From contig JAPNXP010000002.1 in NCBI GenBank assembly GCA_028753945.1, forward strand, positions 1,054,001 through 1,118,000: 64,000 nucleotides of DNA, read 5' to 3'. Position 1 is the first letter of the stretch, and each line of letters starts with the position of its first letter. Under the pieces are notes generated by a model, which was not told where the DNA came from, did no database searches, and saw nothing but the letters and a program-made list of their open reading frames with translations. A program made the translations under genes and the position numbers. Source of the stretch: Hexactinellida sp. DTS-2022. Its lineage: Eukaryota > Porifera > Hexactinellida. Positions 1 through 64,000 of the stretch are shown piece by piece.

Positions 1-300
1 AATTCAATTGATTCAGTGTTATTTCGATTCAAGTTATTGTTGATATCATAATTACAATAAAGAATTCTAGTATATATGAATAACTAATTTACATTCAATA
101 GCTATTACTATACAAATCAATTTCTGATATCATAGTTACAATAATTTATTCTATTTATATGAATAATTCAATTTGATTCAATAGTATATAAATCGATTTC
201 TAATACAATAGTTGTATTAAAGTTTTCTCCTATATGAAAATTCAATTTCACTCAACAGTTATTCAATTTCAGAACGATTTCTGATATTCAAACAATGGAT
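1..300. repeat. Left terminus: three degenerate ~80-bp subrepeats
   Basis: A block ending in 'atttctgatatcatagttac' repeats about every 80 bp from 41, 126 and 202, each time with a 'ttcatatagg/tatatgaataa'-like middle. The same subrepeats are seen in reverse complement at 56,440-56,730, so this is a true element end rather than random AT-rich sequence. Confidence 0.65.
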
Positions 301-720
301 TAATGAGATGGAATATCTATTTGTATAAATATTTGTCTATTTGTGTGCTTGGTGCCCGAAATGTATTAGAGTGTAAGGGGGGGGTTTATATAGCATTTAC
401 GTATAATTGAAATATAAACTTAATCCCATATGTCATTCTAAGTAAACAAGTATGCTGATTTCCAATTTTAAACAGTATATTAATATTCAATGGATTAAAG
501 CAAATTAAATTTAATTGGAAATTTGTTTACTTAACTCAACTCAACTCACATTGCTAAAATAATTAGCTATTTATATCTTTTATTATCTATACATAATGAA
601 TGAATGGCATTAAACCCAAGATGGTTCAAGATAGAAATAATATATAATCAACAATGGTTCCTTTGTCCCGTACAACTTGTTAAATGAGACTAAACACAAT
701 GAGGCGTTCATGACATGGCG

Positions 721-847
721 AAAAAAATCCAAAATTGCAGCTGTGCCGACAGCGTGTTCCTTTGGAGGCACTATCAATAAACCACCACCAAAATATAGTG
801 CCACAAAAGGAACATGCGTCGGCACAGGCTGCAATTTTGGATTTTTT
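721..847. repeat. Hairpin repeat, copy 1
   Basis: The arms 'aaaatccaaaattgcagc' and 'gctgcaattttggatttt' enclose nested inverted blocks (GCGTGTTCCTTT / AAAGGAACATGC, GGCACTAT / ATAGTGCC) around a short 'caataaaccaccaccaaaa' loop. The whole unit is a near-perfect ~128-bp palindrome. Confidence 0.9.
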
Positions 848-971
848 ACTGTGCCGACTATACTATAGTATAGTGGCCCAGTATTGGTCTTAGTGCTTTG
901 GTTATTATTACTGTGCCGACTATACTATAGTATAGTGGCCCAGTATTGGTCTTAGTGCTTTGGTTATTATT
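848..971. repeat. 62-bp direct duplication holding an 18-bp perfect palindrome
   Basis: Two copies (848-909, 910-971) begin 'actgtgccgac' and contain the perfect palindrome ACTATACTATAGTATAGT. The same module occurs reversed at 11,301-11,419, 12,366-12,480 and 19,792-19,849, so it is a dispersed short repeat. It sits directly against hairpin copy 1. Confidence 0.85.
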
Positions 972-2041
972 ATTGGTCCGTAGATCCTCCACAGAACAGA
1001 GTTTTAGTAACTAATAACTGAAATTTTCAGGTTATGTGTCTCATGAGTTACAGATGTGCACCTGGGGTTACAATTTTTTATTACATTTTTTTGGACACAT
1101 TTTTGCACCTGTTTAATATTAGAAAAAGAACAATAAATAGTGCGCGAATATTCTATTTATATGCATTCGATAGAGAATTAAATTCTACACCTTTTCACAG
1201 TGCACGAATTTTCAAATTATACTTAGTTTGTGCCACAATTGAGTTGCAAGTTTCCTTTGTTTACTAACACTTCAGTTCAATTGAAAGTGTTAAATCTAAT
1301 TCTATTGTTTCAACTCGTTATTATTATATTGATTCAACTTGTGAGATCGAGTAGGCTTCTATTTTCCAATTGAAAACTAAGATTCTACATTCCATAACAA
1401 CGACAGATTATGTGATTATATTTCCTTCTGCAAGAATACTCTTGCACTGTTAATATACTGACGTAATTAATAATAATTAATTAAGTCAGTATATGACTTA
1501 TATAGATGCTCCTAATTTGTTTATTAGGGGTTATCGAGTGTGTGGAATTGAAATTTGATAGCCAAATTAATTAATTAATTATTTATGACAAAATAATTAA
1601 ACTTAATAATTGTAAGTTGACATTGAAATTGGTGTTAAATTATAAATAATATTAATTATTATTTATACTAATTAATTAAATATCAGAAATCTCAGAAATC
1701 AAATAAGGTAGAAACAAACTTCCAATTTATCAATTGATCCTTGTGCCACGTAACACCTCTACAAATGGGTCTTGACACCTTGAGGTGATGATGACATCGT
1801 CAAAAAAATGTGTTTTTACAATTTTGTTAATTCGATATTTAAAATAGGTTAGTTGATGTTGGGTGATGACCCAACACTCACATAAAAAATGCTGAGTCAT
1901 CAGCTATTATATTCTACTCAAACTTGAATATCTCTAAAATTAAGTGAACTAAATGGAAACTTCCACCACTCTAAGGGTCGATGCCTTCTGTAACACCCTT
2001 TTGAAATAATTTAACACCTTCATAGTGATGATGACATGGCG

Positions 2042-2167
2042 AAAAAAAAATCCAAAATTGCAGCTGTGCCGACAGCATGTTCCATTGGAGGCACTATCAA
2101 TAAACCACCACCAAAATATAGTGCCACCAAAGGAACATGCGTCGGCACAGCTGCAATTTTGGATTTT
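2042..2167. repeat. Hairpin repeat, copy 2 (type A unit)
   Basis: Same palindrome with the loop 'caataaaccaccaccaaaa'. The inner arm reads GCATGTTCCATT on one side and AAAGGAACATGC on the other, so the arms have begun to diverge. Confidence 0.9.
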
Positions 2168-3240
2168 ATTATTATTGGTCCGTAGATCCTCCACAGAACA
2201 GAGTTTTAGTAACTAAGAACTGAAATTTTCAGGATATGTGTCTCATGAGTTACAGATGTGCACCTGGGGTCACGATTTTTTATTACATTTTTTTGGACAC
2301 ATTTTTGCACCTGTTTAATATTGGAAAAATAACATTAAATAGTGCGAGAATATTTAATTTATATGCATTCGATAGAGAATTAAATTCTACACCTTTTCAC
2401 AGTGCACGAATTTTCAAATTTCGCTTCGTTTGTGCCACAATTGAGTTGCAAAATCCCTTTGTTTACTAACACTTCAGTTCAATTGAAGTGTTAAATCTAA
2501 TTCTATTGTTTCAACTCGTTATTATTATATTGATTCAACTTGTGAGATCGAGTAGGCTTCTATTTTCTAATAGAAAACTAAGATTCTACATTCCATAACA
2601 ACGACAGATTATGTGATTATATTTATTTCTCCGTGAATATTCTTGCACAATGGATACATGACATATTTAATTATAATTAATTCGTTCTGTGTTTAACTTA
2701 TAGAGACGGTTCCAATTAGATTATTGGTGTTATCGAGTGGCGCTGAATTCAATTATTATAATGAAATGAAATTAAAATTAATAATAATTGCAAATAATTG
2801 AACTTCATTTATTTTGATATACATAATATTGGTGTTAAATTATTAATAAATTAATTAAATATTTATACTAATTAGCTAAATTTCATTAATCTCAGAAATT
2901 ATATCAGATATAAACAAACTTTCAATTTATCAATTGGTCCTTATGGCACGTACCACCTATACAAGTGGGTCTTGACACCTTGAGGTGATGATGACATCGT
3001 CAAAAAAATGTGTTTTTACAATTTTGTTAATTCAATATTTAAAATGGGTTAGTTGATGTTGGGTGATGAACCAACACTCACATAAAAAATGCTGAGTCAT
3101 CATCTATTATATTCTACTCAAACTTGAATATCTCTAAAATGAAGTGAACTAAATGGAAACTTCCACCACTCTAAGGGTCGATGCCTTCTGTAACACCTTT
3201 TTGAAATAATTAACACCTTCATAGTGATGATGACTTGGCG

Positions 3241-3368
3241 AAAAAAAATCCAAAATTGCAGCCTGTGCCGACAGCATGTTCCTTTGGAGGCACTATCAAT
3301 AAACCACCACAAAATATAGTGCCTCCAAATGAACATGCGTCGGCACAGGCTGCAATTTTGGATTTTTT
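3241..3368. repeat. Hairpin repeat, copy 3 (type B unit)
   Basis: Full palindrome. The right flank is a TTA/T-rich run followed by type B sequence. Confidence 0.9.
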
Positions 3369-4682
3369 ATTATTATTATTTTTATTTTTTCTCCGTAGAC
3401 GGTGCCCTTGCCTGAGCTTTATAGTTGATGGGCTGAAACTTGGCATGTAGGTGCGTATGGACCCTCTAATTTGCACCTGGGGTTACGATTTTTTATTAAC
3501 AAATTTTTGACACATCTTTAACACCTTTCAAAATTTGTCTGGTCCATAGCTAGAAAAATGTTTTACTAAACCCCCAAATTTTATTTCACATTTGGATTCA
3601 CCATAAAATTCTGCGTCTGATGGGAGAAGAAAATTAGTTAAAATTGGTTTAATTTCTGCCATAAATGGGGGTTGAAATTCCTTTGTTTACTCAACACTTC
3701 TATTTCAATAAAACTGTGAAATCTAATTCCATTGTTTCAACTTGTAATAATTATATTGATTTAACTTGTTAAAGCTTTCACTATTGTTTCAACTTGCGAT
3801 AATTAAATTGATTCAACTTATAAATTCCAGCTGGCTTCTATTTAATTCTAGTATTACTATACAATGGATTAAATAAAATATAATAATATAAGGAATTTGT
3901 TGACTAAACTCAAATCACCGTGGATAACATTGCTAAAATAACTAACTAATAATATAATTTATTATCAATACATAATGAATGAATGGCATTAAACTAAAGA
4001 TGGCTTATGATAGAACCGTTAAGATTTTACATACCACAACAACGACAGATTATGTGATTATATTTACTTCTGCGTTAATATTATTGCACTGTTAATATAC
4101 TGACGTAATTAATTATAATTAATTCAGTCAGTATATGACTTATATAGATGCTTCCAATTTGTTTATTAGGGGTTATCGAGTGTGCGGAATTGAAATTTGA
4201 TGGACAAATTAATTTATTTATTATTTATGACAAAATAATTAAACTTAATAAATATAAGTTGACATTGAAATTGGTGTTAAATTATAAATAATATGAATAA
4301 TTATATATACTAATTAATTAAATATCATAAATCTCAGAGATCATAGAAGATAGAAACAAACTTTCAATTTATCAATTGGTCCTTATGGCACGTGCCACCT
4401 ATACAAGTGGGTCTTGACACCTTGAGGTGATGATGACATCGTTAAAAAAATGTGTTTTTGCAATTTTGTTAATTCGATATTAAAAATGGGTTAGTTCATG
4501 TTGGGTGATGACCCAACACTCACATAAAAAATGCTGAGTCATCAGTTGTTATATTCTACTCAAACTTGAATATCTCTAAAATGAAGTGAACTAAATGGAA
4601 ACTTCCGCCACTCTAAGGGTCGATGCCTTCTGTAACACCTTTTGATATATTTTAACACCTTCATAGTGATGATGACATGGCG

Positions 4683-4808
4683 AAAAAAAATCCAAAATTG
4701 CAGCTGTGCTGACAGCATGTCCCATTGGAGGCACTATCAATAAACCACCACCAAAATATAGTGCCACCAAAGGAACATGCGTCGGCACAGCTGCAATTTT
4801 GGATTTTT
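4683..4808. repeat. Hairpin repeat, copy 4 (type A unit)
   Basis: Full palindrome with 'tgctgacagcatgtcccatt' in the left arm, a diverged variant. Type A flank follows. Confidence 0.9.
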
Positions 4809-5880
4809 ATTATTGGTCCGTAGATCCTCCACAGAACAGGGTTTTAGTAACTAAGAACTGAAAATTTCAGGATATGTGTCTCATGAGTTACAGATGTGCA
4901 CCTGGGGTCACGTTTTTTTATTACACTTTTTGGGACACATTTTTGCACCTGTTTAATATTAGAAAAAGAACAATAAATAGTGCACAAATATTTAATTTAT
5001 ATGCATTCGATAGCGAATTAAATTCTACACCTTTTCACAGTGAACGAATTTTTAAATTGAGTTTCGTTTGTGCCACAATTGAGTTGCAAGTTTCCTTTGT
5101 TTACTAACACTTCAGTTCAATTGAAAGTGTTAATCAAATTCTATTGTTTTAACTCGCTATTATTATATTGATTCAACTTGTGAGATCGAGTAGGCTTCTA
5201 TTTTCCAATTGAAAAAATATATTATATATTTCACAACAACGACAGATTATGTGATTATATTTACTTCTGCGAGAATATTATTGCACTGTTAATATACTGA
5301 CGTAATGAATTATAATTAATTCAGTCAGTATATTACATATATAGATGCTTATAATTTGTTTATTAGGGGTTATCGAGAGTGCGGAATTGAAATTTGATAA
5401 CAAAATTAATTAATTAATTATTTATGACAAAATAATTTAACTTAATAATTGTAAGTTGACATTGAAATTGGTGTTAAATTATAAATAATATTAATAATTA
5501 TTTATACTAATTAATTAAATATCATAAATCTCAGAAATCAAATAAGATAGAAACAAACTTCCAATTTATCAATTGATCCTTATGCCACGTAACACCTCTA
5601 CAAATGGGTCTTGACACCTTGAGGTGATGATGACATCGTCAAAAAAATGTGTTTTTACAATTTTGTTAATTCGATATTTAAAATGGGTTAGTTGATGTTG
5701 GGTGAATACCCAACACGCACTTTAAAAATGCTGAGTCATCACAGATTATATTCTACTGAAACTTGAATATCTCTCAAATGAAGTGAGCTAAATGGAAACT
5801 TCCACCACTCTAAGGGTCGTTGCCTACTGAAACACCTTTCTGTAATAATTTAACACCTTCATAGTGATGATGACTAGGCG

Positions 5881-6002
5881 AAAAAAAATCCAAAATTGCA
5901 GCTTGTGCCGACAGCATGTTCCTTTGGAGGCACTATCAATAAAACACCACCAAAATATAGTGCCACCTAAGGACATGCGTCGGCACAGGGTGCAATTTTG
6001 GA

Positions 6003-6009
<7 letters not shown>
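5881..6009. repeat. Hairpin repeat, copy 5 (type A unit)
   Basis: Full palindrome followed by a (TTA)n run of about ten repeats, then type A flank. Confidence 0.9.
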
Positions 6010-6033
<24 letters not shown>

Positions 6034-7100
6034 GGTCCGTATTGTCTCCACAGAACAGAGTTGTAATTACTAAGAACTGAAATTTTCAGGACAGGTGTCT
6101 CATGGGTTACAGATGTGCACCTGGGGTCACGATATTATATCACATTTTTTTGGACACATTTTTGCACCTGTTTAATGTTAGAAAAAGAACAATAAATAGT
6201 GCGCGAATAATCAATTTATATGCATTCGATAGAGAATTAAATTCTACACCTTTTCACAGTGCACGAATTTTCAAATTGTACTTAGTTTGTGCCACAATTG
6301 AGTTGCAAGTTTCCTTTGTTTACTAACACTTCAGTTCAATTGAAAGTGTTAAATCTAATTCTATTGTTTCAACTCGTTATTATAATATTGATTCAACTTG
6401 TGAGATCGAGTAGGCTTCTATTTTCCAATTGGAAAAAAAGATTATATATTTCACAACAACGACAGATTATGTGATTATATTTACTTCTGCGAGAATATTA
6501 TTGCACTGTTAATATACTGACGTAATTAATTATAATTAATTCAGTCAGTATATTACTTATATAGATGCTTATAATTTGTTTATTAGGGGTTATCGAGAGT
6601 GCTTAATTGAAATTTGATAACAAAATAATTAATTAATTATTCATGACAAAATAATTTAATTTAATAATTGTAAGTTGACATTGAAATTGGTGTTAAATAA
6701 TAAATAATATTAATTATTATTTATACTAATTAATTAAATATCATAAATCTCAGAAATCAAATAAGATAGAAACAAACTTCCAATTTATCAATTGATCCTT
6801 ATGCCACGTAACACCTATAAAAGTGGGTCTTGACACCTTGAGGTGATGATGACATCGTAAAAAAAATGTGTTTTTACAATTTTGTGAATTATATAATTCA
6901 AATCGGTCGGTTCGTTTTGGGTGATGACCCAGAGCTCACATAAATAATGCTGAGTCATCAGCTATTATATTCTACTGAAACTTGAATATCTTTGAAATGA
7001 AGTGAGCATAAACGAAATTTACAACTCACTAAGGGTCGTTGCCTACAGAAACACCTTTTTGAAATAATTTAACACCTTCATAGTGATGATGACATGGCGG

Positions 7101-7228
7101 AAAAAAAAATCCAAAATTGCAGCTGTGCCGACAGCATGTTCCATTGGAGGCACTATCAATAAGCCACCACCAAAATATAGTGCCACCAAAGGAACATGCG
7201 TCGGCACAGCTGCAATTTTGGATTTTTT
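7101..7228. repeat. Hairpin repeat, copy 6 (type B unit)
   Basis: Full palindrome. The T-rich tail is followed by 'ctccgtagacggtgtcctgg' (type B). Confidence 0.9.
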
Positions 7229-8383
7229 ATTTTTATTATTTTTATTATTTTTTCTCCGTAGACGGTGTCCTGGCCAGAGCTTTATAGTTGATGGGCTTAA
7301 ACTTTGCATGTAGGTGCGATGGGACCGTCTAATTTGCACCTGGGGTAACGATTTTTGATTAAGAAATTTTTGACACATCTTTAACACCTTTCAAATTTTG
7401 TCTGGTCCATAACTCAAAAATTGTTTTACTAAACCCCCAAATTTTATTTCATACTTGGATTCACCATAAAATTCTGCTTTGATTGGTGAAGAAAATTTTC
7501 AATAAATGGTTTAATTTCTGCCATAAATGGGGGTTGAAATTTCTTTGTTTACTCACACTTCAATTTCAGTAAAAGTGTTAAATCTAATTCCATTGTTTCA
7601 ACTTGTAATAATTATATTGATTTAACTTGTTAAATCCTACTCTAGTGATTCAACTTGCTATAATTATATTGATTTAACTTGTGAATTCAAGCTGGCTTCT
7701 ATTTTGCAATTGAAAATTAAGATTATATATTTCATAACAACGACATATTATGTGATTATATTTACTTCTGCGAGAATATAATTGCACTGTTAATATACTG
7801 ACGTAATTAATTATAAATAATTCAGTTTGTATTTAACTTATATAGAAGCTTCCAATTTGTATATTAGAGGTTATCGAGTGTGCGGAATTGAAATTTGATA
7901 GATAAATTAATTAATTAATTATTTATGACAAAATAATTGAACTTAATAATTGTATGTTGACATTGAAATTGGTGTCATATTATAAATAATATTAATAATT
8001 ATTTATACTAAATTAATTAAATATCATAAATCTCAGAGATCATAGAAGATAGAAACAAACTTTCAATATATCAATTGGTCCTTATGACACGTGCCACCTA
8101 TACAAGTGGGTCTTGACACCTTGAGGTGATGATTACATCGTTAAAAAAATGTGTATTTACAATTTTGTTAATTCGATATTTAAAATGGGTTAGTTAATGT
8201 TGGGTGATGACCCAACACCCACTTAAAAAATGCTGAGTCATTACAGATTATATTCTACTGAAACTTGAATATCTCTTTAATGAAGTGAGCTGAATGGAAA
8301 CTTCCACCACTCTAAAGGGTCGTTGCCTTCTGAAACACCTTTCTGAAATAATTTAACACCTTCATAGTGATGATGACATGGCG

Positions 8384-8513
8384 AAAAAAAAAATCCAAAA
8401 TTGCAGCCTGTGCCGACAGCATGTTCCTTTGGAGGCACTATCAATAAACCAACAACAAAATATAGTGCCACCAAAGGATCATGCGTCGGCACAGGCTGCA
8501 ATTTTGGATTTTT
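8384..8513. repeat. Hairpin repeat, copy 7 (type B unit)
   Basis: Full palindrome with a loop variant 'caataaaccaacaacaaaa'. Confidence 0.9.
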
Positions 8514-9869
8514 ATTATTATTATTTTTGGTCCGTAGACGGTGCCCTGGCCAGAGCTTTATAGTTGATGGGCTGAAACTTGGCATGTAGTTGCGGAGGGA
8601 CCGTCTAATTTGCACCTGGGGTCACGATTTTTTATTAAGAAATTTTTGACACATCTTTAACACCTTTCAAATTTTGTCTGGTCCATAACTCAAAAAATGT
8701 TTTACTAAACCCCCAAATTTTATTTCATATTTGGATTCACCATAAAATTTTGCGTCTGATGGGAGAAGAAAACTTTTAATAAAGAGTTTTATTTCTGCCA
8801 TAAATGGGGGTTGAAATTTCTTTGTTTACTCACACTTCAATTTCAGTAAAACTGTGAAATCTAATTCCATTGTTTCAACTTGTAATATTTATATTGATTT
8901 AAGTTGTTAAATCTTACACTATTGTTTTAACTTGCTACAATTATATTGATTTAACTTGTGAATTCTAGCTGGCTTCTATTTAATTGTTTTAACTTGTAAT
9001 AATTATATTGATTCAAATTGTTAAATCTTATCTATTGTTTCAACTTGCGATAATTATATTTATTGAACATCTATATACTTACAGGTTTCTTCAAAAAGTA
9101 TCACCGTGGATAACATTGCTAAAATAAATAACTAATAATTTAATTTATTATCAATAAGTAATGAATGAATGGCATTAAACTAAAGATGGTTTATGATAGA
9201 ACCGTTAAGATTTTACATACCACAACAACGACAGATTATGTGATTATATTTACTTCTGCGTTAATATTATTGCACTGTTAATATACTGACGTAATTAATT
9301 ATAATTAATTCAGTCAGTATATGACTTATATAGATGCTTCCAATTTGTTTATTAGGGGTTATCGAGTGTGCGGAATTGAAATTTGATGGACAAATTAATT
9401 TATTTATTATTTATGACAAAATAATTAAACTTAATAAATATAAGTTGACATTGAAATTGGTGTTAAATTATAAATAATATTAATAATTATATATACTAAT
9501 TAATTAAATATCATAAATCTCAGAGATCATAGAAGATAGAAACAAACTTTCAATTTATCAATTGGTCCTTATGGCACGTGCCACCTATACAAGTGGGTCT
9601 TGACACCTTGAGGTGATGATGACATCGTTAAAAAAATGTGTTTTTACAATTTTGTTAATTCAATATTAAAAATGGGTTAGTTCATGTTGGGTGATGACCC
9701 AACACTCACATAAAAATTGCTGAGTCATCAGTTGTTATATTCTACTCAAACTTGAATATCGCTAAAAGGAAGTGAACTAAAACGAAACTTCCACCACTCT
9801 AAGGGTCGATGCCTTCTGTAACACCTTTTTGAAAAGATTTAACACCTTTATAGTGATGATGACTTGGCG

Positions 9870-10000
9870 AAAAAAAAATCCAAAATTGCATCCTGTGCCG
9901 ACAGCATGTTCCATTGGAGGCACTATCAATAAACCACCAACAAAATATAGTGCCACCAAAGGAACATGCGTCGGCACAGGATGCAATTTTGGATTTTTTT
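9870..10000. repeat. Hairpin repeat, copy 8 (type B unit)
   Basis: Both arms carry the same change ('tgcatcctgtgccg' and 'cggcacaggatgca'). This compensatory pair keeps the stem intact. Confidence 0.9.
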
Positions 10001-10732
10001 ATTATTATTATTATTTTTTTTTTTTTTTTCTCCGTAGACGGTGCCCTGGCCTGAGCTTTATAGTTGATGGGCTGAAACTTGGCATGTAGGTGCGATGGGA
10101 CCGTCTAATTTGCACCTGGGGTTACGATTTTTGATTAACAAATTTTTGACACATCTTTAACACCTTTCAAAATTTGTCTGGTCCATAACACAAAATATGT
10201 TTTACTAAACCCCCAAATTTTATTTCACATTTGGATTCACCATAAAATTCTGCGTCTGATGGGAGAAGAAAACTTTCAATAAAGAGTTTTATTTCTGCCA
10301 TAAATGGGGGTTGAAATTTCTTTGTTTACTCACACTTCAGTTTCAGTATAACTGTTAAATCTAATTCCATTGTTTCAACTTGTATTAATTATATTGATTT
10401 AACTTGTTAAATCTTACTCTATTGATTCAACTTGCGATAATTAAATTGATATAACTTATAAATTGCAGCTGGCTTCTATTTAATTTACCATACAATGGAT
10501 TAAATAAAATAATATAATATAAGGAATTTGTTGACTTAATTCAACTCAACCGTGGATAACAATGCTAATATAAATAACTAATAATATAATTTAATATCAA
10601 TACATAATGAATGAATGGCATCAAACTCAAGATGGTTTAAGATAGAAACAAACTTCAAATTTATCTACCGTTCCTTGTGACTCGGACCAATTAACAAATG
10701 CTTCTTCACACCTTGGGCGTTGATGACTTGGC

Positions 10733-10863
10733 GAAAAAAAATCCAAAATTGCAGCCTGCGCCCACAGCATGTTCCTTTGGAGGCACTATCAATAAACAAC
10801 CAACAAAATATAGTGCCACCAAAGGAACATGCGTCGGCACAGGCTGCAATTTTGGATTTTTTT
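10733..10863. repeat. Hairpin repeat, copy 9, joined to the array terminus
   Basis: Full palindrome with the loop 'caataaacaaccaacaaaa'. It is followed at once by the inverted terminus instead of an A or B flank. Confidence 0.9.
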
Positions 10864-10919
10864 GTAATTATGATATCAATAATAACTTGAATGGAAATAA
10901 CACTGAATCTAATTGAATT
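10863..10919. repeat. Right inverted terminus of the array
   Basis: The sequence through 'aacactgaatctaattgaat' is the reverse complement of bases 1-57 with a few mismatches. Sequence beyond 10,920 is unrelated to the array. Confidence 0.75.
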
Positions 10920-11189
10920 ACTATTCATAACTGGTAGATTTTCATCGAAACCACGAAATGATTGCATAATTGAATATTAATGATTTACGATTTTAAAAAG
11001 TTAAAGGTGAATCGTGGCAACTTTGAGCCTAATTATCAGGAAAATGAAAACGAATTTTAAAAATCGTGAAGAGCTATCAGCTCCAAAATACTTTTCTGAA
11101 GCTAATGATTAAAAAAATATTTTTGTTATTGCATTTATTTTCCTATGGGACGAAAAAAGTCCCGTTAACAATTTTTCCAAATCGAAATT

Positions 11190-11290
11190 AATAAATCGTG
11201 ACCCCAGGTGCACATCTGTAACCCATGAGACAACTATCCTGAAAATTTGGGCTCTTAGTTGATAAAACTCTGTTCTGTGGAGAGGATACG
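11190..11290 (-). repeat. Type A unit fragment, reversed
   Basis: 'cgtgaccccaggtgcacatc' through 'gttctgtggagaggatacgg' is the reverse complement of the type A flank seen near 975-1080. It lies just outside the array. The 270 bases between 10,920 and 11,190 show nothing recognisable. Confidence 0.75.
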
Positions 11291-11300
11291 GACTAATAAT

Positions 11301-11419
11301 TGGCTACCAAAGCACAGATCAGAACTGGGCCACTATACTATAGTATAGTCGGCACAGTAATAATAACCAAAGCACTAAGACCAATACTGGGCCACTATAC
11401 TATAGTATAGTCGGCACGG
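11301..11419. repeat. Two reversed copies of the 62-bp palindrome module
   Basis: Two copies of ACTATACTATAGTATAGT, each followed by 'cggcac', about 62 bp apart. They abut the left minisatellite arm of the foldback. Confidence 0.85.
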
Positions 11420-11701
11420 GTCTGACTGAATGGTGGAAAATGGTGGAAAACATCCGAGAGTGGTGGAAAAAGGTGGAAAATGGTGGAAAACTACTTGACT
11501 GAATGGTGGAAACTAGTGGAAATGGTGGAAAATGGTGGAATTTCTGAATTTTCGTCGAAATGACTGAATGGTGGAAAGTGGTGGAATTTCTAAAACTCGA
11601 CTAAATGGTGGAAAATGGTGGAAAATGGTGGAAAATGACTTAATGGTGGAAAATGACTGAATGGTGGAAAATGACTGAATGGTGGAAAATGGCTGAATGA
11701 T
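11420..11701 (+). repeat. Minisatellite, left arm of a foldback
   Basis: Built from TGGTGGAAAA and AATGACTGAA blocks with a unit of about 18 bp and many variants. It includes a distinctive non-repeat segment ('ttctgaattttcgtcgaaa') that reappears reversed at about 12,231-12,252 in the other arm, so the two arrays share internal order and are not independent. Confidence 0.9.
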
Positions 11702-12029
11702 GGAATCATCTATATAATAGTTTTTATTAGTGCTTCTAACTCTGCTCAACATCAGAGACTTATATTAAGCACCTATTTTAAATACTATGCATACTACGCA
11801 GGTGCAAATCTCCATCCCAAAATGTACCTATATACCTGCAGTGGTCCTGCACCAATTAAATTATATCGGCCTACTATATTTGCAGATTTGGTTGATAGAC
11901 GGATTTACGGACGTCGCACATCATCCATACCAAATAATTACCAATAACAATAAGGCATCCCTATACGAGCGGCAATCAAAATACTAAGATATATAGAATG
12001 ATGGCATTATAATATAGAGTAAATAATAG
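11702..12029. other. Loop of the minisatellite foldback, no gene seen
   Basis: About 330 bases between the two inverted arrays. A 66-codon open frame from 11,787 shows no recognisable motif and low-complexity composition, so it is not called. Confidence 0.6.
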
Positions 12030-12333
12030 ACCACCATTGTCCACCATTTTCCGCCATTCAGTCGTTATCCACTATTTTCCACCATTCAGCCATTTTCCAC
12101 CATTCAGTCATTTTCCACCATTCAGTCGTTTTCCACCATTTTCCACCATTTTCCACCATTCAGTCATTTTCCACCATTTTCCACCTTTCTGTCGAGTTTT
12201 AGAAATTCCACCACTTTCCACCATACAGTCATTTCGACGAAAATTCAGAAATTCCACCATTTTCCACCATTTTCCACTAGTTTCCACCATTCAGTCAAGT
12301 AGTTTTCCACCATTTTCCACCATTCAGTCAGAC
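12030..12333 (-). repeat. Minisatellite, right arm of the foldback
   Basis: TTTTCCACCA and TTCAGTCATT blocks are the reverse complement of 11,420-11,701. Its outer edge 'attcagtcagaccctg' mirrors the outer edge of the left arm ('cgggtctgactgaat'). Confidence 0.9.
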
Positions 12334-12365
12334 CCTGAATACAGTAAAATAAAGGCAGTTATTTC

Positions 12366-12480
12366 AATACTGGGCCACTATACTATAGTATAGTCGGCAC
12401 AGTAATAATAATAACCAAAGCTCTAAGACCAATACTGGGCCACTATATTATAGTATAGTCGGCACAGTAAAAATCTAAAA
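12366..12480. repeat. Two further copies of the 62-bp palindrome module
   Basis: Same module and same orientation as 11,301-11,419, although the minisatellite arms between them are inverted. It is followed by 'atagctgtgccgac', a short piece of the hairpin arm. Confidence 0.8.
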
Positions 12481-12642
12481 TTATAGCTGTGCCGACTGCT
12501 TTATCACTTGGTTGATCAATGACTAATCGTGCCTCCACGAGAATATGCTGTATGCACAGCCATGCATGGGCTAATTAGTACTATAGTAATATGTAATAGT
12601 AATTATATTAGTAACAATTAGATTTTAGAAGTAATAGTAATA

Positions 12643-12827
12643 CAGTCGACTCCGCTTAATAGAGCCACCTCGGGACCAGGTTGTTTTGACCCGATTAAGC
12701 GGAGAAACCGATTAACCGAAAATATTGTAAGCCAAACTGTATTTCTGTCCTATAAATCCTGTGAAATTTTGACCCGATTAAGCAGAGAATCCGATTAACC
12801 GGTGGCTCTATTAAGTGGAGTTGACTG
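12643..12827. mobile_element. Tigger/pogo-type miniature element
   Basis: The termini 'CAGTCGACTCCGCTTAATAG' and 'CTATTAAGTGGAGTTGACTG' are inverted repeats, flanked on both sides by TA. Internal 'gacccgattaagcggaga' blocks repeat. There is no coding capacity. CTCCGCTTAATAGAG-type ends and TA duplication are typical of non-autonomous pogo/Tigger elements. Confidence 0.85.
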
Positions 12828-13342
12828 TAGTAATAAGTAATAGTGTTTCAAATAGGATGTAATTGTAATAATAATAGTAATAGGAAGAAATAGAAGTAAT
12901 AGTAATAGTGTTATGATCTAGTTAGATTATATTAGTACAGTGTTAGTTTGATGTTGTTAACCAACCTTAGTTCATTTAGTTAGTTAGTTACTTAGTACCA
13001 CATGTTCTTATAGGTTTGTATTCACTTACTGTCACCACTTATATTCTGTATTTCTTTGCGATTTATTATAACTACTATCAGTTGGTTCCAGTCTGTTTAC
13101 GAGGCAAACGTAAACCCTTTAGTTGTAACAATAGTAATATATTACATTTTAGAGTAATTGACCCCAGGCCTGTGTACAGCTGATATTTTAGATTTTTCCC
13201 CTCTGGGGGAATAAATATAATACTCTCACTACTCTGTTATACTCCATACTCTGTTATATACTCTCCATACCGGGCCAAAATCAATGAAAATAATCTAACT
13301 CTAGCAAAAAAAGGGGTTATAATTTACACTGAAAATGACATA
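12828..13342. repeat. AGTAAT-rich stretch, otherwise empty
   Basis: Degenerate (AGTAAT/TAATAG)n covers about 12,828-12,925 and also 12,585-12,642 on the other side of the Tigger element, so the element landed inside it. The rest to 13,342 shows nothing recognisable. Confidence 0.55.
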
Positions 13343-13433
13343 CAGTGGATGCCGGTTATAAGCACATCGTCGGGAACTGCACTTAAGATGCTTATATGCG
13401 ATATGTTCTTATAACCGATGTGCTTAAAGTTTA
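13343..13433. mobile_element. Truncated Tigger/pogo-type left end
   Basis: After TA, 'CAGTGGATGCCGGTTATAAG' is a pogo-like terminus. A subterminal inverted match 'cttataaccgatgtgcttaa' follows. No right end is found before the GC-rich segment that begins at about 13,434. Confidence 0.6.
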
Positions 13434-13440
13434 TTGTTGA

Positions 13441-13975
13441 AAAATGGAATTTTTCCGCACGGAGTCCGAGCAAGAGCGGCGGGTAGAGGCGGTGAGGGAC
13501 AGGGAGAACGAGGTGAAGGAGGAGAACCGGCGACTCGGGCTGCAGCTGGCACAGAGTGGGGAGAAGCTGGCGCTGCAGACGAGGCAGATAGAGGAGCTGT
13601 GTCTAAGGAGAACCGCGAGCTGAGGGGGAGTTACAGTTCCCTGGAGGCCCTCTACAAGAACTGCCAGGTTATCGGCAGGAGACACAAGTCGGAGCACACG
13701 CTCCTTCTCTGCCAGGGGAACCGCCTCAAAGCGGACGGGCCTACATAACGAGACTGATGCAGGACCTAGACAGGACTGGCAACGAGCTGTCTCTCTCCCG
13801 GATAACCTGCTCGAACCTAGAGGACCAGGGGTTTGCGAGCTGAGAAGAGGGCCGAGCTGTCTGAGAGGGAGTGTTGTTTCTATAAGAACAAATTGGAAGA
13901 ATGTTCGTACCACAAGTCTAAGCACCACAAGTCTTATAGAGAAGGAGAGAACATCAAAGTATATATCATCTAATA
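13441..13975 (+). pseudogene. GC-rich coiled-coil protein relic
   Basis: Reading the plus strand across three frames gives a continuous-looking charged helix: RTESEQERRVEAVRDREN, then ENRRLGLQLAQSGEKL, a shift near 13,600, KENRELRGSYSSLEALY, a shift near 13,735, MQDLDRTGNELSLSR, another shift, then RAELSERECCFYKNKLEE. The Glu/Arg/Leu spacing suggests a long coiled coil of roughly 170 residues. Base composition is far more GC-rich than its surroundings, as in the Helitron helicase and the segment near 36.9 kb, which hints at a different origin. At least three frameshifts make it non-functional as read. The long minus-strand open frame here is a shadow. No family is recognised; it could be an accessory ORF of a transposon or a captured gene fragment. 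Confidence 0.5.
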
Positions 13976-14065
13976 AAATTAACATAATCTATAATTTGAT
14001 TTAAGGTAGTACGTATTGAGAGTGAATTTAAGGGCCTAGTAGGCCTGGAGCTGAATAATTTTGAT

Positions 14066-14776
14066 GGGTCTGTCACGAAATATTATGTCCGTGTTGTTTA
14101 TGGTCCGAACGGACGTAATCTAGACGAAATATTTCTGACACCGATAGAAAAAGGAGCCGATAAAAGAGGATAAAAATGATAAAAGGGAGAGATAAAAAGG
14201 GTCACTAATTTACAAAAAAGTAGCGCTCTCTCGCTCTCGCTCCTGAAAAATTGGAGCGCGCTCACTTTCCGCTCCTTATTTCTTGTGAACCAAATATGCT
14301 AAATATACAAAAATATTTATTTAATTAATTAATTCTGATTCGTGCTTAAAATCTGAGAAACCTCATGGAAATATAATTAGGTTCATATTATTAAATTATC
14401 TATAAATATTTAATACCAAACTATACGTGCCCTATTAAATATGTTGTAATTGTACATTCTTCATGCTCTAATTTCCAATCTATCGATGTTTCGTGATTAC
14501 TCTATTTTTTAGGTAATTTGTATTGGATTAGTGATATTTGAAAAAGGAGTGCGCTCCAGTAGGCGCGCTATAGCTCTCTTGAAAAATGGAGCGCACTCCT
14601 TTAATGCTTCTCGTATTGAACTCAATAATATATTGCTTATACCCGGAATGAAATAATTAGTCCTGGGGATCAAAATGTAAACCGGGGGAACAAAATGTAA
14701 ACCCGGACCCTTAATGTATGAAATATTTGGCCGGAGTTAATATTTGTCCGGACGGACCAAATATTTCGTGACAGCC
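14066..14776. mobile_element. 711-bp element with TGTCACGAAATATT termini
   Basis: The left end 'TGTCACGAAATATTATGTCC' and the right end 'GGACCAAATATTTCGTGACA' are inverted repeats. Inside are facing GAGCGC-rich blocks (about 14,222-14,275 and 14,552-14,600). No transposase is seen. A piece of its interior ('tcgtgattactctatt') recurs at 63,604-63,668. Confidence 0.6.
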
Positions 14777-14908
14777 ATACCTATTTGACAATTCCATACA
14801 CGACAAAACAGATTTTATTTATTTTGTACCTATATATATTTTGTACATCATAAAGTTACTTTATGTGCTTTTCTACTTTTGCGACTCACTACAAATTTAC
14901 TGTCACGA

Positions 14909-15290
14909 CTAATAACCATACTGCTGTTGTCTTTTATTCTCAACACATGAAAAATTACTTATCAGAAATTTCCTAAGTTCAGTATGATGGGACATTTTAT
15001 ACAGTTCCAACCCAATTCTCCCAATTATGGACAGTATTCGTGGTAATTGATCGACATGCACTCCCAGGCATACATTGTTTAAGCGCTCTTGAATCAATTG
15101 ACTGCTCTTGGTTAATTGTGTATCCTAGTTTTTCAAGGGCTCTCAGTACATTAATGTTCTCTCGGTACAATTCAGTGATATTTAAACTATTAGCTATATG
15201 GGGTCTATATACAATAATACTTTTTTCTATCCCCTTGTTTCTTTTGCACTTAAGATTATTTATTTTGTATTTCACCACATCCATATCCAT
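14909..15290 (-). pseudogene. Unidentified ORF downstream of a recombinase-like relic
   Basis: A minus-strand frame of 97 codons (start near 15,290) runs into a second frame of 62 codons after a shift near 15,090. The protein is Lys/Asn/Ile-rich with segments such as KSIIVYRPHIANSLNITELY and NVLRALEKLGYTINQEQS, a plausible natural composition rather than repeat translation. It lies on the same strand and downstream of the zinc-finger/recombinase-like relic at 15,643-16,282, so it may be the later part of the same element. No family is recognised and no catalytic motif is seen. Confidence 0.35.
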
Positions 15291-15642
15291 AGATATTTCT
15301 CATCTATTATGCAATTCCCATTATTTGTTTGTCTACAATTATTTCTCTGTGTTCATAATGTAACTTTTTCATTTCCAATTATTTATCTTTTTTACTCTCT
15401 TGTTCTTTATTTTTGCTCACAATTTGTCTTACATGTAATGCATAAAATTATTTTTTGAATTTCTGTTCCTTTATTATTCTTGTTTTCAGGTGTTATTTGT
15501 TGTTCGTTTGTTTTCTTTTTTGTTCTCCTTCAAAGTACATTTCTATGCTTTTCAACTCGTGTATTTTCTCTTCATTGTTAAGTGCTTTATATTCGTAGTA
15601 GTAATATAACCCCCAGTATTTCTTCCTGAATGTTGATTTGGT

Positions 15643-16282
15643 TTGGTTTTTAGAACTTCATCTAAAAATCTTTCTGGATTTATTAATGACATTCCCTCCT
15701 TACCATCGATGCTACAGTATACATGTTGGCTACTGTAACTTTCGTTTTTTCTTTTCTCCAGACATCCATTTCGTAAAATCTCTTTGGAAGGTTGTACTTC
15801 TTGTGATTTCTTCTACAATATCTTCGCCTGGTAACTTAGGAATGAAGTTGCGACAAACTGAATCTTCCTTTTCGATGGAATTTCCTGTTGTACTATTCCC
15901 AAATAATGTCTCTTCTAAATATAATTCCGCTTTTCTTCCCATGCTGTCTATGAGTGGTTTTTCTGCTTCAATTGGTAAATTATCATTTGCCTCTTTGGTT
16001 TCTTCATAATCGAGTTGTGTCCCAGTTGAACACTCATTCATTTGAATTGATTGACCTTCATCATTTTCAGCGATTATTTCATCTGTCTGTGCTTCCTTGT
16101 TATCGAATTGAATATCAATCTTGGATTGATATTCAAAGAATCTGCTATGAGTTTTCTTCCTTTGCCTAATTTGAAATTTTCTAGTTGACTAGGATTTATT
16201 GTGTTGCGATGTACAGTTTTCAAGGGGCGTACGAGTCTCACAACCTCCTTGTCACACAGTTTAGTTTTTGTTTTGATGCCAT
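15643..16282 (-). pseudogene. Zinc-finger/recombinase N-terminal relic (lineage 3)
   Basis: An ATG at 16,282 opens the frame. After a one-base shift the text LCDKEVVRLVRPLKTVH aligns with the zinc-finger region TLCGKDVIKLRRHLKQCH of the gene at 40,401, although the first Cys and His positions are partly lost here. After a stop and shift near 16,060 it continues with an acidic linker (ATG at 16,041, NECSTGTQLDYEETKEAND) and ends in FQRDFTKWMSGEKKKRKL. That ending resembles the F-x-x-W-L start of the core-binding segment in the other copies. Nearly the same linker occurs on the opposite strand at 17,640-17,810, so the two copies face each other. It is broken by at least two frameshifts. Confidence 0.5.
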
Positions 16283-16670
16283 TTTCGATTCAAAGTATAA
16301 ATAATTATTTCAAGAAATTGGATCTGGATACATTTCTAAGTATTTATACTTAGAATTGAAGCTTCAGATTGATTTGAATGTTGTTTCTATCAATTAATTG
16401 TTGGCTAGATCATTCAAGGAAAAACTATCTGTCGTGATAGGCAAAAGGAAACTCAGAGCAGATTCTCAATATAAAAGAAGTAGCAGAAGCTACGTAAAGT
16501 GAACTTTTAGGAATGAAGGGAAGCAATGCGGTTCTTACATTTTGAAAATGGGTACGTATTTTGAATGTTATATGATTCTGGAATAATTCTACTATACTCA
16601 TAAATGTATTTGTAAAATAATGCGTAGCATGTAACTTAATTAAACAGTATAACCACCATATTAATACAGT

Positions 16671-16796
16671 CAGGGGCGGCGGGAGGGTGGGGCCTGTGCC
16701 CCACCTGAATTTGAGCGTGCCCCACCTGAGGTTGGGCACAGGCCTAAATTAATGTTAGTGTGCCCCACCTAAGGTACCGCGCTAGCGCCGCCACTG
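16671..16796. mobile_element. hAT-type miniature element, TSD AATACAGT
   Basis: 126 bp flanked by identical 8-bp AATACAGT (16,663-16,670 and 16,797-16,804). The termini are CAGGGGCGGCGGGAGG and GCTAGCGCCGCCACTG. The interior repeats 'gtgccccacct' three times. A relative lies at 58,980-59,148. Confidence 0.9.
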
Positions 16797-17098
16797 AATA
16801 CAGTGTATAATTCTGAGATCATTACATATGTAGGATACTCGTTTAAAACCAACATTGGAATAAGTAACTTTAACTGCTTTACAACAAAAATTAATCAACA
16901 ACAATTCAAATAGATACAACAAACATCTCCAAAGAATACATGGAATACAGGCCAGAAGAAAGATGGGGCAAAAGGTTGCAACATAATCGAAAAGGACCAA
17001 GATTGATATTCAATTCAATAACAAGGAAGCACAGACAGATTAAATAATCGCTGAAAATGATGAAGGTCAATCAATTCAAATGAATGAGTGTTCAACTG

Positions 17099-17638
17099 CA
17101 GAGTTGTGGATTTGATTGATATTTCATTCAAATCCAAATCAAATCAAATCAAATCCAAATCAAATCCTTCCAAATCAAATCCAAATCAAATTCAATCCAA
17201 ATCAAATCCATCCAAATCAAATCAAATACAAATCAAATCCATCTAAATCAAATCCAAATGCTACAGAGATAATTAATTGAGATTCGTACTTAGTTAGATA
17301 TAATATAATATAATATAATATATACTACTGAATTATACGGATATTTATTCACGTTAATTCGAACGCCAGCCAACAAAATCTGTTCGAATTACCCAAAATT
17401 ACGATTTACGAGTCCAATGTTAGTGTATTATCATCAATATCATATGTATTACATATTGTATAGTACGTAAATAAAATTTTAAAAAGGATTTGACTCAAAC
17501 ATTAAATCAAATCCAAATCAAATCAAATAATAGTCAATCAAATCCAAATCAAATCAAATCATTTTCCTTTTAAAATGCATCAAATCCATCCAAATCAAAT
17601 CCAAATCAAATCCAAATCAAATCAAATCCACAACTCTG
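17099..17638. mobile_element. hAT-type element, TSD TTCAACTG, interrupting the recombinase
   Basis: 540 bp with termini CAGAGTTGTGGATTTG / CAAATCCACAACTCTG (imperfect inside) and an identical 8-bp duplication TTCAACTG on both sides (17,091-17,098; 17,639-17,646). Removing one copy rejoins 'gagtgttcaactgggacac', which matches the uninterrupted sister copy at 16,020-16,035. The interior is two arrays of (AAATCAAATCC)n and a (TATAA)n run. Confidence 0.95.
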
Positions 17639-18234
17639 TTCAACTGGGACACAACTCGATTATGAAGAAACCAAAGAGGCAAATGATAATTTACCGATTG
17701 AAGCAGAAAAACCACTCATAGACAGCATGGGAAGAAAAGCGGAATTATATTTAGAAGAGACATTATTTGGGAATAGTACAACAGGAAATTCCATTGAACA
17801 GGAAAATTCAGTTTCGCTACTTTACTCCAGGATCAAGAATCGAAGAGGACCATTTTCTAACACATGACGAAGTTCCAGAAAGATTAATTGTTCAGAAACA
17901 ATCGAACATAACGAAATTGATGTTTCAAGTGATCACTTGCTGCAGGATTTAGATTTTTGGCTGACATCAATGGATGGTGGGTGTTATACCAACGACACTA
18001 CAAAAAAGCTTGCATGGTAATAAAAACACTTCTACGCAATCTAAAGATGCACGAAATCATCGACCCAATCAAAGTGTGCGAGTATTTTGCACGAAACAAA
18101 ATGATGAAGGAGTGTGTGTTGCAAGTACAAGTGTGTACTTGAGATATTTTTAATCCTTTATTTCTTTTTTCATGAAAGCAATCCCTCATGCTTTCTTCTG
18201 AAAAATACAGAGACTTAGAGCAAAGGATTTCAAG

Positions 18235-18490
18235 GTAATTTACATATATTTCTACGTATATTGTATACGCATATTGCAGTCAATTCGCGTTTCCGTTCAA
18301 AACGCGTAGGCATTAGTAAACTTAAAACGTGAAATAGCTGAAAGATCTACTTTCACACGATATTGCTTGAGCGTAAGGATTGGTAGGGCCATCTTGGCAT
18401 ATTTGTGTTAGCTTCTATGGAGAATAGACAATTATTGGAAGTGACATGGCCTTACCAGCCCTACCGGAGCCTACGACTATGAAAATGAAC
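18235..18490. other. Gap between recombinase exons, nothing recognised
   Basis: Starts at a plausible splice donor. It lacks the first half of the catalytic domain present in the 33.7 kb copy, so this is an intron plus a deletion or replacement. Confidence 0.4.
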
Positions 18491-18777
18491 GGAATTCAAG
18501 AAAAAAATCACATCTACGGGTTCAAGGAAAGCAGCAGCAACGTTTATTGCAAAAACCAACCCGAATAAGTCACAGATCGTTGCTGATTTCATGCAGCATC
18601 AGCATAATACTTCTGAAAAATATTACAGACAGTTAGGAGGCGGAGATCACCTTATTGAAGGATATGAAGAAATTGGGAAAATTGAGAAAAGTACAACAAG
18701 TCAAAATGTATAATTGCATCATTATATCTTCATATTGTAACTTGTTCACAAATGAGATTTTGATACGAAATAAGACA

Positions 18778-19040
18778 TACCGTATTTCCCCGAATAAGCG
18801 CCCGGCGCTTATTGTTTTCGTGGGCCAAAATTATCCTGAAATTTTTGTGAAAAATCCAGAATATAATATTTAGGTCGGTTCTAATAGTTTCCACCAACAG
18901 TATACCTACCGAAGTTGCCAAAATCAATGGAATTACATTACAGTGATCAACTAATGTGCATAAATTTTATCATACCAATGTCATTTTTATTGACCCGGCG
19001 CTTATTCAAGCCATCGGCGCTTATTCGGGGAAATACGGTA
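18778..19040. mobile_element. Miniature element with CCGTATTTCCCCGAATAAGC ends
   Basis: A perfect inverted pair: 'ccgtatttccccgaataagc' at the left and 'gcttattcggggaaatacgg' at the right, flanked by TA. GGCGCTTATT repeats lie subterminally. There is no coding capacity. Confidence 0.9.
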
Positions 19041-19092
19041 GTTTATATACGTATATGCTGCGTGAAGGGGTAGGGAGTTAGAAAACGATATA

Positions 19093-19279
19093 CAGTCGAA
19101 ACCGGTTTATTCTAACTCGGGTTATTCTAACTTATCGGTTTATTCTAACTATTAGGGATGCAATCTTTTGTAAGAAATTCCAACTTTACTAATATTTTTC
19201 ATCGGTTTTTTCTAACTATCGGTTTTTTCTTACTATTTTTATCTGAAAAGAAATGGTTAGAAAAAACCGGTTTCAACTG
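19093..19279. mobile_element. Tigger/pogo-type miniature element
   Basis: CAGTCGAAACCGGTTTATTC and the inverted end 'gaaaaaaccggtttcaactg' lie between TA dinucleotides. Internal 'cggtttattctaac' blocks repeat. Confidence 0.85.
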
Positions 19280-19300
19280 TAATTCTAAAATCTTAACAAA

Positions 19301-19781
19301 TCTATACTATTAAAGGCTGGGTGTATGTGTGTATGTTCCGAGTTAATTGAAGAAACTGGACGCTTTCCAAATGTGATTTTTGACATATGTGGTTAACTTT
19401 TGGCACCCGCCAACAAGTTGAGGTTTCCACTCGAAATTTCTCAAAACTCGACAAGTGTTGACGTCTTGTCACATTTCGAGAACCCTGAAAATTGACTTAA
19501 TCGCACATAATTCGCGTCCTCTAAGAGATAAAAATCTGAAAATTTAATAGAACATGTACATTAATGATGCGGACACGTTGGTACACCAGATCACCACTAT
19601 GCTAACTCATTATCGCATGATGACGTAATCATTAAAATTTAACATTGTTATATTTGACTATTTAGGCCTTTTTACGCTTTATAATCAATATTAGGAGTAT
19701 ATAAACCACACATCAACCGCGAAGCGGTTGGTGTGTGGTGTGTTCTGCCGCGAAGCGACCTAGCAAGCGAAGCGCGCTAGT
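19301..19781 (+). mobile_element. Non-autonomous Helitron
   Basis: The 5' end is TCTATACTATTAAAGGCTGG after an A. The 3' end is CTAGT before a T, preceded by a CTAGC...GCTAG stem and a second hairpin (CCACACA...ACCGCGAAGCGGT...TGTGTGG, 19,706-19,739). This is the expected Helitron signature: 5' TC, 3' hairpin plus CTRRT, insertion between A and T. A second copy lies at 53,950-54,204 and a 3' end only at 33,556-33,632. Confidence 0.85.
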
Positions 19782-19791
19782 TATAATAATA

Positions 19792-19849
19792 TACCAAAGC
19801 ACTAAGATTAGAACTGGGCGACTATACTATAATATAGTCGGCACAGTAT
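19792..19849. repeat. 62-bp palindrome module, reversed copy
   Basis: Carries ACTATACTATAATATAGT, one mismatch from the consensus palindrome. It starts 10 bp after the Helitron end. Confidence 0.8.
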
Positions 19850-19999
19850 ATAACAAAATATTCATAATAATACATATGACGTATCATCAAATGATTCATT
19901 TTTACCTGGGCTATCTTCCACTATGTTTAGGACAGAAAAACTGCAAACGGTGTCTAATTATATGACTCAGCGTTTTCAGGACGTACCAGCGAGGAACTG

Positions 20000-20595
20000 G
20001 ATGTTCAACTAGTACTGTTATATGCCACTAACGAACCCTCTCACAGAGTCACAGTTACTGTTATGTCAATACAACAACAACGTGGTGGAGCAGACTGTGG
20101 AGTTTTGCTGCAGCTGTCTGCCTCGCGATAGCGTCGGGATGATTCCGTTAATAATCGGTGGCGCCAATCGAATATGCGCAAACATTTGCGAATAGAAATG
20201 AAACTTTGGAACCTTTCCCCACCATCAGAGTACCTAAACCACAAGGCATCATGACAATGCAGAAATCTGACACCACTAACATAGAAATCTGGTGCCTATG
20301 TAGGTTACCCCAATTTGCTTGCAGAAATATGGTCGAATGCACTAAGTGCAAAAAATGGCTTCACAAGCCATGTGTTGATTTTCTAGACCAGGGTTTTTTT
20401 TAAGGTTGAGACCTTGGTGTAATTCAGCAGCGGCCGTGGTGTAACTCAACACTGTAGCAGCTGCGGCCGACCGGAATCGTGGTGTAACTTCCCAAAATCT
20501 TGGTGGCATTTTGCCACCAAGAAGACCCTTAAAAAAACCCTGTTCTAGACAACACTGAGCAAATAATGTTGTTCACTTGCCCTATTTGCAATTAA
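20000..20595 (+). pseudogene. Ulp1-like protease tail plus PHD finger, split by a hAT insertion
   Basis: SIQQQRGGADCGVL at about 20,067-20,110 matches the Q...DCG catalytic Cys block of Ulp1/SENP-type C48 proteases. After a one-base shift the text AAAVCLAIASG and then RKHLRIEMKLWN follows, as in that domain's C-terminus. A PHD finger comes next, with the C-x-C pair WCLCR, C-x2-C ECTKCKKW, and H-x4-C LHKPC. A 154-bp hAT miniature element (20,389-20,542) is then inserted, and beyond it TCPICN and a stop at 20,595 complete the C4HC3 pattern. Ulp1 plus PHD pairs are common in animal DNA-transposon proteins, so this is probably a transposon gene, not a host desumoylase. There are two or more frameshifts as well as the insertion. 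The His of the protease triad lies outside the surviving part. Confidence 0.7.
20389..20542. mobile_element. hAT-type miniature element, TSD TTCTAGAC, inside the PHD finger
   Basis: CAGGGTTTTTTTTAAGG / CCTTAAAAAAACCCTG-like ends with exact 8-bp TTCTAGAC on both sides (20,381-20,388; 20,543-20,550). Removing it plus one target copy restores the PHD reading frame between its sixth and seventh ligands. Confidence 0.95.
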
Positions 20596-21370
20596 ATTTA
20601 TATTTCATCTTTTGTCATTACGTAATTCATAATATTATATCACTTTATAACTAATATTGAGATTTCATTACTAATTAAACTTAGAATCATTTGTGCATTT
20701 AAAATAGCTAAAAAATATCTAGTATTAAAGAAACGTTCTCTACTCGCATATATGTTATTTGCGTGGAGATCCGTCTTAGTACAGATAAAATCTGTTCACA
20801 AGCTTGTGAGTTGATCTTTTTGATATTTCGCTTTGAATTGACTTCATTGAGTATGATGGACTACATTTATGGTTCACAGAGTGAAACCTATCAACTAAAA
20901 CGCAGTGTCGCGAAATAGTGCAGGGTCCCTAAACAAAGAACAATATTTAGTCAATTTATTAAGTATAGTGGCATTCGAATTAATTATCTAAATGTTACCT
21001 CATTAGACATGTAGTATGCAAATTGCACGCAATATCATAAATTATAATCTTTGGAGGTTTTTTGAAAAAACTGATAAGCATGTTATATACTATAACCGTG
21101 GACTCTCTCGTTCTCTTAAAATCTCAAAACCATAGCAAATCTTGTGTTGACATGTAAGAACTAGCATTCCTGGAGAGAATTTATTGTGTTTTGGGGTAGA
21201 TCTTTGAACATAGAAAGTTGCATCTGCTTTTCCAATCTCATATTTTGGTAATCAATAGAATAAAATTTGCTCTCAAAATCAATTCAAATTAGAACACATT
21301 TATAAAGTTAAGTGTAAATAAATCTAACACATCAGTATTAATTAGTAATGTGTGCATTTTATTGTTGTTA
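20596..21370. other. No recognisable feature
   Basis: AT-rich sequence with no open frame of note, no inverted termini and no match to other parts of the window that I could see. Confidence 0.5.
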
Positions 21371-21456
21371 CAGTACATATGTATTGGATATAGTGATATT
21401 GGTGGGGATTTGGGGATAAATTATCACTATTATCCAATATATCACTATATCCATCC

Positions 21457-21926
21457 CATAGGCGGCGGAAGCACTGCGAGCACTGCGAGCATGCGAGCAC
21501 CTATATTTTCTCAGAAAATTTGGACCTAATTATTTTTAAGGGCATCAACTGCATTTATAACACCAGTGATCAGAATATTCAGATATTCTATTTGGGTTTA
21601 ATAGATACAGTAGACTCCGCTTAATAGAGCAACTGGTTAATCGGATCAACCTGACTAATCGGGTCACTTGGCTAGAAACAGAAACATTTAAATAGCGTTA
21701 AATTACTCCGGTTAATCGGGCCAACACCTTTATTCCGCTTAATCGGCTCAAAATGGCCTGGTCCCGACTCCCGATGTGACCCTATTAAGCGGGGTAAACT
21801 GTAAATTCTGTAATTATGTACTATATTAATAATCACTTAGTCAGCTATTATTTGGGCCTATTTTTTGTTTTTTGGGCCTAAATGAGGAGTGCTCGCACCT
21901 ACATCTAAATGCTTCCGCCGCCACTG
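21457..21926. mobile_element. hAT-type element, TSD ATCCATCC (middle level)
   Basis: Termini CATAGGCGGCGGAAGCA and TGCTTCCGCCGCCACTG with exact 8-bp ATCCATCC on both sides (21,449-21,456; 21,927-21,934). The interior carries 'gcgagcac' repeats. Confidence 0.92.
21608..21801. mobile_element. Tigger/pogo-type miniature element (inner level)
   Basis: CAGTAGACTCCGCTTAATAG ... 'ctattaagcggggtaaactg' between TA dinucleotides. Same family as 12,643-12,827. Confidence 0.85.
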
Positions 21927-22070
21927 ATCCATCCATTATGTACTGTAGTAGGTGAGTGATTAGATTAACAAGATACAAATGTATTTCACCAGTATACGTA
22001 TATTTTGGTACTTGTAACTTGTTGTAAGGTATTTAAATCTATAAGAATTCATTTAAAACACATTACATAC

Positions 22071-22750
22071 TTGTAGTGGACCGGAAAGGCTGGAAAATAG
22101 TTGAAGTAGTCATTAGTTTCAGACGAATACTCAACAAGTTTTTTTGTAGGATGTTTAAACAGAGCATCAATTTTCCTTAGAATTATTGTCAAAAGTGGTT
22201 GAATAATAAGATGCAAAGACACATTTTTTTCCTCATTTACTTTTGGAGGAAGCGAGTCAAAGAGCAGTTGGACGGAGTTTATCTTGATGAATATTTGGTG
22301 GAGATCGTTAGTGGAAAGAAATTCTCCATTTGATAATTTGACTAAAAGTATTCGCTCTGTTTTCGTTAGTAAAGAAAATTGGAATATTCCAGATAATGGA
22401 GATGAATAACTTAGTCGAGTTAAAACAGCATTCACACCAAGATAAGTTTCATTAATTTTAATCCAACCATTGCACTCCACAGTGGTGTATAAAATAAAAT
22501 TAACAAACTCTTCAACCGCGATACAAGTTAAAGTCACTAGAACAATAGCCAACTATGACTGAGAAATACCTATTTTATAATCTGGACAAACCTTAAATAC
22601 CCACGAAGTGTGTTTCTCGATGAAGTCATGAATTCGCTATACTCATAGAGTGTGTCGTAATGTAGGAAGTAGCGGTTATTGATATTAAGTAGTAGACAGG
22701 ATCTCCCGTCGAAAGATGCTTTACAGCTGCATGAGCCATTGCATACAGAA
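22071..22750 (-). CDS. Candidate two-exon gene fragment with an EGF-like motif
   Basis: Exon 22,605-22,750 (after a TTCTATAG-type acceptor) encodes SVCNGSCSCKASFDGRSC, with four closely spaced Cys as in the second half of an EGF-like domain, then LLLNINNRYFLHYDTLYEY. A GTGGGT donor at 22,604 and a TTCTAG acceptor at 22,537 define a 68-bp intron that joins the frame to exon 22,071-22,536. That exon is 155 codons with no stop, VECNGWIKINETYLGVNAVL through NYFPAFPVHYK, and ends at a GTATGT donor. The composition is that of a secreted or extracellular protein; no named domain is recognised in the second exon. No start codon or stop is included, so upstream and downstream exons would be needed. 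A hairpin repeat (22,774-22,886) sits directly upstream. It may be a host gene or a decayed copy of one. Confidence 0.45.
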
Positions 22751-22773
22751 CTATAGACTATAGAATAATAAGG

Positions 22774-22886
22774 AAAAATCCAAAATTGCAGCTGTGCCGC
22801 CGCATTTCCCTTTGTAGGCACTATCTTTTGGTGGCTACTGGCTAGGAAGGATAGTGCCTCCAAAGGAACATGCTGTCGAACAGCTG
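22774..22886. repeat. Hairpin repeat, copy 10 (right arm truncated)
   Basis: 'aaaaatccaaaattgcagct' starts the left arm. The inner blocks face each other around 'ttttggtggctactggctag'. The right arm ends after 'catgctgtcgaacagctg' without the outer 'caattttggattt'. Confidence 0.8.
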
Positions 22887-22899
22887 AAACAGCTGAAAC

Positions 22900-23410
22900 T
22901 TCAATAATCTTTGAGATAGTGAGTCATTACCTAATAATGAATTAAGTGTTAATTAGGCATAGAAAATGTATTATCAATGAATAGGAAGTTACCAATTCCG
23001 GATAGATCAGTACCAGCCTAGTTTGCATAACATTCATAGTTTTTGAGTTATGGCACATTTAGGAAATATACATTTTCCATGGCAACCGAGGAATGTGTAA
23101 CATTCCATTTATAATTTCGATATATTTTATTCTACTACTTCTGGGTATAACCTTGTTCCAATTTTGAACATTTATAACGCGTTTAACTATGTTAAAAGTA
23201 TGCTAGAAAAACAAGATAATTCGCAACCAAAATTACCATAACGTCATCAGATGATGACATATCACAATTCTGAAGGGTGCTATGTATACCTGGATACCAT
23301 ATTCCTATATAGTTATAATACACTTTTCAGCTCTATCATTGCTAATTATTGGAATAAAGATCAATTCTCCATTTTTCAATGCACTTTAAGTAATCCATGG
23401 TACACAAATT
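22900..23410 (+). repeat. ~0.5-kb repeat, inverted relative to 51.0-51.5 kb
   Basis: The block from 'ggaagttaccaattccgg' through the open frame YVYLDTIFLYSYNTLFSSII to 'taatccatgg' matches the reverse complement of about 51,060-51,500. A short piece (22,905-22,960) matches 51,515-51,570 in direct orientation, so the repeat was also rearranged. The frame shared by both copies stays open for about 50 codons. Confidence 0.8.
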
Positions 23411-23520
23411 TTCGCCTAGCAAGTCAGGCCTTGTATACCGAAGGTCACGTAGTAATATATATTTATTATTTAGCTGAACAATTTATTAATCATATGTTCA
23501 TCAATATCGTTCCTAGTTAA

Positions 23521-23845
23521 GAGGATATTGCGAATTTAGTGATAATTATGATGAAGTAATAGAACAAAAATATGGAATTGACCATATTTGGGTGTGACCA
23601 CGCCTTTTTGCCAGAATTAGGGCGGGGAGTGAGTTTTTGAACCTTGAAATTGTCATTTTTGAATTCAGAGCCAAAAGATTGTGTTAGATACCAAATTTAG
23701 TGACTAAAAATACAGAATTGACCATATTTTCAGTCATACAATGTTCAGCCTATGCATTTTTGACTGTGGTTTGGCTTTGTCGCGTCCGGTAATATAGTAG
23801 TCCGTGGTCTGAATGTCATCTACAAGTGGTGAATGGTAGGGATCT
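23521..23845. other. No recognisable feature
   Basis: AT-rich, no termini, no coding signal seen. Confidence 0.4.
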
Positions 23846-23890
23846 TTAACGTATTTTTATAAATTCGCCATGATCGACACAAATACTTAC

Positions 23891-24430
23891 ATTACCATCC
23901 TGTTTTGTTCCATAGACAGCAGGAGCTAACGAAGGGTTGTTACTCTCTTTGAAATTTCCATTTTCCAGCATCGACTTTAACTGCTGATCTCCCTGTGGCT
24001 GATAATGCACTGGATTTCTTCGCGTGTGCTTACGAAAAGGGCGGCTATCTCCAGTGCTATTTTTATGACATGACAAGTATTTTCGTCCAGAAGTTGTAGA
24101 GAAACAATCTTTAAATTTGTCAGGTCGTTCTGACAATTCTTTTGAGTGAGATGGAATATCAAACTCTATTCTTTCGTCGAAACATGGAAAATAACATTCA
24201 TCACATCCTCCAGCCATATAATGAGTTGATTCCTCATTAGATAACATTGCAGATGATAAAGGTGTTTCTTGCACCAGATAGGCCTGATTTCTTACATTTG
24301 CATTTTCTTTCTCAAGGAGTTTATCAGTTGAGATAGAGATAGTAATTTTTCTCGGATGTAATTAAGTGCCAGGAGAATACCGAGACCAATCCAATTTTAC
24401 TTTTCTTATATCAGGTGATTCAATAGTTCC
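23891..24430 (-). pseudogene. Candidate exon of an unidentified gene
   Basis: The minus-strand text starts in one frame (GTIESPDIRKVKLDWSRYS, about 24,425-24,365) and shifts at about 24,360 to a long open frame. That frame runs through ISISTDKLLEKENANVRN, a Cys-containing patch (GGCDECYFPCFDERIEF) and QQLKSMLENGNFKESNN to a GTAAGT donor at 23,890. It is about 170 codons in the second frame with polar, non-repetitive composition, so it looks like real coding sequence. The frame change means either a missed intron or a pseudogene. It is on the same strand as the EGF-like exons below it, so the two may belong to one gene, but the splice phases I can see do not prove that. No family is recognised. 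Confidence 0.4.
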
Positions 24431-24628
24431 ACTACAAAAATTAAGATGTACCTTGTGTCAAATCAGGAAGTTAGTGCAACATTGCATAAATTTCAAATAG
24501 TTCGAATTTCAAGAAAATGGAAAAAGCTCAAATTGTAAATTGAGCAATGAGCCATAAATGGGAATAGTGTGATTTTCCCTGAATAAAAAATAGTTCGACT
24601 GACAAAATCGCAATTAATTTTAATTAAC

Positions 24629-25585
24629 TAACATAAATTGAAAATACTTAACAGTATAGGAATTGGAAAGTATTTGACTTTGGATATAGTTTAACATTGA
24701 ATAAATCAGAAATATCTCGATTGGAAAAAAGGAGGCAATTGTTTGATTGTTTTTCTGTTCTGTCCCATAATTAATCGGGCCAAAGTGCTCCTTTGGCTTT
24801 TTACTTATTTCCTGCTTCCTATATAGACTACTCCTATACAATTCACGAATCAGGTTCCAGTCAATACACCTTTTCCTGGCGGGGTATGTACATTTCCGTT
24901 TTTCAGTTTGATTAAATATTCTTTTTGACTGTAACCTATTACTAAGTTAATGACTTGTGGATTTAATATCACAAATACATTCTATAAAATGTGTGTCGAA
25001 ACCGTTAATATTTTCGAGTTTATATAGATAGAGTCCTTAGGTCTCAATCGCTTTGTTCTTCTCAACCTTTCTACCATTTTCCATAGTTTTAACTTGTTTA
25101 TCAATAATACCAGTTGAAAGCTAAATTCTAGATCAATTTTGCATTTTCATTAATCTTTTTACATATTTGTGTAAAACATCAACAACAAATATTCAAATAG
25201 AAATTTTTAAACGAGAAATTCGTGTTCAGCATTCTTGTTTACTTATAATACTTGTTGAAAGCTAACTTCTAGGTTGATTTTAAATTATCATTTATTTGTT
25301 TATATTAATAATAATAATTTAATAATATAATAATAATAATATTAATAATAATAATCTATTCCCCCATCACTTTAATACAATCCGGACAAACAAACAAACA
25401 AACACACAAACACACTACAATCGAGATTTAGATGTGTGAACGATTTAATTCCAAATTGCAATATCATCGACTTTCTGCATAGTGGTGGGAAACTTCTTAC
25501 ATATACCATTACATAAACATAACATTGCCTTTTTGAAAACGTTTTAAAATCCCTTAGAATAGCCTTTATGTTTTGTTATTCAGAT
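24629..25585. repeat. ~1-kb direct repeat, copy 1 (Helitron-like end)
   Basis: Matches 48,195-49,223 almost throughout, including 'cccccatcactttaataca' and a CAAACAAACAAAC run. Read on the minus strand, the run plus 'TCTAAATCTCGATTGTAG' resembles a Helitron 5' end. Relative to copy 2 this copy lacks the 'aacggccgctatgcagcc' hairpin segment near 25,060. Confidence 0.8.
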
Positions 25586-25904
25586 CAGGGTTTATCTTGT
25601 AATTTCTAGACTGGCACTTGTTTAAGATACGTTGAGTTTTATGTCACCCTAAGGGTGTCAGCTATAATACATTCCAGTATAAGTCAATGATGAGGCATTA
25701 TCTAAGAGATAAATTTGTCTGGTTTCAAAACAGGGATTAATCCAGGAAATTATATAACCAAAAAATCTTGCCAGAGACGTGGCAGCAAATTTAGTGCCAA
25801 CCCGGCATCCAAATGGAATCACAAAGCCAAAGCCAGCACCTTTGCACCTCAACCGAAACCTGGTTGGCACCTAAGTGCCGGCCAGGCACCTAGATAAACC
25901 CCTG
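25586..25904. mobile_element. hAT-type miniature element, degraded TSD
   Basis: CAGGGTTTATCTTG / 'tagataaacccctg' ends. The flanks ATTCAGAT and ATTTTGAT agree at 6 of 8 positions. It ends repeat copy 1; in copy 2 a different element starts at the same place (49,223). Confidence 0.7.
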
Positions 25905-26127
25905 ATTTTGATACATAAATCATTGCAATAATATCTCAGCATATACGTACTTTGTATTCATTTTCTGAAAAATGTATTACAAAGGTCTCATAACCTCGAG
26001 TTTGTATAGAGAAATTTGAAATTTGCATATTTGTATATCTCTCATAGTGGGGCAGCATAACAGCCATATTGGCATGAATTGTTCAATTTTTGATGCAAGC
26101 ATGAAAATTGGCACAGACATGGATAAA

Positions 26128-27081
26128 TCTATATAATATAAAGTTGTCTGTGTGTGTGTGGATCCTCTGAGAGTTCTCAACAGATCTGAACCAAATTTTG
26201 TATGTCACTTAGGAGTTACCCAACCACCCTGAATAAGGAGTTTCTAAGAGATACCTACATTTCTCGCGGAGTTAACTCGAAATATATGATTTTTTTGGCA
26301 CCTTCCCATACATTTCAATGGGAACCGACCTTGACCTATCAGATTGCAGAGTTTTCACATTATTCTGACTCGAGTTTTATTGGTCTATAATTCAATGGGT
26401 CAACTGTGTATGAAAGAAAACAACTATTGAATGTCCCTTGCTATAGCTGAGATGATTTAACCAATAAAATTTCAGCTTGCATTGAGTTGTTAATAGTCTC
26501 ATTCCTATGGTCCCCGTAATATTAATACATCCCAGATTTAGGACTCCATGACATAATACAGAGGGAAACATAACAACATACTAACTAACTGGAATTCACT
26601 TTCTACAATTGATTTATTAGAGAACATAATGGATACACCATGCATGACATAACACAGAGGAAAAAACATAACAACATACTAACCAACTGGAATTCACAGC
26701 TTACAACTAATCTAACTATACAGGACAGATTAATTTTCCCTGCACAATTCTGGGTACTGTCAAGTCAGGAAGTACGTAAATTTCAAGTTTCATTTTTACA
26801 ACACTCTGAGCCCCAATAATGACAAATGATACTTCGAATATACAGTTATCTTCTGTACTTCCCAAGTGGTTATACCACTAAAGAAGCACATATATAACAA
26901 GTTCGTTGGAACATAATGATATTTTGCAGGAACTAGCAAGAAGCCTTTTTGTGGCGGAGGGCGGCGCTTCGGCTATTAGTAATACTATCGTATCGATAAC
27001 ATATGTAAATATGATTATTTACTCATTATAAGACATCCCGTGAATTTGAATACCGCGGCGAAGCGCGGGTACCAGGCTAGT
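26128..27081 (+). mobile_element. Non-autonomous Helitron
   Basis: 5' TCTATATAATATAAAGTTGT followed by a TG run. The 3' end is CCGCGGCGAAGCGCGG (hairpin) then GGTACCAGGCTAGT. The expected trailing T is an A here, a mild departure. Inside, a ~100-bp block ('cataacaacatactaac..aactggaattcac') is duplicated at about 26,545 and 26,648. Confidence 0.75.
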
Positions 27082-29546
27082 ATATTATAAGAAGATATGG
27101 GTATGGAGAAATCACGAAATTTTGATGTTTTCAAGATGACGGCCAAGAATTTTCGGAATGGTTCGGACTAAAGCCCGCTCTCGAAATTACTTGTTAAATG
27201 ACCTCGTAGTGTGACAAAGCAGGAAGGCATGTCATTCTCCCTTCGTTCACTGGCGGACCTCGCCACATGATGGGCCTGTATCAAGACGCGATGGCAATTG
27301 TTCGTAGGTTCGGAAAGCCCCATCTGTTCGTGACCTTCACATGTAATCCGATGTGGCCGGAAATCCAGAAAGCGTTGGAGCCAGGACAAATGGAGGATCG
27401 TGGCGACATATCCAGGTTGTTCGAACTCAAGAAGGATGCTTTGATGGATGATATTCGTAACGGCGCCTTCGGGCCTCTGGCAGCTCACTGTTACACAATT
27501 GAGTTCCAGAATCGAGCGAAGGAGAGCGCTTCTACTTGCGTATACTTCTCACGCATGTGCGTGGCGCCAAAAGTTTCATCGAGCTTCGGACTGTTTATGG
27601 TCATGCCCCGTGTGAGATCTTCAAGGAAGCCTGTCGTCTGCGGGGGCTGCTTGATGATGACAGCGAGTGGGACACGTGCCTTCAAGAGGCTGCTACTCAC
27701 ACCAGTGCGCAGCTTATAAGACAGTTGTTCGTATCGATACCCTATTCTGCGAGCCAACTGATCTACCTGCTATCCTCGAGGCTCATTCGGATGCGATGAC
27801 AGAGGACTTCGTGCACCGATTTCGGACGAGACAACCTGATCTGCCTGTTGATCAAGTATTGCATGGAGCCAGGCAGTGTCTTCTACACGACCTACAGCGC
27901 CGACTGAACGCCAACAATAGCAGTTTGTCTGCATTTCACTTGATTGGTCCCAAGGCTGAGCGGCCGCTTCTCCCTCTGGATGGTGACGATGACGAATTCA
28001 CAGAAGAAGTCCTGGAGCGGCTACGTGATGAGATAACCGCCAGGGAAGAGTCCCTTACGCCCGACCAACGTCTTGCATACGATATACTGAAGGGAAAGAT
28101 CGAACGGAACGAAGGCGGTATTGTTATCGACGCCCCCGGTGGGACTGGCAAGACGTACCTGCTCAACCTATTGCTCATATACTCAACGCTCAATGGAAAG
28201 TTGACACTGGCCACTGGAGCTCTGGGATTGCAGCAACTCTATTGAAAAGTGGAACTACAGCTCTCAGGGCTTTCAAGCTTCCTATTCTCGCAAATGGAAT
28301 CTCAATGTGCGGCTTCAAACGGATTGATGCAGCCGGGAGGCGAATTCGGGAGGCATCTATCTTGGTGTGGGATGAAGCCCCCATGCAGCACCGCTGGAAT
28401 TTGGAGGCCTTAGACCGCTCTGTGCGAGATGCAATGAAGGAGTCGGGTCAACCCATGCCCCTGCAGCCGTTCGGAGGGAAGCTGCTCATTCTTAGCGGTG
28501 ACTTTCGTAAGATTCTGCCTGTGGTGAAGCGTGGAGTGCGATCCCAGATCGTCAACGCTTGCATTACAAAGTCTGAGCGACTGTGGTCGCAGACGCAGAT
28601 TATTCACTTGACGACTAACATGGCGTACGGAATCTGCTTCCCAGATCCAAGAGTACGCAGACTGGCTGCTTCGGCTCGGTGAGGGACGGATCCCTGTAGC
28701 TGCAGGCTTTGACCCAAATTCCAACATTGTGGCTTCCCTCGCGAGCTTATCCTGCAGGCCGAGATTAACGAACAGAGCGAGGCCGACATGCTGATCGACC
28801 ACGTGTACGCGGGGATCGAGGAAACGGCCAACCACGCTAACCCTGAATGGTATGCAGAGCGTGGTATTCTCGGAGGGACCAACTAAGTGATAGATGAGAT
28901 GAACTTCAAGGTACTCAGTCGGCTGCCCGGCGATGAGGTGATCCTGCTAAGCGCAGACTCTGTGGCTGAATCAGAACAGCAGATGGCGATCCCCACAGAA
29001 TTTCTCAACACCCTCACTCCATCCGGGATCCCACCTCACGAGCTGCGGTTGAAGGTGAACGCTCCATCATGCTCCTGCGGAACATGAGCCCAAAAAACGG
29101 TCATTGTAATGGCACACGCTACATCATCACTGCTATCCATGGCACTCGACTGATCGAAGCGAAGATAATCAGCGGTGACCATGCGGCAAACCGCATCCTC
29201 ATTCCTCGAATTCCAATGCAGCCCTCTGACAAGGACTTCCCGTTCACTCTGAAAAGGCGCCAGTTCCCTGTGCGACCGTGTTTTTGTATGACAGTGAATA
29301 AAAGTCAGGGGCAGAGTTTCAAGCGCGGGCGTATATTTGCCAAAGCCCCTCTTCACACATGGACAGTTGTATGTAGCCGCATCACGAGTTGGTGACCCGA
29401 GGGCAATCCGGTTTGTAATTAACCAGGCTTCATACAAACCGCTGATGGCAAAAGCAGGGAGTAAGCGTGCCGTACAGCTGGACCAGAAATATATCACAAA
29501 TATTGTATATCAAGAAGTATTTAATTATCTAACCTGTAATCAATAA
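27082..29546 (+). pseudogene. Helitron Rep/helicase gene, decayed and internally deleted
   Basis: Order of surviving parts: VILPSFTGGPRHM at about 27,235; DAMAIVRRFGKPHLFVTFTC (Rep-side Helitron_like_N domain) to about 27,510; an abrupt jump to LRILLTHVRGAKSF, a helicase-side segment. The Rep catalytic HxH/YY region is deleted. Next come RTVYGHAPCEIFKEACRLRG, LTPDQRLAYDILKG and Walker A DAPGGTGKT at about 28,130. Walker B ILVWDEAPM is near 28,365, then GGKLLILSGDFRKILPV. FLNTLTPSGIPPHELRLKV, MTVNKSQGQSF and HGQLYVAASRVGDPRAIRF end the Pif1-type (SF1B) helicase, with a stop at 29,546. At least seven frame changes occur (near 27,525, 27,720, 28,235, 28,640, 28,740, 29,070 and 29,330). It begins directly after the 3' end of the Helitron at 26,128-27,081. 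GC content is clearly above the surroundings. Confidence 0.92.
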
Positions 29547-29803
29547 CATTATAAACAACAATCATTTGCTTTAACTTCTCAAATAGGTAAGAATAGTAGA
29601 ATTGGGAGTCGCCCCCTCCCGTTTTCCGACTTATTCGAATGCACACAGTTAATGGTGACTAATTCGTCGCATGGCGACGGGTCACTGGCTTGCAATAGTT
29701 ATTAATCTAAATTGAATTAAAATATAATATTTGAATTCAGCGCACTCGATAACCCCAATCTAATTGGATAGCGTCTCTCTATATGTTAAATACAGACTGA
29801 ATA
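29547..29803. other. Downstream of the Helitron gene, possible terminus
   Basis: A small stem 'cgtcgcatggcgacg' (about 29,666-29,680) follows 'gactaatt'. It could be part of a Helitron 3' end but the order does not fit the usual hairpin-then-CTRRT pattern. Nothing else is seen. Confidence 0.3.
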
Positions 29804-29955
29804 AGAGGCGTAGCCAGGGTGCGGCACTTGGGGCATAGGCCGCACCCAAAATAATTGTGCCCACAAAAATGCCCATTAGTATAATACTATAGTGCGGAAA
29901 TGCCGCAACCATAATCTACCAGTGCCGCACCTTCATGCAGGCCTGGCTACGCCTC
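29804..29955. mobile_element. Miniature element with AGAGGCGTAGCCAGG ends
   Basis: 'agaggcgtagccaggg' and 'cctggctacgcctct' are inverted repeats, with 'gtgcggcac' blocks inside. No clean target duplication was found. Confidence 0.75.
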
Positions 29956-29964
29956 TGCGTCACT

Positions 29965-30458
29965 GAATTAAGAATAATTATAATTACGTCAGTATATTAT
30001 TAGTACAAGAGTACTCTTGCAGAAGAAAAAAATCACATAATCTGTCGTTGTTATGGAATGTAAAATCTTAGTTTTCAATTAGAAAATAGAAGCCTACTCG
30101 ATCTCACAAGTTAAATCAATATTATAATAACGAGTTGAAACAATAGAATTAGATTTAACACTTTCAATTGAACTGAAGTGTTAGTAAACAAAGGAAATTT
30201 GCAACTCAATAGTGGCACAAACGAAGCGCCATTTCAAAATTCGTGTACTGTGAAAAGGTGTAGAATTAAATTCTCTATCGAATGCATATAAATTGAATAT
30301 TCGGGTACTATTTATTGTTCCTGTTTCAATATTAAACAGGTGCAAAAATGTGTCCAAAAAAGTTTAATAAAAAATCGTGACCCCAGGTGCACATCTGTAA
30401 CCCATGAGACACGTATGCTGAAAATTTGTGCTCTTAGTTAATAAAAATCTGTTCTGAA
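29965..30458 (-). repeat. Type A array-unit fragment, reversed
   Basis: Reverse complement of the type A unit (compare 975-1500), from 'gtcagtatatta' to 'aataaaaatctgttctg'. It is about 500 bp without its hairpin. Confidence 0.85.
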
Positions 30459-30528
30459 TATGGTGATAATTTGTCCAAAAATCCCATGTCCCCACCATTA
30501 TCACTATATCCATTATGTACTGTAATAA
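30457..30528. repeat. Fragment of the 21.37-kb outer element family
   Basis: 'attatcactatatccattat' and 'gtactgta' match the right end of the element at 21,371-21,945. Confidence 0.6.
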
Positions 30529-30576
30529 GTTTAATGATTATTATAGGATCCCGGACCCGGGAGAAAAAGGAGCATC

Positions 30577-30745
30577 CTTATATGTAGACCGTCTAGAAAT
30601 AGACGGTCTATAAAAGCCCATACAAATAAGCCAAAAATTTGTAGACCGTCTATAAATTCTGTAGACCACTTGCCCTGCTTTTTATGGGTAATACTAATGC
30701 ATAGGGAATAAAACCTGGTCTATTTCTAGACGGTCTACATATAAG
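30577..30745. mobile_element. 169-bp miniature element with long TIRs
   Basis: 'cttatatgtagaccgtctag' and 'ctagacggtctacatataag' are perfect inverted ends. 'gtagaccgtctata' repeats internally. No clean duplication is visible. Confidence 0.85.
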
Positions 30746-31329
30746 ATATCTCGGAGAAAAAGTGATCCCTCTCTATAACACACAAGCTATAAGAATAGTC
30801 TATTTTAGTTTACATAAATATCGGCTGTACTACTAAACTTCCTATTATTAATTAAAAGCTCTCGGATGCGGCCTGGGGTCCAAGGTATAAATCTACCTTA
30901 CTACTCCATCAAATTAAAGAAGAAATTTATATTCCTAGACTCTAAAAGGAGCGTCTAGCGCTCCTGGATAAATCCTTGGTTGGTAGGTATAATAAGTAGG
31001 GACTTCAATTCTCAATAAATATTCTGTGTAACTTTATGAGGCATCCCCTATTTTATTTGAACATTCTGTTAAATGCTAGGTCATATGGCTAGGTGTAGAT
31101 ACAATGTGACTTCTTGTGATGATCTGTATGCTAAAATGTACTTGTTATAGTGCCTGTTATTATTCACGTATATGGAAAACTGTGTATTTTATCATTGAGA
31201 TTTCCAAATGTTATAATACGTAATCGATTAAGTACTATATGCTAAATACGACTTTCGCGTACGTATATTAGATTATTTACGTATTAATTAAAGAAGAACT
31301 AAGGTATCATACAACTTGGGCTATTTTTA
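30746..31329. other. No recognisable feature
   Basis: AT-rich, no coding signal or termini seen. Confidence 0.4.
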
Positions 31330-31469
31330 CTGTGGTAGCCGCTTAATCTGGATACACATAATCGAGGCGAGCTTTTTAAACCAATTCGTGCCAAATAGCA
31401 TAATTTAAATCGATAATTAACGCGACAAAATGCCTACTCCCGAGGCGTCCCGATTAAGCGCTTCTACTG
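31330..31469. mobile_element. Tigger-like miniature element
   Basis: Ends 'ctgtggtagccgcttaatct' and 'cgattaagcgcttctactg' between TA dinucleotides. The inverted match is imperfect. Confidence 0.6.
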
Positions 31470-31706
31470 TATAATAAAATTCTTTTTGGGTATTTGTTAT
31501 GTTACGCTTCCAAAGGGAATAGAGCAGCTTGTGAATATAATATACAATTGAATGTTGCTTGTAATAACCAAATTTGTTGTTAAAATGATGTTTGGCTGTT
31601 AACAGCTCCTATTTTCTGTTAGCAGTAAACAGCTCTCAAGTGGCTGTTAATAATACCATAAACTTTGTGCCCGTGATCGCTAGATCAGTCTTCTTTTTAC
31701 TGAGTG

Positions 31707-32104
31707 CAAGGCTAGATTCGGTTAACCGGCTAACCAGTTAACGGTTAGAGATTTTATTAACCAGTTAGCCGGTCTGTTGAATATCAGCAGAGTTATTGGG
31801 AAATTAATATATCAAGTATTACATTTTTTGAATTTGATCAGAATATGTAGTCCTAAATCCATTTCTCATCATCACTTAAAAATTTTCTTGGACAACATTG
31901 ATTTAAATTTACCTAAAGCACGAAAAGTATCAGTTAATTTACTTATGCGGTTATACTTTATACAGCTGAGTCTTATTCTGTAGTATAATCAAATTTTTAT
32001 AAAGGATTTATTGTATTGAGTAGGATGGGCGGTTAACCGGTTAACCGTGGCGAGAAATTGAATTGTAACCGTAGCCTCAGATCGGTTAACCAACCCCACC
32101 CTTG
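31707..32104. mobile_element. hAT-type miniature element
   Basis: CAAGGCTAGATTCGGTTAAC ... 'ggttaaccaaccccacccttg', with CTGAGTG (7 bp) directly repeated at both edges (31,700-31,706; 32,105-32,111). GGTTAACC palindromes lie at both ends of the interior. It sits 60 bp upstream of the recombinase relic. Confidence 0.75.
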
Positions 32105-33362
32105 CTGAGTGATAATATCGTTTTTCTGTTTCTGTATTTGTAGCTAAGTAAAGGGAAATATCATTAGATGGCAACAGCCAGTATTCCTGAGGCTAACAGT
32201 TTTGAGTCTCAATTGATTCAAATTAAATCCGATATAGAAACTCAATTCAATTAATTGATTAATTATATGAAGGAAAGAGAGAAAGAACTTTTGAGAAAGT
32301 TTAGAAGAAACAATATTTGCGACTCAATAGTTCTTGAGGAGGGGTAAGCCAGTTTATTTAAATAGTAAGGTACATAATAAATTAAGTGCAATAATTATTT
32401 GCAATTTTTATGCTTAAATTCAGACATCACATACTAAGAAAACACAACATTTCAATAAAAAGCACAGAGGGGAAATTACTCTTAATTAAATCGAGGAGTT
32501 CCACATTGCCATTGGATACATATCTGGCTCCCGTAGAAGAACAGGTGCCGGACGAAGATTTATTAACACCAGATGAGAATAGCGGAGATGACGTAGAAGA
32601 TTCTGAAGTAGTAGCACAGGAAGAAGATTTGTTAATAACAATACAAAACAACAACGAAGATGAAAACATCCACAAAATTGCATTTCCTGATTTGACAATG
32701 TCCACCTCGGGAAACTCCTCATAGTTTGGGAATGAGACAATTAAGCAAGTCGTCTATCCCAACATTACGGAATCATTGAATAATACAACACCAGATATTA
32801 TGTTTTCATCGCCCGAATCTTCTAATCAGTATAATGAAGAAGCATTCTTTACACCACCAGAATCACTAGGAAGTGAAATAATTTACCCCCCAAAACAGAT
32901 TTTGAGGAATGGATGCTATCCATGGATGGTGGTTGTCAAACTCAGGACACTTGTTACAAGGCAAAAATTATAATCTCTAACATGTTGGACTCAATAGGAA
33001 TTCAGGATATATTGACAGCCGATAAGGTGTGCAAATATTTTACCTCCCGGCAAATGCGGAGGGAATTAACAACGAGCAGCACTGATGTATATCTCAGATA
33101 TTCTTCTTCTTTTACGCTGTTCCTTCACCAAAAGCTCAAAACCTTGTTCCCCTCAATACTTACAGTGATATAGAACAGAGGGTCCAAAGGTATGTCCCAT
33201 TTGATTATCCATTTAATATCTTACCCTAGATTAACTTATCTTTTTAAATATAGTACAACTCGTATAGTATGAGCCCCTGCGGAATAATAATTATGCATTA
33301 ATCAAATTAACCTTGCATGAACATATTTACTTTTGCAAATCTGTTTAATACATAAGTATGTA

Positions 33363-33560
33363 CATGGCCTACTATAATACGGCTATACATGCTGCCGAAT
33401 CATAGTAGAAAATAAGAGTCCAGTTTTGTAATTTCATTCTAAGCTAAACTATGCTTCCTATTGGCATAATTTACATTGTGTATGGGGTAATCAACCATTG
33501 CGAGTCCAATGGAACCACTTTTGAGATTCTGAGATTTGTGGTTAAGCTGTTTAGGCACCA
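33363..33560 (+). mobile_element. Solo left TIR of the long-TIR element (X)
   Basis: CATGGCCTACTATAATACGG onward matches 45,657-45,857 over about 195 bp. It lies in the intron between recombinase exons 2 and 3. Confidence 0.8.
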
Positions 33561-33632
33561 CACACCAACCGCGAAGCGGTTGGTGTGTGGTTGTGTCTGC
33601 CGCGAAGCGACCTAGCAAGCGAACGCGCTAGT
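33556..33632 (+). mobile_element. Helitron 3' end only
   Basis: 'accgcgaagcggttggtgtg' hairpin and the 'gcgaacgcgctagt' terminus match the Helitron at 19,301-19,781. Its 5' portion is absent and replaced by element X. Confidence 0.8.
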
Positions 33633-34389
33633 AATAATTATAGAGCAGCGTTAATAGGGGAAGTGATATTTCGAAGTGCGCAGAGGAGCAGCGTAGTACT
33701 AGGAATGAAAAAAAAAAACGAAGTTTCAAATGCCCAGGAACAGGATTCGCACGAAAAAATAGTAGTTTTCAATCATAAAACGGGGAAAATACGGCCAGCA
33801 GTTGTTTTTCTTGAAAGCCTAGCTGCTGCAGCGTTTGAGAACTTTTTTAAAGCAATACTGCCACAAATTGACAATTCAGAGAAAATAACAGTCCAATTTT
33901 TATTATCGTATAGTGGCAAACAAATCAATCATGCTGGCATACAGTGTAGCTTAAATAAGCTGATAAACTTAACAGGAGCACTAAAATAATCACATCGACA
34001 AAATCTAGAATAGCTGCGTCCACGTTCATAGCTACATCGAATCCAGAAAAAACTCAGGTGGTTGCGGACTACATGCAGCATCAAGCTAGCACAGCTGATA
34101 AATATTATAGGAAAATGGGAGGGGGAAGTCACTTGATAAATGCGTTTGATGCGATAGGGGAAATAACAAAAAATATTAAATAAAAAGTAATGTAATTATG
34201 AAATTTTAGGACAAAAGAAACAGTAAGCAGAAAGTTCAGAACAAAGGAAGCGGATAAATTATTAGAGTAGAGATCAACAATAACAAAGTGTAGTGTAACA
34301 TGTATAAGTGTGCGAGTGTGAAATGAGTGAATATTTATTATAAAGAGATTTGAAAATATGAAAATGAAATAATTTATAATAAGGAAGGG

Positions 34390-35020
34390 GTCAAAGAGGA
34401 CCTTACGGGATATTGGGACCTTAACGGGATATTTGGACGGGTAATTGGGACCTGAACGGGATATCTGGACCTGAACGGGATATCTGGACCTGAACGGGAT
34501 ATTGGGACCTAACGGGATATTTAGACTTAACGGGATATTGGGACCTGAACGGGATATTTAGACTTAACGGGATATCTGGACCTGAACGGGATATCTGGAC
34601 CTGAACGGGATATCTGGACTTGAACGGGATATCTGGACTTGAACGGGATATCTGGACCTGAACGGGATATTGGGACCTGAACGGGATATTTGGACCTGAA
34701 CGGGATATTTGGACTTGAACGGGATATTTGGACTTGAACGGGATATTTGACTTGAACGGGATATTTGACTTGTATATGAAAATGGGCCCAAGGGAATATC
34801 ATTATCAATATTGAACAAATAGAATTAAACGGGATATTTAGACTTAACGGGATATTTGGACCTGAACGGGATATTTGGACTTGAACGGGATATCTGGACC
34901 CGAACGGGATATCTGGACCTGAACGGGATATTTGACTTGTATATGAAAATGGGCCCAAGGGAATATCATTATCAATATTGAACAAATAGAATTAAACGGG
35001 ATATTGGGACTTAACGGGAT
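34390..35020 (+). repeat. 19-bp minisatellite array, orientation 1
   Basis: About 33 units of AACGGGATATCTGGACCTG with T/G/C and one-base length variants. A 'ttgtatatgaaaatgggccc' interruption occurs twice (about 34,768 and 34,937), so part of the array was duplicated as a block. Open frames rich in the repeated peptide text are by-products of the period. It continues beyond an inserted element at 36,477-36,556. Confidence 0.95.
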
Positions 35021-36476
35021 CCGTAGCGGATTTACCATAGGGCTGCTCGGGCTAAAGCCCTAGGCCCACAACATTTTAGGCCCAGTTTAGGTCAACTTGC
35101 CCTGGGAATCGGATTGATTTGGGAGTAGAAACTAGTTTCCTCTGTATATAGTTTGCTTCAGCTAAACCCGAAGTTTCCATAAAATGTTAGCAACACCAGA
35201 TACATAAGTATTTCGTGACATTTTTCTGAATAAATTTGTCTATCCATATATTAAAAGCACAATTTTGTCTGATTCTGTGTGTGCTAGTCTAGAATTATTT
35301 GGGAAGACATATGCACTAGAAATATACAAATTGGCATGCAGGTGTAATTTTACACGTTCACAAATATGAAGTGGTCTTTACGTCTTCTAAACAAAATATC
35401 GGCATTCTGAGTCATAAAAGCGCATAACCTCAAACTTCCAAACGTCACCCTTATTGATGTATTGTCAAACTAAATATGTACTCATTTACTAATGATCACC
35501 TTTAATGATAAAAATATGGACAATAAACTTTCTGAGATGCGGGGAAATTCCCGGTACGGGCGCCCTTCGTTAAAAGTGCCCGGATATGGGAGGTTTGAGT
35601 GTATTTTGGAATAACTCATTCGTTAAAGTCCGAATCGGCCACAATTTTAGATTACAAGGCAGCATAAAATGAAGCACTCGTACGATTTATGGGATTATAG
35701 CCTCACGTGGGAACTAATTGGATTTAATCCTACAATTTTGATTCAGTCGACACAAAATTTTCACAATATACTATATATTGTATTGTAAATTTAACAATTT
35801 CACTTTTAATCTGCGTCAGCTATTATCAAAAACGTACCTCAAACTGCTTCCTCATAGATCAGATTGTGTTTTGGATATTCAATCTTCACCTACATTTTTC
35901 GCAGATTGCATTATTTGATTAATCCAGTTAGGCTTCCATCTGTCTACTTCTATTGCTGATTTATTTTTGCTCACGTCAATCACATAATCATGCATGATAT
36001 TACTTTCAAAGATATTCAACGATTTACCCGCCTATATCTTCTGGATTGTAAATGACATATTGATCCAACAATTTATTGTCAGGCTGGAAAATCTTGGTAT
36101 TAAATAGCAATTTAATTAATAAGTTGAATTACATTGATTCACAAATTGCGACAAACTAATCTGAATTAAATTAAGTACGTGTAATTTACAATTCACATAC
36201 TTAACATATTTATTATGAGTGATCTTTTGAGGTTGGTAAGGTCGCGAAGCGTCCGTTAATTGTGTTTTGCAGTCTAACACGAACGAAATAAGGACACGAT
36301 GCGACCTAGTCCTTAGAACTGGTTTATATTAATAGTTATTTTGGAAGAAAAAGTGTTATTTCAATGTTTCTGCTTAAATATGTAAAGTAGAGACTATGAT
36401 TAGAAAAATTAAGGATATAAAATAGGCCCAAAAACAATAAAAGCCCTAGGCCCATAACACCCTAAATCCGGCACTG
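35021..36476. mobile_element. hAT-type element inserted in the minisatellite, TSD AACGGGAT
   Basis: Identical AACGGGAT at 35,013-35,020 and 36,477-36,484. The ends 'gcggatttaccatagggc' and 'caccctaaatccggcactg' are weakly inverted; both ends also carry 'gccctaggcccataac'-type blocks facing each other. The 1.46-kb interior has no transposase and appears to hold a Helitron. Confidence 0.85.
35239..36310 (+). mobile_element. Candidate nested Helitron
   Basis: 5' TCTATCCATATATTAAAAGC with 'ttgtctgattctgtgtgtgc' and a 3' end ...GCGACCTAGT after GTCGCGAAGCGTCC. The signature is right but the flanking bases do not clearly fit A/T insertion. Confidence 0.45.
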
Positions 36477-36556
36477 AACGGGATATTGGGACCTGACCGG
36501 GATATCTGGACCAGACGGAATATTGGGATCTGAACGGGATATTTGGACCTGAGCTG
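36477..36556 (+). repeat. 19-bp minisatellite, right remainder
   Basis: Four degenerate units after the inserted hAT-type element, same orientation as 34,390-35,020. Confidence 0.9.
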
Positions 36557-36799
36557 GATGTTTTAAATTAGTTTATCGTGTCTCTTTTTCTTCATTCATT
36601 TATTTTCTCCCCTATTTTTTTCAATTGATAATATCATTTTTCTACCAAGTCCAAAAATCCCGTATAGTCGTGGTTTACTATATGTATCTACGTAACAATA
36701 AATTATTTATTAAGATTAGTTGTGTTTAGCTTTACCTCAAGATACTACTGAATCAGTTGGTTTCCTTTTGGGAATTCACATATTGGTCAGAAAGGATAA

Positions 36800-37235
36800 T
36801 CGTTCCAGAACTCGCAAGGAGGAGCGTATTGAAAAGTGGAAGCCGTTGTTCGACTCAGATCCTTGGCTGAGAGCGAATTAGTTGTGGAGGTAGTGGCGGT
36901 ACGGTTAGAGGCTGAGATGTTGAGGCGGCTTTTCAGGTGCTGTTCCTAAACTTAGACCCACCCCCAGATCCTCATGGAGCTCTACAAACCTTGTGTAGGA
37001 CAGACGGGGCGCAAGGTGAAGAAAAATACGTATTTTCTATCGACTAATGAACGCAGGGAATGAAGCTATGGCCCCAATGAACATTATTCGCGGCGTATTA
37101 GTGGTACAGTTACCGGAATCCGTACAACCCTCTAATAGAGAGTGGCTCAAGAAGGATGAGAATACAGAGCTCACCATCACCAAGGGTAGGGAGTTTATTC
37201 TGCAGGTTGAAGTGGTGCTGGAAGATAAGGGTTAG
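36800..37235 (+). pseudogene. Unidentified GC-rich coding-like segment
   Basis: One frame gives VLFLNLDPPPDPHGALQTLC and EEKYVFSID to a stop near 37,045. A second frame opens at 37,047 with 62 codons (IIRGVLVVQLPESVQPSN, TITKGREFILQVEVVLEDKG). Composition and codon use resemble the coiled-coil relic at 13.4 kb more than the local AT-rich sequence. No domain is recognised. It could be the decayed remains of one protein with a frameshift at about 37,045. Confidence 0.35.
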
Positions 37236-37509
37236 AAACACGACACAGGTTATCGCGATATGGGGCGGATCGCTCTGACGAGAGAACAGGAGGATAACCC
37301 CGGAGATAGGTAGACGAAGGGAAGGAATCAATCACAGCAAATATCAATCACAGCAAATATTCTCGAAGTGGGGATATCTTGAATGTACACCATTATCCCT
37401 TTAAACAAATTTGCAATAGTAAATATCTCATGCAAAGTAAATTTGATTAATACAAAATTAATACACCTTCAGCAGGGGCTCATACTACACAAGTTCTACT
37501 ATATTCAAA

Positions 37510-37916
37510 ATGAGAAGTTAATTAGGGGTAATATATTAAATGGTAACTCAAATGGGACATACCCATGTTCTCTCTGTTCTATGTCACTGTAAATATTGAG
37601 GGGGAACAATGTCTTAAACTTTTGGTGAATGAAGAGCGTAAATGAGGAAAAAAACCGGAGATAAACATCTGTGCTGCTCGCAGTTAGTTCCTTCCGGATT
37701 TTCCTGGAGGTAAAATATTTTGCAAACCTTATCGGCATTCAGTATCTCTTCAATTTTACTGAATCTAATATGTTGGATAATATCATTTTTGCTTTGTAGC
37801 AAGTGTCCTGGGTGTGACAACCACAATCCATTGATGCCATCCATTCTTCAAAATCGTGCAAAGTTTGCTCTTTGGGGAGGTAAAGTATTTCATTTGTTAC
37901 TGACAGTGACATATCT
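37510..37916 (-). pseudogene. Recombinase core-binding exon, third copy
   Basis: Minus-strand text LHDFEEWMASMDCGCHTQD, then (after a shift near 37,740) NADKVCK, SSTDVYLRFFSSFTLFIHQK and SDIEQREHG reaches a GTATGT site. It is the counterpart of exon 2 of the 32-34 kb copy, and the non-coding sequence after it (to about 37,400) also matches 33,200-33,350. The exon is cut off at its 5' side exactly where the Harbinger TIR begins (37,917). It has two frame changes and is dead as read. Confidence 0.7.
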
Positions 37917-38229
37917 GGGGCCGTATTCACTAAGAAGTTAAGTTCGAACTTAAGACTTAAGTACTAAGTTCGAACTTAAGTCGTATTCACTAAAATTGGT
38001 ATTCACTAAGATTTTAGTTCGTACTTAAGTTCGAACTTAAGTACGAACTTTAAGCAAGCTAGGGAGGTTGCTTAAGTGATTTTGTATTAGACTAAATTAA
38101 GAATTTCTTCGGATTCGTAATAATAATAGCATACTTTTATGCTACTCTCTAATTTGGTTGGCACAATACAAGTAAAATCGTTATATATCTGCACACTATC
38201 TATCTATGTAGTCTAGCTAATAACAAAAT

Positions 38230-38977
38230 TTATGATTTTTCTAACAGCTTCTGACGTTTCAGCCTGTAGTACTCCCTCTGCTCTTCAATTAGCTGAAGTT
38301 GTGCTGTGAATACAGCCATCTGTTGTAACAGCACTTCCTGCTGTAAAGGAAGTAAGTCCGCTACCTTCATTTCCGGCTGCTGCTGGGACTCCGTTGTACG
38401 TTGATAATCTGCTGGATCACGTCTTCGCTTCCTACTTTTCTTCCCGTTACGATTAACGTTAACGTTGGGTTCTTCGGGAGCATACAAAATTGACGTATCG
38501 TCTACAGTACCGAGCTGAGGAATCTGTTCGCTGCTGGCTGCTGTTTGCTTTTTGACACGAAATTATTGACAGCAACTGAGATTCCGCTAAAAGCTGGGGT
38601 GGTCTCAAACATCTCTCTAATTCTATCAGAATTAGTTTTACTCCAATCTGCAGCTAAAATTAACACGTCTTCGTCTTCGACAATTCCAGCGGAGTTTGAG
38701 CCCCCTCCGGTCATTTAGATTCCCTGAAGCTAGCATCAACTTTTGACTTGGCAGCTAACTTCAGGCTATTCCATTTCTTTCTTATGTCTTCTACCCCTCT
38801 ATTATTTCCATATACAGCGTTTACTTTGCCTGTAATGGTTTTCCACAGTTCCTTCTTCTTCTTATTGAGGTCAGCGCTGTTTCCTGAACCTCTCAATAAG
38901 TCGCCAGAAGATTCAATTTCACCAATGAGCGTGCACTCTTCTTCCTTAGTCCAATTTATCTTCCTGGATTTTTCCAT
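38230..38977 (-). pseudogene. Harbinger Myb/SANT-like DNA-binding protein, two frameshifts
   Basis: The start at 38,977 gives KINWTKEEECTLIGEIESSG, WKTITGKVNAVYGNNRGVED and RKKWNSLKLAAKSKVD, a trihelix/Myb-like (Myb_DNA-bind_5-type) domain of about 80 residues, typical of the second protein of PIF/Harbinger elements. The frame ends in an overlapping ATGA at 38,711-38,714, where a second frame starts (SAGIVEDEDVLILAADWSKT). A further shift near 38,545 leads to VDDTSILYAPEEP, a basic patch (GKKSRKRRRDPADYQRT) and a C-terminal coiled coil (LQLIEEQREYYRLKRQKLLE) ending at 38,230. Without the two shifts this is one protein of about 245 residues. A nuclear role in DNA binding for the transposase is expected from the family. 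Confidence 0.8.
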
Positions 38978-39175
38978 TCCGTTTAGAATTGGTTTTGTTC
39001 AACAGCAATTTATACAAATGGGAGAAAGAACATTGATCTAATTCCCCCACGAAAATTAATCTTCAATGGAATTACACGTACGTATATGCATTTGTTATTT
39101 TGGCATCAAAGCTACTTTGTATATGTATAGAGAACTTAACTGTTTCATTTTTAGAAAGACTGACGTACGTAGACA

Positions 39176-39366
39176 CAGGGCCGGATTAAGGTCTTCGTAG
39201 GCCCTAGGCACTTTGAGGATACCAGGCAGCATGCAGCAATTAGGCCCCAAATTTTTCGTAGGCCCCAAATTTCGTTCGTAGGCCCCAAAATTTCGTTCGT
39301 AGGTCCCAAATTTTTCGTAGGCCCTAGGCACAGTGCCTACTGTGCCTATTGGATAATCCGGCCCTG
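39176..39366. mobile_element. hAT-type miniature element nested in Harbinger, TSD CGTAGACA
   Basis: CAGGGCCGGATTAAGG / 'ggataatccggccctg' ends with exact CGTAGACA on both sides (39,168-39,175; 39,367-39,374). The interior repeats 'cgtaggccccaaat'. Confidence 0.95.
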
Positions 39367-39482
39367 CGTAGACACTCCTCTAAATGTTCTTAGGAAGCAC
39401 TTGTCTACATACCAGTAGTATATTTCTTTTTTGAATTAATTAAATATACTTCAACTAATTATCTTCATTTACATATATAAAT

Positions 39483-39690
39483 TCAATCAAAATTATGAAT
39501 AGAAAATTGGTCTCTGTAATGCTTAGCAGCCCAGTGTCCCAATTCTTCAATTACAATTGGTTCATCCATAAGTTGGTCAATAGGCGAATCGTCCTGCATT
39601 GGTTTCTTCCAAACTATAGCCATATTATTTAGCCATTCTTTAATAAATAAGAGATTCACAAAACATTGTAGGCAACAAATATTTATGTAA
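39483..39690 (-). pseudogene. C-terminus of Harbinger DDE transposase
   Basis: Minus-strand frame: NICCLQCFVNLLFIKEW, then DDSPIDQLMDEPIVIEELG and HWAAKHYRDQFSIHNFD before a stop at 39,483. The ending resembles the tail of DDE_4 Harbinger nucleases, and the position upstream of the Myb-like gene within the same TIRs fits. All catalytic Asp/Asp/Glu positions are outside the remaining piece, so the element cannot make its own transposase. This frame is below 60 codons as an uninterrupted ATG ORF and is easily missed. Confidence 0.6.
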
Positions 39691-39928
39691 ATATTTAGGT
39701 ATATTTACTATATTATTATTTGAGGCCGATTCCAAACTCCAAGAGAATAGAAATTGAGTGAAATAAAATTAAAAGTAAAAAGTTCATACTTAAGTTCAAA
39801 CTTAACTAAGTTTGAACTTAAGTTTGAACTTAACTCTTAGTGTATACGACTTAAGTTCGAACTTAACTAAGTTTGAACTTAAGACTTAAGTTCAAACTTA
39901 GTGCTTAACTTCTTAGTGAATACGGCCC

Positions 39929-40331
39929 CAGGGGTTTTCAACCTTTTGTACCATGCGACCCCTTTACAGATGCAGAAATGCTCGCGACCCCCCACAATGT
40001 TAATGTGAAAGTTTTTATTAATGTGTAATAAGTATTCCCATTGTTTAATTAAATTGATGCACCTCATGTTTCAAGCATATTCTGACAATTATGAATAACT
40101 ACAAGGTTATATATTTAAAAATCATCGCGAATGCCCTGAAAGCTCATTTCGTTAATATTGCATGTACATTACACATGCAGCACTGCATTTTTAAGTACAT
40201 GCACAATGTCCACACAATATACGCATTTAATGTAGATAATTTAAATAAGTTTTGACTTATATCTCGGTAGATTTAACGATTTTATATAAATTTTCCGGAA
40301 CTTCACGCGCCCCCCAGGTTGAAAACCCATG
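39929..40331. mobile_element. hAT-type element abutting Harbinger
   Basis: CAGGGGTTTTCAACCTTTTG and 'caggttgaaaacccatg' are inverted ends, with 'gcgacccc' / 'gcgccccc' just inside. It touches the Harbinger terminus, so no target duplication is readable on that side. Confidence 0.7.
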
Positions 40332-40400
40332 ATTTAGACTATAGTAGACTATAAAAGTTAATAACAATTAATAAGTAAACTTCAATTAATATTTTTCATC

Positions 40401-41179
40401 ATGGCAACAATTCCTAAAATTTCGTGTACCCTTTGCGGAAAAGACGTCATCAAACTAAGAAGGCATTTAAAACAATGTCATAACGACATAAATCAAGAGG
40501 AAATTAACAAAATCATTATTCAAGAGAAAATAATTTCCAACAATCAAGAAAATAAACTTATTTGTTGCAAATTCGAGGATGAAATCAAGAGTGTCTGCAA
40601 TGCGATAGTTCTTGAGGAGGGGTAAGTCAGTTTATTTAAATAGAAAGCTACTTATTTAAGTGAAATGCATTAATTATTTGCAATTTTACGTTTAGATACA
40701 GACATCACATTCTGAGAATGCACAAGATCTCCATTCAGACTACAGTAGGGAAACTACTCCTAATTAAATCTAGAAGCTTCAATAGTATTACTCTACATGC
40801 CGAAGTAGAAGCTGTTCCCGAAGAAGGAGCTTCGTTTTCAAGAGTAGCTGAGCATGAATCTCAAATACCGTTAGCAGATGAGCAAAATCCGTTACCATGT
40901 CAAGACGACTATGAACATGAGGTATTTTCGGAAGTACCTGGAGCAGAGGAAGATTTGCTCGCAACAGCAACAGAAAAGAATTATGGAGAAACAAACGAAA
41001 TAAGATACAGAGAAAAAGAATTTAAGAAATGGCTCATAGCAAAAAAGAAGATGAAGAGCACTACATCGCAAAGATTTGCGAAATGCATGACAAGCCAGAT
41101 TCAAATGAACATAGGAAATATAGAGGAATATATGGAAAATTTTATAAAAGAAAAAAAAGAAAAAGTACATACACCATGA
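40401..41179 (+). CDS. Two-exon zinc-finger/recombinase N-terminal gene (best-preserved copy)
   Basis: Exon 1 (40,401-40,621) encodes ISCTLCGKDVIKLRRHLKQC followed by His, a single C2H2-like finger (C-x2-C, then H-x4-C-H), and ends IVLEEG. Donor GGTAAGT and acceptor CGTTTAG bound a 74-bp intron (40,622-40,695). Joining gives an uninterrupted 234-codon frame, and the join reproduces the YRHHILR text seen in the 32-kb copy. Exon 2 carries HHILRMHKISIQTTVGKLLL, an acidic linker (to about residue 150), then EFKKWLIAKKKMKSTTSQRF, which lines up with FEEWMLSMDGG...TQDTCYKAK of the other copies as a core-binding segment, and a Lys-rich tail. It stops at 41,179. No catalytic domain follows before the minisatellite at 41,385, so it may be a truncated protein or the first part of an element cut by the array. 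No in-frame stop or shift is visible. Confidence 0.6.
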
Positions 41180-41384
41180 AGAAGTGGGCGGTAGGATACA
41201 TAGATGAATTCTGGGAAGAAAAAGAAGGAGGAAAATATCTTAAGTAGGAAAAAGAATGCATTCAGACACTTAAATACATTTTGTTAAGAAAAATAAATTA
41301 AACATTTCAGAACCACCGTTTAATTCCATCTTTCCAGTGTTGATTATGTCATTCCCTTAGACCCGATTGTCTTAAACCCCGTTA

Positions 41385-42530
41385 GGTCCCAATATCCCGT
41401 TCATGTCCCAATATCCCGTTCAGGTCCAGATATCCCGTTTTGTTCTATCTGTCCAGTATTGATTATGTTATTCTCTTAGATCCGATTGTCTTATACCCCG
41501 TTCAGGACCCAATATCCCTTTCAAGTCCCAATCTCCCGGTCAGGTCAAGATATCCCGTTAGGTCCAGATATCCCGTTCAAGTCCAAATATCCCGTTCAGG
41601 TCCCAATATCCCGGTAAGGTCCAAATATCCCGTTAAGTCTAAATATCCCGTTAGGTCCCAATTACCCGTCCAAATATCCCGTTCAGGTCCCAATATCCCG
41701 GTAAGGTCCAAATATCCCGTTCAGGTCCCAATATCCCGTTCAAGTCCAGATATCCCGTTCAAGTACAAATATCCCGTTAGGTCCAGATATCCCGTTCAGG
41801 TTCCAATATCCCGTTCAAGTCTAAATATCCCGTTAGGTCCAGATATCCCGTTCAGGTCCCAATATTCCGTTCAAGTCCAAATATCCCGGTAAGGTCCAGA
41901 TATCCCGTTCAGGTCCCAATTACCCGTCCAAATATCCCGTTCAGGTCCCAATATCCCGGTAAGGTCCAAATATCCCGTTCAGGTCCCAATATCCCGTTCA
42001 AGTCCAGATATCCCGTTCAAGTACAAATATCCCGTTAGGTCCAGATATCCCGTTCAGGTTCCAATATCCCGTTCAAGTCTAAATATCCCGTTAGGTCCAG
42101 ATATCCCGTTCAGGTCCCAATATTCCGTTCAAGTCCAAATATCCCGTTAGGTCCAGATATCCCGTTCAAGTACAAATATCCCGTTAGGTCCAGATATCCC
42201 GTTCAAGTCCAAATATCCCGTTAGGTCCAGATATCCCGTTCAAGTACAAATATCCCGTTAGGTCCAAATATCCCGTTCAGGTCACAATATCCCGTTCAAG
42301 TCCAGATATTCCGTTCAAGTACAAATATCCCGTTAGGTCCAGATATCCCGTTCAGGTTCCAATATCCCGTTCAAGTCCAAATATCCCGTTAGGTCCAGAT
42401 ATCCCGTTCAAGTACAAATATCCCGTTAGGTCCAGATATCCCGTTCAGGTTCCAATATCCCGTTCAAGTCCAAATATCCCGTTAGGTCCAGATATCCCGT
42501 TCAAGTACCAATATCCCGTTCAGGTGGGCC
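41385..42530 (-). repeat. 19-bp minisatellite array, orientation 2
   Basis: About 60 units of CCCGTTCAGGTCCAGATAT, the reverse complement of the array at 34,390-36,556. A ~265-bp block starting 'cccaattacccgtccaaat' is repeated (41,655 and 41,917), showing higher-order duplication. The start also carries two copies of an 'attgattatg..cttagacccgattgtctta' leader (about 41,340 and 41,457). Open frames inside are period artefacts. Confidence 0.95.
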
Positions 42531-42981
42531 CTTTGACAATCATTGCGATACATAATAATAAGCTTTAAAAGATTAATTTTTGAATATGAGATTCTCGAAA
42601 ATGATTACAAGCCCAAATTGACACTTTGTTATACGTGCGTATTACACTGCGTAATACACAAGTATAACAGTGCCAATTTAGGCACAGTATATTCGCATCG
42701 AATTTATAGAATTCAGTCTACGTTATTTAATTAAGATTTTACTCGAGGCGTACTCATTCTACCAGAGCGCCTCAAAATACCACAGTATACTTTGTAATAG
42801 CTCTATGGGCCCGGGGGGCTCGGGGCCCCCCAAATTTCCTGTGCCCCTCCCCCCTTTTTAGAGGCTTGTCCCGAAAAACATTGATCTGGTAACTAACTAC
42901 GACACTCTGTGCCCCCCAGAATGTATTCAAGCACGACGGCACTGATCATATGTATTGAATGCTATGCTACTCATTATCAAA
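42531..42981. other. No gene; a G/C-rich patch
   Basis: 'gggcccggggggctcggggc' and 'ctgtgccccccagaatg' (about 42,806-42,925) look like the edges of a degraded miniature element. Nothing else is recognised. Confidence 0.35.
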
Positions 42982-43161
42982 TTATACTGGATGTAGGTTT
43001 TCACCTGTTCTGGGATTAATTTCTATATCGGTTAGGAGCTCAGTAGAAACATTATCCTCGCCCCTAATTTGTGATCTGATGCTCAACTGAGAGATTTTTG
43101 TTTCTTCAATTTCACTTCTTTTCCTCTTCGCTTGGGGAATAGTTTTGGACAATCTATACAT
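42982..43161 (-). pseudogene. Short basic/acidic ORF, 59 codons
   Basis: ATG at 43,161, MYRLSKTIPQAKRKRSEIEE, then TKISQLSIRSQIRGEDNVST and DIEINPRTGENLHPV to a stop. The non-repetitive, codon-like text with a Lys/Arg cluster (possible nuclear signal) suggests the C-terminus of a larger protein. It falls between the minisatellite and the PHD element, so it may belong to the latter's source. No family is recognised. Confidence 0.35.
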
Positions 43162-43310
43162 ACCCTCTCGACTCTATATGTGCATGCACACTCGACTATC
43201 TATATGTGCATGGACACTCGACTGTATGTGCATGCCACTCGACTTTTTATTACCTCCTTATGTCATAATGTCGCAACATTGGGGCGAATGGTTGTGTCAC
43301 TGGAAAATTG

Positions 43311-43426
43311 CAGGGCTTTTCACGAGTCATTTGATTGACTCGATGACTCGGGTCATTGAATTTTGTCACGAGTCAATTGACTCGGTGACTCGAGTAAGTT
43401 GACTCGGTGACTCATGAAAAGCCCTG
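43311..43426. mobile_element. hAT-type miniature element in the left TIR, TSD GAAAATTG
   Basis: CAGGGCTTTTCACGAGTC ... 'gactcatgaaaagccctg' with exact GAAAATTG at both edges (43,303-43,310; 43,427-43,434). The interior is GACTCG-rich. Confidence 0.95.
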
Positions 43427-43761
43427 GAAAATTGGTCCCAGAAATATTGGTCCGGGAGACAATTTCCCCCAAAATAATTGGTCCCGGTGTAAGCGCGTTT
43501 TAGGCATCCAGCGATTTAGGGATCCACGTCCCTATATCGCTAGCGTTTTAGGGACCCTTGGATCCCAAAAACGCTAGCGATATAGGGATCAATTCAGTGA
43601 TATATGGACCCCACCCAAGGCCAACAATATAGAACATATAGGTTTTCTATATATTGCCCAAATCCTTCACTATATTTAGTTTTTGAGTGAAAAATAGTGA
43701 AAAATAGAAAGTGAAAGTGAAAGTGAAAAATAGAAAAATAGAAAGTGAAAAATCTTTCTAA

Positions 43762-43938
43762 GTGAAAAATAAAAAGAGGATCGATATATTTTGTGAATGC
43801 CGTACTCAGGAAGGAGGCAAAATGATACAATGTGCAGATTGTCAAGAATGGTTTCACGAAGAATGTATGCGGATCCCGATACTTGCGTGGACAGACCCAA
43901 ACAATAAGTGGGCGTGTGGAATTTGCAAAGAAATGTAG
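43762..43938 (+). CDS. PHD finger micro-ORF
   Basis: The frame is open from just after a TTTCTAAG acceptor-like site (GTG at 43,762) to a TAG at 43,938, 58 residues. IFCECRTQEGGKMIQCADCQ, EWFHEEC and WACGICKEM supply all eight ligands of a C4HC3 PHD finger (C-x-C, C-x2-C, H-x4-C, C-x2-C). The aromatic residue before the His pair is present. In known PHD fingers this fold binds histone H3 tails; here the domain is alone. It has no ATG in frame, so it is probably an exon spliced to something upstream, or a captured domain. The intact ligands suggest recent activity. Confidence 0.7.
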   Translation: MKNKKRIDIFCECRTQEGGKMIQCADCQEWFHEECMRIPILAWTDPNNKWACGICKEM

Positions 43939-44287
43939 TGTTAGTTAGGCCTGTCCTTGGAAATTGGTTCCCTAAAATTGGTCCGGGGGACCAAAATTCC
44001 ATGGACAAATGGTCCTAGGACCAATATTTCATGGAGTTTTGGTCCCGGTGTAAACGCGTTTTGGGCCCCCTGGGCTTTAAAACGCTAGCGATATAGGGAC
44101 GGGGTTCCTAAAACGCTGGGCGTCCCCAAAGCGCGCTTACACCGCATCAATTTTTCGGGGCACAATTTTCCAGTGACGGGCTTATACATATAAATTTTGG
44201 GTCCCTTTATGGCGAAAAATCACCTAGGCTACAGTACTATTCTAGTTAACACGGTTACTAAATAAACACAAACCTCAGAGGGAACCA

Positions 44288-44382
44288 TAGTTTAGATTTA
44301 GCTTAGAATTAAATTACAAAACTGGACTCTTATTTTCTACTATGATTCGGCAGCATGTATAGCCGTATTATAGTAGGCCATG
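44288..44382 (-). mobile_element. Partial right TIR of element X
   Basis: 'gccgtattatagtaggccat' is the inverse of the X left end at 33,363 and 45,657. Homology stops at about 44,288. Confidence 0.8.
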
Positions 44383-45601
44383 GCTGGTCATAATCTTAAT
44401 TTGGTGCTGAATGATGTTGCAAAGGAAGTTCGCAAGTGTTATCATATCGTGACGCTCGTAGGTAAGATCGGGGCATATGTGAAGAATTCAGCAAAAAGAA
44501 AAGTACATTTCGATCAGATATGAGTTGCGAACTCAGAAGACGGTAAAATTGGCAGCTCAAATGTACGGCCCATTTGCCCAACAAGATGGATTCTAAGATA
44601 CCCGGCAGTAAATGCTATTTTGGAGAATTATGAGGATCTTCTTGACTTCCTAAGCACCTATAGCGACAATGAAAACAAGGCACAAGGATATGTTAGAGAA
44701 CTTCAACGCTTTGAAGTATATTTCGGGGTACGCAATCTACATCGTATCTTTGGTCAAGTCCACCCAGTTCACAATGCAATCCAATCAGAATCAATGTCAC
44801 TGGGGGAGTGTTCAAGTATAATAACTGCACTCACTGCTGCATTGAGAATAGACGGAGAATCCGTGGATATTTTCACTGTATTCATGACTAGCTGCAAGAC
44901 TTCAGCATCAACTATGGGCATTGAATTGCTTGCAGTTCCTCGAGGCCTCGCGAAAAGGGTGAATAGAGGAAATAGGGTTGACTGGGAAATTGATGATGCC
45001 GTTGTTGATAATTATTACCATGGTATTTGGACAAAGATGTATAACTCTCTTGTAGTATCACTGACAAAGCGTTTTCAAGGGAAGGCAATTGACATTGCAC
45101 GGGATTTTCAAGATATTATGTCCAATATTAGTGAGGATTCTAATTATGAATTCCCAAGCATGAACTCACTCATGGAGCTCTACACAACATATCTTAATTG
45201 GAAGTTTTTGAAGTTAGAGATGATGCAATGGGATCGTGTTAGTAAAATATCCAACCCCTACCAAAAACACGACTGATCTGAAGTACCTTCACAAGTGTCT
45301 TTCTGAGAAGTCTGATCATCGTCTCATGTGGCCTAACTTGGTTTTATTCCTTAAGCTCTACCTTCTTTTACCTTGTACGTCATGTTCTTCCGAACGCGGA
45401 TTTAGCTGCCTAAGACGTATAAAAACGTATCTTCGCAGCACAATGTCAGAAGACAGATTGAATGCATGCGCATTATGCAATGTACATAATGAAATATTAG
45501 ACCAATTGGATATTGGCAAAATCACTGACGGATGGATTAATAGGAGTGAGGTCAGGATGAATCGATTTGTGCTAAGTGAAGATAGCTTGAGGAATTATTA
45601 A
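44383..45601 (+). pseudogene. ZMYM-class hAT transposase, C-terminal two thirds
   Basis: Begins mid-protein right after an X terminus: AGHNLNLVLNDVAKEVRK, an in-frame TGA at 44,521, VRPICPTRWILRYPAV, then a long open frame (44,620-45,276) including LLDFLSTYSDNENKAQGY and ELLAVPRGLAKRVNRG. A shift near 45,265 leads to LPCTSCSSERGFSCLRRIKT, the hAT dimerisation block, and ends RFVLSEDSLRNY at 45,601. This gene type (DUF4371/zinc-finger MYM-like hAT) cuts and pastes DNA with 8-bp duplications and could in principle have mobilised the hAT-type elements in this window, though this copy lacks its N-terminus and has a stop and a frameshift. The N-terminal TTF/BED-type finger region is absent. Confidence 0.88.
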
Positions 45602-45656
45602 AATAAGTTAATGACATTAATTTGTTTATGATAATATTAATTGTCTTATATTACAC

Positions 45657-46757
45657 CATGGCCTACTATAATACGGCTATACATGCTGCTGAATTATAGT
45701 AGAAAATAAGAGTCCAGTTTTGTAATTTAATTCTAAGCTAAACTATGCTTCCTATTGGCATAATTTACATTGTGTATGGGGTAATCAACCATTGCGAGTC
45801 CAATGGAACCACTTTTGAGATTCTGAGATTTGTGGTTAAGCTGTTTAGGCACCATTTAACGATGACGGTAACAATTTATGGTAAAATGAAAAAAAATTCA
45901 AATATCATAAATTTCATTTTCTTCTTACTTTCTAATAATTTTATAACACGAATACTAAAATAGGAATTTATTTCATACCCCAAAGGCTACTAAATCACAA
46001 AATGGCGACATTCTAAAAATTTTTAAAATTCTAAAGCAACCACATGCTAAAATACAAGTATTATCCGAATTACAACTTACTATTTTCGTCCATAAAATGT
46101 ATACAATTGCTGGTTTATATATATTCATTCTCATTATATATTCGGAAAATGTATACTAAGTATATTAGCAAATTATTTTCATTTTCTCCTAGTTCTTTAG
46201 ACTCGAATTGTATATTTTGTATATTTGTGATGTCATCGTTAATTGGCGCCTAAACGGCTTAACCACAAATCTCAGAATCTCAAAAGTGGTTCCATTGGAC
46301 TCGCAATGGTTGATTACCCCATACACAATGTAAATTATGCCAATAGGAAGCATAGTTTAGCTTAGAATTAAATTACAAAACTGGACTCTTATTTTCTACT
46401 ATGATTCGGCAGCATGTATAGCAGTGCTCGACAAAATTAAATTTTGATGGTGGCTAATTAAGCCACTACCTCACTTTTTCTGGTGGCTAAAGAATAATCA
46501 ACGGCCGGTTTAACAAACCACTGATGGCTTGACAAACTTCTGATGCCGGTAATAACACTAATTTTAATAACAAATATTGAATGAGCAATATAATCAAGAC
46601 AACATCAAATAATTCCACAATTTATGGTGGATTAGTTAATTTAGTTAAGCCACCAAAGTTATAATTTGGTGGCTTAAGAAAGATTTTTGGTGGCTAACGC
46701 CACCAAACCACCTAATTTGTCGAGCACTGATGTATAGCCGTATTATAGTAGGCCATG
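45657..46757. mobile_element. Long-TIR element X, full copy
   Basis: About 211-bp inverted repeats: CATGGCCTACTATAATACGG at the left and its inverse at the right, extending inward to 'ttaacgatgac' / 'gtcatcgttaa'. The right arm is interrupted by a hAT-type element at 46,422. The 360-bp middle has no coding signal. Target duplication is unclear. Confidence 0.85.
46422..46729. mobile_element. hAT-type element, TSD ATGTATAG, in X
   Basis: CAGTGCTCGACAAAATTAAA ... 'taatttgtcgagcactg' with exact ATGTATAG on both sides (46,414-46,421; 46,730-46,737). Facing 'ggtggctaa' / 'ttagccacc' blocks lie inside. Sister copy: 63,694-63,993, opposite orientation. Confidence 0.95.
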
Positions 46758-47282
46758 ATGTGTTGTATATTTTCATATAATATTTATTCTATTATAAATC
46801 GAGTCAAATTTGCAAAAGTTATTAAGGAAAAGGTTACCGTGTGATGTCATATTCGCAATATTTCGCTTATAACCCAATAGACCCATGTCACTATGACAAA
46901 CTACTCCTATATACCAAATTCCAGTTTTCTAGGTAGTATGGTCTTTCAATCAATTACGGACAAACATCCCACAACAATTGTACTTTTAATATACGTAGAT
47001 AGATGTATAATATAATTGAGGCTTTTTAGGGCTTTTAGCTAATTAGTGAAGCAATTGAAAGAAGTTACGGCTCGAGGGGGGAAAAAAGTTTGAGATTTAC
47101 TGAAGTAAATTATGCGAATTTTTCGTATATTGTAAACCCTATAGCATGTGATATTCACGTTCATTACGGATTAGAAGCCAATAAAGTTATCCCATTCAAA
47201 ACGCTTAGGTATTAGTGTTGTTTATTTTATAATTAAACATTGATCGGCTGCCATATAGAAATAGACCAACTGATTAAAATTA
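46758..47282. other. No recognisable feature
   Basis: AT-rich. A short 'ttcaaaacgcttaggtatta' resembles 18,297-18,315 but nothing else is shared. Confidence 0.35.
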
Positions 47283-47895
47283 TATTAATACGAGTCCTTC
47301 GGTCTCGGTCGCTTTGCGACAGATCGATGCTACGCACCTCAAGTTAACGGCCGCTGTGCGGCCTTACTCCTCACCCTTTCTACCATGGAAACTAGCAAAA
47401 AGGGACGTTATCCCTTTTTAAGATTTCCATAGTTTTAACTTGTTTCTCATATTCTAAATTTATAAATGCGAAATTCGTGTTCAGCCACTTGTTTACCTAT
47501 TAACCTGTTGAAAGCTAACTTCTAGGTTGATTTTGAATTTTCATTAATTGGTTTACTTATTTGTGTCAATAACAACAACAAATATTCATATGATATATTT
47601 ATAAACGCGAAATTCGTGTTCAGCATTCTTGTTTATCTATAATACCCGTTGAAAGCTAACTTCTAGGTTGATTTTGAATTTTCAATAATTTGTTTACCTT
47701 TTGTGTAAACAACAACAAATATTCATATTATAAATATATAAATGCGAAATTCGTACTTGTTTACCTATTATAACATTTGTTTACCAATTATAACATTTGA
47801 CAGTTAGTTTATATCTCATATATTAATGCGGTTTCTATTCCCCCATCACTTTAATACAATCCGGACAAACAAACAAACAAACAAACACACAAACA
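47283..47895. repeat. Relative of the ~1-kb repeat with internal triplication
   Basis: Contains 'gtccttcggtctcggtcgct', 'aacggccgctgtgcggcc', three ~120-bp copies of a 'gcgaaattcgtgttcagc ... cttctaggttgattt' block, and ends in the CAAACAAACAAAC run. Same family as 24,629 and 48,195. Confidence 0.75.
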
Positions 47896-48194
47896 ACAAA
47901 GCAGGGGCAGCACACTCGGTGCGGTATATACGGCAAGTGCCACCCGGGAATATAAATATTCGCTGTTCCAATTTGTATAAAGTGGTGTAGCGTCACCGTA
48001 CCACTTTAAATACTATAAAATCTACCGTCGAACACTGGAAAATAATGTATATACAGTGCCTGAAAAGTAACGACAGAACACAATTAAATGTATATGGCTC
48101 TGAAGGTTTCAGGTTGAAAGGCTGTGTAGGATTGACTGAGGATGCAATTTTCATCAATATTCTTTCAATATCATTTGCAATTCGCAATTAGTTG

Positions 48195-49223
48195 AACTAA
48201 CATAAATTGAAAATACTTAACAGTATAGGAATTGGAAAGTATTTGACTTTGGATATAGTTCAACATTGAATAAATAAGAAATATCTCGATTGGAAAAAAG
48301 GAGGCAATTGTTTAATTGTTTTTCTGTTCTGTCCCGTAATTAATCGGGCCAAAGCGCTCCTTTGGCTTTTTACTTATTTCCTGCTTCCTATATAGATTAC
48401 TACTCCTAATCCTAATCAACCAACATATCAGAATGTACAAAATACACCATTTCACGGCGGGGTATGTACATTTCGGTTTTCAGTTTGATTAGATATTCTT
48501 TTTGACTGTATCCTATTACTAGGTTAATGACTTGTGGATTTAATATTAGAAATACATTCTATAAAATGTGTGTCGAAACCGTTAATATTTTCGAGTTTAT
48601 ACAGATAGAGGCCTTAGGTCTCGATCGCTTTGTCCCAGATCGGTGCTACGCACCTCAAAATAACGGCCGCTATGCAGCCTTGCTTCTCAACCTTTCTACC
48701 ATTTTCCATAGTTTTAACTTGTTTATCAATAATACCCGTTGAAAGCTAAATTCTAGATCAATTTTGCATTTTCATTAATCTTTTTACATATTTGTGTAAA
48801 ACAACAACAACAAATATTCAAATAGAAATTTTTAAACGAGAAATTCGTGTTCAGCATACTTGTTTACTTATAATACTTGTTGAAAGCTAACTTCTAGGTT
48901 CATTTTAAATTATCATTTATTTGTTTATATTAATAATAATAATTTAATTATATTATAATAATAATAATAATAATAATAATAATCTATTCCCCCATCACTT
49001 TAATACAATCCGGACAAACAAACAAACAAACACACAAACACACTACAATCGAGATTTAGATGTGTGAACGATTTAATTCCAAATTGCAATATCATCGACT
49101 TTCTGCATAGTGGTGGGAAACCTCTTACATATAACATTGGATAGACATTATATTCCCTTTTGAAAAGGGTTTTAAAATCCCTTAGAATGCCATTATGAAT
49201 GCTTTTTGTTATGATATTCCGAT
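48195..49223. repeat. ~1-kb direct repeat, copy 2
   Basis: Matches 24,629-25,585, plus an extra GC-rich palindromic segment (about 48,620-48,685, 'aacggccgctatgcagcc'). A (TAA)n run at 48,945-48,985 and the CAAACAAACAAAC run near 49,016 follow. Confidence 0.85.
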
Positions 49224-49430
49224 CAGGGGCCTTATTAACTAAAATTCTAAGAATTATTATTTACTTAATTCGAAGTTTATTTCTAAGAATAATTCTAAGA
49301 ATTCATGTAATATTATTAGTCTTCATTAAGAATTCTTTACTTGGCTATATTTAACGGATTCTAAGATTAATTCCTAGAATTGACCAATTCTAAGAATAAT
49401 TCTTAGAATTGGTAAATTCTACTTGATTTA
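49224..49430. repeat. Cluster of TTCTAAGAATTATT palindromes
   Basis: AATTCTAAGAATT-type words occur at least six times in both orientations. The start 'ggggccttattaacta' resembles the Harbinger TIR at 37,917, so this may be a degraded Harbinger-type miniature element. No right end is recognised. Confidence 0.5.
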
Positions 49431-49709
49431 TTCTTCATATTGATTGTAATAAAAAAAATTCCAACAAGTCATTCGACTCTAATCACTTTTCGAGAAATTT
49501 ATGCGCATAATATAAAATTAAATCTTATACTTGATGTATATCATAATGAAAAGAAATAATTGCCTCATCCAATCCAAAAGATATTCATTGCATTTCTCAT
49601 TTGTGTATTATTGTATAAACTCATGGCCTCGCTTTTTGTTCTTTTGGAGATGGAAATAGGCAGTTTACGACGCCAGATAATATTTTGTGACAGGTTCAAA
49701 CGGGAAACT

Positions 49710-50053
49710 GTAATAAGTCCGAATGGATTAAGTCAGATTGGAATAAGCCCGACCAATTTCCATAGCTGGGTTAAGTCCAACTGGAATAAGTCCGACCAAA
49801 CTCCTAATCTGGATTAAGTCCGAATGGAATAAGTCCGACCAAATTCCATAGCTGGGTTAAGTCCGACTGGAATAAGCCCGACCAAATTCCATAGCTGGGT
49901 TAAGTCCGACTGGAATAAGTCCGACCAAACTCCATATCTGGATTAAGTCCGAATGGAATAAGTCCGACCAAATTCCATAGCTGGGTTAAGTCCGACTGCG
50001 ATAAGTCAGACCAAACTCCATAGTTGGGTTAAGTCCGACCAATTCCATAGCTG
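49710..50053 (+). repeat. ~45-bp minisatellite
   Basis: About 7.5 copies of a unit reading 'gggttaagtccgactggaat' then 'aagtccgaccaaattccata'. Each unit itself contains two diverged TAAGTCCGA halves. Confidence 0.95.
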
Positions 50054-50055
50054 AA

Positions 50056-50692
50056 ATGCGTAGGTATAGCCTATACTCGGTACAATTAAATTCAATCAAA
50101 TATAATGCTTTATTTAGTTAATTAATCTCTATACTTTTAGTTTGAAGAATATTATTGACGAAATGTAATGTGCCTAGAAATTTATTATTTTGTGATTGTA
50201 TTATGAAATATCTAATGCAATAACATAGTGGCCCAGAATATTGTTTTATGACTGAGGGGAAAAGGACCCCCTAAACAGACAAGACAAATTTTATATAGCA
50301 TATAAAAGTAAATGTAGTAGTTTATCCCTCGCGAAGTATCTAATAATAAACACCCATGATGATTTTATAAAAATGAAAACGCTCATGTCCTAGGGCAATA
50401 AGCGAGACGCGTTTGGCCTGCAACGCTATATAGGATTAAAGTAAATAAAATAAAATATATCAATTTGTTCAGAAGTAATTAAATTAACTGTGGATAATAT
50501 TGCCGAAACAATTAACTAATTATACTGTATAAATAAATAATTGCTAATTTATGCATATTTAATAACGAATGTCATTGATCTCGAAACTGGTTTAAGATAG
50601 AAACTAACCTCCAATTTATCAATCGTTCGTTTGGCTCGTGACCACTTGCTAAATATATCTAAACACCTTGAGGCGTTAATTAATGACATAGC
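50056..50692. other. No gene seen
   Basis: AT-rich. From about 50,470 the 'gtggataatattgc' and 'aataacgaatgtcattgatc' text resembles the sequence upstream of hairpin copy 1. Confidence 0.4.
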
Positions 50693-50945
50693 GAAAAAAA
50701 TCCAAAATTGCAACTGTGCAGACAACATTTTCCTTGGAGGCACTATAAATTAACCAACCACCAAAAGCTAGTGCCTCCAAGGAACAAGCAGCCGGCACAG
50801 CTGCAATTTTGGATTTTTTTTCTTTCTCCGTAGACGGTGCCTTTGGGCACACCTTTGTACATTGAGGGCTTATATTTGGCTTGTAGGTGCGGAGTGACCG
50901 TCTAATTGGCACCTGGGGTTACGATTTTTTATAATTAACATTTCG
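50693..50945. repeat. Hairpin repeat, copy 11, with type B flank
   Basis: The hairpin 50,693-50,820 (loop 'aaattaaccaaccaccaaaa') is followed by 'ctccgtagacggtgcctttg' and 'gcacctggggttacgatttt' as in type B units. This is a dispersed single unit. Confidence 0.85.
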
Positions 50946-50971
50946 ATCTCAGAAGGTGGCAAAACTTTTAA

Positions 50972-51500
50972 CTAATGAAATTCAAGGGTTGTCCCAGTAT
51001 GGATTATCGAGTGGTATTCAGTTAGTATAAGCGTGACCTTCGATATAAAAGGCCTGAGTGCTGATTTGAACCATGGATTACTTAAAGTGCATTGAAAAAT
51101 GGAGAATAGATCTTTATTCCAATAATTAGCAATGATAGAGCTGAAAAGTGTATTATAACTATATAGGAATATGGTATCCAGGTATACATAGCACCCTTCA
51201 GAATTGTGATATGTCATAATCTGATGACGTTATGGTAATTTTGGTTGCGAATTATCTTGTTTTTCTAGCATACTTTTAACATAGTTAAACGCGTTATAAA
51301 TGTTCAAAATTGGATATACCCAGAAGTAGTAGAATAAAATATATCGAAATTATAAATGGAATGTTACACATTCCTCGGTTGCCATGGAAAATGTATATTT
51401 CCTAAAATGTGCCATAACTCAAAAACTATGAATGTTATGTAAACTATTCTGGTACAGATCTGTCCGGAATAGGTAACTTCCTATTCATCGATAATACATT
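50972..51500 (-). repeat. ~0.5-kb repeat, inverse of 22.9-23.4 kb, with a shared ORF
   Basis: The minus-strand frame (start 51,217) YVYLDTIFLYSYNTLFSSII, SIFQCTLSNPWFKSALRP and VTLILTEYHSIIHTGTTLEF is 81 codons, ending at 50,972. The first ~50 codons are shared with the copy at 23,251; here the frame continues differently. It may be a fragment of a captured coding exon inside the repeat. No family is recognised. Confidence 0.6.
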
Positions 51501-51576
51501 TTATATGCCTAACTTCAATAATATTTGAGATAGTGAGTCATTACCTAATAATGAATTAAGTGTTAATTATCTCATT

Positions 51577-52286
51577 ATTTCAAAAGTTATGAATCCCCAT
51601 CATTTTAATATTATCCGAACAAACAAACAACAATCGAGTTTTAGTAAGATAAGACGCTTCGCGGCATTAACGTCCTCAAAAAAACAGTAATATTAATAAT
51701 AAGTAAGTTAACATGTGGCTAGTAAATTATACACTACTATCTTGACGCAGAATAAAATTCATTCTGGTTGTGATTCGTTAATCTATTATGTAAATAAGAA
51801 AAATAAATTTCGTGTAGTACATTCGTATATGCGAAATTCGTTTTCAGGTACAGCATAATTGTTTGTCTATTATATAAATCAATTGGAATTTTGTCTAAAT
51901 CTCAAAGAAAGATGCGATTAAACTAAAATTAATACAATCAGGACAATCAAATAAACAACAATCGAGTTTTAATTATATAGATACATCCCAATCGTCAATT
52001 TAGCTGTTATACCTGGATCATATTTGGGAATGTACTATATTACCACATCAACATAGTTAGCAATGGGATGATGAGTAGTAGAGAAGTAATAAACTGAAGT
52101 AAAGAACGGGTGAATTCTGTTCTTGAAGTTTTACTAAATTATGATATGATTGAGCTTATGTTTTGAAACTTATCATCCTTGATTTTGGAGCATTCAACTA
52201 AGATATCTTCTTATAGATGAATAAGGGATAGCGATCGAACATCTAAATTGTCCCAATAGCCAATAGGGACTACCATTCGTTTAGAT
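51577..52286. repeat. Two Helitron-like 5' ends (minus strand), otherwise empty
   Basis: Near 51,600-51,650 and 51,935-51,975 the minus strand reads like TAAAACTCGATTGTTGTTTG, the poly-TTTG start of Helitron-type elements. Nothing else is recognised. Confidence 0.45.
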
Positions 52287-52944
52287 CAGGGATGGGCAAA
52301 AATGTTCTGTCTCGGCCTCGGGCCGCTTTAAAATTTTAGTTTAACTTAGCGGGCCACAAAAATTTGAGGGTATATTCTGCTACTATTATACATTTTAAGT
52401 CTAGTATTTAAACTTTGAAGTTGATTTTTTATCTTAGTTTCTCAGTTTATTATAAAAGCACTAACTACCTAACACTCAGATCTTAATTAACTTTTATTAA
52501 TATAATGAAAAATATATCGACCCAACTTTAGCGGAAGCAAGACCATTCATCACGAACATATCATTACAATCAATTAATCGTAGTTGACAATTGATTATCA
52601 ACTATTCATCAGTGAATCATCACTAACTATTCATTGTAGTAGGCGACAATAGATTATCAAATATTCATCATTAACTATTCATTGTAGTAGGCGACAATAG
52701 ATTATCAACTATTCATTGTAGTAGGTGACAATATATGACAAATTTAGCATGTCTGAACACTAAGGATAAACCATGTACCGAAATTGTTGTCTTTCATGTG
52801 ATGCGTGAGTGGTGAACGCATCAGCTAGGAGGGATTTATTCTAAAAGTGCTATGTAAAGTTCAGCGGACGCATTCAGTATAATTTGATACAACTCTCGCG
52901 GGCCGCAGAAATTTATCCAGCGGGCCGCACTTTGCCCACTTGTG
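52287..52944. mobile_element. hAT-type element, TSD GTTTAGAT
   Basis: CAGGGATGGGCAAA ... 'tttgcccacttgtg' with GCGGGCC blocks just inside each end and exact GTTTAGAT on both sides (52,279-52,286; 52,945-52,952). A ~56-bp block ('tattcattgtagtaggcgac') is repeated three times at about 52,600-52,735. Confidence 0.92.
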
Positions 52945-53091
52945 GTTTAGATGATCGTCTGCTGACAGATGGTCTCTTTCCATAAGGGCAGTTAGCGTAG
53001 TTTACTTTTCAGCCAAAACAAGAATTCTGATTTCTTACTCTATAGTCTATATTAAAGAAGCACTCAAATACGTAAGAGTACAGTGTCTAGA

Positions 53092-53442
53092 TGTATACGT
53101 CGAAAGATTAATTCACATGGAAAATAATACCCTTCATAAGGAATTCGTGAAGATGAAACAAGACTTGTAATTCTCCATCAGGTGTATGAATCGTATTTCT
53201 GGTATGGTTGATACAAGTTCTTCTCGTCCAGAGCAACTGCGAGAGTACATAAGCACACTTTTAAATAAATCATCTGAAAAGCTTGTTGTGGTGACAATTT
53301 GAGTGAGGGAGATTCAAATATATTGGGCCAACCGCCAAAACCAAAACAAAGCAGAGATTATCGTGGTTTACGCAGTAAATTTTACTCCAGTGTCAATAGG
53401 GAGGACGTTGAGTTGGCTAAAGTATATCCTCAATCACTTTAA
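53092..53442 (+). pseudogene. Unidentified coding fragment
   Basis: After an AG acceptor-like site the frame reads CLDVYVERLIHMENNTLHKE, one TAA at about 53,169, ISGMVDTSSSRPEQLREYIS and LLNKSSEK. It then shifts near 53,285 to DNLSEGDSNILGQPPKPKQS and VNREDVELAKVYPQSL with a stop at 53,442. The polar, well-mixed composition suggests real protein sequence, perhaps the C-terminus of a host or transposon gene. No domain is recognised. Confidence 0.35.
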
Positions 53443-53652
53443 GGTGTGAAATGCGACTAATATAGTTGATTCTGTAATGATCTTGCGCTCCAATATGTAA
53501 ACTCTATTTTTTAACATTTATGCAATCTAGGGTAATATAAATAATTAACATTGTGTAATTCGGGATAAAACAAACCACTTGAAGTCAGAAGGAGTGAATC
53601 TTTTCTTAGCAGTATATTTCAATTATATCCGCTTTAAACTCATATTATTATG

Positions 53653-53811
53653 CAGTGGAATTACTATATTAGCAACTCGCATTTTGCATGTTAAATGTGG
53701 TTGCTAATAGACGAAGTTGCTATTAGATGAACAGAAATAACATTAAAAGCTCGCTTGGGAATTTAAATTAGTTGCTAATAAAACAATGTTGCTAATAAAG
53801 CAATTCCACTG
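53653..53811. mobile_element. Tigger-like miniature element
   Basis: CAGTGGAATTACTATATTAG and 'ttgctaataaagcaattccactg' are inverted ends. The right edge is followed by TA; the left is preceded by TG, probably a mutated TA. 'gttgctaata' repeats inside. Confidence 0.8.
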
Positions 53812-53949
53812 TAATATCATTCGCTTTAGTGCAACTGGAAAAGCAATGTGACGTGATAATTGAGATTGAAGAAGATCGTCGATTTAGATCGAAATGATGT
53901 GAACTTTGGGCAGTACAACCAATAAACATATACAATTAAAACACAAACC

Positions 53950-54204
53950 ATTATGTGTGTACGTATTTGTCTGTATGTTCCGAGTTGATTGAAAGTTGAT
54001 CTGAGTTGATTGATAAAAATTATAGTACAATAATTATGCGGACATGTTGGTCACACCAGATTGCCAATATTCTTACACATTACTGCATGATGACGTAATC
54101 ATTAAAATTTCATTATTAAATTTGACTATTTTAGGCCTATTACGCTTTATTAATTCAATGTTGTGTTCTGTCGCGAAGCGACGTAGCAAGCGAAGCTCGC
54201 TAGT
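53950..54204 (+). mobile_element. Non-autonomous Helitron, second copy
   Basis: Shares 'tgtatgttccgagttgattg', 'tgatgacgtaatcattaaaa' and the 'gcgaagcgacgtagcaagcg' ... CTAGT terminus with 19,301-19,781, but it is shorter. The 5' end is degraded. Confidence 0.75.
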
Positions 54205-54724
54205 AATTTGATAATTGACAATTACAAACACTTAATCGGATGTAATTAAGAAATTGGTAACAAAGAACAGGAAAAAGCTTACAGGAAAAAGCTAAATTGA
54301 GAGAACTATTATATAATTTAGAAAGAGGAGGGTGATATTTGTAGAATACATACAAAGAAGTTTCTGAAGAGATGTCAAGCTTAAATATAAAAAGGATTTA
54401 CAAGACTAGGTAAGATGAGAACTATTTTATAAAGTAATTAGGAGGTAAATTAAGAAACACGTTAGAGAATACAGAATATGTCAAGCAGTGGAGCCGAGCT
54501 AGCACCGCCACTGGTGGCAAGTAATGTCAAATAACTGCTGCAATAACGGCACATCAGTAGTTCAGTACCCATGTAGAATTTATCCTAATACTTACTTTAA
54601 TCATAAAGGTACCAACTAAACGCTAGTCAATTAATTTTTTGACAATCCTAATAAATTGTCTACAACCTTGCGTGATAGAGTGTCTGGTAGAAGGCAGGGT
54701 AGAAATAGTACCTAAGTTGTTTAT
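54205..54724. other. Mostly empty; weak coding-like text
   Basis: One frame near 54,280-54,480 reads AKLRELLYNLERGG and NTYKEVSEEMSSLNIKRIYK with several stops; it could be a very old coding relic. A 28-bp palindrome 'cagtggagccgagctagc..' at about 54,487 looks like two abutting hAT-type termini without an interior. Confidence 0.3.
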
Positions 54725-55200
54725 AATACGTCTTTTATTGGTCACTTATTACGTATAATGTAATACGTATTATACGTATACCTTACTTATAATATCGAGC
54801 TCATGGAATTTGCTTTGAACAACTTTTGGTTTAATTGTTATTTTTTTATTGTTAATTGACTCGTAATATAGTTTGTATTGTACAAATATGATTATTTGCT
54901 AGATGTTGTATTTACAACAAGAATTAGAAATATTCTATTCAATTTACTACGAAAACATCCCCGGTTGATCATAGATTTAACGTATAATACGTACTGGCAG
55001 GGCCGAAGCCACCAATTAAAAGTGGTCCGGTTAGACCGGGCTGGATACAGTACCAACAGGACCAAGTGGTCAGGTTAACCTGTCCAACATGACCAAGTGG
55101 TGCCAAAAGTGGTCAGGTTGAAACCTGACCAACCGGACCAGTGGCTACGGCCCTGACTGGTGGATAGCGTATTCGTATAATACGTATTATACGTTTATAC
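54725..55200. repeat. TACGTATTATACGT palindromes around a miniature element
   Basis: AATACGTATTATACGTAT at about 54,760-54,780 and 55,167-55,192, and 'cgtataatacgtactgg' at 54,981. The same word lies on both sides of the element at 54,998. Confidence 0.6.
54998..55155. mobile_element. hAT-type miniature element
   Basis: CAGGGCCGAAGCCACC ... 'ccagtggctacggccctg' inverted ends. 'gtggtcaggtt' repeats inside. An 8-bp duplication is not exact (ACTGG shared). Confidence 0.75.
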
Positions 55201-55764
55201 CCCCATAACTGTTCACAGCATATAACCTTGGATCACACCAAGTCTATTGAAAATAGAGAATTTACCTCTACGTATTTCAATATTAGTAATGATAGAACTT
55301 AAGGCCTCTGTTAATGACAATGTTGATTAAGCTCCACACGAAATCTATCAGAGGATGCAGGCGGGCGGCATCTCATTATCATCATCTCATTATTTGATGA
55401 CGACATAGTTAATAATTATCTGAGCAAATATTCTAATTTGTGAGTGCTTGTTGATAAAATATGCAATCGTTGGGTAATAATGCTTGTTATAAGTTCTGAT
55501 TTTGTTACTAGCTAATTATGGCTATTTTAGAGTGTGTCCTCCAATAAAATAGCCAACGAACAGTGGCCTTACTTGAAATGTAGGTGTAATATTGGAAATA
55601 ATGACAATAATGACAATATTCGTGCGGGAGTGAAATCTGACGCGGGCGGTGGAGCTGAAACAAGATTCCAACAAACAGTGGCCTAAGAATGTATTATAGC
55701 TATACAAAAGATTTCATGTTATGAGCCATAATTATTTTAAATAGGAATTAAAATACTTTGATCA
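55200..55764. other. No gene called
   Basis: A short word 'gccaac(g/a)aacagtggcc' is present twice (about 55,552 and 55,666). Open frames here show no recognisable motif. Confidence 0.35.
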
Positions 55765-56735
55765 ATAATCATAATCCCAGGTGCAAATTAGACGGTCACA
55801 TCGCACCTACATGCCAAGTTTCAGCCCTCAATGTATAAAGGTGTGGCCAGGATACCGTCTACGGAGAAATAATTATTTAAAAAAAATCCAAAATTGCAGC
55901 TGTGCCGACGCATGTTCCTTTGGTGGCACTATATTTTGGTGGTGGTTTATTGATAGTGCCTCCAATGGAACATGCTGTCGACACAGGCTGCAATTTTGGA
56001 TTTTTTCCGCCATGTCATGAACATCACATGGTGTTTACACCCATTTATCAATTTGTTACGGAACAAAGGAACGTTTGATAAATTTCATGCTTCTTTCTAT
56101 CTTAAACCATCTTGAGTTTAAGTTTATATTTCCATTATAAATGCGTTATAAACCCCCCCTTACGCTCTAATACAATTCGGGCACCAAACAAGCACACAAA
56201 CGAATAGTCATAAACTAGAAATTACATCTCAATAATCCATTGTTTATATATCAGTTATCGTTTTGAAATTGAAATCAGCAAACTTGTTTACTTAGAATGA
56301 CATATGGGATTAAGTTTATTTTTCTATCATTAATGCGTTATAAACCCCCCCTTACACTCTAATACATTTCGGGCACCAAGCACACACATAGACAAATATT
56401 TATACAAATAGATATTCCATCTCATTAATCCATTGTTTGAATATCAGAAATCGTTCTGAAATTGAATAACTGTTGCTAAAATTGAATTTTCATATAGGAG
56501 AAAACTTTAATACAACTATGTATTAGAAATCGATTTATATAGTAGCAGCTATTGAATCAAATTGAATTATTCATATAAATAAAATACTTTATTGTAACTA
56601 TGATATCAGAAATTGATTTGTATAGTAATAGCTATTGAATATAAATTTATTATTCATATACTAGAATTATTTATTGTAGTTATAATATCAACAAAATAAC
56701 TTGAATCGAAATAACAAATTTCTGTATGTAGTAGA
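55765..56735 (-). repeat. Inverted single-unit copy of the array's left end
   Basis: Reverse complement of roughly 1-870: type B flank, hairpin, 'cttaaaccatcttgagtt', 'cttacactctaatacatttc' and the ~80-bp terminal subrepeats. The block around the poly-C ('aaacccccccttac') is present twice here. The copy ends with 'cttgaatcgaaataaca' at about 56,716. Confidence 0.85.
55880..56006. repeat. Hairpin repeat, copy 12
   Basis: Full-length palindrome with the loop 'tattttggtggtggtttatt', the inverse of the array loop. Confidence 0.9.
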
Positions 56736-57329
56736 ATAGCTACTGTAACAGTATGAAATAGAATATATTGCGATCAATTAAAATCGTATCTGGTTAGTCA
56801 ATGTGAAGATGGAATCCAATCTTCGAAATGATAAACTAAACATAGCTGTATAACTTGGATCCTACAAAAACTTCAATAACAAGTAAGGGGATTGGTTTAC
56901 CGTTATGAGATTACGGTCACGATTCGATTTCTAGCCACTGTTAACCGGTTGATTAAACACTTACGTTTAGTACTTTAGACTACTTAAAAGTTAAAACAAT
57001 GTTGCCAATAATCATTGAGAATTCCATTATTTTCAAAACATTTGAGGATTCAAACGATTTCAAATCAAATCAAATCAAATAGTATTTGAAATTTTTGATT
57101 TAATTTACAACCCTGTTAAATTATTATTTAATTTATCAACTAAACACATAATATTCTTAGTTTGGTTAACCTATTGAATTGCTCATTATTCAATCAATGG
57201 CAACCGATCGTATAAATTCAATAATTATCCCGAACATATCGTCATATCCTGGCCGAAATGGTTTTATTTTCCTATTGAAAGTATCGGCTATAAAATATAT
57301 TTCTCTAATCAAATTCGATCTTAAGTCTA
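56736..57329. other. No gene seen
   Basis: AT-rich, with a short (CAAAT)n patch at about 57,060-57,085. Facing open frames at 57,179-57,445 overlap the GC-rich hairpins and are not supported. Confidence 0.4.
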
Positions 57330-57475
57330 TAGACTTTAAGTCTACGAGCCCTTCGGTCTCGGTCGCTTCGCGACGGATCACTCTCTCACAAAAGTCGCTT
57401 CGCGACTTTTGTTCGTTCGTGTTAGGCACTACGCAATGCAATTAACGGCCGCTTCGCGGCCTTTCCTCCCCAAAA
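57330..57475. repeat. Cluster of three GCGAAGCG/CGCTTCGCG hairpins
   Basis: 'ggtcgcttcgcgac', 'aaaagtcgcttcgcgacttt' and 'ggccgcttcgcggcc' are perfect or near-perfect palindromes within 120 bp. Relatives are at 36,235, 47,290 and 48,600. On the minus strand they resemble Helitron-type 3' hairpins. Confidence 0.75.
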
Positions 57476-57764
57476 GCAATAATATTAATAATGAGTTCAC
57501 CTGTGTCCGTGCCTAAAATTCATTTTGGTTTTGATTAGTTACTGTAATTTGTTTTGGGAAATTATGTGTGTAAGTTATTCTCATTGCTCATTAGTTAATA
57601 ATTATTAGTTAATTAATAGCTCAATAATTCTTAAGGGTAGCTCGTTCAGCTATATTAAAACGTTAGCTTGTTAGCTCAAATAAATTGAGACCTGTGTTGG
57701 TAAATTATACGCAATTAATTAATTTCAGTAAATTGCAAAGTAATTTACCAACTCTGGATTTAAT

Positions 57765-57845
57765 CTCTGCATAATAATGGTTTAAAGATATGAATAAGAC
57801 CGCTACGCGGTCTTATTCTCACCATTAAACCATTATTATGCAGAG
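57765..57845. repeat. 81-bp palindrome
   Basis: The arms run from 'ctctgcataataatggttta' to its inverse 'taaaccattattatgcagag' with AAGACCGC/GCGGTCTT at the centre. Nearly perfect, with no obvious target duplication. Confidence 0.85.
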
Positions 57846-58040
57846 GTACATTCAGGAAAAGATCTCATATTAAATATTATAGTTTTATTGGAAGGTTAAG
57901 TAGGATAAATGGGAATGTAGGAAAATACATAAATAACCATATAAACAAACAAATTAATAATAAATAAACAAATTAATAAATTAACAAATAAATAAATAAA
58001 TTGATACACAAACAAATAAATATACAAACAACAAAGATAC
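57846..58040. other. AT-rich, AAACAAATAAAT-type run, no gene
   Basis: Degenerate (AAAT/AAAC)n from about 57,945 to 58,030. Confidence 0.4.
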
Positions 58041-58272
58041 CTCAACAGGATGTGAGTTCATAAGAGCATTCAGCCTCAAAAAAAAAGCACTATCGAAGTC
58101 CATATTTACGAATTGTGCCCAATATCGAATTCCGGAAATAGTTTAATCAAATATCAAATATCAAAACTCCATCCAAGAAGCGAACCCTCATTCAGCCACC
58201 AAGGTTTCCATTATTCCACCGCAACTAGGTTTCCGAACAACTGGTGTGCCAGCTCATGCCAAGCAGATTTCT
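58041..58272 (-). pseudogene. M1 aminopeptidase exon relic
   Basis: The minus strand reads SAWHELAHQLFGNLVAVE at about 58,269-58,215, with the HExxH zinc site (His-Glu-Leu-Ala-His). Then an in-frame stop, WWLNEG (the downstream Glu ligand, about 18 residues later), a shift, GFASWMEF, another shift, and YWAQFVNMDFDSAFFLRLNA then LMNSHPVEV, ending at a GTATCT donor at 58,040. This is the catalytic core of gluzincin aminopeptidases (aminopeptidase N / puromycin-sensitive class). The splice sites at both ends suggest a genomic (intron-containing) copy rather than a retrocopy. One stop and two or more frameshifts make it dead. No other exons were recognised nearby. Confidence 0.75.
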
Positions 58273-58844
58273 CTGTATGTGACTAAACTGAGAGTGAATA
58301 TATTTATATATCTAAAGGGCAATTGGTATGGTGTAGGCAAGGTGTATAATAGAGAATACAATTAATTAATTAATTAAAAAGTATATAATAGAATGGAAAA
58401 TACAATTAATTAATTTAGTTGTGAATACTAGACTAACAACTAAAGTTTGCTATTTATATGATTTATATAGCCTATTGTTAAAAGCTTGTAACTATGTAAC
58501 GTCTTATGCTATTGGCGCGCAATAATATTATTCGATGATAATGCAGTCAACTGTCGTTAGAGAGAACTAGTATACTGTAACATAGAAAATAGAGAAAACT
58601 AATTTATTGGTATAGGATTTAACACATTAATGATAATATGCAAGAATTCCTTTCACTTATACGATATTATAAGGGCGCCATTAATTAATTATAACAGGAT
58701 AGACTGGATAGTACATCTTAAAATTGTGGTAAATTATTGCATCTCTTCTAAAACTCTGCCTTTTAAATAACAAAATTAATTAACTATTATTTTCGAATTT
58801 CACAGAAATAATGGGCGAGATACAATTTGAGGTTGGTGGCTTCA
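58273..58844. other. No recognisable feature
   Basis: AT-rich. A repeated 'atagaatacaattaattaat' word near 58,350 and 58,395 is the only structure. Confidence 0.35.
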
Positions 58845-59410
58845 TTAACTCTTAAAAAGTTGATCCATTCCCAATTTCCCTGAAAATCCAATCCAACATA
58901 TTCCTCCTAACGGACCCAAGAATACCCAGTTATCTATATTAAATAACAAAGCCGTTGCAAACACCTCAACATCTGTAGCCAGAGCCGGTGCCAGGGTGGA
59001 GCCAGGTGGGGCGTGTACCCCACCTGAATTTAAGTGTGCCCCACCTCATTAATGTAAGTGTGCCCCAGTTTATTAGTCTGTGCCCCACCTGTGACGCAAT
59101 TGTGCCCCACCAGGGCCTAGGGACGGCTTGCTAGCGCCGCCACTCCTGTTTTGTTAGTAACCCAGTCTTGTACGTTTCGATAATTACCCTGAGTATAAAC
59201 ATATTTTGTGCGTAAATATTTATTGGAACTCATACTTATAGGTCACCTAGCATATTATCGATTATTAGCTCCCTAAACTCAGCATGGGAATCTTGACTAC
59301 CAGTGATGAGGTAAGAAATTGTCGAGAAATAGCAATTTCCATCGCCAATTATATATTGAGTCAAGTTCGGGGAATAATTAAGTAAACTTTCTAAATTATC
59401 TATAATATCA
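58845..59410 (-). pseudogene. OTU-type cysteine protease relic, split by an element
   Basis: Minus-strand frame from about 59,410: NLESLLNYSPNLTQYI, then IGDGNCYFSTISYLITGSQD with the catalytic D-G-N-C of OTU proteases, HAEFRELIIDNML, and a stop at 59,236. After a shift, SSNKYLRTKYVYTQGNYRNV and QDWVTNK follow. A 169-bp element (58,980-59,148) interrupts here. ATDVEVFATALLFNIDNWVF beyond it is the OTU segment with a T-D/E-V-E-I-x-A pattern, and the relic ends DQLFKS at 58,845. In animals this kind of OTU domain is common in transposon proteins (Helitron-type and others), so it is probably element-derived. The catalytic His region, expected near the end, is not clearly preserved. Confidence 0.75.
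58980..59148. mobile_element. hAT-type miniature element, old, inside the OTU relic
   Basis: The right end GCTAGCGCCGCCACTCCTG and the interior 'gtgccccacct' repeats match the family of 16,671-16,796. The left end is diverged and no exact duplication remains. Confidence 0.7.
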
Positions 59411-59653
59411 TTGTAAGAGTACGGACTGGACTGTACGGTAACTCCTCGCGAAATTTAAACTTACACATTTACACATAGAAATCTTACAGTCTGTATGTGG
59501 GGGACGAAAGCTTGGTAGTACGCATCGTATTATCCCCGTCTCAACTATTTGCTAATCTGTAATTATAGAGGCCACTCGCATTACCTTTGATACACTTTGC
59601 GTAAGTAAACTAGATAACTTTTCACATTTCCGTGGGACAAATTTACGCTTACT

Positions 59654-59860
59654 TTACACATTTAGTTTTTCTCTCATCCTTTGTTTTCTTATATGTTTGA
59701 AATTCATATGATTTAGGTTGTAAATATCCACATTACACTTTCTTTCTTCGTGACCAGGATTATTGTTGATCCAAGATTTGCAATTTTTTGCAATATTTGC
59801 AAAATGTTTCCGAAAGGCAATTTTCTCTGAATGTTTTACTAACCTTGTAATCAATGGGAA
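59654..59860 (-). pseudogene. Basic coding-like fragment upstream of the OTU relic
   Basis: The minus-strand text KHSEKIAFRKHFANIAKNCK, WINNNPGHEERKCNVDIYNL and RKQRMREKLNV ends with a stop at 59,654. It is Lys/Arg-rich with natural composition. Same strand as the OTU relic and 250 bp before it, so it may be an earlier part of the same element protein. A hAT-type element (59,870) borders its 5' side. No named domain. Confidence 0.35.
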
Positions 59861-59869
59861 TATTATGAT

Positions 59870-60048
59870 CATAGGTGTCGGAAATGGGCCCGCCGGCCCT
59901 TCGGGCCGCCCAGTCCGAAGGCTCCGGGACCGCTACATTCACGGCATCACTAACACAACTATGGGCCGGTCATGGGCCGGGTAGAGCCGGGTAGATCCTT
60001 CGGGCTGCCCGGCCCATGCCGGGTGGCCGGGCGGGTCCGACGCCTATG
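59870..60048. mobile_element. GC-rich hAT-type miniature element, TSD ATTATGAT
   Basis: CATAGGTGTCGGA / TCCGACGCCTATG ends with exact ATTATGAT on both sides (59,862-59,869; 60,049-60,056). The interior is GGGCCGG-rich in an AT-rich landscape. Confidence 0.9.
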
Positions 60049-60191
60049 ATTATGATCTATATATTCTTCCACAAATATTCACTAGTCTCTAAGAATTAGA
60101 CCTCAAATATACTTTGGTTCCAGGAGCCTTCAGAAATCTTTAACAATTTCGTTTATTGCATTAATGTTTCAACAAATTTCTTAGCAAAATA

Positions 60192-60429
60192 CAGTTGAAC
60201 ACTTGAACCTCGACATTAGTACGAACACGGTTAAATTATACGTATACTATTTCTGTTCCCTTCAAAGCCTTTTCAATATATATGACTCCGGTTTTTACGA
60301 ATTCCGGATAAGGCGAACGCATTTTGACGGTCCCTGGTGTTCATACTAAATCAAATAAATTTGATTTAATTCCGCTTATATCGAAGTACACCAAAGGTAC
60401 CTTGTACTTCATTATAGCGGAAGTTACTG
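60192..60429. mobile_element. Possible Tigger-type element
   Basis: CAGTTGAACACTTGAACC to 'tagcggaagttactg' between TA dinucleotides. The inverted match is weak, so it may be two joined fragments. Confidence 0.4.
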
Positions 60430-60439
60430 TATAATATTC

Positions 60440-60552
60440 CCTGTACACGTATCTCGTATGCAAAGCTCTAGCAGACGGAGGGGTCAAAGCAGGATTACCC
60501 AAAGAGTTAGCAGTCAAATTTAGTCGCACACACCATGCTTCTAAGTGGCATT
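60440..60552 (+). pseudogene. Pyrroline-5-carboxylate reductase exon fragment
   Basis: YLVCKALADGGVKAGLPKEL then AVKFSR. The ADGGVKxGLPxxLA block is the diagnostic C-terminal signature of pyrroline-5-carboxylate reductase (last step of proline synthesis, NAD(P)H-dependent, decameric in animals). Only about 30 codons are recognisable; the usual A-A-Q-T continuation is lost and a stop follows at 60,552. It begins next to the end of an element at 60,429. No other P5CR part was found in the window, so this is a fragment. Confidence 0.6.
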
Positions 60553-60839
60553 AGACTATAATTATTTCATAAATCGTTTATATTATTATTGATATTGTAG
60601 GGAGCTTTAAAATAATGTTGTAATCAGATAAATGCATATACTGGTATTATAAGGGTAGTTTAATTAATGAAGTAGTAAAGTAAAGTACGTACAGTAAATC
60701 GGAAGTCTCAAACCTGTCAGAACAAGTACTATTTTATTTAACAGAGATTGGCTTCCTCTTCCTAATATTTATGAGACATTGTACTTCAATTGAAACTTCT
60801 TTCGTATCGCTGGTCACTGTATAAGTGTACTTAGTTACC
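60553..60839. other. No recognisable feature
   Basis: AT-rich sequence without termini or coding signal. Confidence 0.35.
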
Positions 60840-61109
60840 GGTGTAGCAGCCCAGATTAACTCCCCACCAGTGTATATAATCTGTCCTAGGAATAGGATAG
60901 AATATACCCCCGGATATATTTTGTCCTAGCCTAAAACATACCCGGGTATGAAGTGGGCTAGCCCAAAATATATCCCTCTAGCCCAGATTATACGTCCTAG
61001 CTCAGATTATACCCCAAAGTGGGTATATTCTGGGATAGCCCACTTCATACCCGGGGGTATAATCTGGGACAGGACAGATTATACATGGGTATAATCTGGG
61101 CTGTACACC
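60840..61109. mobile_element. Miniature element with GGTGTA.CAGCCCAGATTA ends
   Basis: 'gtagcagcccagatta' and 'taatctgggctgtacacc' are inverted ends. The interior is a stack of facing blocks such as 'cccacttcatacccggg' and its inverse. A further inverted pair with ACCCGGTC (61,109-61,195) adjoins it. Confidence 0.75.
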
Positions 61110-61203
61110 AGGGTCAGAACTTACCCGGTCAACCGAGTCACCGGGGCTGAGCATACCGAATGACCGGGTTACGAAATCTTGACCCGGTCCAAACCTGCTA
61201 GTC

Positions 61204-61789
61204 ATGTCAAAATTTAAAATATTTAAAAAGAAGCCAAATGAAGAGTTCTCGCCCGAGGCAGCAGTGACAAAGATGAGAGACACCCAATTAATGCTGGAGA
61301 ATTAATGTTCCTTTTAAAGTTTCAGATAGCTAAACACAGATAAATAGCAAGGAATAATTGTAGTTCAAACTAAAAGATAGCCATCGAAGCGTTGAAGCGT
61401 AAAAATAGGCAGAAAAGCAGCTACAACAAGTCGAGGAGACTATCTACTGTTGAGTTTCTATGATAAAATCTTGAGAATGTTTCTATCAATACTGAGGTGT
61501 TTAAAAATATGAGTACAGCCGCGAAAAGTCTAAAATAGACACACAAGAAGTTAGATTTCGACGATGTGCAAGATTGATATGTGACATTGAAGAGCAGCAG
61601 CAGATCGCGACTGAGATAAGTGAGACACTAGTTACAGGCTTTGGGAGCTATCAAGATGTTGTTGTTGATGATGAACTGTTAGCTGAGCTCGATGAGCTGA
61701 CAAGCGATGTGGACTACAATCTTGTTTTAGACGGATTGTCAGCTGTACCGGATCACCCGTTATCTGTCGCGAAAGGGGGGAAAGAATAA
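61204..61789 (+). pseudogene. CHMP4-like: CHMP4/Snf7 (ESCRT-III) copy, intronless and decayed
   Basis: ATG at 61,204: SKFKIFKKKPNEEF, EAAVTKMRDTQLMLEN, then a stop and several frame changes through QIAKH, AIEALKRKNRQK, STAAKSLK and LDFDDVQDLM. The frame ends with a long open stretch CDIEEQQQIATEISETL, VVVDDELLAELDELTSDVDY and PDHPLSVAKGGKE, stop at 61,789. This is the order of CHMP4/Snf7: basic N-terminal helix, central helices, acidic helix 5 with D-I-x-E-Q-Q, and a C-terminal tail. At ~195 codons it is close to the usual ~220. No introns interrupt it, so a processed copy is likely, though no poly-A tract or flanking duplication is clear. The live protein polymerises on membranes in multivesicular-body sorting and abscission. 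This copy cannot encode it. Confidence 0.85.
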
Positions 61790-61849
61790 GTGAAACAGGA
61801 TAAGGAGCTAGAAAACTTAGAGGCGTAGCCAACTAACTGATCACTTCCG

Positions 61850-62583
61850 AATTCGATAATAAATAAATTAACTTAATACAAACTACATACTACAATAATT
61901 CAAGCTTTAAAAATTTATTTCATTGATTTTGTAATTTGTTATTCAAAAATAATTAACTCTGCCAACAATATTGCTTGCCATATTTTTTGTTTAGAAATAG
62001 TTACAAATATTGTCTCATATTTAAATGGAAATAACAGCAATAATATATTCTATTCTAAGTATAAATGTTAATAATATTAATACATAGTTACTTTGTTGCA
62101 AATAAATATAATTTGTGAAATATTAGTTTCAGGAATTGTACAAAAATTTTAATTTAAATTCTCCTTTACAATTGGATATATTTTCTTTATACTACTGCTG
62201 ATTCTATCTAAATTCCAAATATGCTGTCGTGCATTTAGATATTATGTAACTCTTATTGGAACAACTAAAATAAGCTATTACATTAAAATTTTCCCGGCGG
62301 TTAATTAATTAGACACCGAGACATTTCCTATTTATTTACTCAAAAAATAAGGTAGGTTTTGTAAAAAACATGTTAAATCCTAATTACTTGGGACACTTAC
62401 AGACTGCCATCTACGGCATAGTGATATTTCTGCAAGCTAATTTCTGGCTTAATTACATTATAAGGAACGCAAGGAAGACATGGCGATAATTTAAAAAATG
62501 CAAGAACTCAATCCATGATTCCATATCGATTAACAAGTGAGAGTTTAGATTATCTTTAATTCAGAACTTACTTATTAAAGACG
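61850..62583. other. No recognisable feature
   Basis: AT-rich; no termini or coding signal seen. Confidence 0.4.
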
Positions 62584-62648
62584 CATTCCTTGTTTGTATA
62601 GCCGTTATTAATAACTTATTTCTATAACGGATATACAAACAAGGAATG
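62584..62648. repeat. 65-bp palindrome
   Basis: 'cattccttgtttgtata' and 'tatacaaacaaggaatg' with GCCGTTAT/ATAACGG inside and a 'taataacttatt' loop. Confidence 0.85.
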
Positions 62649-62769
62649 TCCCCTTTTACATAGGAGTTCCTAGTAATATTATATTTATTATATATGTAGA
62701 TGAGCATTCACCAAGCAATATATACATTCAATTGAAAGGCAAAATAAATCTAATTTTAAAATATAGTAT

Positions 62770-63022
62770 TGGGTCTACTTCTCATTGACCCAGCCTTCCA
62801 ATTACATCTTGACAACCGTCCCGCTTTTTGGCAAAGATTTTTGAATTGTCCCGCGTCCCGCTTTTAGACACGTTTGTATCGCTTTTTGTACCCTGTATTT
62901 CATTTTTGTGACAATAACAATCAAATATAAAGATCTGAGCATTGCTTCTTCCAATTAGGTAATAAATCTGTAGAATTGACTAGCGTCCCGTTTTATTGAC
63001 GGGACGTCCCGTTTTATGCAAT
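62770..63022. mobile_element. Degraded miniature element with CGTCCCG blocks
   Basis: 'ccttccaattacat' and 'atgcaattggagcaagg' roughly mirror each other, with GTCCCGCTTTT / GTCCCGTTTTAT blocks next to each end. The inverted match is imperfect. Confidence 0.4.
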
Positions 63023-63123
63023 TGGAGCAAGGTTCCTTCCGTTGAGATAATCAAATTATTACAATTACTAGGACATCAGTACAAATAGTAATACTACTTC
63101 ACTTATTTATGTACTAATGTTCT

Positions 63124-63345
63124 TTGTCCCATACCCATGAGTTATGGGGTTCTATCGATCTCTTCAATGATTTTCTTCACCAATCACCACTCTTATTCCC
63201 TATCTGTAGTTACTGGTATTTTCACTGCCTGTATTACAAAGGCGGTCGATTGTATTATTTTGCTAAAGTCAAACCGGAAATTATCTCGAACTATAAAGTT
63301 CAAGCTTTTCGAAGTGTTACATTTGAGAAGATCCCTACGCTATAA
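63124..63345 (+). pseudogene. Unidentified coding-like ORF
   Basis: A 73-codon frame reads DLFNDFLHQSPLLFPICSYW, YYKGGRLYYFAKVKPEIISN and KVQAFRSVTFEKIPTL. Aromatic-rich but not repetitive. An overlapping 124-codon frame from 63,137 exists, and I cannot decide between them from the sequence alone. No family recognised, no splice sites confirmed. Confidence 0.25.
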
Positions 63346-63589
63346 AATAAAGAGAGTTAAGTATGTATATAACTTACAACTTTGTGTTCATTACAATCAA
63401 TCACCTCTCTGTTCTAAGCACAATTTTATTGATCTGTCTTTCCATAATAACTACGTTAGTCAAAGGTATAATTCTAGACCAATGCTACTTATACCATACC
63501 TGCAATGTTGATCTAGGAATTATATTTGATAGCACACAAGAGTAGATTTAATCAGTTAATGTGTTTATCAACAGATACGCTATTTTTCT

Positions 63590-63675
63590 AATACTGTATA
63601 ATTCGTGATTACTCTATTATTTAGGTAATTTTCTATTGGATTAGTAATATTTTAAAAGGGAGTGCATCGACAGTG
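63590..63675 (+). repeat. Fragment shared with the 14.07-14.78 kb element
   Basis: 'tcgtgattactctatt' through 'ggattagtaatat' and 'gggagtgc' match 14,490-14,555. Confidence 0.65.
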
Positions 63676-63693
63676 CAAAAAAAGCCTGTTCAC

Positions 63694-63993
63694 CAGTGGT
63701 CGACAAATTACCCGGTTTGGTGGCGTTAGCCACCAAAAATATCATTTAAGCCACCATATTTTGCCTTTTGTGGCTTAACTAATCCACCATAAATTGTGGA
63801 TCTGTTTAACTTTGTTTAGATTATATTTTTAATGGCATTAATTGTTATTAATATTAGCGATGTTTTACGGCATCAGAAGTTTGTTAAACCATCAGTGGTT
63901 TGTTAAACTGGCAGTTGTTTATTATTTAGCACCAGAAAATGTGAGTCGGTGGCTTAATTAGCCACCATCAAAATCTCATTTTGTCGAGCACTG
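63694..63993. mobile_element. hAT-type element, TSD CTGTTCA(C), at the window edge
   Basis: CAGTGGTCGACAAATTACC ... 'cattttgtcgagcactg'. The left flank CTGTTCAC (63,686-63,693) is repeated as CTGTTCA at 63,994-64,000, where the window ends. Sister of 46,422-46,729 in the opposite orientation. Confidence 0.93.
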
Positions 63994-64000
63994 CTGTTCA

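Follow-up and report, generated by a model that had tools for sequence, protein, structure and literature searches.

A family of putative tyrosine-recombinase DNA transposons with terminal inverted repeats, site-copy arrays and a head-to-head partner gene in a hexactinellid genome

Our results indicate that relics in the window (the whole 64,000-nucleotide stretch analysed) are members of one DNA transposon family whose movement depends on a tyrosine recombinase (YR) encoded by the elements themselves and most likely passes through a circular form; we put the probability of this reading at about 85%. A sequence-only reading had proposed a mobile YR family with a zinc-finger first exon, and this proposal is upheld. 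New here are 31-bp terminal inverted repeats (TIRs), arrays whose 19-20-bp units are copies of the terminal repeat, and array copies apparently devoid of genes. In the host genome a search for the TGF-beta domain gave 4 matches, in line with an animal; a Wnt search gave 0, as it did in every control genome. This layout was not described in the titles and abstract openings of the literature searched, subscription literature lying mostly outside that coverage. It is an even call whether the family constitutes a superfamily of its own among animal YR transposons, equipped with a built-in attachment system: an inherited 7-bp core, site-copy arrays spreading without genes, and head-to-head genes matched by a palindrome.

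Elements in the window

The earlier reading counted at least five relics sharing one exon order. The shared text stood: 32898-33348 and 37855-37401 (minus strand) were 82% identical in DNA, 32327-32498 and 40605-40776 were 81% identical, and the tails at 33989-34180 and 18504-18692 had 62% protein identity (BLAST within the window). The count did not stand. The window holds about three elements rather than at least five copies of one gene, because 37.5-37.9 kb is a core-binding exon only, on the minus strand and not a full relic, and the regions at 14.9-16.3 and 40.4-41.2 kb, in which no catalytic part was seen, represent a second gene type. The 32-kb relic, previously ended at 34.3 kb, continues beyond that point: a 19-bp repeat array follows, and then a terminal repeat whose last base is 36678. 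The window copies are damaged by stops, frameshifts, and losses or insertions.

Element I
15410-16289, minus: partner gene (gene 2), broken (ORFs and match to B-family gene 2)
about 16289-16077, minus: finger-like start of gene 2 (ORFs)
16188-15826, minus: linker of gene 2 (ORFs)
15825-15733, in other frames to about 15410, minus: C-terminal F..KWM...KKK part of gene 2 (ORFs)
16900-18692, plus: YR gene, broken (ORFs; tail 62% identical to the 34-kb tail)
16900-16983, plus: second-finger half of the YR gene
16993-17097 and 17637-17813, plus: YR linker, split by AAATC-type repeats at 17125-17628
17946-18112, plus: YR core-binding part
18504-18692, plus: YR catalytic tail
within 15855-17814: inverted-repeat arms, 15855-16032 with 17637-17814 and 16023-16124 with 16997-17098 (98% each)

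Element II
32168-32343, plus: variable first exon of the YR gene, ending ...ICDSIVLEE(G) at donor GG/GTAAG, without the first finger and with one in-frame stop
32424-33189, plus: YR exon 2, with the HH half of the split finger, acidic linker and core-binding F..WM..DGGC; frame broken
33363-33642, plus: repeats inserted in intron 2 (BLAST within the window), 33363-33560 being 98% identical to 45657-45854 and 33557-33642 93% identical to 19705-19791
33660-34180, plus: catalytic exon, with AQRSxV (Arg I), HKTG (Lys), STKSR (Arg II), YMQHQ (His) and KYYR (Tyr); frame changes near 33986
34405-34934, plus: 3' array of the 19-bp unit ACGGGATATTTGGACCTGA
about 35018-36474: read as a later insertion within the array
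36474-36552, plus: further ACGGGATATTTGGACCTGA units, past this stretch of about 1.45 kb
36641-36678, plus: right terminal repeat TCTACCAAGTCCAAAAATCCCGTATAGTCGTGGTTTAC, with 1 mismatch to the A-family terminal pattern

Element III
37401-37855, minus: YR core-binding exon and part of intron 2 (BLAST within the window)
37915-40333, no strand assigned: later insertions splitting the element, namely 37915-39931, with matching ends 37915-37942/39931-39904, and about 39935-40333, read as a second, short repeat element; we take them to be Harbinger-like and hAT-like
40401-40621, plus: gene 2 exon 1, with C2H2 finger CTLCGKDVIKLRRHLKQCH and the CC half of a second finger
40702-41244, plus: gene 2 exon 2, with the HH half of finger 2, acidic linker and FKKWLIAKKKMKSTTSQRF... 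C-terminal part, without a catalytic domain
41378-42525, minus: array of the 19-bp unit, in the same sense as the element III YR gene

Searches of the window found neither terminal repeats of element I, nor the left ends of elements II and III, nor the catalytic exon of element III.

The recombinase and its partner gene

The Arg...Arg...Tyr catalytic part proposed earlier was borne out. The window tails have in common the order R...K...R...H...Y with KYYRxxGGG, and the R, K, R, H and Tyr columns, assigned by eye, are present in most rows of the alignment; the H of HxxR is replaced by T or S, and by N in L046. Compared with tyrosine recombinases, the catalytic exon matched, so the earlier proposal withstood the refutation set for it. 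The Pfam profile PF00589 was matched by 7 of 12 sequences at E<=1 (best E 3.9e-8), the catalytic exon of L034 alone scoring 22.3 bits, under the 27.1-bit gathering cut-off. Single exons gave no useful Pfam match, whole catalytic exons or the sequence set being needed, and a phmmer search of the PDB with L046 returned no relevant match. The catalytic domain has the tyrosine recombinase fold, with fold matches including the Tn1549 integrase. At the level of sequence, the YR fold and most of the catalytic residues are established. In addition, at E<=1 the 64-aa tail had 53 genomic matches, two of them the window's own (best other E 4.8e-36), and the whole L034 catalytic exon gave 67 genomic matches at E<=0.001; this recurrence is far beyond chance. 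The splice points also repeat as claimed, GT-AG sites agreeing between elements II and III, L031 and L034.

The regions at 14.9-16.3 kb (minus) and 40.4-41.2 kb (plus) share finger and linker with the YR gene and are read as a divergently transcribed partner gene. Its C-terminal part is recognisable in the A, B and window-I lineages (22-27% identity between A and B), with matches between lineages at E 1.6e-6, linking B-family gene 2 to element I (G000:C11:1069523-1069657, minus; window 15523-15657), and at 1.7e-5. A PDB profile search gave nothing under E 0.29 for this part, and comparison with the YR core-binding profile gave no clear tie to that fold. Gene 2 stands head to head with YR sequence in all seven loci where both were read, and has open frames of 223 aa in L034 and 281 aa in L052. 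In the YR copies L031, L036 and L041 an array lies directly upstream, leaving no room for gene 2, and at C18:3940011 a faint gene 2 match (E 0.03) shares its strand with the YR gene of L040. The arm comparison in one pair of copies, with arms delimited by a repeat finder, gave 16:0:0. The two-gene layout and, for that one pair, the homogenisation of the arms are established as features of the DNA.

The partner gene could be a truncated, decaying and functionless duplicate of the YR gene, since it has no catalytic part, several copies are broken and some elements do without it. Such decay fits poorly with a C-terminal part still recognisable in three lineages, with the two long open frames and with the repeated head-to-head arrangement, and we consider it rather unlikely.

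Ends, target sites and arrays

The TIRs are 31 bp long, and in 14 of 17 copies the two are identical. The copies were picked by a terminal-repeat pattern, and this selection accounts in part for how alike their ends are. Flanks outside the terminal repeats differ between copies. In these 17 insertions, oriented by the better core match, a 7-bp core, ACARTAG, occurs at one end only; in L072 and L073 it barely distinguishes the ends (1 vs 2 mismatches). The core is constant, being ACARTAG in the B family and ATAGTAG-like in the A family, whose junctions, read in few copies, are less regular. The target, TT-N5-AG/DAAT, resembles the joined ends of the element. No clear target duplication was found at the 17 paired insertions relative to shuffled pairs, the mean shared flank being no more than 0.16 nt longer than with shuffled partners. 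The terminal repeats, the arrays, the junction structure and the absence of clear duplication are established from the copies themselves.

The array units copy the terminal repeat at 19 of 20 positions in B and 16 of 19 in A. Many short array copies carry the same ends as the larger elements; in L104-L106 the reading covered just the units. At several loci the YR gene has an array on either side; arrays also occur without a YR gene, one of four B-array clusters containing a YR (clusters among the best 100 of 486 matches listed). The distance test gave 8/15 by cluster, two adjoining C1 bins counting as one, and 3 of 16 bins (C15:1.04, C1:12.36 and C4:3.89 Mb) had neither YR match nor terminal repeat; the places include the best 100 of 106 matches from one listing. 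Other units occur in L038 and L040, those of L040 in both senses. In the sequence-only reading, the arrays had not been recognised as part of the element.

Three other accounts of these ends and arrays were weighed. Ordinary DDE transposons or MITEs may own them, with the YR genes as passengers inside: subterminal repeats are common in such elements, and the 31-bp TIRs and many short copies look like theirs. This is very improbable given a target duplication not clearly above that of shuffled pairs, a single constant core confined to one end, and a target like the joined element ends; moreover, no further long ORF was noticed in the listed parts of L034. Just as poor a prospect is that plain Crypton-type YR elements prefer pre-existing minisatellite arrays as targets outside the element, as arrays on both sides of YR genes and arrays without them could suggest. 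We dropped this, our own first reading, on finding the terminal repeats outside the arrays; the units copying those repeats, the short array copies with the same ends and the differing flanks also speak against it. A DIRS/Ngaro-type YR retroelement whose reverse transcriptase was lost in this genome is the least credible of all. DIRS-type elements likewise combine a YR with inverted or split repeats, as has been described (PMC4157794). Against it, the DNA between the arrays is about 93-97% identical in L034 and L035, the L034 ORF lists (plus strand, about 1.2 kb to the YR end; minus strand, 1-2700) revealed only the YR and gene 2, and the introns are conserved, which argues against an RNA copying step.

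Proposed mechanism and known systems

A two-gene element of this family has the following layout: a terminal inverted repeat, a short leader, an array of 19-20-bp units and the antisense partner gene; a head-to-head inverted repeat encoding the zinc-finger/linker part of both genes; and the sense YR gene, an array, a leader and the second terminal inverted repeat. No copy of the group that was read is intact. The fingers may guide the YR to the terminal repeats and arrayed units, and the YR would pair both ends, giving a circle with the joint GGTTT-ACARTAG/GAAACC. This joint would recombine with a weak chromosomal copy, TT-N5-AG/DAAT, which would leave the 7-bp core on one side of the insertion and the spacer of the target on the other, with no target bases duplicated. 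That the core is one-sided hints at a strand bias in forming the circle, possibly by copy-out. The partner protein might bind the same sites without cutting, serving as an accessory factor or an inhibitor. Gene conversion across the inverted repeat may keep the two sets of fingers alike, and the active recombinase and its catalytically dead partner could then recognise the same fast-changing site. We infer the circle, the finger-array binding and the partner's role from genomic sequence, through which the family is known here and in which no circle or movement was seen.

The assignment to Cryptons (CryptonF/S/A/I; Kojima and Jurka, 2011) stands in part. In that description (PMC3212892), Cryptons are likewise eukaryotic DNA elements with a YR as recombination enzyme, non-autonomous copies and a proposed circular intermediate. 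According to that account they lack TIRs and long direct repeats, and animal Cryptons showed no terminal repeats, whereas the present family has TIRs, internal arrays, a YR-less partner gene, an intron-split finger and a readable attachment core. The 4-6 bp terminal direct repeats of fungal and stramenopile groups are not seen either, the core lying at one end only. "Crypton-like" is fair for the YR-driven mode of working, a likeness that falls short of showing membership in Crypton.

Integration resembles that of circular YR elements of the Tn916/Tn1549 type, for which T-rich and A-rich target half-sites 6 bp apart and a short coupling sequence at one end are described (PMC12084037). Here, too, a YR would join without clear target duplication, with a short spacer between half-sites and the element's spacer at one end; the likeness concerns integration mode, not descent. 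Those elements are bacterial and conjugative and take the coupling sequence from the donor site, whereas the core here is constant. Similarly, a bacterial two-YR element (PMC10214605) has YRs between short imperfect inverted repeats, extra proteins, and the circle's spacer at one end with the target's own at the other. It differs in carrying two YRs, two other genes and a 6-bp spacer, in contrast to one YR with a catalytic-less look-alike, a 7-bp constant core and large unit arrays. DIRS/Ngaro elements share a YR and complex terminal repeats, but theirs carry reverse transcriptase, and none was noticed among the L034 ORFs listed.

With ends that could not be recognised, animal YR transposons have given little access to the way they select and join DNA; for animal Cryptons, no terminal repeats are reported (PMC3212892). 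In this family, ends, core and target can be read from many copies, so the mechanism is directly testable. The palindrome-coupled partner gene offers a concrete idea for how a transposon enzyme and its regulator could be kept matched, and the arrays offer a source for some 19-20-bp minisatellite families.

A recombinase gene and its partner

The sequence-only reading had listed at least five related relics in the window. The relics belong instead to three elements (I to III), and those at 40.4 kb and at 15.4-16.3 kb carry another C-terminal part and represent a second gene, here called gene 2. The tyrosine-recombinase (YR) and partner genes of the window are as follows.

15.4-16.3 kb: element I, gene 2
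16.9-18.7 kb: element I, YR gene
from 32.2 kb: element II, YR gene
37.4-37.9 kb: element III, YR fragment
40.4-41.2 kb: element III, gene 2

The text reported as common to these copies was confirmed by DNA alignments of 81-82% over 173-457 nt in the within-window comparison, and the recurring splice points were also borne out, with the same GT-AG boundaries in elements II and III and in loci L031 and L034 elsewhere in the genome. In searches of the 112.4-Mb assembly (18 contigs), where the window is C11:1054001-1118000, the 64-aa catalytic tail matched 53 places at E<=1, and a whole catalytic exon, that of L034, 67 places at E<=0.001. As we read the fingers, the second one is interrupted by intron 1, its CC half closing exon 1 and its HH half beginning exon 2; in the single-frame relative L047 it is uninterrupted, and in L046 it likewise lies within one frame. 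None of the copies of this group that were read is intact, so the YR enzyme is inferred from decayed copies. In L046 (574-3564, minus) and L047 (942-3386, minus) the YR frame runs without interruption, over 997 and 815 aa respectively; both have two N-terminal fingers and a common C-terminal extension, and they are 28-29% identical to the exon of L034. The few kb of sequence around them showed neither A- nor B-type arrays (those of the two subfamilies).

Queries with the C-terminal part of gene 2 from both subfamilies matched about ten genome places at E<1e-4, and read by eye this domain looks core-binding-like. Gene 2 and a YR gene stand head to head in L034, L035, C17:891959/893748 and the window pairs 15.4-16.3/16.9-18.7 and 37.4-37.9/40.4-41.2 kb. 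C1 has a near-identical pair of loci (16.404 and 15.228 Mb) where a YR core fragment lies immediately upstream of gene 2 on the opposite strand, and on C7 the YR is 15 kb off in the right orientation. Further gene 2 matches lie at C1:11.03 and C11:1.90 Mb. A weak gene 2 match at C18:3940011 (E 0.03) runs against the pattern, as it shares its strand with the YR gene of L040. The YR copies L031, L036 and L041 have no partner gene, and their array is immediately upstream of the YR gene. In A-type gene 2 the acidic linker has a repeat of its own, an 18-bp coding unit that stays in frame (QEGASL...; L052 901-1743 and L058 about 1824-2516, minus) and whose number differs between gene copies.

The half common to both genes is carried by a palindrome. 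The repeat finder returned arms of 921 nt in L034 (99% identical, spacing 30 nt), 389 and 301 nt in L035 (97%), and 178 and 102 nt in element I (98%), and the same search found no inverted-repeat arms in L058 (C17). Between L034 and L035 the arms share 686 columns, in which 16 informative sites unite the two arms of the same element and 0 unite the same gene across elements, and the YR bodies are 97.5% identical. In this one pair, homogenisation of the arms therefore postdates the split between the copies.

Arrays and element ends

TRF showed that mostly 18-20-bp-unit arrays surround the YR copies, with ACGGGATATTTGGACCTGA or ACGGGACGAATGGACCTGA as the unit in subfamily A and GTACCATTAACCTGTTTGGC in B. 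The arrays had the same sense with respect to the YR gene in all 13 A/B loci among 15 scanned. Some of these loci are related copies, and at the chosen stringency L039, L042 and L043 had only scattered units; L038 and L040, which complete the 15, carry different ones. The sense was also the same in the 8 unit-bearing loci among nine further ones (L012 had no units), three of them with an additional two-unit patch of opposite sense. In the C1:16.40 and C17:0.89 clusters, which hold nested copies, the gene-2-side array runs opposite relative to the head-to-head YR fragment. L040 represents another YR lineage, in which one side carries a distinct 20-bp unit, TAAGGGGAAACAAATGAGCC, in either sense (oriented positions 4950-5105 and 6708-6943).

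In 9 of 16 100-kb bins (8/15 by cluster, as two adjoining bins form one), an A array lay no more than 5 kb from a YR match, a zone that covers 0.4% of the genome. Among the other seven bins, four had the terminal repeat within 0.3 kb and three had neither. The 100 B-array hits listed of 486 formed 4 clusters, one with a YR. The unit is a copy of the inward portion of the terminal repeat (19/20 bases in B, 16/19 in A). In the copies examined (L031 and L106; L034, L104 and L105), array units have the same sense as the core-bearing end. Judged by sequence, the arrays are part of the element.

Loci that carry arrays have the same outermost sequence even where their outer flanks differ. For the B terminal repeat the genome has 54 occurrences at <=2 mismatches, 27 per strand (reversed-sequence control, 0), and 36 of these pair, by inspection, into 18 elements of 0.7-12.4 kb, in all of which two free bases within the pattern match between the ends. 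One pair, C16:4483100-4495518, contains the YR gene and gene 2 of L034. The A repeat occurs 19 times (10/9 by strand; control, 0), and its forms AAACATCG and AAACCACG lie at opposite ends in 3/3 pairs. L104 and L105 (B) and L106 (A) have both ends and arrays within 0.7-1.3 kb, too short a length for the two genes. The YR and gene 2 genome searches gave zero matches in an 8.6-kb copy, C1:218.8-227.5 kb.

Junctions and comparison with known systems

All B pairs but one (17 of 18) were read at both junctions. The terminal repeats were identical at both ends in 14/17, partly by choice, because the copies were found via that repeat. With the better core match placed on the right, ACARTAG follows the right end (exactly in 16, with a mismatch in one). 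Ahead of the other end, on whose outside the search made no selection, stands a variable stretch that differs from the core by 2-6 mismatches and closes with GG (16) or GT (1). In subfamily A, L031, L084, L087 and L102 have ATAGTAG as the core at their AAACATCG end, and L088 and L101 have a less strict version. A clear target duplication was not found at the 17 B insertions, where mean shared flank was 0.35/0.59/0.76 nt by end setting, against 0.31/0.43/0.65 nt with shuffled partners. The joined flanks give a left half of TT (17/17, 15/17), five free bases, A (11/17) and G (17/17), and a right half of not-C (17/17), A (13/17), A (16/17) and T (15/17). This target resembles the element's own joined ends, GGTTT-ACARTAG|GAAACC. 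The L070/L071 insertion lies in repeated DNA, and an intact unit equals the joined flanks at 16/16 bases.

Tn916 inserts where a T-rich and an A-rich half-site are separated by 6 bp, and its coupling sequence comes from the donor (PMC12084037). In contrast, the one-end spacer here is constant across copies and is therefore inherited with the element. Circle formation that always took the spacer from the core end could produce such a spacer. In bacterial SEs the circle's spacer is placed at one end and the target's is retained at the other (PMC10214605). The core-end strand bias proposed here would be comparable to that of SEs, elements believed to move by copy-out. Cryptons are the closest eukaryotic kind, and the family is not filed with them because their published description excludes terminal inverted repeats, which are present here.

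Other elements nearby

The presence of introns and 4 genome matches in a TGF-beta domain search make an animal host most likely. That there were only 4, together with 0 in a Wnt family search run without a positive control, is a hint of an early-branching animal. Other elements were seen in the window.

12635-12835, 19091-19281 and 21606-21803: small elements whose inverted ends are of the TACAGTCGA type
27168-29509: helicase-like ORFs, presumably Helitron
37915-39931: element with matching inverted ends (GGGGCCGTATTCACTAAGAAGTTAAG type) inserted into element III, which we take to be Harbinger-like
44524-45601: broken transposase-like ORFs, assumed to be hAT

The small elements could be mariner-type MITEs, and the one at 19091-19281 also has a 17-bp unit array, resembling a miniature of the YR element design. 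Transposase ORFs beside or within YR elements (L041, minus of oriented 1691-122; L060, about 783-2800) are presumably P-element-like, with a THAP-like motif at the start. A 265-bp element with perfect 25-bp inverted ends (window 18778-19040 and L031 4585-4855) adjoins the 3' side of YR genes at two separate loci.
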